The notes beneath the pieces were generated by a model, which saw only the letters and a program-made list of their open reading frames with translations, was not told the origin of the DNA and ran no database searches. The position numbers and the translations under genes are program-made. Below, piece by piece: positions 1-38,006 of a stretch of DNA of 38,006 nt. The DNA is taken from the NCBI GenBank assembly GCA_040756905.1, contig JBFLYD010000061.1:1-38006 (forward strand). Direction: 5' to 3'. Position 1 is the first letter of the stretch, and the number at the start of each line of letters is the position of its first letter. The stretch comes from Acidobacteriota bacterium. GTDB lineage: Bacteria > Acidobacteriota > Aminicenantia > JBFLYD01.

Positions 1-126
1 AGGAAAAGAAAGTCATCCTTGACTCAATCCAGCCACTCTGAGGTATAATGAAAATTCAGCGTCACTTCGCTCCGACAGGTGGCCGGTTTCAATCAGAATC
101 AGTGGCCAGATTCATCGGAATATGCA
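1..126. mobile_element. IS21-like element end (remnant or edge of an IS)
   Basis: Two closely spaced copies of a GTGGCC(G/A)G/A-TTC type subrepeat are visible (ggtggccggtttcaatcag at 79 onward and agtggccagattcatcgg at 101 onward). This double subrepeat is typical of IS21-family ends, and the outer edge would be the TATGCA near 121-126. The TPR gene on the minus strand runs straight into it, and its last ten residues are encoded by the IS end, so the element truncates that gene. No transposase reading frame can be identified in the first 126 bases. The family assignment rests on memory of the subrepeat pattern, not on a search. Confidence 0.55.
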
Positions 127-1810
127 CTCTTCCGAGCTCAAAATAGGCTTCTGGATTGTTTGGTTCAGTTTCAACTGCTTTTTCATATTCTTTTATGGTA
201 TCTTCAATTAAGTCTTTCCTTTCATAGAGGGAGGCAAGGGAGATGTGGGCACGGTAAGAAACAGGCACTTTCCGAACTATCATTGAAATACTCAGTCCAT
301 CCTCAATGAATTTTTCTTCCTTTTCTTTGCTGAGTCTTTGTTTATCAAAGATAATTGCCTTTCTCCATTCCTCTTCAGCTTTTTCCAATTCATTCAATGC
401 CCAATAAGCACATCCAAGATTATAATGACCTTGAGCATCAGATTCGGAGATTTCTACTACTCTTTTAAATTCCTCCAATGCATCATTGTATTTTCCCTCC
501 TTAAAATATACATTTCCCAGTAAATCATGCGCCTCAAGAAAATTCTTTTTGTTTTGGATAGCTTTTAAGGCATATTCTTTTGCCTTTTCTAATTTTCCTG
601 AGTTAAAATAAAGTTGTCCCAGATTGTAATTTATAAAAAAGGATGTTCTATCTATCTGAGTAGCAAGCTCTAAAATCTTGATTGCTTCTTCGATTTTTCC
701 TTCTGTTCTTAAAATTAAAAGGGCTCTTTCGTTTAAAGTAGCAGAAACCATGGAAGGCTTAACCCCCATTTTCCTCAATTTTTCTATATCAACTCCATAT
801 TTTAATAGGGCTTCATAATCTATTTGGTATCTGACATTAAATTTGATCCAATTCTCCAATGGGATAAAGATTAAGGGAATTTTCTTAGGACTGTATTTTT
901 CAATGGGGATGGATATATTGAGCGTTTCGAATTGTTTTTTTGCTTCATCTAATCTTCCAAGATAAAAATAAGCTCTTGCAATATTTAACTTTGATTCAAT
1001 ATCCTCAGGAGCCATCTCTAAAACTGATTTCCATATTTCAGCCGCTTTTTCCCATTCACCTTTATTGTAATAGATACAGGCTAAATTCTTTTTAGCTTCC
1101 ATCAAATTTGAATTAATTTCTATAGCCTTTTTAAAGAAGGAGATAGCGTCTTTTTCCAAACCTCTCTGGTAGTGCAAGTATCCTTTTATGAAATAATCTA
1201 CCTCATCCATTCCTTTTCTTTCCGATAGCCTCTTCAACTCTTCATCAGCCTTTTTATAATCTTTCAATTTCAAATACAAGTGGATCAAAAGATATCTAAC
1301 ATTTGCCTCATCATATCCTTTCTTTATGGCAGAGGTGAGCTTTCCCGCAGCTGTTTTATAATCTTCCTTCAGGATTATTAAGGTAACACCCCTTCCAAAG
1401 TATAATAAACCTGTATTTTTTGGAGAAAATGTAAACCTCTCCTTTTGTAATGAAACTGCAGCCAATGCCATATCATCCGCTCTAAGAGGTCTTATATGAC
1501 CTCTTGTTCTCTTCTGAAGATCAAGAGAGTTGTCAATCTTTTGAAACTCATAAAATGCAGATTCATAATCCTTTTTCATGCAAAGGGCGATCCCTCTGTA
1601 AAGGCGAATATCATAATTTTCAGGAAATGAAGCGCTTAGCTTATTCAAAACATCTACGGCTTCATCAATTCTATCTAATTTTAATAATCCTGCAACCAAA
1701 TCCAGTAGAAAATCTTTATTTATTAAATCTCCTTCTTTATCCTGCGCAGAGATTTGAAAGGTTACTGTTAAAAAAAATATAACAAAAATTAGCTTCATCT
1801 TTTTTCTCAT
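89..1810 (-). CDS. Secreted TPR-repeat protein, 3' end truncated by IS
   Basis: A 573-residue protein with an N-terminal signal peptide (MRKKMKLIFVIFFLTVTFQISAQ) followed by tandem 34-residue tetratricopeptide repeats across almost the whole length; repeats of the type A..NLG..Y...G...KA.EE..KA are clear at about residues 185-290 and 385-480. TPR proteins serve as scaffolds for protein-protein contacts, here in the periplasm or at the outer membrane. The last repeat stops after FELGRV and continues with HIPMNLATDSD, which is read from the adjacent IS21-like end, so the original C-terminus is lost. A second ATG four codons downstream is an alternative start. The gene is separated from the next minus-strand gene by 79 bases. 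The protein may still fold, because TPR arrays tolerate shortening, but its function is unknown. Confidence 0.8.
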   Translation of the reverse strand: MRKKMKLIFVIFFLTVTFQISAQDKEGDLINKDFLLDLVAGLLKLDRIDEAVDVLNKLSASFPENYDIRLYRGIALCMKKDYESAFYEFQKIDNSLDLQKRTRGHIRPLRADDMALAAVSLQKERFTFSPKNTGLLYFGRGVTLIILKEDYKTAAGKLTSAIKKGYDEANVRYLLIHLYLKLKDYKKADEELKRLSERKGMDEVDYFIKGYLHYQRGLEKDAISFFKKAIEINSNLMEAKKNLACIYYNKGEWEKAAEIWKSVLEMAPEDIESKLNIARAYFYLGRLDEAKKQFETLNISIPIEKYSPKKIPLIFIPLENWIKFNVRYQIDYEALLKYGVDIEKLRKMGVKPSMVSATLNERALLILRTEGKIEEAIKILELATQIDRTSFFINYNLGQLYFNSGKLEKAKEYALKAIQNKKNFLEAHDLLGNVYFKEGKYNDALEEFKRVVEISESDAQGHYNLGCAYWALNELEKAEEEWRKAIIFDKQRLSKEKEEKFIEDGLSISMIVRKVPVSYRAHISLASLYERKDLIEDTIKEYEKAVETEPNNPEAYFELGRVHIPMNLATDSD

Positions 1811-1889
1811 TATAATAAAACTCCATGAATTTTTAAACTATAAATATAATCGCATAGTAATATCTGTAGCAGCAATCTGGTCTGATATA

Positions 1890-2427
1890 CTATAAATCTT
1901 TTTTAAATCCCTTTTTTTCTTTTAAGAATCTAAAAAACTCTAAGAGGAAAAGATAATCAAAGAGAAATCTGTTTATGATAGGTTCAATTCTTTTTAGATG
2001 GGATTCTTTGAAATGATTTTTCCTCATAGAGGGTAAAACTAAAATTCCTATTCTTTCTCTATCTATCTCAAAGGGGATGACCATCTCTGAGAGTATTTTC
2101 TCTTTTCTAAATGATATATGGAGAGAATCTTTTTCACAGTTATTTGTTATGTATGGTTTCATTTCTTTAAGAACATGAGGAATTATTCTTTTTTTCCTTC
2201 TTCTACTCTTCTGAGGCGTTCTCTTTTTTCTCATATTCTCTTGTCTTTTTCATTGCAATCAGGGAGAAATCATTTTTTTCTTTTTTGAAGATAAAGAATG
2301 AGCCAAAGGATACATCAGCAATTTTAATAAATTTTTTAAGGTAATCAGAAAGTAATATATCTAAGAAATCATTGGATTTCTTTAAGGAGAGGAGTTTTTC
2401 CACAGGAGATTTTGATGAAAGTGACAT
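1890..2427 (-). pseudogene. GAF-domain-like protein split by a frameshift
   Basis: Two overlapping minus-strand frames make one GAF-like domain. The 5' part (2427-2203, 74 aa) has the helix and first strands (VSFGSFFIFKKEKNDFSLIA), and the 3' part (2234-1890, 114 aa) continues with RIIPHVLKEMKPYITNN and the strand pair around MVIPFEIDRERIGILVLPS. The GAF fold is a small-molecule or signal-sensing domain often paired with kinases. The frames differ by one base and switch in an A-rich stretch near 2205-2235 (runs of six and seven A). A sequencing indel, a true pseudogene or recoding are all possible; the run is not in the frame needed for a canonical -1 slippery heptamer. No output domain is encoded. 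The first ATG is at 2427. Confidence 0.5.
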
Positions 2428-2658
2428 TTTTTTTTCCTTTTTTGATTGTTTCTATTTAAGCAGTTATATTTTAAAATTTCAATCTGTTTGTGTTTAGAAA
2501 GGAGTAACTGAGGCTAAAAACATATTCGCGAGATTAGCTCCCCAGCAATCCCATAATCTTGCTTTAGAATTTAAATTTTTAAGAAAGATGAGGGTCAAAA
2601 AAATGAATCTTCTTAACCCTCTATAAATAGATTTTTTAGAAATAGAAATTTCCATTTA

Positions 2659-3669
2659 CTAATGGCTTAAGATAGATCTCAAATATAATGGAAGATTGTC
2701 AAAGAGCATTTCCCAAATTGGCTTTTCCGAATTTGCTCTCATACTGATGTAGCATTGGTCACACTTATTATTTAAGGAGAACTTGTTAATTAATTCCTCC
2801 TGGGTTCTGTAACCACTCTTATAAAACATAGCGCATGGAACAAGTTTTCCATCAGGATTCACCACCAAATGTCTTATCCCTGCCTGGCACCCGGGCATTC
2901 CTCTATTCTGGAAATATTGGTAATACCTTGATAAGACCCGTTTAGTAGGAATAAAAACCCGTGTTTTCTTCCGGAATTCGTTAAGTTTCTCGATTACCTT
3001 TTTAAGCCTTAGTAAATCATTTCCCGTAATAAAATGTACAAACTTACCTGTTCGAAGAGGAGTATAACAGGTAAGATTGAATTTAACATCCCACTTCTTA
3101 GCTAAAGTTGCCATTTGAGTAAGGTATTGTAAAGATTCTTTTCTGATAACCGTCATTATCGTTATGTCATTATTCCTCTGAGCAGCCAATGAAGGGATCA
3201 ATTCCTTTAGATGTTGAAATAATCCTGGAATATTCCTGTTTTGATCATGTTTTTGGTCAGGGAAGTCAATGGAAATACAGAATTGATCTACGCCGGCTTC
3301 CTTAAGTAATTTATATTTCTCTAAAGTCAGGAGAGAAGCATTGGTCACCAAAACAATGATAGGAAGACTACCCAAAGCTCTCATTTTCTCAGCAATCTCT
3401 AAGATGTCATTTCGAAGTAAAGGTTCTCCTCCTGAAAGCTGAGCCACTATCGGATTTAGTTCTTTGCATATAGAAGTGTATTCTGATGCGTTCGCTAATT
3501 TCTCGTTTGCTATCTTCCCTCCCTTGTCACAATGATGGCAATTAGCATTACAGGAATGTGTTATTTCAAATGAAACAGAAAAAGGTTTCTTTTGAATTAA
3601 GTTCTTTATTCCTCTGGCTACAGCTTGAAACCCTTGACTCAGCTGGGAATTATACATTATATCTTTCAT
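2659..3669 (-). CDS. Radical SAM protein with SPASM-like C-terminus
   Basis: A 336-residue radical SAM enzyme. The [4Fe-4S]/SAM motif CNANCHHC lies at residues 40-47, followed by the SAM-binding QLSGGEPLL segment and a TIM-barrel-like domain. The C-terminal third contains GCQAGIRHLVVNPDGKLVPC and CDQCY, the Cys pattern of a shortened SPASM/twitch domain that holds an extra iron-sulfur cluster. Such enzymes modify peptides or small molecules in the cytoplasm. The substrate is unknown, and no precursor peptide is visible next to it. The ATG at 3669 is used; the frame could also open at a TTG one codon upstream. A weak inverted repeat (GAGGGT/ACCCTC, 2590-2621) downstream could terminate the transcript. 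It is a single gene, apparently not part of the RiPP modules at the right. Confidence 0.8.
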   Translation of the reverse strand: MKDIMYNSQLSQGFQAVARGIKNLIQKKPFSVSFEITHSCNANCHHCDKGGKIANEKLANASEYTSICKELNPIVAQLSGGEPLLRNDILEIAEKMRALGSLPIIVLVTNASLLTLEKYKLLKEAGVDQFCISIDFPDQKHDQNRNIPGLFQHLKELIPSLAAQRNNDITIMTVIRKESLQYLTQMATLAKKWDVKFNLTCYTPLRTGKFVHFITGNDLLRLKKVIEKLNEFRKKTRVFIPTKRVLSRYYQYFQNRGMPGCQAGIRHLVVNPDGKLVPCAMFYKSGYRTQEELINKFSLNNKCDQCYISMRANSEKPIWEMLFDNLPLYLRSILSH

Positions 3670-3727
3670 CAAAACAGTTTACTGACACAATCATACCATA
3701 ATATAAATGCAATTTTGAACAGAAGTA

Positions 3728-5134
3728 TCAGGATGGGAATCTTTTTCTAACGCTGGAGAAAAGAGGTCTACCATAGACATCGACTTCAAGACCTTCAAAT
3801 TTCTTATTGAATGAAAAATTTTCTTTGAAATAGAAAAGGGGAATAATAATCGCTTTCTCAATTAATTTCTTCTGAGAGAAAAAGAATAATTCTTTTTTTA
3901 CATTGATGTCCGAAATCTTTTCCCGATCTTTTAACACGTTAAAAACCTCTATATAATCTGCATCCAAGGTAGAATATAAAACATCATCAAGTAAATATAT
4001 TAATCTTTCCCCATCCTCCTGATATGGAAAAAACATTTCTTCCACTAAAAGAATTTGAAACGAACCATCCTCTATGATTTTCTTCTTTTCTTTACTCGAG
4101 AAATAAAAGAGATTGATTTTAAGCTCTTCTTTAAATACATTTTCCAGGTCCTTTTGCATGAATTCAAGCTCTTTTTCTATTCCCAAATTTATATCTAAAT
4201 AAGGAAGATAGGCTCTAAAATCTTTTATTCCTGGAAAATCTAACACAAATCCTACTTCTTTTTCAGGAAAAAAACAAGATGCGAGTTTTATCCTGTTATT
4301 TTTATTTCTCCATTTAGTAAGTATCAGAGAAACGAAAGCTTTTCGAGAATTCTCGTTCATCTGAGAGGGGTTGAATAATAAATACACCATCCTGTTCTTT
4401 CCCTCTATCAATTCGTGAGACTCATTCAGGTTGTTTTCTACTTTATAAAAATCAAAAGTTATTTCAGGATTTTCTTTCCCTGAGAAGAAAATTTGCAATT
4501 TCTCAATGTATGGCATCCCTTTGAAATAATTCTGGTTGGGCAAAAGTTCTATTCTTTCTCCTTTTACCCAGGAATCCAATACAAAGGGGCCTGAATAAGA
4601 GTTTTTTCTTTCTGAGAAAACAAATAAATAAGGAGTTGATAACATGAGTGGAAAATCTGGTTCAGAGTTTATTAAATCTATCACGAGTTTTAAAGGCTCT
4701 TCGTCGATTATTCCTTTAATTTTCAACGATTTATTTTGCAGAAATTCATTACCTCCAGAAATTTTAGCAGCCAATTTTTCTGCCCCTGGTGTTCCACTTT
4801 TTATGTATGTTTCCAAAGATTTCTTTAAAACCGAGCTTTCAATCGGAGTTAAATCTGAAAAGAATAAGCTTTCTTTTATTCTAAATTCCCATCTTTTAAA
4901 ATCGTTCTGAGAGCTCCAATTCTTAAAGATTGAAGAATTTAAGCTCATATTTTTTTTAAGAATTAAAAAATTTTCCCATAAAAGAGGAAGAAAATTAAAA
5001 TCTTCTATGCCAGTTTCATATGGAACAATAGATATGGGTTCATTCAAGTATAAATTTAAAATTCCTCCATATCGAGGACGTGTAAAGAATATGAAAAATG
5101 TAGATAAAATTATAAGGATTATCTTCTTATTCAT
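3728..5134 (-). CDS. Family 5 extracellular solute-binding-like protein
   Basis: A 468-residue protein with an N-terminal hydrophobic signal (KKIILIILSTFFIFF) then RYGGILNLYLNEP, a sequence typical of the first strand of SBP_bac_5 (DppA/OppA-like) domains. Further family landmarks are the W-FRIKESLFFSDLTP-type segment (about residues 75-95) and GPFVLDSWVKGERIELLPN (about 180-200). It is shorter than the usual ~520-600 residues, and some loops appear missing. These proteins bind peptides or other ligands for ABC importers in the periplasm. No importer permease or ATPase lies nearby. The start overlaps the stop of the upstream gene (ATGA, 4 bases), so the two are translationally coupled. A sensor or chaperone role for a solute-binding fold without its transporter is possible. 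Confidence 0.65.
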   Translation of the reverse strand: MNKKIILIILSTFFIFFTRPRYGGILNLYLNEPISIVPYETGIEDFNFLPLLWENFLILKKNMSLNSSIFKNWSSQNDFKRWEFRIKESLFFSDLTPIESSVLKKSLETYIKSGTPGAEKLAAKISGGNEFLQNKSLKIKGIIDEEPLKLVIDLINSEPDFPLMLSTPYLFVFSERKNSYSGPFVLDSWVKGERIELLPNQNYFKGMPYIEKLQIFFSGKENPEITFDFYKVENNLNESHELIEGKNRMVYLLFNPSQMNENSRKAFVSLILTKWRNKNNRIKLASCFFPEKEVGFVLDFPGIKDFRAYLPYLDINLGIEKELEFMQKDLENVFKEELKINLFYFSSKEKKKIIEDGSFQILLVEEMFFPYQEDGERLIYLLDDVLYSTLDADYIEVFNVLKDREKISDINVKKELFFFSQKKLIEKAIIIPLFYFKENFSFNKKFEGLEVDVYGRPLFSSVRKRFPS

Positions 5135-6480
5135 TTTCTTCTTTTATACAATGAAATAACATATTCATCCGTTCCCAATTCTGTCCTGAACTTTTCTACG
5201 GTGACAAAACAGTTCTCATCCTCAATTTTTCCTTCTGAGAGCGACAAAATATTTCCGTCTATCTTAGCTTCACCAATCTTTTGTAATCCATTTGCAACTT
5301 TAAAATTAAGCTGATCTTTGTTAATTTCAGAGGAATGTTCAGTTAAAATTAAGATATTTTCTATAACACACAACTGATCACCAACTTTACTTTCTGGAAA
5401 TCCAATTTCTTTAAACTTTTTATTAAAATACCTCAGCTTCCCCTGCTCATCAACAAGATATATCCCAATAAATTCACCATTTTCATCGTTCATAGCCTGG
5501 ATCGAATAGAAAGGAACGAGATTATATTTTAAAGTCTCTGCCACAGGTGAATCTCCTTCATTTAAAAATATATCCTCCTCCTTTATTAAACTGATTTGTC
5601 CTGTAAAATAATTTTTTCCGTTTTGAAAATCAGAAAATAATACATATTTATTATCTCCTATCCTCAATTTGATCAAAGGAACAAAATTTGCGTATCTACT
5701 CAATACTAACTCCTCACCCTGAACTTGATATAAAATTGAATTATCGGAGAATGAGGATGATAATATAATATATTCTTTATCATCGGTATTATATTTCAGG
5801 ATTTTTCCCACTTCATCTTGAGACGGATATAAAGGCAACCTCCAGTCTAAACTTATCTTTTTTTCCTCTATCAAATTTTTCTCTTTTATCGAATATATAA
5901 AAAATTTATCAGATGTTAAGATTCCCAATTTATTTTCATCAATAATACATGCATCAAGAATTTTAAAGAAAAAAGGAGAGCTTTTAAAAAGTTGAATAAA
6001 GGGATGAATTTTCGATACTGAAAGAGGCTTTCTAAATATATCAATTTCTCTTTCATCTTTTTTTCCTGAACAGAAAACAAAATTGATTAATTGTTCTATC
6101 TTTCCATCGTATAATTTTGCACTTATTCCTATTCTTTTAGCGTCTTCCCAGTAATACAAAAATACGTAATAGTCAATTTTCTCCTCATATGGCTGATCGA
6201 CATATCCCCCACTATCGTCAAAGGATAAAATATAATCACCAAATATAACCTTACCGTCTAAAATATCCTCAAACTTTTTCCTCATCAATTGATAAACATT
6301 CTGAAGAAAATACGAATCCCTTTCGGATAAATTTACAAACTCTTTTATCGATATTCTTCTCTGCTCGTCAAAATTTAGACTATTAGAAACTTTTCTTACA
6401 AAACAGTCTAAAAGAGACTCAATATTCTGGCTGAAAATAAAAGAATTCATAAGGATTAACAGCAGGAAGATTTTTTTCAT
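5131..6480 (-). CDS. Secreted protein of unknown function
   Basis: A 449-residue protein I cannot assign to a family. It begins with a clear Sec signal peptide (MKKIFLLLILMNSFIFSQ). The first ~120 residues are helical and include LSERDSYFLQNVYQLMRKKF. The remainder is rich in short strands with repeated acidic/glycine turns (GEFIGIYLVDEQGKLRYFNK, about 345-365), suggesting a beta-propeller-like or VCBS-like fold. It is the first gene of a two-gene operon, coupled to the solute-binding-like gene by a 4-base overlap. The promoter region on the minus strand includes the inverted-repeat element at 6522-6660. The shared operon and shared export suggest that the two products act together in the periplasm; that is inference. 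Confidence 0.6.
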   Translation of the reverse strand: MKKIFLLLILMNSFIFSQNIESLLDCFVRKVSNSLNFDEQRRISIKEFVNLSERDSYFLQNVYQLMRKKFEDILDGKVIFGDYILSFDDSGGYVDQPYEEKIDYYVFLYYWEDAKRIGISAKLYDGKIEQLINFVFCSGKKDEREIDIFRKPLSVSKIHPFIQLFKSSPFFFKILDACIIDENKLGILTSDKFFIYSIKEKNLIEEKKISLDWRLPLYPSQDEVGKILKYNTDDKEYIILSSSFSDNSILYQVQGEELVLSRYANFVPLIKLRIGDNKYVLFSDFQNGKNYFTGQISLIKEEDIFLNEGDSPVAETLKYNLVPFYSIQAMNDENGEFIGIYLVDEQGKLRYFNKKFKEIGFPESKVGDQLCVIENILILTEHSSEINKDQLNFKVANGLQKIGEAKIDGNILSLSEGKIEDENCFVTVEKFRTELGTDEYVISLYKRRK

Positions 6481-6521
6481 ATAATTTATTTTATCAGATA
6501 AATCAATTATTTATCAATAAT

Positions 6522-6660
6522 GGAAGCAAGTAAAGTTTGTGTTAAGAGAATTTAATTTAACTTTTCTGGGCAGCAAGGGTGGCGGAGAAAACCGTCACGA
6601 ATGCGGAGCGGGCATGGTTGCTCCTGTTTTTTTTAACAATCACAAAACTTTACTTGCTTC
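6522..6660. repeat. Inverted-repeat element, copy 1
   Basis: A ~139-bp intergenic element bounded by near-perfect inverted arms: GGAAGCAAGTAAAG at 6522-6535 matches the reverse complement of CTTTACTTGCTTCC at 6647-6660, and pairing continues inward with one gap (TTTGTG/CACAAAA, TTAA/TTAA). The interior contains GCAGCAAGGGT, then GAAAACCGTCACGAATGC and GCGG. The same ordered blocks occur in the element at 13683-13848. It sits between divergent genes at 6480 (minus) and 6739 (plus). It could be a MITE-like insertion or a structured RNA. It is not a riboswitch class I recognise. Confidence 0.6.
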
Positions 6661-6738
6661 CTCAATAATTGTAAGAACGAAAACTTTGTGTTGACTTGAT
6701 TTGATTTTTTATTTTTTTCTGTGTTAACATTTTTTCTA

Positions 6739-7629
6739 ATGAATGAGATATTAGAATTACAAAAACTGAAAGTAGATAATCTGATTCCTGTAGAAAAATT
6801 CCCCTTGGATGATCTTCAGAGAGAGGTATTAAAAAATATTTACCTGGAGATAGGATATGGCGATACTCTTTTCCTATTTTCTCCGAGGTATACAATCCTC
6901 AGTCCTTCATCAAATGAAAAAATAAGTGAATTTGTCAGTACAAAAGAAACTCTTTTAAGCTGGCTCAAACTGTATCTATTAAAAAATCTAATTCACTATA
7001 CTGTTATATTAGAAAACAATAGTTATTTTATTGAACAGAATGATTATCTAATGATTGCTCGATTGAGAGAAAGAAATTCAAATGGAAAAAAATATGAAGT
7101 AAAATATTACACACACTCACCTAAAGAAATAATCTCCCATTATGAAGATAAAATTTATATCGGAAGAGATTTTATTGATCTATTCCATTTTAAAAGAAAA
7201 TATTATGGAATTGATGAATTTGTTCACTCTATAAAAGACCAGTATGAAATATTAGTCAAAAGAGGAAATGAGAAGCTCAAGAATCAGAAGGAATATAAAT
7301 CCACTTATATGAGGGAAATCAAGGAATTGGTTGGAGAACTTTACTCTCACACAAAGAAGACTTTACCAACGATTCCTCCTTACATAAACCTTCATGAATT
7401 ATCCTCTAATGACCTCATTGAGATAATAACTCAATATCGATCGATAAAACACTTTTTAATTGAACTGGAAGAAGAAATATCTGATTTTGAAAATCAATTG
7501 AGGTGGGCGGAAGAAATTAACTTTGCAAGATATGTTACTAAATATAAAAGGGATGTAACAAATTTAATATCTTATTTAAATTTTAAAATCATATGTAAGC
7601 TCTCTTCTTATATAAACAAACTCTCCTGA
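6739..7629 (+). CDS. Hypothetical protein
   Basis: A 296-residue protein with no recognised family. It has no signal peptide or membrane segment. The N-terminal ~130 residues mix strands and helices (a GYGDTLFLFSPRYTILSPSS segment is visible), and the C-terminal half (about 165-296) is long charged helix, probably coiled coil (KNQKEYKSTYMREIKELVGE). It looks like a soluble regulatory or structural protein. I chose the ATG at 6739 although the frame opens at a GTG at 6721; neither has a good Shine-Dalgarno sequence. It is the only plus-strand gene in the first 17 kb and converges on the DUF4097 gene with only 11 bases between stops. Base composition is as AT-rich as its surroundings. Confidence 0.55.
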   Translation: MNEILELQKLKVDNLIPVEKFPLDDLQREVLKNIYLEIGYGDTLFLFSPRYTILSPSSNEKISEFVSTKETLLSWLKLYLLKNLIHYTVILENNSYFIEQNDYLMIARLRERNSNGKKYEVKYYTHSPKEIISHYEDKIYIGRDFIDLFHFKRKYYGIDEFVHSIKDQYEILVKRGNEKLKNQKEYKSTYMREIKELVGELYSHTKKTLPTIPPYINLHELSSNDLIEIITQYRSIKHFLIELEEEISDFENQLRWAEEINFARYVTKYKRDVTNLISYLNFKIICKLSSYINKLS

Positions 7630-7640
7630 TTTTTATTGTA

Positions 7641-8939
7641 TTAATAAATCTTTATATTCCCATAAGATGTTTTGAGGGATATCCTAATATCCTTTTCATC
7701 ACCAGCGATAAAAACTTTTTCAGTCCCCTCAATTCTTGAAGTGAATTTAGGGAACTGAAAATCGGATATTATATCACCACCCCTTGCTCTGGAAATAAGA
7801 TAAACCATGGATTTTTTAGGAAGTGACAATTCTATGTTTGAATACTCGCTATCCACTTCAATTTCATCATTTATTGTAACTGGCTTGAGAAATATCGAGC
7901 CGTTTCTCAAATTAATTTTTACTTTTCCAGAAAAGTTAGCAAGATAAACATCTTCATAGTTAGTACTAATATCGATGAAGCCTGCCTCTATTTCATTCCC
8001 ATAGAGTTTAGTGTGTTTTCCGAATAGTATGAAATCTCCCTTCATATTTTCGGCATCCAAACTACAATAATCACCTTCAATGACAAATCCCTTTCTCACA
8101 TCTTTAGCAATGACAGAGGAATGTTTTGTCCTAATTTCCACCTTTCCTGCATTCTTCAATCTAATATCTTTATAAGAATTCCCAATGGATAAATTTTCTA
8201 TAATATTTTCCGCTTCAATACCTGAATAATCGGATTTAATCAGAACACTTTTTAAGACATTTTTTACATCGATCTCCCCATACTTATTGTATATTTTCAC
8301 ATTCCCTGAAATTTTGTCTGAAGATATTTTAGAATATTTTGTCTCAATGTCTAAATCTCCAACTATATCATAAGTTTCAATGTTCCCATAAGAGTTTTTA
8401 ATCGAAAGATTTTTCCCTATATTTCTTGCTTCTATTTTCCCATATTTATTTTCTACTTCAACATTACCATCAATTTTCTCTGCTGAGATTTCACAGTATG
8501 AAGCTCCAATAAACAAATCAGAGGATTTTGGTCCTTCTAAATCCATATAAATTTCAATTTTTCTCTTTCTCTTTGAAATTTCATCTCTATTAACTGATAT
8601 ATCTATTCTGTTATTAAATTTATCAATAACAAGAGAGACTTTTTTGTTTATCAAGTCTGCTTCTCTTCGATTCTTCGCCCATATTTTTTTTGTTATCTGA
8701 GCTCTTAGTTTATTCGTATCTTTTCCGATGAATTTAACATAGCCGTATTTATTTAAGATTTTGATATAAGAAGGAGGCTCCAGAACAAGTTCTTTTTCTT
8801 CTTTAAATTCGAAAGGAATCCCTCTGGTTTTAAAAAAGTCATCTATTTCTATTCCTTTAAAATCATAATTTTTTACAAAATGGAGACCTATTCCGAACAG
8901 GATTACCAAAATAACAATTATTATGTCCCTTGTTTTCAT
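7641..8939 (-). CDS. DUF4097-type beta-repeat surface/periplasmic protein
   Basis: A 432-residue protein with an N-terminal membrane anchor (IIIVILVILFGIGLHFV, residues 6-22). The rest is a ladder of ~20-residue strand repeats in which motifs such as KYGKIEA, SYGNIE, KYSKIS, KYGEID, SYKDIRL and TNYEDVYL recur, ending with TSYGNIKIY. This is the right-handed beta-solenoid pattern of DUF4097 (putative adhesin) proteins. It is the distal gene of the ECF sigma operon (10883 to 7641) and overlaps the small membrane-protein gene upstream by 4 bases. In related operons such proteins are envelope-stress or surface components; the exact role is unknown. Confidence 0.75.
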   Translation of the reverse strand: MKTRDIIIVILVILFGIGLHFVKNYDFKGIEIDDFFKTRGIPFEFKEEKELVLEPPSYIKILNKYGYVKFIGKDTNKLRAQITKKIWAKNRREADLINKKVSLVIDKFNNRIDISVNRDEISKRKRKIEIYMDLEGPKSSDLFIGASYCEISAEKIDGNVEVENKYGKIEARNIGKNLSIKNSYGNIETYDIVGDLDIETKYSKISSDKISGNVKIYNKYGEIDVKNVLKSVLIKSDYSGIEAENIIENLSIGNSYKDIRLKNAGKVEIRTKHSSVIAKDVRKGFVIEGDYCSLDAENMKGDFILFGKHTKLYGNEIEAGFIDISTNYEDVYLANFSGKVKINLRNGSIFLKPVTINDEIEVDSEYSNIELSLPKKSMVYLISRARGGDIISDFQFPKFTSRIEGTEKVFIAGDEKDIRISLKTSYGNIKIY

Positions 8940-9124
8940 AAGATTTTTTTCTTCAATCCTTCATAGAGATATTTAATTCCAATCACAATCAATATAAGGG
9001 GCCAGTAATCAGCAATTATATCCCATACATCAAATCTGTATCCTAAATTATGAATTAAAAACAATACCCCAATTACGAGAAGAATCAAACCGAAAATTAA
9101 TGACTCTGTTCTTTTTTGTTTCAT
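8936..9124 (-). CDS. Small two-helix membrane protein (LiaI/DUF5668-like)
   Basis: A 62-residue membrane protein with two hydrophobic helices (LIFGLILLVIGVLFLIHNL and WPLILIVIGIKYLYEG) joined by a short loop, the arrangement of the LiaI/LiaF-type TM region (DUF5668). The start is the ATG at 9124, directly after the upstream stop (TAA at 9128-9126) and behind a strong GGGAGG ribosome site lying in the previous gene. A longer in-frame start at 9166 would overlap that gene by 41 bases and is less likely. It is the fourth gene of the ECF operon and overlaps the DUF4097 gene by four bases. Products of this kind usually sense or buffer envelope stress; here that is inference. Confidence 0.7.
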   Translation of the reverse strand: MKQKRTESLIFGLILLVIGVLFLIHNLGYRFDVWDIIADYWPLILIVIGIKYLYEGLKKKIL

Positions 9125-9125
9125 T

Positions 9126-9728
9126 TTATTTTTCCTCCCTCTTTCTTGCTTCTCTGTGCCATACATAAAGCATCCTGAATGATATAAAAATCAAAATAAG
9201 CGGCCACAATCTTAACACATCGTCATAAGAAAAAACTCTCCAGTTAGCAAGCTGAAATATCACTCCCAGTACAATCAATACCATACCCCAGAAAATCGAA
9301 CCTTCTTCTTTTCCCAATTTTAAGGTAGGTCTATACTCTTCTCCTAAATTTATCGATTTTGCAGTGTTATAAGCATCAACAATCATAAAAAAGTAAAATC
9401 CTGCTATAAGAAGACCAAAAATTACTTCTTCCACTCCACGAGCTCGACCCTGAATGCCAATCAGAATCCCAAATATTAAAATAAAAGTAACTGCCTTAAG
9501 AACCTGACCATTGTAAATGGCACCGAGCCCTGGAACTATTGCAAGCACTGCAGCAAGTCCCGGGGATTTTTTCTTCTCATAAGTGGTAACTTTTTTTACT
9601 TCATCCTTTACACATTCCTTACAATAAACTTTTCCATCAACTTCTATCATGCATTCATCACAGAGAGATTTTCCACAATGGACGCATACAAATTTCCCTT
9701 CCCTTTCTGGATGATAAAAGCAGCTCAT
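9126..9728 (-). CDS. B-box zinc-finger membrane protein
   Basis: A 200-residue protein. Residues 1-45 hold a B-box/zinc-ribbon pattern (CFYHPEREGKFVCVHCGKSL then CDEC and YCKEC). Hydrophobic segments follow: AAVLAIVPGLGAIYNG (a TM2/DUF-like turn), VTFILIFGILIGIQG, VIFGLLIAGFYFFMIVDAY, WGMVLIVLGVIFQLA and LWPLILIFISFRMLYVW. The C-terminal pair resembles the LiaI-type helices of the next gene. The N-terminal finger should face the cytoplasm and bind zinc and a protein partner. It is the third gene of the ECF sigma operon, 17 bases after the anti-sigma gene. Such B-box membrane proteins are common companions of ECF/DUF4097 operons in Acidobacteriota-like genomes; their biochemical role is not established. 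Confidence 0.75.
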   Translation of the reverse strand: MSCFYHPEREGKFVCVHCGKSLCDECMIEVDGKVYCKECVKDEVKKVTTYEKKKSPGLAAVLAIVPGLGAIYNGQVLKAVTFILIFGILIGIQGRARGVEEVIFGLLIAGFYFFMIVDAYNTAKSINLGEEYRPTLKLGKEEGSIFWGMVLIVLGVIFQLANWRVFSYDDVLRLWPLILIFISFRMLYVWHREARKREEK

Positions 9729-9745
9729 TTCTCCTCCTTATATAC

Positions 9746-10348
9746 TTAAATATTTATATAAAAATTATCAAATTTATCTTTTCTGTTGTTGATATTGGCA
9801 ACAGCTATTTTAGTTGAAACGGATGAAGAACTTTCTCTTTCCGGTTTTTCTTTCTTCTCAAGAATTCCTGGGATTATATCAGCTCTCTCTTTGTATGATA
9901 AAGTGATAAAATCTTTTAAAGTATTCAGATTATCGAGCAATATGGAAGTTTTTGAATACAATTTCTCGATCTGACCTAACATTATATGAGTGCTCTTATT
10001 CACATTTTCAAAAAACAACTGTTTTCTTGGAGATGGGACATAAACAACAAGAAAAATCAGAAGTAAAGAAAACGCCAGTTCTATACGGTATGGGAATCCG
10101 AAATATCTGGGCGCTTTCTTAACTCCTTTTAGGGATGTGGATGTAAGAATTCTTTCAATCAGCTCCTCTTCAGGTTCAATCTCAGGAAAATTCGAAAGAG
10201 AAACGATAACATCCCTTAAAGATTCATAATAATTTCCACACTCTCCACATTTTTCAAGATGGACTTCTATCTCATGAATTGAAGCCTGATCAATGCTCTT
10301 CTCAACGTAAAAACTCAATAAATCTCTTATTCTTTCACATTCTCCCAT
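9746..10348 (-). CDS. Zinc-finger anti-sigma factor
   Basis: A 200-residue anti-sigma factor. The N-terminal cytoplasmic zinc-finger (zf-HC2/ZAS) motif HLEKCGECGNYY is at about residues 33-44, preceded by a helix (CERIRDLLSFYVE). One transmembrane helix follows (LAFSLLLIFLVVYVPS, about 99-114), then a periplasmic tail with LYSKTSILLDNLNTL. It should sequester the ECF sigma factor encoded immediately upstream until a signal triggers release. I chose the ATG at 10348, which lies 6 bases after GAGGG and overlaps the sigma gene by 14 bases; the frame extends to 10372 but that start lacks a ribosome site. Sigma and anti-sigma are translationally coupled. The sensed signal is not evident. Confidence 0.85.
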   Translation of the reverse strand: MGECERIRDLLSFYVEKSIDQASIHEIEVHLEKCGECGNYYESLRDVIVSLSNFPEIEPEEELIERILTSTSLKGVKKAPRYFGFPYRIELAFSLLLIFLVVYVPSPRKQLFFENVNKSTHIMLGQIEKLYSKTSILLDNLNTLKDFITLSYKERADIIPGILEKKEKPERESSSSVSTKIAVANINNRKDKFDNFYINI

Positions 10349-10883
10349 TTTTAACCCTCTTTTTTTCTTCAATCAATATCTTTGCCAGCTCAAGGCGTGC
10401 CCTGTTTATTCTTGACTTAACCGTTCCCAGAGGAAGGTCGAGAATCTCTGCAATTTCCTGATAGCTTAAACCCTGAATATCCCGGAAAATAATAGATAGC
10501 CTTGATTCTGGCGTTAATGCCTTTATCCCTTCCCATACAAATTCCCTTACATATTCAGAACTTTCATCTCTTTCAGAAAAACTTACTTCTTCTTTAAACC
10601 TTTCAATTCCACTCTTTTCTCTTTTATGTTTCCTGTACCAGTCAATCAAATGATTTCTCGCCAGCCTTATGAACCATAAAGGAAAACCCACTTTAAAGTC
10701 GTATTTATTTAAAGAATTCCATAATTTGATGAATATCTCCTGGGTGAGATCTTCGGCTTCAACTTTACTCAGTGAAAATTGATATGCCATGTTAAAAATC
10801 CTTTTTGTAAAATTTCTTACCAGAAATTCCCATGAATCCTTATCTCCATCTATGGAATTCTTTACTATCTTCTGCCAATCCAT
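10335..10883 (-). CDS. ECF-family RNA polymerase sigma factor
   Basis: A 182-residue extracytoplasmic-function sigma factor. Region 2 contains AEDLTQEIFIKLWNSL and PLWFIRLARNHLIDWYRKHK (core binding and -10 recognition). Region 4 contains LTPESRLSIIFRDIQGLSY and QEIAEILDLPLGTVKSRINR (helix-turn-helix for the -35 element). Length and order are standard for RpoE-like ECF factors. It heads a five-gene operon with its zinc-finger anti-sigma factor, a B-box membrane protein, a small membrane protein and a DUF4097 beta-repeat protein. An AAC-N17-CGT sequence upstream suggests autoregulation. Confidence 0.92.
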   Translation of the reverse strand: MDWQKIVKNSIDGDKDSWEFLVRNFTKRIFNMAYQFSLSKVEAEDLTQEIFIKLWNSLNKYDFKVGFPLWFIRLARNHLIDWYRKHKREKSGIERFKEEVSFSERDESSEYVREFVWEGIKALTPESRLSIIFRDIQGLSYQEIAEILDLPLGTVKSRINRARLELAKILIEEKKRVKNGRM

Positions 10884-10911
10884 TTAGCACTAATTCCATT
10901 TCCAAAAACAT

Positions 10912-10938
10912 AAACGAAATCTCATTTCTAAAAGTTCA
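10912..10938 (-). promoter_or_regulatory. Candidate autoregulated ECF promoter
   Basis: On the minus strand TGAACTTTT (10938-10930) and TTTCGTTTA (10919-10911) put AAC and CGT 17 bases apart, the usual geometry of ECF -35 (gAAC) and -10 (CGT) elements. It lies about 30-55 bases upstream of the sigma gene start. A match this short can occur by chance in AT-rich DNA. Confidence 0.35.
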
Positions 10939-10983
10939 TTTTTTTATTTTTAGATAGTATTGCTTCTTTTAAAATAAGTTTTA

Positions 10984-13578
10984 TTACTTCCCTTTCCCAA
11001 GAAGAAGAGAATTGAAGAACAATTTAAATGTTCCCACTGTCTGAGCACGGTGTTGAACTCTGAACCCGAGTAAGATAATCTTTCCTTTTTCATACTGAAC
11101 ATCAACTACAGCAGCTTTTCTTTTTAAATTCTCCTCCCCTAAAATCCATCCGCTCTGAAGGAGAGGTTCGTTTGGATAATAACCAACAACTCTTCTGTCA
11201 AAATTTATTCTTGGAATTGTCGTTCTGAAGGCAACACTTTGCATGAAGAATGCTGAAGCATCCTCAGGCATTCCCCATCCTATGGGATGCCTGTTGTCAA
11301 TTTTGATTTTCAAAAGTGAACCAGGACAAAAAAATTCCTCACTTTTCAGAGTTCTTAAAGCATTCACAACAGGAACATCAAGATGTTCTATGGCTAAAGA
11401 AGATGCTGAATCAAAAAGAACTAAATTCCCACCATTTTTTATGAATTTCTTCAAATTCTCAAGTCCCTCTTTTTCAATTCCTCCGCTATATTCTTTCGGA
11501 AGAGGAGCGAAAAATCTTGCAAACTCGCCTGCAGGCCTTCCATTGATGATAATACTTGCATCCATGTCAGGAATTATGATTGTGTCGAATTCCTCTAATT
11601 TGCCCTCTCTAAAGTCTTTGTTTTCTATGTTTTTGAAATTGAACTCAAAATTTTCAAGAATTAACCTTGTCCATCCCTCATCCATCGATACCACCCATGG
11701 TTTGTAAAGAGCAATCTTTGGCATCGTTATCTTTCTTAAAGACAGTCCTTCAATTTTCTCCAATCCATAAAAATTTATATGTAGCTCATCCGATATTTTC
11801 TTCAATAAATCTAAATCTTTTTCTTGAGCTTTCACCACAAATGAGCCTGGAGGAAAGCTCAAATTGCCTCTCGAAATCTCTTTTTCAGACCTGAAAACCT
11901 CATATCCTTTTGCAAGAATTCTATTAACTCCTCTGAAATTTTCATTTATCCTTGTATCAAGGATATAATTAGAAAACTTTCCTTCAAAATATCCTTCTGG
12001 ATAATCAGCTGCTTTTAACTTCTCCAGGTTTCCTATCGTGAGTTTCTGATTAACTTCTAAAACATTTACTCCCATCTGAAGGGACAATGTCCATCCAGCA
12101 GCATCATAAGGTCTTATCGGAGGACCACCTGGATAAAGTCTTAACTCAGGGTGTCTCTGGCGTTCGAGCATATCTTTGATATAGTTTCTGTAAGGCTGGT
12201 CCATTAAAATTACATATGTTCCTGCTGGGTACTCTGTGTTTTCTACTTTGAAACTTTTCTTTGCCTTGTGAACTTCAATGCCACCTAACATCATTATTTC
12301 AATAAATTTTGAAGCTGCTATACTATCCCACTGATCAGGAGGAATAAGATAGGCGAACGGAGGTTCAGTCTTTCCTTTATCGATTGCATCTTTACCCATT
12401 CTCCAGAAATTCATCAAAAATTCTTCTTTATATTTTGAGGATGTTTCAAGTAAGCTATAAACAGCAATCATCTCGTATTCAACAATATCTCTTAATCTCC
12501 ACCATCCTCCTTGCCAGGGGCTTGGAAATTTCATTTTTATCGAATAATCAGTTCCTCCTCTTTCGATGCTCAGCTCATTTTCCTCAATATGTATGGGAGA
12601 AGCAACTCTAACAGAGGCAGCCTCGGTGAGAACTCCAATCATGTTATGCCACCATGGAGTATAAATCGAAGCTCCTTCCCACCATCCTGTATACATGCTT
12701 CCATCGATTACTCCTTTTTTTCCATTCTCTTCGAGGTCTAAGGCCATGTTTGAACCAATCAATGCAAGTGCTCTCCATATTAAAGGATGAACATTCGGGT
12801 TTGGAGGGTCCATGTAAGGCGGAACAAAAAGTCTTGCTCCTGTTGAACCCATCTGATGCTGGTCGAGGATTATTTGGGGAAACCAATCCTGATAGTAAAC
12901 TTTAGAAACAATTCTTGTCTCCTTCAGGTTGAACATAAACCAGTCACGGTTATTATCATGACCTGCATAATGATGATAGAGCCATGGCATTGAACCACCT
13001 TCATATTCAGTTCCAAGATATTTGTTATACCAGTCAACTACCATAATGTTACCGTCAGGATTGATGCAAGGCATCAAAAGAAATATAATATCATCAAGAA
13101 CCTTGTCACGATCGAATGGGATTTTTCCTGTAATTAAACTATATGCTAATTCCATTGACATCTGGGAAGCAGCAATTTCTGTGCTGTGCAAACTCATCGT
13201 AACAAGAACTACTATTTTTCCCTCTTTCGAAAGCTTTCTCGCCTCATCCAAGGTAACTCCTCGAGGGTCAGCCAATTTCTTGGAAATTCCTCGATAGTAA
13301 TCAAGTTTTGAAAAATTTTTAGGGGAAGTAATTATTGCCATAAAAAAATCATTGTTTAGAGTTGTTTTTCCAAGAGAGACAACTTTCAGCCACTCTGAGT
13401 TTTTATCAAGAAGGTCAAAATACCCCCTTATTTTATTATAATCCGCAAGCTTCTTATCCTCTCCTACTTTAAAACCTAAAAATTTCTCTGGTGGGGGAAC
13501 CTCAGAAAATGAATTTATCGAAAAAGCCAGAAGAAATAAAAATATTAAAGCTAACGATACTTTATTTTTTCTTCTCAT
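10984..13578 (-). CDS. Secreted M14-family zinc carboxypeptidase
   Basis: An 864-residue secreted metallopeptidase. After the signal peptide (KVSLALIFLFLLAFSINSFS) comes an M14 catalytic domain with the zinc ligands HSTE (about residues 131-134) and the histidine of LDQHQMG (about 243), and the catalytic glutamate in LTEAASVR (about 320). INPDGN and NNRDWF are further M14 landmarks. The large C-terminal part (about 430-864) has glutamine-amidotransferase-like strands typical of long bacterial M14 proteins (NLKKFIKNGGNLVLFDSAS). Such enzymes remove C-terminal residues from peptides outside the cytoplasm. The ATG at 13578 sits behind AAGGAGGAGAGG, so the TTG at 13593 is rejected as start. It appears to be a single-gene unit; the structured element 13683-13848 lies in its 5' region. 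Confidence 0.88.
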   Translation of the reverse strand: MRRKNKVSLALIFLFLLAFSINSFSEVPPPEKFLGFKVGEDKKLADYNKIRGYFDLLDKNSEWLKVVSLGKTTLNNDFFMAIITSPKNFSKLDYYRGISKKLADPRGVTLDEARKLSKEGKIVVLVTMSLHSTEIAASQMSMELAYSLITGKIPFDRDKVLDDIIFLLMPCINPDGNIMVVDWYNKYLGTEYEGGSMPWLYHHYAGHDNNRDWFMFNLKETRIVSKVYYQDWFPQIILDQHQMGSTGARLFVPPYMDPPNPNVHPLIWRALALIGSNMALDLEENGKKGVIDGSMYTGWWEGASIYTPWWHNMIGVLTEAASVRVASPIHIEENELSIERGGTDYSIKMKFPSPWQGGWWRLRDIVEYEMIAVYSLLETSSKYKEEFLMNFWRMGKDAIDKGKTEPPFAYLIPPDQWDSIAASKFIEIMMLGGIEVHKAKKSFKVENTEYPAGTYVILMDQPYRNYIKDMLERQRHPELRLYPGGPPIRPYDAAGWTLSLQMGVNVLEVNQKLTIGNLEKLKAADYPEGYFEGKFSNYILDTRINENFRGVNRILAKGYEVFRSEKEISRGNLSFPPGSFVVKAQEKDLDLLKKISDELHINFYGLEKIEGLSLRKITMPKIALYKPWVVSMDEGWTRLILENFEFNFKNIENKDFREGKLEEFDTIIIPDMDASIIINGRPAGEFARFFAPLPKEYSGGIEKEGLENLKKFIKNGGNLVLFDSASSLAIEHLDVPVVNALRTLKSEEFFCPGSLLKIKIDNRHPIGWGMPEDASAFFMQSVAFRTTIPRINFDRRVVGYYPNEPLLQSGWILGEENLKRKAAVVDVQYEKGKIILLGFRVQHRAQTVGTFKLFFNSLLLGKGK

Positions 13579-13682
13579 CCTCTCCTCCTTCAAAAACTTT
13601 TCAATTATTTATATAACTATAACTTCCAAAATTCAACATTTAATAATTTTTATAAGTACACAGTGTTTTATGGCAGAAGGAA

Positions 13683-13848
13683 TTAAGTTAATTTTTACTA
13701 AGCAGCAAGGGTATCCAAGAAACCGAAGGTTCCTGAAAACCGTCATGAATGCAGAAAAAAGCGGACAGGCTACTTTTTTGATCGAATAAGATAAGATAGA
13801 ATGTTATTAGTTGCTTTAAGCTGATTTATCTAAAAAAGTAGCTTATCC
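13683..13848. repeat. Inverted-repeat element, copy 2 (diverged)
   Basis: The blocks TTAAGTTAATTTTTACT, GCAGCAAGGGT, GAAAACCGTCATGAATGC and GCGG occur in the same order as in 6522-6660. Here an additional small stem (AGAAACC-GAA-GGTTCCT, about 13718-13734) lies between the second and third blocks. A hairpin follows: GCTACTTTTTT at 13769-13779 pairs with AAAAAAGTAGC at 13832-13842, flanked by partly matching GGACAG/TTATCC. Conserved flanks around a stem that varies suggest a structured RNA or a mobile element with a folded end. It lies between the response-regulator gene stop and the M14 gene start. Confidence 0.55.
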
Positions 13849-13856
13849 TTTTTTAC

Positions 13857-15224
13857 TCAGATTTTATAATTTTTTATTTTGTTAAAAAGGGTTTTCCTGC
13901 TAATCCCCAGAGATTTTGCTGCCCTGGTCTTGTTTCCACTGGAATCCTTCAATGCTCTTTTTATCATTTCAATTTCCACCTTTTTTCTAATATTTTCAAC
14001 TGCCTCTGATAATGATTTTCCATAATCAATGAAATTCCCATAATCTCTCACAATCCTTGAAGGAAGGTCTTCTATTCCAATTAAATCATCCGAGGATAAG
14101 ACCATGGCTTCATATACAGCGTTTTCCAGTTCTCTCACGTTCCCTGGCCATAAATAATCTAAAAGACATTTCTTTGCCTCCGAAGATAAACCCTTTATAT
14201 CTATATTCAACTCTTTATTAAATTTTTTGATAAAATGCTCTATCAGTAATGGGATATCCTCCTTCCTTTCCCTTAAAGGAGGTAAATTCAATGTCACAGT
14301 CGAAAGTCTCCAGAAAAGGTCTTCTCTGAATCTTCCTTTTTTTACTTCCTCTTCCAGATTTTTATTGGTTGCTGCAATCACCCTTACGTTAACTGGAATA
14401 GCTTTGGAGCTTCCAACTCTCGTGATTTCTTTCTCTCCAATTGCTCTTAAAATTTTTACCTGAGAGCTTAAAGGCAATTCTCCAATTTCATCTAAGAGTA
14501 CAGTTCCTCCTTCAGCTAATTCAAATTTTCCTATCCTTCTCTCCTTTGCATCTGTAAATGAACCTCTTTCATACCCAAATAGCTCTGACTCCATTAAAGT
14601 TTCAGGAATAGCTCCGCAGTTTACGACTATGAAAGGCGCATTTTTTCGAAGAGAATTAAAATGAATAGCCCTTGCCACCAATTCTTTTCCTGTTCCTGTT
14701 TCTCCTATTATAAGAACTGTGGCATCTATTTTAATTAACTTTTCCATCAGAGAAAAAACATCATTCATTTTAGGGCTCATTCCGATGATATTTCCAAATC
14801 CATATCTTTTGTGAAGCTCGCTTCTAAGACTTTTCACCTCTTCCTTAAGATCACTCAATTCCAAAGCTCTTTTTATTATTAATATCAATTCCTCGTTGTC
14901 TACTGGTTTAGAAAGATAATCAAATGCTCCAAGCTTTGTGGCCTCTACAGCTGACCTTATCGTTCCATATGCTGTGAGGATGATTACATTTGTATGAGGT
15001 ATTATTTTTTTAATCTCCTGGAGAATCTCTATTCCATTTCTATCAGGAAGTTTTAAATCGAGAAGAATTATATCCGGTGCAAATTTTACTGCTTTTTCCA
15101 TCCCTTCTTTCCCATCAATAGCTGTTTCTATAGAGAATCCTTCTTCTCTAAGAACTTTTGAAAGAATGTTTCTTATCCCTTCCTCATCATCTACAATAAG
15201 TATTTTATTTTCCTTATCCCTCAT
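13857..15224 (-). CDS. NtrC-family sigma54 response regulator
   Basis: A 455-residue regulator of standard NtrC architecture. The receiver domain (about 1-125) has DD at residues 12-13, the phospho-accepting Asp at about 56 in LLDLKLPD and the lysine of YLSKPV. The AAA+ domain has Walker A GETGTGKE (about 173-180), Walker B LLDEIGEL (about 243) and the arginine-rich [10 protein letters not shown]. The C-terminus is a Fis-type helix-turn-helix ([20 protein letters not shown]). The sigma54-contacting loop reads GSFTDA instead of GAFTGA, so contact with sigma54 may be altered, though GAFTDA-like variants exist in natural regulators. It follows the histidine kinase gene with 231 bases between, containing a hairpin, and the two form a likely pair. 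Confidence 0.9.
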
Positions 15225-15330
15225 TTCCTTTTCCTTTAAGTTTTTTTACCTTTTGATTTTTAGTCTCTTTTCACTTAGCTATTTAATTTTTCTCCTTTTA
15301 ACTAATACAAACGCACTAAATAATTTGTAG

Positions 15331-15397
15331 GGCAACCCTTCAGAGCCTGCCCCGAACCTTGCCCTGAACTTGTTTCACGGGTTGATTCGGGGGTTGC
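15331..15397. repeat. GC-rich palindromic intergenic element
   Basis: A GC-rich island in AT-rich DNA between kinase and regulator genes. GGCAACCC at its left pairs with GGGGTTGC at its right, and CCCCGAA (15350-15356) pairs with TTCGGGG; an inner CCCTGAA/TTCACGG pairing is also possible. It could fold in the kinase-regulator transcript and reduce or process it, or be a dispersed REP-like repeat. Confidence 0.5.
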
Positions 15398-15455
15398 TTA
15401 ATACAAGGCTAAAGCCATACCCTCCATCTCAACTTATTTAATTCGTTTATATTAA

Positions 15456-16754
15456 TTAAACAGGTAATTTTAAAATTACCTCTGTCCCTTCTCCAGTCTC
15501 ACTTTTTACATCAATCTCTCCACCATGCTTTTTTATAATTCCATAACTTATGGAAAGACCCAATCCAGTTCCCTCCTCTTTTGTTGTGAAAAAAGGGTCA
15601 AATATCTTTTCCAGGTTCTCCTCCGTGATTCCAATTCCTGAATCTTTTATCCTTATCAAGACCTCTTCCCCTCTTAATTTATCCTTTCTGTTAACAGTTT
15701 CAACAGTAACTTCTATTTCTCCTCCATCTGGCATTGCTTCCATGGCATTCAAAAATACATTGAATAAAACCTGCTTCAACTGAGAAGAATCACCTTTTAT
15801 TTTTGGCTCATTCATGTAATTTCTTTTGATTCTTAGATTTTTATTTTGACTTTTGTCTATAAGCTGGATACAACTCTCTATCAGAGGAACTAATGAAATG
15901 TCCTCCATATGGGGCTCTTCGATTTTTGAAAAAGAAAGAAGAGACTTTACAATTGAATCAATCCTGTCTGTTTCATCCAGTATTTTTTCGATAAGTTCTT
16001 TTTTAGAGTTCTCCTCCCCATAATATTTTTTTATATATTGAAGAGTGCTTTTTATGGTTGTTAGAGGGTTCTTTATCTCATGGGCAGCTCCTGATGCCAA
16101 CTGACCTATTGTCGCCAGTCTATCCGCTCTTACCATTTTTATAAAGCTTTCCTTTTTTTCTTTTAAAAGCAAAGCATTCTCAAAAGCCAATGAGGCCTGA
16201 TAGGAAAAAAACCTCAAAAATCTAATTTCTTCAGAAGAATAAGGAGAACTATCCTTTTTTGTTCCAAGAAATACCATTCCTATAAGTTTATTCAATGATA
16301 TAAGGGGAAGACTTAACTCTACATTAAAAATACCAAGGATTTCCCTCTCTTTAAGAGCTAAATAATCAAAAATATTAGGATTTTTTCTTAGATTGAGTTC
16401 CTTCTTGTTTATTCTCAGCCATTTTATAAGACGATCATCTTTTGAAAATTTATAAAATTTTATTTCATCTTCATTTAACTCTAAGTTTATAGCTTGAGGC
16501 CCTGAGCCTGTGGCTCGGAGCTTGTAACCTGTAGCTATAATTGGCTCATATAAATCTTTTTCTGGATTTAAAAGATAAAAGAGAACTGTTTCAACTGGAA
16601 TAAATTCCTGAAGCTTTGCAAGAAGTGTTTTCTTTAAAATCTCATAATCCACAACATAGGTAACTGCCTTGATAACCTCCTGATAAGGGTCTTTCCCGTA
16701 TTCTTTAAAATAATCTTTTTTAATAAGAGTTTTTATCTTTTCTTTAATTCTCAT
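15456..16754 (-). CDS. GAF-domain sensor histidine kinase
   Basis: A 432-residue soluble histidine kinase. The N-terminal GAF-like domain spans about 45-195 (VETVLFYLLNPEKDLYEPII to SYQASLAFENALL). The dimerisation/phosphoacceptor helix follows with AAHEIKNPLTTIK (His about 225). The HATPase domain has the N box NVFLNAMEAMPDGG, G1 DSGIGI, F box DPFFTTK and G2 GTGLGLSI. No membrane segment is present, so it senses a cytoplasmic cue. I chose the ATG at 16754; the TTG at 16772 would add six residues. A GC-rich palindromic insertion lies in frame in the GAF domain. It faces cassette A head-to-head, and cassette B also carries a copy of this start region, which links the kinase to the cassette regulator's original locus. 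Its likely partner is the NtrC-type regulator downstream. Confidence 0.88.
   Translation of the reverse strand: MRIKEKIKTLIKKDYFKEYGKDPYQEVIKAVTYVVDYEILKKTLLAKLQEFIPVETVLFYLLNPEKDLYEPIIATGYKLRATGSGPQAINLELNEDEIKFYKFSKDDRLIKWLRINKKELNLRKNPNIFDYLALKEREILGIFNVELSLPLISLNKLIGMVFLGTKKDSSPYSSEEIRFLRFFSYQASLAFENALLLKEKKESFIKMVRADRLATIGQLASGAAHEIKNPLTTIKSTLQYIKKYYGEENSKKELIEKILDETDRIDSIVKSLLSFSKIEEPHMEDISLVPLIESCIQLIDKSQNKNLRIKRNYMNEPKIKGDSSQLKQVLFNVFLNAMEAMPDGGEIEVTVETVNRKDKLRGEEVLIRIKDSGIGITEENLEKIFDPFFTTKEEGTGLGLSISYGIIKKHGGEIDVKSETGEGTEVILKLPV
16491..16537. repeat. GC-rich palindromic repeat inserted in frame in kinase GAF domain
   Basis: A 47-bp GC-rich block inside AT-rich coding sequence, made of AGCTTG/AGCTTGTA/TGTAGCT and CCTGAGCC/GGCTCGG units, which fold on themselves. 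It encodes a GYKLRATGSGPQAIN-like loop on the minus strand without breaking the frame. It resembles dispersed AGCTTG-type minisatellite repeats. Confidence 0.45.
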
Positions 16755-17018
16755 CTTCTCTTCTTTTATCAAAGAAAAGAATTTAAGTCAATTGATATGG
16801 GTAAATTATTCACCCTATAGGAAAATATTTACACATAATACAAAGACCCTCTCTCTTTTACAAAGAGATTCCACTATTTATTCGGTGTAGCTCCATCGTT
16901 TGTCAGAAAAGGATTTAACTCACTTTTACCAAAATAAAAGCCATGTCACCAAAAATAAAACCATGTTTCAAAAAATAAAGCCATATAAACAAAAATAAAG
17001 CCATATGATTTTTGTTGA
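16750..17018 (+). repeat. Regulator cassette copy A (internally deleted)
   Basis: This region matches both ends of the 28230-29310 cassette. The left part (to about 16839) matches the upstream region of the AraC-type gene (GGAAAATATTTACACATA), and the right part (from 16840) matches its last 32 codons (YKDPLSFTKRFHYLFGVAPS, then stop) and the following direct repeats. About 830 bases of regulator gene are missing at the junction ACACATAATACAAAG, the same junction as in copy C. Differences from copy B within the coding remnant are largely synonymous, so the remnant was coding until recently. It lies just upstream of module A. Confidence 0.85.
16931..17010 (+). promoter_or_regulatory. Operator-like array, four exact 20-bp direct repeats
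   Basis: Four adjacent units with exact 20-base period and consensus AAAAATAAARCCATRTNANN (16931, 16951, 16971, 16991). The last unit contains CATATG and is followed by TTTTTGTTG, forming CAAAAAT-N11-ATTTTTG. Exact two-turn spacing places all units on one face of the helix, as expected for a dimeric or cooperative activator. Module A starts 280 bases downstream. The binding protein is inferred to be the AraC-type regulator at 28520. Confidence 0.65.
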
Positions 17019-17217
17019 AAAATATTCATTTAAATTCTAAATAAAAAGGAGGAAGGTAAAAATAAAAAAATCAATTTTTAGAAATATGAGAAAAAGCGAG
17101 AGAAAAATTTCACCTCACTCCCTTCTAAAAGAGGTAAATTTTTAAAAATGATACTTAAGGAATGTAGTAATGACACTAGTTTGTTCGGTAGAGGTGAAAA
17201 GAAAAACATGGGTATCT

Positions 17218-17244
17218 GCAAATCCTTATGTGATAAGGGATTGC
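17218..17244 (+). other. Leader hairpin upstream of precursor A
   Basis: GCAAATCCTTAT and ATAAGGGATTGC pair around GTG, with two mismatches. The stretch 17019-17292 otherwise holds no convincing gene; a 15-codon frame at 17210 (MGICKSLCDKGLRVL) behind GAGGTGAAAAG is too short to call. The hairpin may be a leader structure or shield the ribosome site AAAGGAGGTG at 17277. Confidence 0.35.
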
Positions 17245-17292
17245 GAGTTTTATGATAGGCTAAAAAATTTATACGAAAGGAGGTGAAAAGAG

Positions 17293-17469
17293 ATGATATT
17301 CTTATTGGAACCCATTACTTTATTCGATTTGTTAAATGGATTTGAAATTGGTCCAGATTCAGGAACAGCTTCATCTGCAGCAGGTGTATGTGCAGAATGG
17401 TGTGAGACTTATTGTAGAAGTTGGCAAGGTTGCGATGTCTGTTATGGATGGAAGAGCTGCGCGGGATAA
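17293..17469 (+). CDS. Six-Cys RiPP precursor peptide (sactipeptide/ranthipeptide-type candidate)
   Basis: A 58-residue peptide starting at the ATG 17293 behind a strong AAAGGAGGTGAAAAGAG ribosome site. The leader (residues 1-31) contains ITLFDLLNGFEIGPDSGTAS. The core (32-58) is VCAEWCETYCRSWQGCDVC followed by YGWKSCAG. Cys lie at 33, 37, 41, 47, 50 and 56, so it begins as a CxxxCxxxC repeat. Cys-rich cores next to a radical SAM/SPASM enzyme are typical substrates for Cys-to-alpha, beta or gamma-carbon thioether bonds. It is the first gene of module A; a hairpin and 54 bases separate it from the maturase gene. The sequence is too short for usual gene calling. The modification type is inferred from the neighbour, not proven. 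Confidence 0.75.
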   Translation: MIFLLEPITLFDLLNGFEIGPDSGTASSAAGVCAEWCETYCRSWQGCDVCYGWKSCAG

Positions 17470-17481
17470 AGAGTTGAGCCA

Positions 17482-17513
17482 AGAGAGGCGGGGTATAAGA
17501 ATCCCGTCTCTCT
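17482..17513 (+). terminator. Hairpin between precursor A and maturase gene
   Basis: AGAGAGGCGGGGT (17482-17494) pairs with ATCCCGTCTCTCT (17501-17513). It lies 12 bases after the precursor stop and ends 10 bases before the maturase ATG, without a U-tract. It likely acts as a partial terminator or 3' stabiliser that makes precursor mRNA more abundant than maturase mRNA. Confidence 0.55.
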
Positions 17514-17523
17514 AAAGAAAAAA

Positions 17524-18849
17524 ATGAAAGCTTCAAAATATAATTTATTTTTAGAGGAAAAAGAATACGTTCTTTTATATAACTTATTATCACTTGCTTT
17601 AGTCAAATTAGAGAGTGAAAGTGCTGAGATTATAAAGACCATATTAGAAAATAAAAGCGATTTACAAAAATTACAAAGCTCTGAATTGTATAAAAAATTA
17701 ATTTATGGAAAATTTTTGGTTGAAGACGATGTTGACGAACTTAAAATTCTAAAAGTTAGAAATATGCTCGGAAGGTTTTATAAAAGAAGTTTTGGTTTGA
17801 CAATTGCTCCAACTCTAAATTGCAATTTTAAATGCACATATTGTTACCAGAGAATTAAGAAAATCGACATGAGTGAACAAACGCAAGATGATTTAATAGA
17901 TTTTACTAAAAAAGCTTTAATAGACAAGATACTTTTTGGAGTTACATGGTACGGAGGAGAACCCCTTTTAACAGAGGACATTATTTTTAGATTATCTGAG
18001 AAATTTATTGAGATTTGTAATGAGAGTAAAATACCTTATTCTTCTGGAATTATAACTAACGGTTATTTATTAGATGATAGAATTATCGATAAATTAGAAA
18101 ATTACCAGATTAATAATATTCAAATAACAATGGATGGACCAAAGGATATTCATAATAACAGAAGGAAATTAGAGAATGGAGATCCTACCTTTGATAGAAT
18201 ATTGAATAATATAAAGAATCTATCCAATAAGACAAAGGTTAGAATTATTTTAAGAGTTAATATAGACAAAGAAAACTATGCAAGAGCACCAGAACTTTTA
18301 GAATTGTTAGAAAAAGAAGGGATATTAAAAAGAATAAATATTAGTTTTTCACCCGTTCTTGGTTACACAGAGACTTGTAGTAATTATGTGGATAAATGTT
18401 TTACAAGAAAAGAATATGCAGAATTGCAAATTAAATTTTCAAGAGAAGTCTTAGATAAAGATCCTATTATTAAAAAAATGCCCTCACCGAAACTTGGATA
18501 TTGCTCTGCGGATTCGTGGGCAAATTATGCAGTAGATCCAGAAGGGCTCTTATATAAATGCTGGACAGACATAGGAGAGAAAGAATGGTCTGTAGGAAAT
18601 ATTAAAGATAATATTGTTACAAGTAAATTATACGATTATCTCGGATGGGATCCCTTTGCATATGAGGAATGCGTGAAATGCTTATATCTGCCGATTTGTA
18701 TGGGAGGCTGCCCAAGAATTAGACTTGCGGGAAAAAAACCACCTGAAATGTGTGAATTATGGAAATATAATTTAAAGGAAATATTAAAATTGTTTTATCT
18801 TATTCATCAAAGAGAAGAGACACAGAAAAGTGATATTCCTAATAAGTGA
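17524..18849 (+). CDS. Radical SAM/SPASM peptide maturase
   Basis: A 441-residue enzyme. The N-terminal ~85 residues look like a RiPP recognition element or linker region that would bind the leader. The radical SAM motif CNFKCTYC lies at residues 100-107, followed by TWYGGEPLL. The C-terminal SPASM domain contains CSADSWANYAVDPEGLLYKC (about 324-343), then CVKCLYLPICMGGC (about 383-396) and PPEMC, enough cysteines for two auxiliary [4Fe-4S] clusters. This architecture is that of sactipeptide/ranthipeptide maturases such as AlbA and the CxxxC-repeat group. The substrate should be the six-Cys peptide immediately upstream. Two M16 peptidases and an exporter follow, an order like sboA-albA...albEF. 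It has no clear Shine-Dalgarno; translation may depend on the hairpin just upstream. Confidence 0.88.
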   Translation: MKASKYNLFLEEKEYVLLYNLLSLALVKLESESAEIIKTILENKSDLQKLQSSELYKKLIYGKFLVEDDVDELKILKVRNMLGRFYKRSFGLTIAPTLNCNFKCTYCYQRIKKIDMSEQTQDDLIDFTKKALIDKILFGVTWYGGEPLLTEDIIFRLSEKFIEICNESKIPYSSGIITNGYLLDDRIIDKLENYQINNIQITMDGPKDIHNNRRKLENGDPTFDRILNNIKNLSNKTKVRIILRVNIDKENYARAPELLELLEKEGILKRINISFSPVLGYTETCSNYVDKCFTRKEYAELQIKFSREVLDKDPIIKKMPSPKLGYCSADSWANYAVDPEGLLYKCWTDIGEKEWSVGNIKDNIVTSKLYDYLGWDPFAYEECVKCLYLPICMGGCPRIRLAGKKPPEMCELWKYNLKEILKLFYLIHQREETQKSDIPNK

Positions 18850-18926
18850 CCAAAAGTTATGAGGATTACTTTAAAGAGAGTAGGTATTAAAATTTTGAAT
18901 ATACATGGTATATAAAAACGAAAAAA

Positions 18927-20315
18927 ATGAAAAAAAGCAGACTTAGCAAAGTTACAATTATAAAAGTTCTATTTAAAACATTAATTTTTATTATTCTTAC
19001 AAATTTACCCTTTTTTGCACTCAGTGAATTTTATAAAGAATGGGAAGAAAAGATAATATGTAATACCCTTAGTAATGGTCTGAAAATTCTTATCCTTCCT
19101 AAGCACGAAACCTCTACTGTTTCTTTTCTCACATATGTCAATATTGGGAGTTTAGATGAAAAGCCATTGAAATCCGGCCTTGCCCATCTCGTGGAACACA
19201 TTTTGTTATTTGAAGGAACTGAGAGTGTTAGAATCTCCGATTGTGATTCAGAAAATATAAATATTCTACAAATACAAGGAGAAGGGGGTATTAATATTGA
19301 CGCAAAAACATCCCCAGATTGTACACTTTATTTTTGTAGTCTCCCTTCTGATAAAGTAGAATTGTTTATCAAATTCCAATCTGAAAGTCTTGTAAATCCT
19401 TCTTTGAGATCATTTTATCAAGAAAAAAATATAGTTCTTGAAGAGAAATTTCTTCATGATGAAAAATCACTTCAGAAGTTAAATGCTCTAATGCTTTCAG
19501 TAGCTTTTCTAAGGCATCCTTATAGAAACCCCATAGGAGGATATATATCTGATCTTGAGAATATTGAGATCAAGGATGTTTTAGATTTTGTTAAAAAAAA
19601 TTACATATCGAATAAAATACTACTGGCCATTGTAGGAGATGTAGATCCTCACCGAGTTATTAATTTAATTGCACATTATTTTAAATCTTTCAATCGAAAA
19701 GATTCTGCTAAAACTATTATCTCCGATGAACCTTTACAGAATGGCGAACGAAGAATAGAAGTGGAAAATTTAGATTACCCTGCTATTTTAATTGCATATC
19801 GTAGACCTAATGCCAATAATCCAGATGACCCTGTTTTTGATATCTTAGCTTCACTTTTTGCTGGCTATAGAAGCTCACTTCTTTATAAACAAATAGTAAT
19901 AGATGAGAAAATAGCCTCATCTGTTGTTTGTAATCCAAAATTCCCAGGGGCAAAATATTCTACGCTTTTCGTGTTTTGGGCATTTCCATTTTTAAATAAT
20001 TCTATTCCACAGATAGAATCCATAATTTATCAAAATATCGAAGACTTTAAAAGAAGACTTTTAACTGAAAATGAATTAAATAAAGCTAAGAATCATTTAT
20101 TAGCTAATTTTGAAAAAAAATTGCAATCAAATTTGGGAATAGCACAACGATTAGCTTATTTTGAAATGATAAAAGGGGATTGGAAAAAATTATTTCAATA
20201 TGAGAATGAAGTCAGAAATGTATCAATAAAAGATATTAAACGAGTTATAAATAAATTTTTTAATAAAAGAAATAGAGTTGTCGTTTTTACTGTTGATCCT
20301 GAAAAGGATGAGTAA
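18927..20315 (+). CDS. M16-family zinc peptidase, catalytic subunit
   Basis: A 462-residue M16 (insulinase-type) peptidase. An N-terminal hydrophobic segment (IIKVLFKTLIFIILTNLPFF, about 11-30) anchors or exports it. The inverted zinc motif HLVEH is at residues 87-91 (SGLAHLVEHILLFEGTE), and a downstream glutamate in NIVLEEKF (about 172) supplies the third ligand. The C-terminal M16 domain begins around 260. M16 enzymes that accompany peptide maturation genes, such as AlbE/AlbF and PqqF, cleave leader peptides. Its likely task is removal of the precursor A leader or degradation of the leader after export. The gene is followed, 27 bases later, by a related non-catalytic subunit, and the two probably form a heterodimer. 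Confidence 0.88.
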   Translation: MKKSRLSKVTIIKVLFKTLIFIILTNLPFFALSEFYKEWEEKIICNTLSNGLKILILPKHETSTVSFLTYVNIGSLDEKPLKSGLAHLVEHILLFEGTESVRISDCDSENINILQIQGEGGINIDAKTSPDCTLYFCSLPSDKVELFIKFQSESLVNPSLRSFYQEKNIVLEEKFLHDEKSLQKLNALMLSVAFLRHPYRNPIGGYISDLENIEIKDVLDFVKKNYISNKILLAIVGDVDPHRVINLIAHYFKSFNRKDSAKTIISDEPLQNGERRIEVENLDYPAILIAYRRPNANNPDDPVFDILASLFAGYRSSLLYKQIVIDEKIASSVVCNPKFPGAKYSTLFVFWAFPFLNNSIPQIESIIYQNIEDFKRRLLTENELNKAKNHLLANFEKKLQSNLGIAQRLAYFEMIKGDWKKLFQYENEVRNVSIKDIKRVINKFFNKRNRVVVFTVDPEKDE

Positions 20316-20342
20316 AATTGAAAATTATTTGTGGGAGTTAAA

Positions 20343-21764
20343 ATGAAAAGAATTAAATTGATTCTTTTTCCATTAATCTTTATTTTTCTTTCATTACCAT
20401 CGGATCCGAATATCAAAGACACAAGTAATATTCCTTCAAAAAAATTTGATATTCATTCAATTCGTCATCACGAATTTTCTAATGGAATGAAATTGCACCT
20501 TCTGAAAGTTGACAATTCTGAAAAAATTGAAATATTTGGTATTATAAGAGCAGGCTCTGTATTTGATCCTACCGATAAAATCGGATTAGCTACTATTGCT
20601 GGGGAAATGCTTAGAATGGGAGGTACAAAATATATTAATGCTAAAGTAATAGATGAAGAACTTGATTCATTGGGAACTAAACTTTTTATTAAGATTTCCT
20701 TAATTAATGGTCAGATAAGAATGAGTTGTAACAAAGATAACTTTAAACGTTCTTTGAAAATATTATCTGAAATCCTTATTAACCCATCATTTGAAACTGA
20801 TAGATTAAGTTTAGCCAAAAAAAATTTATTGGATTTTATGGAAAGAGAAAAAAAAGATCTTGATTCTTTAGCCTTTACTAAATTTCAAAAGCTTTTATAT
20901 GGGGAAAATAGTCCCTATGCAAGAACTCCAACTAAAGAGACAACAAATAATATTAAACAAGAAGACCTTTTTAAATTTTATAACCAATTTATTCACCCTA
21001 ATAATATTAGTTTAGCCATTTGGGGAAAATTTGATAAGGATGAGATAATAACCTCTTTCGAAGAAGTTTTTGGAAAATGGCCAAAGTCAATCAATAAAAA
21101 CCCTCCTTTCCCTGAAGTAAAGGTCAAAAGAGAGGCATCGGTTAATTTAATTGTGAAAGAAAATGTAAATCAATCAAAAATAAGAATAGGACATTTAGGC
21201 ATTATGTTAGATAAGGATAATCCTTATAATAAAGATTATATAGCTTTATTGATATTGGATTTATTATTTGGAGGACAATCATTTTCCTCAAGACTTTACC
21301 AAAAGATACGGTCAGAATTAGGGTTATCTTATGACATTTTCTCCATGTATTGGCCTTCTTTTTGTTATCCAGGAGCCTTCGTTATTTCTGCATCTACAAG
21401 AAGTAATACCACCGTAGAAACTATTCAATGCATTTTAAATGAATTAAATAAAATTTGTGAAGAACCCATTACCGATAAAGAAGTTAATCAAGTCAAAGAA
21501 TTTCTTATAAATTCATATGTTTTTCAATTTGATTCCCCAGAAAAAATATTAGCTCGCATTTTATATTATGAATATCAAGGGCTTCCATTGGATTATTTCC
21601 AATATATTATAAATGAAATACCAAATATAAATGCACAAGATGTAAAAGGAGCTGCTTTAAAATATCTTCATCCGGAATTGTTATGCATATTAGTAGTCGG
21701 AAATGAAAAGAAATTTGACAAACCATTGTCTTATATAGGAAAAGTTGACATTTTAAGTCAATAA
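20343..21764 (+). CDS. M16-family peptidase-like protein, non-catalytic subunit
   Basis: A 473-residue paralogue of the preceding gene with an N-terminal signal (IKLILFPLIFIFLSLPS). The position equivalent to HxxEH reads GLATIAGEMLRMGG, so the zinc ligands are absent. The C-terminal domain retains the YQKIRSELGLSYDIFSMYW segment that carries the substrate-binding Arg/Tyr pair of M16B partner subunits. A catalytic plus R/Y-bearing pair is the known M16B heterodimer plan. The ATG at 20343 is chosen because GGGAG lies five bases before it; the GTG at 20331 is the upstream extension. It is part of module A and should complete the leader peptidase. Loss of the zinc site is seen directly; pairing is inferred. 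Confidence 0.85.
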   Translation: MKRIKLILFPLIFIFLSLPSDPNIKDTSNIPSKKFDIHSIRHHEFSNGMKLHLLKVDNSEKIEIFGIIRAGSVFDPTDKIGLATIAGEMLRMGGTKYINAKVIDEELDSLGTKLFIKISLINGQIRMSCNKDNFKRSLKILSEILINPSFETDRLSLAKKNLLDFMEREKKDLDSLAFTKFQKLLYGENSPYARTPTKETTNNIKQEDLFKFYNQFIHPNNISLAIWGKFDKDEIITSFEEVFGKWPKSINKNPPFPEVKVKREASVNLIVKENVNQSKIRIGHLGIMLDKDNPYNKDYIALLILDLLFGGQSFSSRLYQKIRSELGLSYDIFSMYWPSFCYPGAFVISASTRSNTTVETIQCILNELNKICEEPITDKEVNQVKEFLINSYVFQFDSPEKILARILYYEYQGLPLDYFQYIINEIPNINAQDVKGAALKYLHPELLCILVVGNEKKFDKPLSYIGKVDILSQ

Positions 21765-21824
21765 ATATTGACTATGAGAGTTAGACTAAACGATAAAGAA
21801 AAAATTAATTAATAAGGAGGAGAT

Positions 21825-22973
21825 ATGAAATTAAAAATTGAGAAGAAAACCACTCTTATTTTACTAATTCTTTATTTCATCACTCCTTTTGCAACATCTG
21901 AAGAAAATGCTTATCCAATTATAAAGACCCCCAAAAATCCTCTTTATGGGAGTTACGAGCTTAAGCTGAGGAAGGATTTAATAATAGGGAATGAGTCTTA
22001 CGATCAATATCTATTTGGTTCAATTAATGGAATTGAAGTCAATGATAGATATATGTTTGTTTGTGATTCGAAAATGGTGAGGATCCAGGTTTATGATTTA
22101 AAGGGAAGATATGTTAGAACTATTGGGCGGAAAGGAAACGGACCAGGTGAATTCTTAATACCGAACACTTTTTGTGTAAGCAGAAATGGAAATATCTATG
22201 TTCACGATGTAATGAGGAGAAGAATGATAGTATTTGACCAAGAAGGTAACCATAAAAGGGATATAACATTAGAAAAAATTTTAGCAGGAAAATTTTATGT
22301 AGATGAAAATGGATATATTTATTCCTCTATCCTTGAATTCGAATCCGAAAATGACATGTATATCTATTTCATTAAGATGAATCCTCAAGGAAAATTGCAA
22401 AATATTTTCAGAAAAGAATTTTATTTGTCCCCAATTTTCGATACAACTTCTGGAAATAAGATGAGAATTTTTTATGATCATCCTTATCTGGCCAATTTAT
22501 ATTTCACTGTGACTAATGGAAATACATTAGTATTGATGAATTCCCTGGTTTATGAATTAGATTTCTTATCTCAAGATGGAAAGGTTTTAATGAAGATTGC
22601 AAAAGATGAAAAGAGCGAAAAAGTAAGCGAAGAAGAAAAGGAAGGGGTGTTTTCTGATAGATTTAAAGATACCCCTAAGAGCGTATTAAAAAATGTTACC
22701 TTTTCCAAGCAAAGACCTTATTCATCTAATATCCTGACGGATGAAACAGGGAGAATATATGTAGAAAGATTTAAACCTGTGACAGAAGAAGATAAGGGTT
22801 ATAGTTATGATATATTCAATAAAAAAGGTGAGTATTTATATCGATCGAAAATCGGTTTCATAGCCAACCTAATAAAAAATGGATACTTGTATAACATTTC
22901 AGTAAAAGAAGAAGCGGGGGAAATTAGAATTATTCGTTATAAGATTGAAAATTGGGGTGAAATGAGATTTTAG
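21825..22973 (+). CDS. Secreted six-bladed beta-propeller protein
   Basis: A 382-residue protein with a signal peptide (LILLILYFITPFATS) and NHL/six-bladed beta-propeller repeats: VNDRYMFVCDSKMVRIQVYD, LKGRYVRTIGRKGNGPGEF, VSRNGNIYVHDVMRRRMIVF and later DETGRIYVERF. The GRKGNGPGEF signature is typical of bacterial six-bladed propellers found near secreted peptides and ABC permeases. It has a strong ribosome site (AAGGAGG). Its place between peptidases and exporter suggests a periplasmic or outer-membrane role in module A, for example peptide binding or immunity. Another propeller occupies a comparable place in module B. The function of these proteins is not established. Confidence 0.82.
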   Translation: MKLKIEKKTTLILLILYFITPFATSEENAYPIIKTPKNPLYGSYELKLRKDLIIGNESYDQYLFGSINGIEVNDRYMFVCDSKMVRIQVYDLKGRYVRTIGRKGNGPGEFLIPNTFCVSRNGNIYVHDVMRRRMIVFDQEGNHKRDITLEKILAGKFYVDENGYIYSSILEFESENDMYIYFIKMNPQGKLQNIFRKEFYLSPIFDTTSGNKMRIFYDHPYLANLYFTVTNGNTLVLMNSLVYELDFLSQDGKVLMKIAKDEKSEKVSEEEKEGVFSDRFKDTPKSVLKNVTFSKQRPYSSNILTDETGRIYVERFKPVTEEDKGYSYDIFNKKGEYLYRSKIGFIANLIKNGYLYNISVKEEAGEIRIIRYKIENWGEMRF

Positions 22974-22980
22974 AAGGGAG

Positions 22981-23127
22981 ATGGGTATTTTTAATTTAAT
23001 TATAAAATGGGTGTTAAGAGCGGGAAGGGAGTTAAGTATTTACATATTAATAATTCGAGGAAGGGGCTTAACATCTTTAGTCGAGAATCTCTTGAGAAAG
23101 TTAAAAGATGATTTTGAATTATTTTGA
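22981..23127 (+). CDS. Possible 48-residue small protein
   Basis: An ATG follows directly after GAAGGGAG and opens a 48-codon frame (MGIFNLIIKWVLRAGRELSI, then YILIIRGRGLTSLVENLLR and an acidic end). It starts seven bases after the propeller stop, and its stop overlaps the TTG start of the exporter gene (TTGA). It fills the intergenic space exactly, which argues for translation and coupling. It is amphipathic and basic with no recognised family. It could instead be a chance frame or an altered leader for the exporter gene. The Shine-Dalgarno is unusually close to the ATG. Confidence 0.35.
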   Translation: MGIFNLIIKWVLRAGRELSIYILIIRGRGLTSLVENLLRKLKDDFELF

Positions 23128-24908
23128 AAGAAAGAAGATACAGTAATAAAATGTTAAATGTACAAAATAGAAAAGAGCGAAGTAAAAAATTAAAATTCTC
23201 ATCCCTGAAACTTCTCTTTCCCTATCTAAGAACGCACTGGAAAAAGGTTATTATAGCTTCCATCCTTATGATAATTCTCTCCCTTTTGGCCTTACCTACT
23301 CCATATCTAATGAAATACATTGTCGATGATGTCATTCTGGCTAAGAATATCAAGCTTCTAAATCTAATAATATTCCTTCTTATTGGGATTCAATTTTTCA
23401 AATTAATCTTTTCTTTTCTCACTAATTACCTTTTCTCTGTATTTAATCAGGAGATATTGGTAAAAATAAAAAAGGATCTATTTCATCGTTTATTACGCCT
23501 TCCCCTCTCATTCTTTGATTCGCAACAGACAGGGTATCTTTTATCAAGAATAGGGGAGGTAGAAGGACTTGGATTCTTTTTCTCCAATTCCATTGTCAGA
23601 ATCCTCATTGGAATCCTTGAATTTCTCTTCTGTCTATGGATTCTTCTCTACCTAAACTGGAGACTCACTCTTATATCGTTAATAGTTATTCCCTTTCTTT
23701 ACTTTGCGACTCGATTCTACTCAAGATCTATAAGGAAAACAAGTAGAGAGTTGATGGAGAAAGGAGCTAATCTTTCAAAGAGAATTCAGGAGTCTCTCTC
23801 AGGGGTTGAGGTGATTAAATCCTTTTCCGCCGAAGATCGAGAAACAACCAAGATACATATCTCCTTAGATGAGCTAAAACAAACAAGCATAAAAAGGAAT
23901 ATCCAGTTTACCATATCCTCAGAGATTCTATCTTTGATTGGAGCTCTTGGAGGATTTATCGTCCTATGGTACTCAGGATGGAAGATAATTAAGGGCTCTT
24001 TCACTATAGGGACATACATTGCCTTTTCAGCCTATTTAGCAAAACTCTATGGACCAACCCAGATCTTGGCTAACATAGGACTTACCCTTCAACCAGCTAT
24101 TACTACATTAAACAGAGTCTCAGAGCTATTTGAGCTCGGAGAGGAAGGAGAGGAAGGGATAAGAGTTTCGAAGCTAACAGGAGAGATTGAATTCAGGGAT
24201 GTCTATTTCAGCTATGATAGTAAAAAAGAGGGTGTTCTCAAGGGAATCACTCTCAAGATTAATCCAGGGGATAAGATTTTAATTGCAGGACCTAATGGCT
24301 CAGGTAAAAGTACAATAGTGAAACTAATCCTTGGACTTTATAAGATCGATAGAGGAAAGATAACTATAGATGGTCATGATATAAACACTCTTTCCCTTTC
24401 ATCTCTAAGAGAGAGGATCTCCTTTGTCTCTCAGAATGTATTTCTCTTTAATGACACAATAAGAAACAATATCCTTTACAGTAGACCCGATGCAAGTGAA
24501 ATGGAGGTAAAGGAAGCAGCAAAACTCTCTGGTGCTCATGAGTTTATCATGAATCTTGAAGATGGATTCAATACTCCAATTGGAGAGACAGGAAAGAAGC
24601 TATCAGGAGGAGAGAGGAAGAAGATATCCATTGCCAGAGCCATCCTCAAAGACTCAGACATAATCATTTTTGATGAGGCAACCTCAGAGCTTGATTCTGA
24701 ATCAGAGAGGAGAATTGAAGAGCTTATAACTGAGCACTTCAAATACAGAACTTGTATCATCATCTCCCACAGGGCATGGCGAACCAATTCTTTGAACAGG
24801 ATATATCTCTTAGGAGATGGAAGAGTTTTGGATCAGGGAAGCCATGATGAGCTCTCTCAGAGAAACCCATATTATCGTGAACTTCATCGGACTCAAGCAA
24901 GATCTTAA
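23124..24908 (+). CDS. ABC-type exporter (fused membrane and ATPase domains)
   Basis: A 594-residue ABC half-transporter. The membrane domain covers about 35-340 with six hydrophobic helices (first ASILMIILSLLALPTPYLM). The ATPase domain has Walker A GPNGSGKST (about 390), signature KLSGGERKK (about 491), Walker B IIIFDEATSELD (about 512) and switch IISHRAWRT. There is no N-terminal C39 peptidase domain, so leader removal is left to the M16 pair. In module A it should export the mature peptide. The frame opens at a TTG (23124) overlapping the preceding small frame; the first ATG is at 23151 and neither has a good ribosome site. Its codon and base use look somewhat less AT-rich than the flanking genes, suggesting a different history. 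Confidence 0.88.
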   Translation: MKERRYSNKMLNVQNRKERSKKLKFSSLKLLFPYLRTHWKKVIIASILMIILSLLALPTPYLMKYIVDDVILAKNIKLLNLIIFLLIGIQFFKLIFSFLTNYLFSVFNQEILVKIKKDLFHRLLRLPLSFFDSQQTGYLLSRIGEVEGLGFFFSNSIVRILIGILEFLFCLWILLYLNWRLTLISLIVIPFLYFATRFYSRSIRKTSRELMEKGANLSKRIQESLSGVEVIKSFSAEDRETTKIHISLDELKQTSIKRNIQFTISSEILSLIGALGGFIVLWYSGWKIIKGSFTIGTYIAFSAYLAKLYGPTQILANIGLTLQPAITTLNRVSELFELGEEGEEGIRVSKLTGEIEFRDVYFSYDSKKEGVLKGITLKINPGDKILIAGPNGSGKSTIVKLILGLYKIDRGKITIDGHDINTLSLSSLRERISFVSQNVFLFNDTIRNNILYSRPDASEMEVKEAAKLSGAHEFIMNLEDGFNTPIGETGKKLSGGERKKISIARAILKDSDIIIFDEATSELDSESERRIEELITEHFKYRTCIIISHRAWRTNSLNRIYLLGDGRVLDQGSHDELSQRNPYYRELHRTQARS

Positions 24909-25079
24909 ACTTATTTTCCCCATCAATCCATTGTGCCTTATTGACATGAGAAATATTTTTAATCAGAATAATTTATATTATTGAGTAATAAATGAAACTT
25001 TTTTGCTAAGTAGAGAGTCTTAATTAATGAATACAATTGCAAGAAAGTGAGGGGAATTTAAGAGAAGGATTTTATAAAA

Positions 25080-26450
25080 ATGATATTCATCTTGACCAAA
25101 AAAGAAATATTAGAAGACATTTACAACATAAGATTTATTATATTAGTTCTCTTGTGTTCTATCCTAATCCCTTTAACATTGTTTATTAACCAGAAAGCTC
25201 TTGATCGAGATATAATAGATTATTATCAAACACTTACTAAATATGAAGAAAAACTAAAAAGCGGATCCCATAATACTCTTACATTTGAAGCAAGCGGATT
25301 CCGGCCTCCCTCTGAATTGAGAATTTTCAGCATTGGATTAGATACTACTCTACCAAGTTCGATAATAATTACACGTGACGAAGGAATAAAATCAGGTGAA
25401 AACAAAGCAGAAGATAGTCCGTATCATGCTTTTCTTGGGAAAATAGATTTTTTATTTATCATAAAGGTAGTTATGTCTCTCGTTGCTATGATTTTTACTT
25501 TCAATGCTATTTCTGGAGAGAAAGAACAGGGAACGATAAGGCAGATACTTTCAAATTCAATACATCGCTATAAAATAGTAATAGCAAAATATCTCGGAAA
25601 TTTTATTATTCTCCTTTTTCCATTTATACTTGGATTAACCTTAGGATTGTTGATAGTTATTACAAGTTCGGACACCCAATTACTCAGTAGTAATCATTTG
25701 TTAAGAATTATTTTTATGTTCCTAATCGCATTAATCTATATTTCTCTATTCTTGAACCTTGGTTTGTTTATTTCAGTAATAACAAAAAGATCATGGACAT
25801 CAATAGTTTTTCTCTTATTCATCTGGGTCATTTTCGTGCATGTCATTCCGCAAATATCAGGAATGATCGCTGAGACCTTATATCCTGTAAAATCTGTGAG
25901 AGTTTTGAATATTGAAAAAGATATCCAGAAAAAAAGTATTGAAAAAGAACAAAGCAAAGAGTTGCAAGAAATATTCATGAAGAATAATTATGATGAGCTT
26001 CGAAAACCAATAGTAGAAAAATACAAAAAAATCTTAGCAGAAAGATTAAGAAATATTGATCAGGAACATAAAAATAGAAAAAGAGTTCAGAGAATTATTG
26101 CTAACACAATATCAAGAACTTCTCCTTCATCATCGCTGACTTTTATCTTTTCAGAACTGTCAAATACAGGAATTTTAGAGATGGAAAATTTCATAACAAG
26201 CGCCCTGCAATTTCAAAACCTCATAGAAGCTAATGTTTATGCTGACACTTACACTGACGATGTGGGTTCAGGAATGTCAGTAAAGTTAGGAGCAGGAGAT
26301 TTTTCAAATATACCTCGATTTAATTATCGAAAAGTTGAATTTGTTAAATCTATTTTATCAATTCAACTTGATCTCTTTTTACTTATTCTATTTAATGCAC
26401 TGTTATTTTCTTTGAGTGCTTTTCTTTTTATTACTTATGATGTCAGATAA
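25080..26450 (+). CDS. ABC-2 type permease
   Basis: A 456-residue membrane protein of the ABC-2/DUF3526-like group. It has an N-terminal helix (IILVLLCSILIPLTLFI), a periplasmic domain of ~100 residues, then helices around IIKVVMSLVAMIFTFNAI, IILLFPFILGLTLGLLIVI and SIVFLLFIWVIFVHVIP, a second soluble region and a last helix. The coupling segment SGEKEQGTIRQILSNSI and the C-terminal YDVR are shared with the permeases at 32069, 33380 and 37349. Such permeases need a separate ATPase, and none of that type is in the window. The gene lies 171 bases after the exporter gene behind GAGAAGGA. A role in peptide export or self-protection is inferred. Confidence 0.82.
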   Translation: MIFILTKKEILEDIYNIRFIILVLLCSILIPLTLFINQKALDRDIIDYYQTLTKYEEKLKSGSHNTLTFEASGFRPPSELRIFSIGLDTTLPSSIIITRDEGIKSGENKAEDSPYHAFLGKIDFLFIIKVVMSLVAMIFTFNAISGEKEQGTIRQILSNSIHRYKIVIAKYLGNFIILLFPFILGLTLGLLIVITSSDTQLLSSNHLLRIIFMFLIALIYISLFLNLGLFISVITKRSWTSIVFLLFIWVIFVHVIPQISGMIAETLYPVKSVRVLNIEKDIQKKSIEKEQSKELQEIFMKNNYDELRKPIVEKYKKILAERLRNIDQEHKNRKRVQRIIANTISRTSPSSSLTFIFSELSNTGILEMENFITSALQFQNLIEANVYADTYTDDVGSGMSVKLGAGDFSNIPRFNYRKVEFVKSILSIQLDLFLLILFNALLFSLSAFLFITYDVR

Positions 26451-26546
26451 AAATACTCATTGGCAACTTGGAACTGGACATCGGTAATCTGTAGTCAGAA
26501 ATTAGTAAATTGTGATAATGATCAATTACCAGAGAAAGGAGGAAAA

Positions 26547-27401
26547 ATGTTTGAAGAAGAAAAATCTGAAGAAACAAAATTTTGTAGAAGAAAGGTTTTA
26601 AAAGCTTTATTTATTGGTGTATTAAGCTTAATACCAATTCCAAAACTACTATCACAACAAACAGAGAAGAGACAGCTTAAAAAGCAAGTTAAAATAAATT
26701 CAGGCGTGGAACCGTGTAATGAGGAATCCATTGTAGCCAATATTCAACCACAATTTAAAATTGGTCAGACATTCAAATATAAAGCGATAAGAACCGATAA
26801 AAAATTACCCGAAGATGTGGTTGGTAAACAAGTTGCACCAGGTAAGATTGTGTTAACGAGTGAGCCAATACCAATAGAACAGACTATCAAAATTGAGGGA
26901 TACGAAGAATACAAAGATGAAAAGTGCTTTTTAATTAAAAGGGAGGCAATCCTTGAAAATCCTGTTTTACAGTTCGCTTCAGAAATTCCTGAAAAAACAG
27001 TTGAAGAAAAAACAACTACATATATTAATGAAGCAGGAAAAATTCTTTATTCTGAGTCAAAAACGATTTTAAAGGAAGGGCAAAGTACAAGTGTAAGTAC
27101 TAATAAAGTGCATAGTCTGCCATTCTCAGCGGATATATATTATTTTTATGGTTACTGGATGTTAGCTCTTTCTCAAGACTTTTCCTGGGAATGTTTACAA
27201 AATACCCCAAAGGAGCAAATCTTAAGGAGTATTAAAGTAAAAGGCAATGAAAGAATTAATGGAAAAAACTGTTATGTTGTAGAAAAGTTATTCAGGGCTG
27301 AATCAACGGGTTCAGAAATTATCACATTCTGGATCGATCTTAAAAACAGGGTTGCGATTCAAGTTAAAAAAGGGAATTCAATAATTAAACTCATCTTCTG
27401 A
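26547..27401 (+). CDS. Tat-type secreted protein of unknown function
   Basis: A 284-residue protein starting at the ATG 26547 behind AGAAAGGAGGAAAA; an upstream in-frame start at 26460 lacks a ribosome site. The N-terminus FCRRKVLKALFIGVLSLIPI resembles a twin-arginine signal (RRxxLK followed by a short hydrophobic stretch). The mature part is beta-rich and contains two similar halves, each with a GYEEYKDEKCFLIKRE or GNERINGKNCYVVEKLF segment, ending with FWIDLKNRVAIQVKKGNSI. The pattern G.E.I.G..C..V... F.WID resembles the LolA-like/DUF3108-type lipoprotein-associated folds and parallels the module C protein at 36671. It is the last gene of module A. A Tat signal would mean export in folded form; this is inference. 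Confidence 0.65.
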   Translation: MFEEEKSEETKFCRRKVLKALFIGVLSLIPIPKLLSQQTEKRQLKKQVKINSGVEPCNEESIVANIQPQFKIGQTFKYKAIRTDKKLPEDVVGKQVAPGKIVLTSEPIPIEQTIKIEGYEEYKDEKCFLIKREAILENPVLQFASEIPEKTVEEKTTTYINEAGKILYSESKTILKEGQSTSVSTNKVHSLPFSADIYYFYGYWMLALSQDFSWECLQNTPKEQILRSIKVKGNERINGKNCYVVEKLFRAESTGSEIITFWIDLKNRVAIQVKKGNSIIKLIF

Positions 27402-27470
27402 AGTTCATGGTATTTAAATGGAAAGAGTCGTTACACAATTTCTTTACTTAATTACATTATTATCTATTCC

Positions 27471-27872
27471 TTATACTATCCAGTAAATAGGTATTTTGTT
27501 CTCAAGGATTTTAAATTCAGGGTCTCCTGTAACAAGATCTGCATTAAATTGAATGGCTGTAGAAGCAGCAAAAGCATCAGCATAGGAGATTGGATTTTTT
27601 GACTTTATCTTAGCAGCGTTAAGGATATTAATTTCATCTGGCACCACAAGGTTTAAAGGCCATTTTTTTATAAAGGCAATTGCTTTATTCGCTATTTCTT
27701 CATCAGTCTCTCTTATAAGGATGTAGTATATCTCTCCGATATTGATCCAATTCAAATAGATTTTTATTTTGCCTTCTTCAGCCTTTAATAAAAGCTCTTT
27801 GACTCTGTCTTTCCCTTTCTCTCCTTTTTGATAAGCCAGAACAGAGTAACTATCCAAAGCAAAGTTCTTCAA
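27471..27872 (-). CDS. vapC: PIN-domain toxin (VapC-like)
   Basis: A 133-residue PIN-domain ribonuclease. The N-terminus FALDSYSVLAYQKGEKG has the first acidic residue of the active site, NIGEIYYILIRE the second, and SYADAFAASTAIQFNADLVT with GDPEF the rest. Length and order match VapC toxins, which cleave RNA, often tRNA or rRNA. The start overlaps the antitoxin gene by four bases (ATGA), the usual coupling for toxin-antitoxin pairs. It lies between modules A and B and converges with module A. Whether it is active is unknown, but no key residue appears lost. Confidence 0.88.
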   Translation of the reverse strand: MKNFALDSYSVLAYQKGEKGKDRVKELLLKAEEGKIKIYLNWINIGEIYYILIRETDEEIANKAIAFIKKWPLNLVVPDEINILNAAKIKSKNPISYADAFAASTAIQFNADLVTGDPEFKILENKIPIYWIV

Positions 27873-28123
27873 AGGATCACCTTTTTTGCTTTTTCAAATT
27901 TTTCTTCTTCTTTTCTATTCTCATCAAGGACTTCCTTCACTGTCTTTTTGAATTTCAACCATCCTTCAGCTCTTTCAATTGGGTTATCTGGAAGAGGAAT
28001 TAGAATAATCTGATCTCCAAGATCAAGGAACTCGACTATAGTTCCTTCCTTTATATCATATTTTTTTCTCAATTTAGATGGTATAACTAATTGCCCTTTT
28101 TTGAAGACTTTTGAAGAATACAT
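27869..28123 (-). CDS. vapB: AbrB-family antitoxin (VapB-like)
   Basis: An 84-residue antitoxin. The N-terminal SpoVT/AbrB swapped-hairpin domain (KVFKKGQLVIPSKLRKKYDI, then KEGTIVEFLDLGDQIILIPL) binds DNA as a dimer. The C-terminal tail (WLKFKKTVKEVLDENRKEEE) would wrap around and neutralise the toxin. The start has a ribosome site (AAGGAGGAGCAATG). It is the first gene of the pair and normally represses its own promoter. It is located 107 bases before the left end of cassette B. A second toxin-type fragment lies beside cassette C, but that one belongs to a different PIN subgroup. Confidence 0.88.
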   Translation of the reverse strand: MYSSKVFKKGQLVIPSKLRKKYDIKEGTIVEFLDLGDQIILIPLPDNPIERAEGWLKFKKTVKEVLDENRKEEEKFEKAKKVIL

Positions 28124-28519
28124 TGCTCCTCCTTAATAAAAAGTAAAACTATTTAATTTTTATCATACAAATAAGAATTTATCAAACTATTTAAAAGAAA
28201 ATTCTAGAACAGACTAATTTTTTTATGAGTCTCATCTTTTCTCTTTTATCAAAGATAAAAATTTTAGTCAATTAAGATGGGTAAATCATTTCCCCTTATA
28301 GGAAAATATTTACACATATAAAAGATTAAGTAATATAAATCAAATTTTTAATTTACATATTTTATAGGTGTAATATATTACCCAATTTTATAGAAGGATA
28401 AATTTAATAAAAACACAGATTTTCCTTAAGAAACCCTTTATTCTCAAAGAATTTATAGAAACTTCATGAACTTGGCACAGAAATTGGATGATATTAGAAG
28501 AGGAAAAGTTTAAAAGAGT

Positions 28520-29248
28520 ATGTCTAAAAAGGTCTTGGTTATCTCTGAGGACAAAAGAATCTTTGATTTTATCAGGAGTTCTTTAGGTTCTTCTGTTTTA
28601 ATTGAAAATCCTGGAATTGATGAAATAAATCAAAAAGATAAACCCTATGAGTTTATATTCTTGGGATGTGATTATAGGTGTTCTTTTATATTTTGCATGA
28701 GAAAGTTTCTATTTCTAAAGATGAATAAAAAAATTCCTTTTTTAGTCATAAGACCCATATTGCTTGAAAGAGGATATGAATCATATGGAGGGTTTTTATC
28801 TTCTTTTTTTGAAACCTATACACTTTCTTCCTTTCAAGAAGAAATTCCAAGGAAGATAAAAAACTCAGAGCATTATGGATGTTCTCCAGGATGGATGATT
28901 CACCCTTCTAATCTTCTTTTTAAGATTTCCAAGGTTCAAAGAGAAATTGTTGAGAACCCATGGAAAAGATTTAACCTTTTTTCATTCTCAGAGAATGTTT
29001 CTCTATCTCCTTCATGGCTTTCTTTAAAATTTAATGAAATTTCAGGGATATCCTTTGAGAGATTCTCAATAAGGATAAGATTCTGTTACTCCCTCTGGGA
29101 ACTTCTCTCCACAGAAAAACAGATTAAATTAATTGCTTATGAGAGAGGGTACAAAGACCCTCTCTCTTTTACAAAGAGATTCCACTCTTTATTTGGAGTA
29201 GCTCCATCATTTGTGAGAAAAGAATTCAACACACTTTCATCAAGATAA
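28520..29248 (+). CDS. AraC-type regulator with degenerate receiver-like N-terminus
   Basis: A 242-residue regulator. The N-terminus (KKVLVISEDKRIFDFIRSSL ... EFIFLGCD) has the strand-helix order of a receiver domain but lacks the usual phospho-acceptor and acidic pocket, so it may be a pseudo-receiver. The C-terminal third (about 150-242) is an AraC/XylS DNA-binding domain with two helix-turn-helices; the second ends in YERGYKDPLSFTKRFHSLFG and VAPSFVRKEF. It is the only intact copy; its last 32 codons recur in cassettes A and C. Its stop codon lies inside the first of three 20-bp direct repeats that precede module B. It is the best candidate for binding these repeats and activating all three modules. 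Direct evidence for binding is not in the sequence. Confidence 0.8.
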   Translation: MSKKVLVISEDKRIFDFIRSSLGSSVLIENPGIDEINQKDKPYEFIFLGCDYRCSFIFCMRKFLFLKMNKKIPFLVIRPILLERGYESYGGFLSSFFETYTLSSFQEEIPRKIKNSEHYGCSPGWMIHPSNLLFKISKVQREIVENPWKRFNLFSFSENVSLSPSWLSLKFNEISGISFERFSIRIRFCYSLWELLSTEKQIKLIAYERGYKDPLSFTKRFHSLFGVAPSFVRKEFNTLSSR

Positions 29249-29301
29249 AAGCCATGTCACCAAAAATAAAACCATATAAACAAAAATAAAACCATATGAT
29301 T
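29242..29301 (+). promoter_or_regulatory. Operator-like array, three 20-bp direct repeats
   Basis: Units begin at 29242, 29262 and 29282 with exact 20-base period and the same consensus as in copies A and C. The regulator's TAA stop is inside the first unit. The last unit leads into ATTTTTGTTGAA, and the next gene (29362) starts 61 bases after the array, which is suitable promoter spacing. Confidence 0.65.
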
Positions 29302-29361
29302 TTTGTTGAAATAAAGAAATTCTTATGTATGAATATAAGTAACTTAGGTGGAGAAATAAAA

Positions 29362-30378
29362 ATGGCTTCCAAAAAAATCTTCATTTTCATACTGCTAACA
29401 ATGATTATTCTTATACTCATTTATAATCTCTATAAATATGAATTTTTATTTCACCATTCCCTTAGATATGGAGATAAAATTAAAAAATTCGAGTTTAAGA
29501 ATCCTGAACTTGGGAAAGTAACACTGAAAGAGGGACAATGGAACTTAATCATAGTGGATAGAAGTTTAGAAGAAGACTATAGTCTTATTAGATATATTAA
29601 TGCTTTATTTACTAAAAAATTTAAGGATTTGGGACTGAATATTATATTATTTAGTAAGTCTGAGAGAAATATTGCAGAAACCTTCAGGAGAAAATTTAAC
29701 ATTTTATTTCCTATTTTATCTATTAAAGATAATTCCAATATTCTTAAAGAATTATCAAAGCTTAGAGAAAGTCAGCGATGGATTCTTATCATTGATCCTA
29801 ATCTAAAAGTCGAATTTATTTCTGATTTTATAAAAGATGAAGATATCAGACAATTATTGGAAAAATACATATTAGGAAAGATTAGTTATATTGATGTAAT
29901 TAAAGAGGAAAAATTGAAGGTTGGCGATTCTTTCCCTCCAATAGAGGTTATAAATTTAGAATCCGGTGAAAAAAAAGTTATTACTAAAGATTTCACTTCA
30001 TCTCCTCATTTATGGATTATCTTCACATCAAACTGTATTTCTTGTGCTTTAGAATCTCATTTACTTATGTGGAGTTTAATAGAAAAGAACTTAGAGAAAA
30101 AATCAAATTTATCAATGGGCTTGATTTTCAGTCCTTATTTCAATAAAGAAGAAATTATTTTTAGAGTTAAAAAACTAAATATTCAAACCCCAATCTTCTT
30201 AGCTGAAAGCGAGCTCTATAATATTGAAGATACTTATTATAAAAGGCCATATGGACAAGATGATGTTATTGTTATCAGGACAGATCTAAAAAATTTTATA
30301 ACTTATTCAGAATCACTCTCGACTTTTCTCAATCATATAAAAGGAGGTTATCTCAATGCAAAAACTTCGTTGTTTTAG
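29362..30378 (+). CDS. Membrane-anchored thioredoxin-fold protein with CISC motif
   Basis: A 338-residue protein starting at the ATG 29362 behind AGGTGGAG (an upstream frame extension to 29296 runs into the cassette). A signal anchor (IFIFILLTMIILILIYNLY) places it on the outer face of the inner membrane. Two thioredoxin/TlpA-like domains follow: the first (about 35-170) lacks cysteines; the second begins at VGDSFPPIEVINLESG (about 195) and has the redox-type CxxC in FTSNCISCALES (about 228). It could form or shuffle disulfide bonds in the Cys-rich peptides encoded further downstream in the operon. Its 3' end overlaps the propeller gene by 23 bases. The CxxC is seen; the partnership is inferred. 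Confidence 0.72.
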   Translation: MASKKIFIFILLTMIILILIYNLYKYEFLFHHSLRYGDKIKKFEFKNPELGKVTLKEGQWNLIIVDRSLEEDYSLIRYINALFTKKFKDLGLNIILFSKSERNIAETFRRKFNILFPILSIKDNSNILKELSKLRESQRWILIIDPNLKVEFISDFIKDEDIRQLLEKYILGKISYIDVIKEEKLKVGDSFPPIEVINLESGEKKVITKDFTSSPHLWIIFTSNCISCALESHLLMWSLIEKNLEKKSNLSMGLIFSPYFNKEEIIFRVKKLNIQTPIFLAESELYNIEDTYYKRPYGQDDVIVIRTDLKNFITYSESLSTFLNHIKGGYLNAKTSLF

Positions 30379-31423
30379 TAAAATAAAGATTTTGAGTTTC
30401 ATTATCTCTTCTGTGATTGTATCCTCCGCTTTTGAAGTCCTATTAGCTGATGATCTGAAAATTTATGAAGCAAAACTTGAAGAGGTAGCTTTCAATATGC
30501 ACTTTACAGACATTCAGAAGATTATTCCAGCTGAGGAGACCATATTTGTTTTAGAGATGAAGAATCATCGTATTATCTTTATTAAAGATAAGAAAATCAT
30601 TGGCCAAATAGGAAAAATAGGAAATGGAAAAGGGGAGTTCTATTATCCTTCAGATTTTTTTATTGACAAACATGGACTCTTCTATGTACTTGATAAAGGC
30701 AATTATAGAATTCAGATATTAGATTCAAAGGGGATTTATTTAAGCGATTTCCCAGATTATCCCGAAAGCTGGGGATTAGCTGTTAATTCTAAAGGGGAGA
30801 TTTTATTAGGACAGCCAGCATTGAATAATCTGGTCTCTGTTTATAATCCTAAAGGAAAAAGATTGCGAAGCTTCGGCTCTCTCATTAATCCCTCAGAGAT
30901 TTATGGAATGGATTATAAAAAATATAATGAAACTCACAAAGTGCCATTAAATCGGATTCGGATAGCTTTAGACGAAAATGACAATGCATGGTTAGTATTT
31001 TTACATGCCCCATTAATCTGCAAATATAACCAAAAGGGTGAACTAATTTACAAAAAGATTTTAAATATCCCCGACTTACAGCCTCTTAAAAAAGCTATCT
31101 GGCAAAGTCCACCTCCTTATGAATACGCTTCTATTAATATTGATGGTATTCAGTTAACGATGATCATTAGGGATATTACTTTTGATCCCAAAAAGAAACA
31201 AATTCTAATTCTATTAGGAGATCAAAGAATCGTGGCTTTTAATTCAGAAGCAAATGAACAGTTTATTATTAAGCCGAAATTTAAAGAAGGTAGTTTGAGG
31301 GATTTGTCTGTTAATAAAAATGGTGAGATCTTTGTATCCATATTTTTCTCACCTAAATGCTATAAATTGATTCTATCTTCCGAAAAAGAAGATAAGAAAA
31401 AAATTGAAGGAGGTGAACTATGA
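30356..31423 (+). CDS. Secreted six-bladed beta-propeller protein
   Basis: A 355-residue protein with a signal peptide (ILSFIISSVIVSSAFEVLLA) and NHL-type propeller repeats: NHRIIFIKDKKIIGQIGKIG, GNGKGEFYYPSDFFIDKHG, FYVLDKGNYRIQILDSKG and ILLGQPALNNLVSVYNPKGK. The NGKGEF turn is the counterpart of the NGPGEF turn of the module A propeller, which it resembles in length and place. The start has a strong AAAGGAGG site. The stop overlaps the first Cys-rich peptide gene (ATGA), and its 3' coding sequence supplies the GGAGG ribosome site of that peptide. This close coupling suggests that propeller and peptide are made in step, and perhaps interact. Part of its 3' end was copied along with the second peptide gene. 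Confidence 0.82.
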   Translation: MQKLRCFSKIKILSFIISSVIVSSAFEVLLADDLKIYEAKLEEVAFNMHFTDIQKIIPAEETIFVLEMKNHRIIFIKDKKIIGQIGKIGNGKGEFYYPSDFFIDKHGLFYVLDKGNYRIQILDSKGIYLSDFPDYPESWGLAVNSKGEILLGQPALNNLVSVYNPKGKRLRSFGSLINPSEIYGMDYKKYNETHKVPLNRIRIALDENDNAWLVFLHAPLICKYNQKGELIYKKILNIPDLQPLKKAIWQSPPPYEYASINIDGIQLTMIIRDITFDPKKKQILILLGDQRIVAFNSEANEQFIIKPKFKEGSLRDLSVNKNGEIFVSIFFSPKCYKLILSSEKEDKKKIEGGEL

Positions 31424-31602
31424 TAAAAAAATTCTTAATGGGTCTACTTGTTGTTGTCTTCGCTCTGAGCCTATTTTTAGCCGTTGTTCCGATTAATGTT
31501 TCTGGAGCATGTTGCACTTCTGATGATAAGAAAAGTACATGTTGTGGACCATGCTGTAAAGCTGGCCCAACTTGGTGCGAAGCCGGAAAATGCGCTACAT
31601 AG
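31420..31602 (+). CDS. Secreted eight-Cys peptide 1
   Basis: A 60-residue peptide with a Sec signal (MIKKFLMGLLVVVFALSLFL, continuing to VSGA) and a ~31-residue mature part containing eight cysteines: ACCTSDD, STCCGPCCKAGPTWCEAGKC. Proline and tryptophan (GPTWC) are also present. The start lies seven bases after GGAGG and overlaps the propeller stop. The Sec signal makes cytoplasmic radical SAM processing unlikely; the cysteines more likely form disulfides or bind metal in the periplasm or outside. It resembles in plan, not in sequence, the small secreted peptides that accompany six-bladed propellers in Bacteroidota (NVEALA group). A hairpin terminates or stabilises the transcript just downstream. 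The role is unknown. Confidence 0.75.
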   Translation: MIKKFLMGLLVVVFALSLFLAVVPINVSGACCTSDDKKSTCCGPCCKAGPTWCEAGKCAT

Positions 31603-31623
31603 TTCATGCTGGTAGTTTTTCTT

Positions 31624-31648
31624 AGGGAGGGAATGTAATCCTCTCCCT
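31624..31648 (+). terminator. Hairpin after peptide 1
   Basis: AGGGAG (31624-31629) pairs with CTCCCT (31643-31648), with further weak pairing inside. It lies 21 bases after the stop, followed by TCTTAAATAATA. It probably is a leaky terminator or 3' stabiliser, since genes of the same module continue downstream. Confidence 0.45.
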
Positions 31649-31724
31649 TCTTAAATAATAATAACAATAAAATATGAGAGAAGAAATTGTGAAAAAGAAG
31701 TGTTAGATTAAACATAATGAGAGG

Positions 31725-31802
31725 AGATAATAGAATCGCAGTTTTTAAATCAGAGGCAAATGAACAGTTTATTATTAAACCGAAATTTGAAGGAGGTGAA
31801 CT
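31725..31802 (+). repeat. Duplicated propeller 3' fragment before peptide 2
   Basis: The stretch AGAATCGCAGTTTTTAAATC through GAGGCAAATGAACAGTTTATT and TTAAACCGAAATTT matches codons near the end of the propeller gene (about 31227-31290) and then joins GAAGGAGGTGAACT, the sequence just before peptide 1. This is a tandem duplication scar with an internal deletion. It brought the peptide's ribosome site with it. Confidence 0.75.
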
Positions 31803-31994
31803 ATGATAAAAAAATTCTTAATGGGTCTACTTGTTGTTGTCTTCGCTCTGAGCCTATTTTTAGCTGTTCTTCCAGTTGGCGTCTCAGGAGCAACTTGCAC
31901 TTCTGGGGATGGGAAAAAAACATGTACAGGACCATGCTGTGAAGCTGGCTCAACTTGGTGTGTCGCTTCAGATTGCCCAAAGGTGGCAAACTAG
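31803..31994 (+). CDS. Secreted six-Cys peptide 2
   Basis: A 63-residue paralogue of peptide 1. The signal peptide and ribosome site are almost identical at the DNA level (first ~25 codons), whereas the mature part has diverged: ATCTSGDGKKTCTGPCCEAG then STWCVASDCPKVAN, with six cysteines. The positions of TC, GPCC, TWC and the last C are kept, and two cysteines of the CC pairs are lost. Faster change in the mature part than in the signal suggests diversifying use, such as a different target or metal site. It is expressed from the duplicated GGAGG site and followed by a strong hairpin. Confidence 0.75.
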   Translation: MIKKFLMGLLVVVFALSLFLAVLPVGVSGATCTSGDGKKTCTGPCCEAGSTWCVASDCPKVAN

Positions 31995-32017
31995 CTCATG
32001 ATGCTGGTAGTTTTTCG

Positions 32018-32044
32018 AAGGGAAGGGATGTAATCCCTTCCCTT
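32018..32044 (+). terminator. Strong hairpin after peptide 2
   Basis: AAGGGAAGGGAT (32018-32029) pairs perfectly over 12 bases with ATCCCTTCCCTT (32033-32044), with a three-base loop, followed by TTCGTATTATAATC. It begins 24 bases after the peptide stop and ends 25 bases before the permease start. It likely lowers read-through to the permease genes. Confidence 0.6.
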
Positions 32045-32068
32045 TTCGTATTATAATCTATCATAATT

Positions 32069-33373
32069 ATGATGTGGGAAATTGCAAAGAAAAGAGTAAG
32101 AATAAACTTGATTACACGAAGGTTTTCAACAATCTCTTTTCTTCTCTTCTTTTTAATCTTATTCTCTCTATTCACTTCTATTAGCACCTTTAAAAAAAGA
32201 ATATCATATTATAATGAAGATATATATTCTCATCTTTTCAAGCTCGATCCCTCAAGAATTAACATGTATTCTAATGTAGAGATTGGATTTGATAGACCTC
32301 CTGAAAAATTGAGTATTTTAGCCGGGGGGATAGGAGAAAAATATGGTTCTTGTGCTATTATTAGGGGAAAATATGGACCAACTATTATTAGAAGCAGAGA
32401 GAAATCTAATTTCTTTCTTTTTAATCCACTTCCTTTTGATTTTATTCATGTTTTAGGCTTAGTTATCAGCTTAATGGCAATTCTTCTTTCCTACGACACT
32501 ATCTCTGGAGAAAGAGAAGAGGGAACCTTACAACTTTCTTTATCAAATTCAATTGGAAAATATAAAATACTTCTTGGTGAATATATTGGTGCAATGCTTT
32601 CCCTTCTTATCCCTCTTTGTCTTTCCTTTCTTGGAGTTATAATTATTCTCCAGCTTCATCCTGATATTAGTTTTGATCTGGAGATGTTAGGTGAGATATC
32701 AGTGCTTTTCCTAAACTCTGTGTTTTTGACCTCTGCATTTGTTATGTTGGGGATTCTTATCTCATCATTAACACGGCAATCAAATACCTCCTTACTAAGT
32801 GCTTTTTTTATTTGGGTTATTTTAGTAGCTATATACCCGAATCTTACATCATGGATTTCTCTCTATGCTAAGTCAGTAGAATCCCTTGTTGAATTGACTT
32901 CTACCAATATAATTACAAAAATGTCTCCTGAACATATTTTAGAAGAAAAGGTTCAAATAGATAAAAACCAAAAGGAATTCAATTTAAATAAAAGATTTGA
33001 ACAATCAGATTTTGAAAATAAATTAAAGCTCTTTTCTCCTTTTTCAACCAATATATTATTATCACAAATTATTGCCGGAACGGATGTTGGAACTCAAAAA
33101 AAATTTATTAGTCAGATTAAGAATTTAGAACAATCTTTTATAAAATGGCAGAAAGAAAAGCTCAAAAAATATCCGCAAAGGGAATCTTTTTTTATAGCGG
33201 GATGGGGGGCTGTTGATTTAAAAGATTTACCATCTAACGAATTCAAAGGAGAAAGTTTGGCTGAAAGGATAGAAAGAGCGATTCCATATATGGCTTCGGT
33301 TTTAATTTTAAATATTATTTTATTTTATATGAGCTATATAATCTTTATTAAATACGATCCAAGATTTGGCTAA
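32069..33373 (+). CDS. ABC-2 type permease
   Basis: A 434-residue membrane protein related to the permease at 25080. It has a first helix (SFLLFFLILFSLFTSISTF), a soluble domain with YGPTIIRS, then helices around FIHVLGLVISLMAILLSYD, AMLSLLIPLCLSFLGVIII and SLLSAFFIWVILVAIYPNL, a second soluble region and a final helix. The coupling segment is SGEREEGTLQLSLSNSI and the C-terminus is KYDPRFG. It begins with tandem ATGs (32069, 32072) without a clear Shine-Dalgarno, six bases before which the strong peptide hairpin region ends. Together with the next gene it may form a heterodimeric permease for module B; a partner ATPase must be encoded elsewhere. Confidence 0.8.
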   Translation: MMWEIAKKRVRINLITRRFSTISFLLFFLILFSLFTSISTFKKRISYYNEDIYSHLFKLDPSRINMYSNVEIGFDRPPEKLSILAGGIGEKYGSCAIIRGKYGPTIIRSREKSNFFLFNPLPFDFIHVLGLVISLMAILLSYDTISGEREEGTLQLSLSNSIGKYKILLGEYIGAMLSLLIPLCLSFLGVIIILQLHPDISFDLEMLGEISVLFLNSVFLTSAFVMLGILISSLTRQSNTSLLSAFFIWVILVAIYPNLTSWISLYAKSVESLVELTSTNIITKMSPEHILEEKVQIDKNQKEFNLNKRFEQSDFENKLKLFSPFSTNILLSQIIAGTDVGTQKKFISQIKNLEQSFIKWQKEKLKKYPQRESFFIAGWGAVDLKDLPSNEFKGESLAERIERAIPYMASVLILNIILFYMSYIIFIKYDPRFG

Positions 33374-33379
33374 ATTAAA

Positions 33380-34822
33380 ATGAAAGGACTCATAATAAAT
33401 AAAACTATTCTTAATAACATTTATGACTTCAAATTTTTGATTTCAAGCTTGATAGTTATCTTGTTGCTAATCTTAGGGACTTCTATGAGTATTTCTAATA
33501 TTTCATTACAATCGAAGGAATATAACAGATTTCAGAGCCTTGCAGAAAATGAAAAAAATCTTGAAAATGTTAAAGTAATAAAAAGACCGAACAAATTTAT
33601 ATTTGCTCATGAAGGAGGGGAAAGAAACTTGCCACAATATCTTATTGTACTTCCTTATTTTGTTGATTATCCTATTGAAGACCTTAGCTTGAAACCTTTT
33701 ATTGAGAATCTTCAAAATCTGGATTGGTCATTTGTTGTTGGGTATTTATTTAGTCTTATTGCCTTTCTTGTTACCTATGATTTGGTATCAGGAGAAAAGG
33801 AGAAAGGAACATTGAGATTATTAGTTTCCCAACCTATTTCTAAGGATTCTTTTTTGTTTGGAGGTTTTTTGGGTGCTTTATTGAGCCTAATTCCATTTCT
33901 TTTAATTGGACTTATAATTAGCATAATAATTATCCTATTTAATGCAAATATATCTTTTGATGAAAACGATTGGATAAAAATTTTCTTCGTCATTATCCTT
34001 TCCTTCTTTTTCATTTCCTCTATGGTATTAATCGGAATCTTCACCTCTACGGTATCTACTAAATCTTCTACATCACTTATTATCTCACTCATAATATGGG
34101 TTTTTATAGCAATTATAATTCCCAATGGAGGTGTTCTTGTAAGCGAGATTATATCTCCTATCCCATCATTTAAGGAATTTGAAATAGAATTGAGGGGAGC
34201 GGAAAAAATATTTTATTCCAAAATCACATTATCATCAATAATGTTAAGGGAAATTTATACAAGAAGGGATTTAAGCAATGCAGAAAAAAGGAATAAAGTA
34301 GATCAGCTTCAAAAGAAGATATATAGAGAAAATAGACAAGCTCTTGAAGAATATAAGCAGGATATACTAAAGATAAGAAAAAATTATTTAAAAAAATTAG
34401 AAAATCAGATGAGATTGGCAAAGATAAGCTCTAAACTCTCTCCGCTCTCTGTATATATGAATTCAATTGAAGGGATAGTTAGGACAGGATACGCCCATCA
34501 ATTAACCTTTTTTAGAATTGCAGAGCAATATATGAGAGAATACACTATATATGCAAATAAAATGCAAGAAGAACTTAAAGATAAAGCTAAAATTATGGGT
34601 CCAAAAATCGTTGACGAAGGATATGAAGTTGAAGGCATAAGCTGGATCTCCTATAAAGATATCAATTTTGATAAAAGTTCGTTTCCTAAATTCCCAGAAT
34701 ACAACTTAACTATTTCTAATACTTTCCCCATTGCTCTTATTGACATAGGTATTTTAATATTCTTTAACATATTATTTTTTGTATTATCATATGTTAAATT
34801 CTTATCTTATGATGTAAGATAA
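33380..34822 (+). CDS. ABC-2 type permease
   Basis: A 480-residue permease starting six bases after the previous stop. Topology follows its neighbour: FLISSLIVILLLILGTSM, a periplasmic domain, SFVVGYLFSLIAFLVTYDLV, LLSLIPFLLIGLIISIIII, IIFFVIILSFFFISSMVLI-like helices, a long soluble helical region (about 255-430) and a last helix ending in LSYDVR. The coupling segment SGEKEKGTLRLLVSQPI matches the family. The two adjacent permeases with the same plan suggest a heterodimer that exports or extracts a substrate linked with the Cys-rich peptides. No ATPase of this type lies in the module. This is the last gene of module B. Confidence 0.8.
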   Translation: MKGLIINKTILNNIYDFKFLISSLIVILLLILGTSMSISNISLQSKEYNRFQSLAENEKNLENVKVIKRPNKFIFAHEGGERNLPQYLIVLPYFVDYPIEDLSLKPFIENLQNLDWSFVVGYLFSLIAFLVTYDLVSGEKEKGTLRLLVSQPISKDSFLFGGFLGALLSLIPFLLIGLIISIIIILFNANISFDENDWIKIFFVIILSFFFISSMVLIGIFTSTVSTKSSTSLIISLIIWVFIAIIIPNGGVLVSEIISPIPSFKEFEIELRGAEKIFYSKITLSSIMLREIYTRRDLSNAEKRNKVDQLQKKIYRENRQALEEYKQDILKIRKNYLKKLENQMRLAKISSKLSPLSVYMNSIEGIVRTGYAHQLTFFRIAEQYMREYTIYANKMQEELKDKAKIMGPKIVDEGYEVEGISWISYKDINFDKSSFPKFPEYNLTISNTFPIALIDIGILIFFNILFFVLSYVKFLSYDVR

Positions 34823-34993
34823 TTATTATCTCTTACAAATCCGAGTAGAAGGAGGATTTTCAACAAGAAGTTGATATAGGCTCAATTTGTATTCTTTTCT
34901 TCTTGCTAATTTTTTCAGTTAGGAATCCCAGACTCAAAAACTTTTCAAATCTCAAAAAGTCCAACTGCATCTTCAGAGTTAGGGGATATTATT

Positions 34994-35143
34994 CTAAAAA
35001 AATTTTTGAAAACCTTCTTTCTCAGATATCTCTGAAAGTCTTCTATCTGAAGTTATAAGAGAAAATGAATCACCCGTTTCTTTTTTAAATATTTTTAAAG
35101 AAGCAAGGTGAATCGCATCATCTGCCCTTATAAGGATATTTTT
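34994..35143 (-). pseudogene. PIN-domain toxin C-terminal remnant
   Basis: Forty-nine residues ending a PIN domain: RADDAIHLASLKIFKKETGD and LITSDRRLSEISEKEGF. The ADDAIHLAS acidic motif and the ITSDRRL strand are characteristic. The frame continues upstream only into cassette C sequence, so the N-terminal ~80 residues are missing and cassette C marks the breakpoint. No antitoxin gene remains nearby. The flanking 34823-34993 holds nothing recognisable beyond AT-rich spacer. Confidence 0.7.
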
Positions 35144-35339
35144 AGTGTTAATTAATATGGGTAAATCATTTCCCCTTATAGGAAAATATTTACACATAAT
35201 ACAAAGACCCTCTCTCTTTTACAAAGGGATTCCACTCTTTATTTGGAGTAGCTCCATCATTTGTAAGAAAAGAATTCAACACACTTTCATCAAAATAAAA
35301 GCCATGTCAACAAAAATAAAACCATATGATTTTTGTTGA
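35143..35339 (+). repeat. Regulator cassette copy C (internally deleted)
   Basis: A short copy with the same junction as copy A (TTTACACATAATACAAAGAC) but with bases elsewhere closer to copy B (TCATTTCCCCTTATAGG, GAATTCAACACACTTTCATC). It carries the last 32 regulator codons, still open to the stop with one Arg-to-Gly change (FTKGFHSLFG), and two 20-bp repeats. Its left edge joins a truncated PIN gene. Module C follows. Confidence 0.85.
35292..35331 (+). promoter_or_regulatory. Operator-like array, two 20-bp direct repeats
   Basis: Units at 35292 and 35312 with the same consensus and period as in copies A and B. The last unit ends in CATATGATT followed by TTTTGTTG. The precursor start at 35382 is 50 bases downstream, so the module C promoter should lie in this array or between it and 35371. 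Confidence 0.6.
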
Positions 35340-35381
35340 GGAATGAAATTATTAGATTTAAATTTATTAGGGAGGTGCAAA

Positions 35382-35501
35382 TTGAATTACCATAAACCCA
35401 CTTACACTAAGGATAAAGAATTTGAAAAGGTTGCTGCATTAGCAAATTTACCCGATGAAGCTCTTGCTTTTGTAGTTTTTGTTGTTTTTATTATGAGTTG
35501 A
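35382..35501 (+). CDS. 39-residue TTG-start RiPP precursor candidate with hydrophobic tail
   Basis: A small frame with a TTG start (35382) seven bases after a strong GGGAGGTG ribosome site, giving MNYHKPTYTKDKEFEKVAAL followed by ANLPDEALAFVVFVVFIMS. The front is charged and helix-forming like a leader; after LPDEAL the end is a run of Val/Phe/Ile. It is positioned before a PqqD/B12-binding-type protein and a strong hairpin, as precursors usually are. B12-dependent or other radical SAM enzymes modify such aliphatic or aromatic cores by methylation or cyclisation; no intact enzyme remains here. It could alternatively be a short membrane peptide. The TTG start explains why gene callers would miss it. 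Confidence 0.6.
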   Translation: MNYHKPTYTKDKEFEKVAALANLPDEALAFVVFVVFIMS

Positions 35502-35526
35502 GTTTGGCACCCGTAGATAACCGAGG

Positions 35527-35555
35527 GGGTGGGAGGCATATTTTGCCTCCCACCC
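35527..35555 (+). terminator. Strong hairpin between precursor C and next gene
   Basis: GGGTGGGAGGCA (35527-35538) pairs perfectly with TGCCTCCCACCC (35544-35555) around a five-base loop. It lies 25 bases after the precursor stop and is followed by an A-rich stretch rather than U, so it is more likely an mRNA stabiliser or attenuator than a full terminator. Confidence 0.65.
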
Positions 35556-35583
35556 AAAAAAGAAGAAGATATTAAAAAAGAAA

Positions 35584-36678
35584 ATGAATTTATATTTAAA
35601 ACCAAGAAGAATGTCTGAAATTTGGGGCATTAATAAACAGCAGCAAGAATTTGAGGGATGGGTTATAGGATATGATAATATCTTTAAATTAGACCATATT
35701 TCATCCATTATATGGGAAAATATAAATGGAGATAGATCAGTCAATGAAATTATTAATATTATTTCAGAAATGTATCCTACGATTGATAGAAATACAATAA
35801 AAAATGACATTATTGAGTTATTAACTAATTGGGTAAACGATAGACTAATTAGTTTAAATTATAAAATGTTAGAATCTCTTATAAAAAAGCCCAAGTCTCA
35901 GAGAGTATTAACCCGATTAGAAAAAAATCAAGAAATTGATATATTACTTTCATCTACTCCTTCACCATATCCAAGAGATATGATCATCCTAAAAATTTTT
36001 GCATTCCCCCCTTTAGGAATTGGATACATAAGTTCTTTGCTCCGACAACATGGTTTTAAAGTAGAATGTGCAAATCTTGCCGGGTTAGACAATGAAAATA
36101 TTGAACGAGTTCTATCTTTTATCACTACATTCTGCGTTTGTTATCTCTTTTTTATTCCTCTAACAATAGTGATAGAAGAAATTTGTCATTCTTTTGTTAT
36201 TTTTAAAAAAAATAAAAATTTAAAGAAGTTCTTCTTAGAAATAAGAAGTATTTGTAGCTCAAATAATAAGCTAATTTTTATAAAAAATTGTTCAGTTAAT
36301 TTTGAAGGAAATTTTACATATTTAGATTATATTCACTTTTTAGGAGGAGGTCCTCTTGGAGCTCTTCTTTTTTTGATTATTCTACTTCCAATTATTTTAT
36401 TATTTATTAGTAATAAAATGTTTTTAAGTTCAAGGCATTTGTTTATTATTTATTTTTTAATGACAGTGATACCAATAAATTCGCTATTTATAGGAAAAGA
36501 ATCTGATGGAAGAAAAGCTTTTAGGATTGCTAAAGAAAATGAATTGTCAACCTTTGAATTTATTTATGAATTTATTAAAGGTGCATTTATACTTCTCCCA
36601 TTTTCCATGGAAAGAGCTAATTTGAAAAAGAAAATAAAAAACGATAATATTTTCAAGGAGAAAAGGAAAAATGTTTGA
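35584..36678 (+). CDS. Chimeric PqqD-like / B12-binding / M50-like membrane protein
   Basis: A 364-residue fusion. Residues 1-105 resemble PqqD or a RiPP recognition element (YDNIFKLDHISSIIWENING, DRSVNEIINIIS). Residues 115-175 match the start of a B12-binding radical SAM enzyme (IDILLSSTPSPYPRDMIILK, FPPLGIGYISSLLRQHGFKV). At about 176 the sequence changes to membrane helices with IPLTIVIEEICHSFVIF, where M50 metallopeptidases have HExxH, and later PINSLFIGKESDGRKAFRI, like the M50 N..P...DG motif. So an in-frame deletion seems to have joined a maturase gene to a site-2-type peptidase gene, removing the radical SAM core. Both active sites look incomplete (EEICH lacks the first His). It overlaps the next gene by eight bases. 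The remaining role, perhaps leader binding, is uncertain. Confidence 0.6.
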   Translation: MNLYLKPRRMSEIWGINKQQQEFEGWVIGYDNIFKLDHISSIIWENINGDRSVNEIINIISEMYPTIDRNTIKNDIIELLTNWVNDRLISLNYKMLESLIKKPKSQRVLTRLEKNQEIDILLSSTPSPYPRDMIILKIFAFPPLGIGYISSLLRQHGFKVECANLAGLDNENIERVLSFITTFCVCYLFFIPLTIVIEEICHSFVIFKKNKNLKKFFLEIRSICSSNNKLIFIKNCSVNFEGNFTYLDYIHFLGGGPLGALLFLIILLPIILLFISNKMFLSSRHLFIIYFLMTVIPINSLFIGKESDGRKAFRIAKENELSTFEFIYEFIKGAFILLPFSMERANLKKKIKNDNIFKEKRKNV

Positions 36679-37336
36679 AAAGAGAAACTTACTCAAACTT
36701 TTTATAATTCTGTTTTTTTCAGGAAGATTAATGGCTCAAGAGTTAAATCATGTCCTCCTTAAATATAACTCCAATATTCAAAGACTTTCTCAGTACTTCA
36801 AGGATTTAACCGTTACTCAGAAAATCACCTTAGATACAGAAGGGATGACTTTTGAGGAGGTAAGCATTATTTATTATAAAGTAAACAAGAAGGCAAAGAA
36901 GACCCTTGAGTTCAAAAGGAAAAAGATGCCAGAAAAGATTCCAGAACTCGATTTCTTCACAGGGTTTCCAATCTCTGAGAAGGATTATAAGATTTCTATC
37001 ATTGGGAAGGATAACATAGATGGGGAGGAATGCTTTAAGATCAGCCTAGTCCCTAGAAGAAAGGACAAGACATTAATTAATGGATTTATCTGGGTCTCAT
37101 TCAATGATTATGTATTAATAAAATTTGAGAGTTCTCCATTGGATAAACCCACTATGGTAAAGGAGCTACATATTACTCAGATATATTCAAAAAATCCAGA
37201 TGGAATATGGCTCCCTTCAAAAAGAATACTCAATTCTATCGCTAATGCAATAATCAAAGATATAAAATCTATAACTACCTTTGAATACTATGATTACAAG
37301 ATCAACTCAGGGATAAAGGATGAGATATTCAAATAA
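36671..37336 (+). CDS. LolA-like secreted protein
   Basis: A 221-residue protein with a signal peptide (LLKLFIILFFSGRLMAQ). The mature part has the half-barrel strand pattern of LolA/outer-membrane lipoprotein-sorting relatives: YFKDLTVTQKITLDTEGM, GKDNIDGEECFKISLVPRR, GFIWVSFNDYVLIKFESS and GIWLPSKRILNSIANAI. Such proteins bind lipids or acylated proteins in the periplasm. A similar plan is seen in the protein at 26547 of module A, which suggests a shared envelope component of these modules. The ribosome site AAGGAGAAAAGGAAAA lies inside the upstream gene, with an eight-base overlap. Its base and codon use look slightly less AT-rich than the preceding gene. Confidence 0.72.
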   Translation: MFEKRNLLKLFIILFFSGRLMAQELNHVLLKYNSNIQRLSQYFKDLTVTQKITLDTEGMTFEEVSIIYYKVNKKAKKTLEFKRKKMPEKIPELDFFTGFPISEKDYKISIIGKDNIDGEECFKISLVPRRKDKTLINGFIWVSFNDYVLIKFESSPLDKPTMVKELHITQIYSKNPDGIWLPSKRILNSIANAIIKDIKSITTFEYYDYKINSGIKDEIFK

Positions 37337-37348
37337 CAGAGGAAAAGT

Positions 37349-37936
37349 ATGATAAAAGAGATTACCTTTAAAGAGCTAAGAGGAACTCTATTAAGTTTTA
37401 AATTCTCGATAACATTTTTAGTATGTTTTATAACAATACTTTTAAGCATTAACATAGGAACTCAGAACTATAAAAACAAATTAAAAGAATATCATTATGG
37501 AAATGAATTGAGCAAAAAGACTTTTCAAATATATGATTCTTGGGAATCCATTGCCAATGAAGGTATTCAGATCTCTATGAGGCCATCTTCTCTGAGCATA
37601 TTCTGCAGTGGAATTTTAAATTACACTGGTGATGTTTTCACTCTATCTGGATTTTCTCCTCCTTCACCCAATCCCAGTAAGTATGGTAAAAGTCCCATAT
37701 TAGCAATATTTGGGGATCTGGATCTTTCTTTTATTTTGAGAGTTATATTGAGCTTATTCTCTATTTTATATACTTATGATGCAATATGTGGCGAAAAAGA
37801 ATCAGGAACATTGAAACTTCTGTTAAGCAATTCTATAACAAGGGCTCAGATTATCTTTGGAAAAGGATTGGGACTTTTTATCGGGAGTGCACCCCTAAAA
37901 GTGGACACTAAATTAAGACACATTTTCAATATATAA
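37349..37936 (+). pseudogene. ABC-2 type permease truncated by IS3-family element
   Basis: The first ~180 residues of a permease of the same family as 25080, 32069 and 33380: a first helix (FSITFLVCFITILLSINIG), a soluble domain, SFILRVILSLFSILYTYDAI and the coupling segment CGEKESGTLKLLLSNSI. After GKGLGLFIG the frame enters the IS3 end at 37888 and stops within it (SAPLKVDTKLRHIFNI comes from the IS). The remaining ~270 residues and the other helices are lost or lie beyond the element outside this window. It is the last gene of module C and shows that the module is broken. Confidence 0.85.
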
Positions 37937-38006
37937 CTCATTTCCCAACCTATCTTCAAATTCAACTGGCGATAAATAACCAATTGATGAGTGAAGACGC
38001 TTTTTG
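37888..38006 (-). mobile_element. IS3-family insertion sequence, 3' end
   Basis: TGCACCCCTAAAAGTGGACA at 37888 looks like an IS3-type terminal repeat (starting TG). It marks the point where the permease coding sequence is interrupted, and transposase coding sequence begins 25 bases inside. The element continues past the window end. Confidence 0.8.
37913..38006 (-). CDS. IS3-family transposase OrfB, C-terminal part
   Basis: Thirty residues read on the minus strand: KKRLHSSIGYLSPVEFEDRL followed by GNELYIENVS and a stop (37915-37913). The RLHSSIGYLSPVEFE block is the well-known C-terminal end of IS3-family DDE integrases, where YxR.HSSLGYLSP..FE is conserved. The rest of the gene lies beyond the window, so activity cannot be judged. 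It is too short to appear in an ordinary frame list. Confidence 0.88.
   Translation of the reverse strand, partial: KKRLHSSIGYLSPVEFEDRLGNELYIENVS

Follow-up and report, generated by a model that had tools for sequence, protein, structure and literature searches.

This locus raises the question whether the genes for a six-Cys peptide and a radical SAM/SPASM enzyme, together with those for an M16 peptidase pair and an ABC exporter, form a RiPP pathway and, if so, which known system it is closest to and how its product would be completed. The window, that is the whole stretch of 38,006 nt that was analysed, makes up the entire contig C61; the genome comprises 69 contigs (2.56 Mb) and is ~98% complete. 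A search for 16S in the assembly found none.

Layout of the gene cluster

All genes of the cluster lie on the plus strand. A six-Cys peptide is followed by a radical SAM/SPASM protein and an M16 pair, then by a DUF5128 propeller and an ABC exporter, and finally by an ABC-2 permease and a protein with a twin-arginine signal. The features are as follows:

17293..17469, +, precursor peptide of 58 aa, with leader MIFLLEPITLFDLLNG... and six-Cys C-terminal core CAEWCETYCRSWQGCDVCYGWKSC
17482..17513, +, perfect 13-bp stem-loop between the precursor stop and the maturase start (-22.6 kcal/mol)
17524..18849, +, radical SAM/SPASM peptide maturase, Clo7bot (CtpM)-like (TIGR04334, 409 bits)
18927..20315, +, M16a, active subunit of an M16B zinc peptidase (HLVEH...E; signal-like N-terminus)
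20331..21764, +, M16b, inactive M16B partner (R...GLSY retained, HxxEH missing; signal-like N-terminus)
21825..22973, +, exported six-bladed beta-propeller (PF17170/DUF5128, E=7e-22; signal-like N-terminus)
22981..23127, +, doubtful 48-aa ORF (no family match; absent between the propeller and ABC genes in contig C20)
23124..24908, +, MsbA-type half-size ABC exporter (ABC_membrane and ABC_tran; no C39 peptidase domain)
25080..26450, +, ABC-2 type permease (PF12679), without a dedicated ATPase in the cluster
26547..27401, +, Tat-signal (RRKVLKAL) exported protein (weakly LolA-like, PF17131, E=0.006)

Every gene named in the preliminary description of this DNA was found, at coordinates close to those given there. 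The interval that it proposed ends at 24908, but the co-directional genes reach 27401. Its possible small protein is the ORF at 22981-23127, which was weakly supported and is probably no real gene. From the precursor through M16 and the propeller to the exporter, the genes run in one direction with close spacing. The ABC exporter starts at TTG 23124 or ATG 23151, M16b has an alternative start at ATG 20343, and the likely start of the Tat-signal protein is ATG 26547, with a strong SD, not TTG 26460. Scans for sigma-70 promoters and terminators gave results no better than those from shuffled sequence.

A divergent two-component pair and a set of repeats lie upstream of the precursor:

13857-15224, -, NtrC-type sigma-54 response regulator (whole divergent pair, 13857..16772)
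15456-16772, -, divergent histidine kinase
16926..17004, direct repeats with a unit of about CAAAAATAAAGCCAT (family D1, 3 overlapping 39-nt copies, spacing 20 nt)

The NtrC-type regulator and histidine kinase are the candidate regulator of the cluster. The repeats are located inside the 520-bp gap between the histidine kinase and the precursor and may possibly be sites for a regulator. No sigma-54 -24/-12 site was seen upstream of the precursor.

Maturase and precursor

The best family model of the maturase was TIGR04334 (Clo7bot maturase CtpM), with a score of 409 bits that did not pass the curated cut-off of 600. The next models were TIGR04463 (300 bits) and CefB (291), followed by PapB (130) and SCIFF (95). 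Assignment of the SPASM subfamily by HMM search had been suggested earlier as a check, and it placed the enzyme in a RiPP clade. The radical SAM motif CxxxCxxC is CNFKCTYC (C100/C104/C107), and the SPASM cysteines are C327, C346, C383, C386, C392, C396 and C410. The radical SAM cysteines and the 7 SPASM cysteines were invariant in a comparison of 16 proteins. In the tree, the maturase grouped with that of locus L029 (support 99/98), and Paraclostridium CtpM lay in the same, weakly resolved part. Among hits in named plasmids that carry the annotation of one single gene of this family, ctpM of Paraclostridium bifermentans was the best, with 41% identity over 95%. Among solved structures, CteB, a SCIFF/ranthipeptide maturase (8e-16), and anaerobic sulfatase maturases led, with the sactipeptide maturase SkfB far behind at 1e-4. 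No PF05402 match for a PqqD-like RRE was found at the maturase N-terminus in the family-model search, and profile comparison of this region with PqqD gave a Prob of 2.6. The AlphaFold model of the maturase had a mean pLDDT of 49.5, with values below 50 over residues 1-86.

The precursor gene has an ideal ribosome site, with the SD aaggaggtg ahead of its ATG, and the first Cys is residue 33 of 58. The peptide matched no family model, TIGR04333 included (no family at E<=5). It begins with MIFLLEP, which fits the hydrophobic M-x-F/Y-h-h-x-P start of Clo7bot. The leader motif M-x-[FYW]-h-h-x-P was present on precursors adjoining related maturases, on annotated Clo7bot peptides and on CefA. Twenty ORFs with this motif were found less than 1.5 kb from a related radical SAM gene and on its strand, against 5 elsewhere (695 kb, both strands), an enrichment that is in-sample and descriptive because the motif was derived from the very loci compared. 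Most of the 5 ORFs elsewhere were still within the same clusters. The precursor of the window also resembled that of L029, a similarity reached by 1 of 2000 shuffles.

The stem-loop at 17482-17513 was not equalled in stability by any of 500 mononucleotide shuffles and has no T-run after it. It is probably an intercistronic attenuator or an mRNA-stabilising hairpin. Since the maturase is without a clear SD of its own, the two together would favour the precursor over the enzyme.

With a six-Cys precursor, a RiPP-clade maturase, an M16 pair and an ABC exporter all present, the earlier reading of a radical SAM/SPASM RiPP pathway was borne out: the genes form a genuine cluster, and it encodes a RiPP pathway.

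The envelope genes and the proposed pathway

BamA was found in the genome (TIGR03303, 477 bits, above the cut-off of 297). The host is therefore diderm, in agreement with the double-membrane cell proposed in the preliminary description. M16a has its active-site HLVEH motif at residue 87 and the distal Glu at 166, and M16b keeps R331...Y338 (KIRSELGLSY) without HxxEH. The best solved matches of the two subunits were the two halves of one heterodimer, Sphingomonas SPH2681/2682 (3AMJ): the zinc peptidase active subunit 3amj_C for M16a (3e-39) and the inactive subunit 3amj_B for M16b (5e-33). AlbF is PDB entry 7Y8U (PMC12731061), and AlbE/AlbF (7Y8U) were absent among the best 60 matches listed for M16a and M16b, those of a relaxed M16b search included. 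The pair, first taken as AlbEF-like, resembles SPH2681/2682, AlbEF not being among the matches listed. Both subunits have hydrophobic, signal-like N-termini, as judged by hydropathy, not by a trained predictor, and these fit the periplasm, not the cytoplasm.

M16 genes were found near related maturases in 2 of 33 other stretches (L091 and L092). Neither was accepted as contiguous with the maturase, as opposite-strand genes intervene, and M16 genes contiguous with the maturase were found only in this window. A link of the M16 pair to the RiPP is plausible for this cluster but may not be general.

Propellers occur near related maturases in L029, L031, L032 and L034, and an MsbA-like exporter adjoins related maturases in L027, L030, L031, L043, L088, L089, L090, L096, L097 and L099. 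In L030, an unrelated Met-zincin metallopeptidase sits between the ABC exporter and the propeller, as if the peptidase slot were filled in different ways. Another contig of the same genome (C20) carries a RumMC-type sactipeptide maturase (NF035951, 427 bits, cut-off of 720 not reached) and a Cys-rich peptide with two CxCxC blocks. The exporter of this cluster is 79% identical to that of the window, and the order of propeller then exporter is common to both, which is the strongest support for an export role in the window cluster.

The ABC-2 permease has paralogues at 32069, 33380 and 37349. The AlphaFold model of the Tat-signal protein had a mean pLDDT of 42.3, and this protein possibly lies outside the pathway.

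Taken as a whole, the locus is likely to be a RiPP cluster of the Clo7bot/CtpM-like radical SAM-SPASM clan in a diderm bacterium. Points against this reading are the maturase score below the TIGR04334 cut-off, the precursor without a family match, an M16 family that is multi-copy and contiguous with the maturase here only, the searches for an RRE that gave no match, and a literature search that found no paper mentioning Clo7bot. The maturase would recognise the hydrophobic MIFLLEP leader and then modify the six-Cys core. By analogy with related families, Cys thioethers are the most likely outcome, and they may be of the sactipeptide (S-C-alpha) or the ranthipeptide (S-C-beta/gamma) kind. The MsbA-type exporter would carry the peptide over the inner membrane, probably with the leader still attached because the exporter has no C39 peptidase. 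A periplasmic M16 heterodimer would then remove the leader, and the propeller may serve as an envelope binding partner. The role of the propeller is less certain because PF17170-type propellers are numerous in this genome (25 matches). For the M16 pair as leader peptidase, this step alone, the chances are about even. The full scheme would be a Clo7bot-like maturation in a diderm, with export of the leader-bearing modified precursor, removal of the leader by a periplasmic M16 heterodimer, and a propeller that belongs to an export module reused by a sactipeptide-type cluster of this genome; it is put forward tentatively, at less than an even chance. If true, periplasmic leader removal by M16 would be convergent with AlbEF, on the opposite side of the membrane.

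A serious alternative, though one that falls short of being probable, is that the M16 pair, the propeller, the ABC-2 permease and the Tat protein are unrelated downstream envelope genes, the leader being cut by another protease or not at all. M16 pairs, like propellers, are multi-copy in this genome, nearly all related maturases have no M16 nearby, and the ABC-2/LolA-like gene pair has paralogues at 32-38 kb. Such an arrangement would leave the close, co-directional spacing from the precursor via M16 and propeller to the exporter to be accounted for, as well as the propeller that stands ahead of the exporter here, as it does in C20, and the propellers adjoining maturases at the four loci above. 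This alternative is compatible with the Clo7bot-clan reading and denies only the protease step.

It is unlikely that the core carries no thioethers but another radical modification (cyclophane or other), with the cysteines forming disulfides or binding metal in the periplasm. The maturase matches do include cyclophane-forming SPASM families, but these models scored far lower than the Cys-rich-peptide models, and Cys is a common feature of precursors throughout the maturase clan. In the literature search, no paper mentioning Clo7bot was found, which leaves some room for such chemistry; none was found on NVEALA or Cys-every-fifth peptides either.

The preliminary description had called the locus subtilosin-like, of sbo-alb type. 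This would mean AlbA-type S-to-C-alpha bonds, leader cleavage and core cyclisation by a cytoplasmic AlbEF-type M16 pair, and export by the ABC protein. The same broad parts are indeed present (Cys-rich precursor, radical SAM/SPASM enzyme, M16 pair and ABC protein), but the maturase is Clo7bot/TIGR04463/CefB-like with SkfB a weak match, AlbA itself being outside the comparison, the M16 subunits are closest to SPH2681/2682 and have signal-like N-termini, and the precursor starts with an xFLLEP-type leader, so that a subtilosin-like pathway is very improbable. Least probable of all is a chance six-Cys ORF adjoining a radical SAM enzyme with another target, which would suit a precursor without a family-model match but not its ideal SD, the leader-motif enrichment near related maturases or the likeness to the L029 precursor, which adjoins the sister maturase.

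Comparison with known systems

What the probable Clo7bot-clan cluster of the window has in common with the sbo-alb system of subtilosin A is a Cys-containing precursor, a radical SAM/SPASM enzyme, an M16 pair of one active and one inactive subunit, and an ABC protein. The two differ in maturase family (AlbA itself being outside the comparison), leader, core layout, M16 subfamily and predicted M16 location. The Sbo precursor is laid out as a Cys half and an acceptor half, a layout that the window precursor, with its leader of xFLLEP type, does not share. Subtilosin A has an 8-aa leader and a macrocyclic 35-aa core; the first Cys here is at residue 33 of 58. The sbo-alb genes and the roles of AlbEF are described in PMC12300986. 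The M16B heterodimer SPH2681/SPH2682 of Sphingomonas A1 (3AMJ), the top solved match for both window subunits, has general peptide substrates, with no RiPP link stated (PMC12731061).

TIGR04463 and CefA/CefB are the second and third best maturase families for the window. CefA of Methylomagnum starts with MQYLVQP, like the window leader; unlike the window, Methylomagnum has a long CefA precursor and an extra radical SAM methyltransferase. The window core is also without the regular spacing of Cys-every-fifth systems.

The ruminococcin C (RumMC)-type sactipeptide cluster of C20 is like that of the window in its propeller and exporter and differs in maturase family and precursor; no M16 pair was found in the 10 kb examined there. 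With this closely similar propeller-exporter arrangement used again elsewhere in the genome, the export role becomes open to testing.

The nearest likeness is to Clo7bot/CtpM (TIGR04333/TIGR04334; P. bifermentans pHD0315_2-1), with a maturase of the same kind and a Cys-rich core. The Clo7bot peptides of Paraclostridium start with MKFIKKP..., the same kind of leader start as MIFLLEP. The Paraclostridium cluster runs from the Clo7bot peptides through ctpM and one further gene to an ABC exporter, and the same precursor-maturase-ABC order is kept in the window; Paraclostridium has nine small ORFs where the window has a single precursor. Because both curated models (TIGR04333 and TIGR04334) failed, the window cluster was not filed as a Clo7bot member. 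It is near the Clo7bot/CtpM family and probably works like those systems, with the addition of an M16 pair and a propeller and in a diderm host. The Clo7bot/TIGR04463/CefB maturase clan is recognised by curated models and little studied. The window offers a compact one-precursor example of it, with a candidate leader peptidase and an exporter, and points to a way in which such peptides could be completed in the envelope of diderm bacteria.

Boundary of the main cluster and a second peptide locus

The co-directional genes that begin with the main cluster (17293-27401) are followed by a minus-strand gene pair, which is likely a toxin-antitoxin pair bounding the cluster. A further peptide locus lies inside the window at 28520-37936. 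The protein at 35584 is the sole match to PF05402 (PqqD domain) in the genome.

27471-28123, minus strand: PIN-domain protein and small AbrB-like protein
31420-31602 and 31803-31994: two Cys-rich peptides in tandem, 60-63 aa, with Sec-type signals
35584: PqqD-domain protein
Within 28520-37936: AraC-type HTH protein, redoxin-like protein, propeller, three ABC-2 permeases and LolA-like protein

Contig end and other loci of the same genome

The contig end (37846-38004) is the reverse complement of the start of contig C20; therefore, the assembly break falls in a repeat. At 904-6001, C20 encodes a RumMC-type sactipeptide maturase, a propeller and an ABC exporter, the last being 79% identical to the exporter of the window, together with a Cys-rich peptide (2622-2822) that contains two CxCxC blocks. 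On contig C7 (394-5913) there is a second Clo7bot-like cluster, whose maturase is accompanied by a TPR protein, an ABC exporter and a 70-aa precursor containing 12 Cys. On contig C54 (15782-18807), a sigma-54-type activator is followed by fragments of two radical SAM genes at the contig end.

Related loci in other genomes

In G287:C71 (11801-15697), a related maturase is followed by an ATP-grasp-like protein, with short peptides of the CALCSEDPRFC type on the opposite strand. This locus is another kind of RiPP arrangement in the same phylum. In G045:C33, paired Cys-containing peptides with signal peptides (4294-4774) adjoin two propellers and the cluster of the sister maturase, and this layout resembles that at 30-32 kb of the window.

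Follow-up and report, generated by a model that had tools for sequence, protein, structure and literature searches.

A conserved gene set for a thioredoxin-like protein, beta-propellers and predicted secreted cysteine-rich peptides in Acidobacteriota

In Bacteroidota, genes for secreted peptides are paired with genes for beta-propellers, in a gene order that is known in outline. The NVEALA (PF14055) loci of that phylum resemble the locus described here in having small Sec-type peptides and propellers of the same Pfam group (DUF5128). Methylamine dehydrogenase has a propeller as its large subunit, and MauD and MauE probably assist its small subunit, which is rich in disulfides; the mau system (MauB propeller, MauE, thioredoxin-like MauD, and Cys-rich MauA) shares with the present locus the combination of a propeller, a thioredoxin-like protein, and a Cys-rich small protein. 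Sublancin is a disulfide-bonded bacteriocin with a dedicated oxidoreductase, BdbB, and anchored ResA/TlpA-like proteins act as reductases in several known pathways. The nearest published idea found is that of the mauE/mauD candidate RiPP families of Streptomyces (decRiPPter), which place proposed thiol machinery beside a predicted small precursor; the same paper also carries the speculation that MauE aids disulfide formation in the small subunit of methylamine dehydrogenase (PMC7794033).

The window is the whole stretch of DNA that was analysed, 38,006 nucleotides from an Acidobacteriota bacterium (GTDB lineage Bacteria; Acidobacteriota; Aminicenantia; JBFLYD01; assembly GCA_040756905.1, contig JBFLYD010000061.1). 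The operon and the genes that bear on it are as follows:

21825-22973, plus strand: propeller B-like DUF5128 protein (DUF5128, E 6.7e-22)
28520-29248, plus strand: AraC-type (HTH_18) regulator adjoining the operon, a candidate local regulator
29362-30378, plus strand: thioredoxin-like protein (ORF listing, 338 aa)
30356-31423, plus strand: propeller A (Pfam DUF5128/NHL matches, Sec-type export signal)
31420-31602, plus strand: peptide 1 (ORF listing, 60 aa)
31722-31797, plus strand: non-coding remnant of a propeller 3' end, a copy of 31216-31291
31803-31994, plus strand: peptide 2 (ORF listing, 63 aa)
32069-33373, plus strand: ABC-2 permease a (ABC2_membrane_2, E 8.6e-29)
33380-34822, plus strand: ABC-2 permease b (ABC2_membrane_2, E 1.6e-25)

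The thioredoxin-like and propeller A genes of the window overlap by 23 nt, and the propeller stop runs into the peptide 1 start through the 4-nt overlap ATGA; that this stop and start overlap had been noted in a preliminary description of the sequence. The starts of peptides 1 and 2 have an identical strong Shine-Dalgarno sequence, GAAGGAGGTGAACTATG. A gap of 74 nt separates peptide 2 from ABC-2 permease a, which is followed after 6 nt by permease b. The operon thus extends beyond 31994, and orthologs of the ABC-2 permeases trail the same genes in another class. AraC-type HTH genes adjoin the G060:C8 cassettes as well. Promoter and terminator scans gave counts not above those of shuffled sequence. 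Every element named in the preliminary description is present, but it missed the ABC-2 permeases, the usual second propeller, and the probable origin of peptide 2 by duplication.

The product of 29362-30378, described earlier as a membrane thioredoxin-like protein with CISC, has a single N-terminal hydrophobic helix without a lipobox and is predicted to be anchored in the membrane. It is composed of two thioredoxin-like domains: domain 1 is thioredoxin/peroxiredoxin-like and has no active-site cysteine, and the CxxC (CISC, residues 225-228) is located in domain 2 only. Among 12 homologs, the second cysteine of this motif is retained in all and the first in 11. The protein alone gave only weak matches, to AhpC-TSA and ResA, while a profile of six members matched ResA (4nmu) with an E of 1.7e-10 over domain 1 only; the single-sequence structure model (pLDDT 47) gave a ResA-like ranking of structure matches, and a helix is predicted after the CxxC of domain 2 in this low-confidence model. 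The likeness to the ResA/TlpA/StoA oxidoreductases lies in a membrane-anchored thioredoxin-like protein with profile and low-confidence structure matches, whereas its tandem domains with the active Cys pair in the second only set it apart. The protein may act as a thiol oxidase or isomerase of the peptides, and a reductase role is equally possible.

Propeller A is a Sec-type, six-bladed beta-propeller of the NHL/DUF5128 type by its Pfam matches, scoring against DUF5128 (PF17170) with E 1.6e-8 and 34.5 bits (curated cut-off 22.9) and against NHL (PF01436) with E 3.5e-8 and 33.5 bits (cut-off 20), and weakly against TolB_like and DUF4934. Its profile also matches NHL propellers of known structure; the single-sequence model of the propeller is poor, with a pLDDT of 42. 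Close orthologs of propeller A are confined to genomes with the same peptide subfamily, and a physical pairing of peptide and propeller is plausible. The protein encoded at 21825-22973 is the window's closest relative of propeller B, which trails the peptides elsewhere, but its membership of the operon is uncertain since it lies about 7 kb upstream. The parallel drawn earlier with the peptide/propeller pairs of Bacteroidota stands as far as the propellers share a broad Pfam group, but not for the peptides, which are not NVEALA: no PF14055 match was obtained for the two window peptides and six other cassette peptides, in agreement with the earlier remark that the sequences differ from those of Bacteroidota. 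A scan of 60 class genomes gave no NVEALA match above the cut-off, with Bacteroides ihuae matching as the control, and the open-licence literature searched contains no mention of NVEALA.

Both predicted Sec-type peptides, with the eight and six cysteines noted before, were recovered by the ORF listing. Peptide 1 has a predicted signal peptide followed by a mature part of approximately 31 residues with eight Cys, while the mature part of peptide 2, approximately 34 residues with six Cys, has diverged from it; the signal peptides of the two are nearly identical. Upstream of peptide 2, the remnant at 31722-31797 is identical to the propeller 3' end (31216-31291) at 66 of 76 positions, so peptide 2 is most likely a duplicate of a block comprising the propeller end and peptide 1, with the propeller part partly lost. 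Between the two copies, three of 29 residues are changed in the signal (dN/dS about 0.25) as against 12 of 31 in the mature part (dN/dS about 1.2), both ratios by NG86 from few sites. C31 and C42 of peptide 1 are both Thr in peptide 2, that is, cysteines were gained or lost as a pair.

The cassette peptides as a whole have mature parts of 31-68 aa with none to three Trp, which are not conserved, and the Cys-rich peptides show CC and CxxC-like spacing, with almost no His in the window type. Of the 26 peptides counted, which come from 17 loci, 24 have an even number of mature cysteines (6, 8 or 10), and this evenness is kept while Cys spacing varies among subfamilies. The binomial P of 5e-6, valid if the peptides are independent, overstates the strength of this parity, because related peptides do not count as separate cases and the mature starts were placed by eye. 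One odd count (7) belongs to G450, a decayed locus in which the propeller B and thioredoxin-like genes are broken, and the other (G473:C19) hinges on the chosen end of the signal. The peptides form several families without a significant match in Pfam, NCBIfam, PADLOC or PDB, and searches of plasmids and viral contigs found no relative. Knottin toxins were rejected as relatives (E of at least 0.9, with similarity of spacing alone), and a match of 16 residues to an alphaproteobacterial MAG (L003) was ascribed to chance, as that frame has neither a signal peptide nor cassette neighbours.

The order of thioredoxin-like gene, propeller A, Cys-rich Sec-type peptide or peptides, and usually propeller B is found in the window and at 11 further loci, one of them in the window genome and 10 in nine other genomes, including one in another class. 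The cassette loci are the window, G060:C19, G469:C673, own-genome C57, G475:C798, G469:C1123, G224, G441 (propeller A frame broken), G170, G209, G450 (decayed), and G377:C62. Searches with the peptide or propeller led to G060:C19, G469:C673 and C57, and a thioredoxin-like profile, with the peptides unused, led to the other eight, of which four come from one genus; the window genome is the sole representative of its order among the genomes compared. In 142 genomes of the class, a three-peptide profile found true relatives in G060, in G469 (four tandem copies), and in G470 (two copies, at a contig end), those of G060 and G469 being located after orthologs of the window's thioredoxin-like and propeller genes. 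Profiles of the latter two proteins gave strong orthologs in the same three of the 142, namely the window genome, G060 and G469. With a broader thioredoxin-like profile, 13 loci were obtained from 11 class genomes; a phylum search added two loci in G377, of another class; a phylum search with the peptides only gave mostly chance matches and was of use for G060 only. Matches in G020 and G410 were discarded, as no cassette is present there.

Propeller B lies downstream in all cassettes except those of the window and G209, and is a fragment in G450; in G209, a propeller gene is upstream on the opposite strand; the peptide gene is often tightly packed between two propeller genes. Several loci depart from this order. 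The G462 locus is ended by the contig edge, G377:C74 has a thioredoxin-like gene, a propeller and an ABC-2 gene with no peptide seen, G473:C19 has a peptide and propeller B with no thioredoxin-like gene in the stretch examined, and G256 has a relative of propeller A alone, with neither a thioredoxin-like gene nor a peptide. G060:C8 holds two further arrangements, partly without a thioredoxin-like gene in the stretch examined; there (L129 9705-10188), two tandem Sec-type peptides with a twin CX3C, helical-hairpin-like, are encoded between a short thioredoxin-like gene and a propeller. The G111 locus (L076 8775-9620) is a decayed or rearranged cassette, with a truncated propeller A frame and a Cys-rich peptide-like sequence without a clear signal in an overlapping frame.

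The association of peptide and propeller was examined across 19 loci with 143 non-overlapping ORFs of at least 200 aa, by looking for a small ORF on the same strand at -60 to 170 nt that begins like a signal and has six or more Cys beyond it. Such an ORF follows 11 of the 143, and all 11 are propeller A behind a thioredoxin-like gene; the informative part is its absence after the 132 other large genes, because the loci were mostly picked for a thioredoxin-like or peptide gene. With the same order repeated at 11 loci and only propeller A followed by peptides, the cassette is not a product of chance. Conserved synteny strongly supports the link proposed earlier between the peptides, the propeller and the CxxC protein, and peptides and propellers, far from lying apart in most relatives, were found together at the 11 further loci. 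No paper on this cassette was found in the open-licence literature, in searches that included propeller-peptide pairs and Clo7bot; the conserved gene set is, as far as searched, undescribed.

In G377:C62, the genes run in the order thioredoxin-like protein, propeller A, peptide, propeller B, ABC-2 a and ABC-2 b, and its permeases are the best matches of the window genes at 32069 (E 2.8e-51) and 33380 (E 2.7e-83), with the order kept. The ABC-2 pair was probably part of one ancestral gene set, although it is absent from most other loci. No ATPase gene was found beside the pair, including in G377. The window has four related ABC-2 permease genes (25080-26450, 32069-33373, 33380-34822, and 37349-37936), with mutual E of 1e-14 to 1e-31, the last being truncated near the contig end.

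Other parts of the window were also inspected. A 58-aa leader-type Cys-rich ORF (17293-17469) stands directly before a radical SAM/SPASM gene (17524-18849), whose product comes near the peptide maturases of the Clo7bot and TIGR04463 types, with a best E of 1.5e-122 that falls under the curated cut-off. Genes for a pair of M16 peptidases, for a DUF5128 propeller and for an ABC exporter come next; by its gene content, 17293-18849 with the following genes is likely a radical-SAM RiPP cluster. The ORF at 35584-36678 has an N-terminal PqqD domain, a weak B12-binding-like stretch and then unrelated hydrophobic sequence, and looks like a broken or fused gene. On the minus strand, adjacent PIN-type-like and AbrB-like ORFs (27471-28123) resemble a VapBC-like pair by eye. 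LolA-like envelope proteins are encoded at 26460-27401 and 36671-37336, one of the matches being weak, and PADLOC reported nothing relevant.

The reading considered best, given about even chances of being right, is that the cassette makes secreted peptides whose fold is held by disulfides, along with a cognate thiol oxidoreductase and with propellers as their partners. Sec would export the peptides, with cleavage after the signal, and the membrane-anchored thioredoxin-like protein would oxidise or isomerise them in the cell envelope through its single CxxC, its Cys-less domain 1 perhaps binding the substrate. Propeller A, whose translation immediately precedes that of the peptide, may bind the folded peptide as a carrier, surface receptor or protective partner; propeller B, encoded just after the peptide at most loci, may do likewise; and the ABC-2 pair, where present, could move the peptide or clear it from the producer's membrane. 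The preliminary description had left disulfide-folded and metal-binding peptides side by side; even Cys counts, the paired Cys change between peptides 1 and 2 and the conserved CxxC favour disulfides, and metal binding is the less favoured of the two. A conserved signal ahead of a mature part that changes fast, together with the tandem copies, suggests that the peptides have their target outside the cell, in rivals or in a signal receiver, and points to outward action rather than a fixed complex. As to the source of the disulfides, no VKOR was found in the window genome. A MauE-family gene (PF07291, E 5e-25) adjoins the C57 cassette and no other; present in 99 of the 142 class genomes, nearly always away from cassettes, MauE is not supported as a general cassette member.

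The tandem variants and the conserved signal before a diverging mature part would also suit a bacteriocin-like toxin with immunity, a special case of the best explanation in which the peptide inhibits relatives and the producer owes its own protection to the propellers and the ABC-2 pair. The pair is orthologous across classes and has a very weak match to a lantibiotic-immunity permease (MutG, E 0.98), but it is not seen in most other cassettes and propellers are not known immunity proteins; this form of the reading is considered unlikely. Outward action would give way to a fixed complex if the peptide, once folded by the thioredoxin-like protein, stayed bound for good to the propeller proteins as their small subunit, within a structural complex or an enzyme of the envelope, and was not released. 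The cast of genes as in the mau operon (with MauE at C57), the usual place of the peptide between two propeller genes, often tightly packed, and the speculation on MauE and the methylamine dehydrogenase subunit (PMC7794033) speak for it; no Trp pair for a tryptophan cofactor is conserved, though, the peptides are far shorter, MauE adjoins one cassette only, and rapid divergence and the four tandem variants in G469 are unusual for a fixed subunit. Bound subunits are considered unlikely, and identity with the methylamine dehydrogenase subunit itself was rejected from the missing cofactor Trp pair and the short mature parts.

Metal-binding secreted peptides (for copper, zinc or similar), with thiols kept reduced by the thioredoxin-like protein and propellers as uptake partners, would account for the very high Cys content and its spacing, and the best structural matches of the thioredoxin-like protein are to ResA/TlpA-like proteins, which are reductases in several pathways. 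The scarcity of His in window-type peptides, an evenness of Cys number that persists while spacing differs by subfamily, and the lack, by eye, of any clear gene for metal transport or metal sensing next to the cassettes make this quite improbable. In a further, very improbable reading, the peptides are precursors of RiPPs and the radical SAM/SPASM protein modifies them; it draws on the fact that the same window encodes a SPASM maturase of Clo7bot-like type as well as two M16 peptidases, a PqqD domain and an ABC exporter. Directly before this maturase, however, lies a leader-type Cys-rich ORF that is a candidate for its own precursor, the window peptides bear Sec signals rather than a RiPP leader, and homologs of the radical SAM, M16 and PqqD proteins are absent from the 21 other loci compared; the window peptides are probably not products of that locus.

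The cassette resembles bacteriocins of the sublancin/BdbB type in having a peptide with a cognate thiol oxidoreductase but differs from them in its Sec signal and propellers and in an operon without a glycosyltransferase or peptidase-containing exporter. From the mau system it differs in far smaller peptides and in having MauE beside one cassette only. The Streptomyces mauE/mauD families belong to another phylum, are likened by gene context and not by precursor sequence, and have no propeller mentioned in the passages on them (PMC7794033). A peptide with a dedicated thiol oxidoreductase is rated as a known kind, and the gene set with propellers and the peptide families are rated as new. In its broadest form, put forward tentatively and at somewhat less than even chances, the cassette may be a widespread system for a Sec-secreted, disulfide-bonded, fast-diversifying peptide with its own thiol oxidoreductase, two propellers and, in some lineages, an ABC-2 pair, serving as an arsenal or a signal with the propellers as peptide receptors. 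If true, these genomes would have a defined system for multi-disulfide peptides, and several peptide families absent from databases would be added. The cassette would also make it possible to test whether beta-propellers partner with peptides that bacteria secrete, which is known in broad terms from Bacteroidota and apparently unstudied, and it offers a search rule for more such peptides, namely to inspect the sequence right after propeller A.
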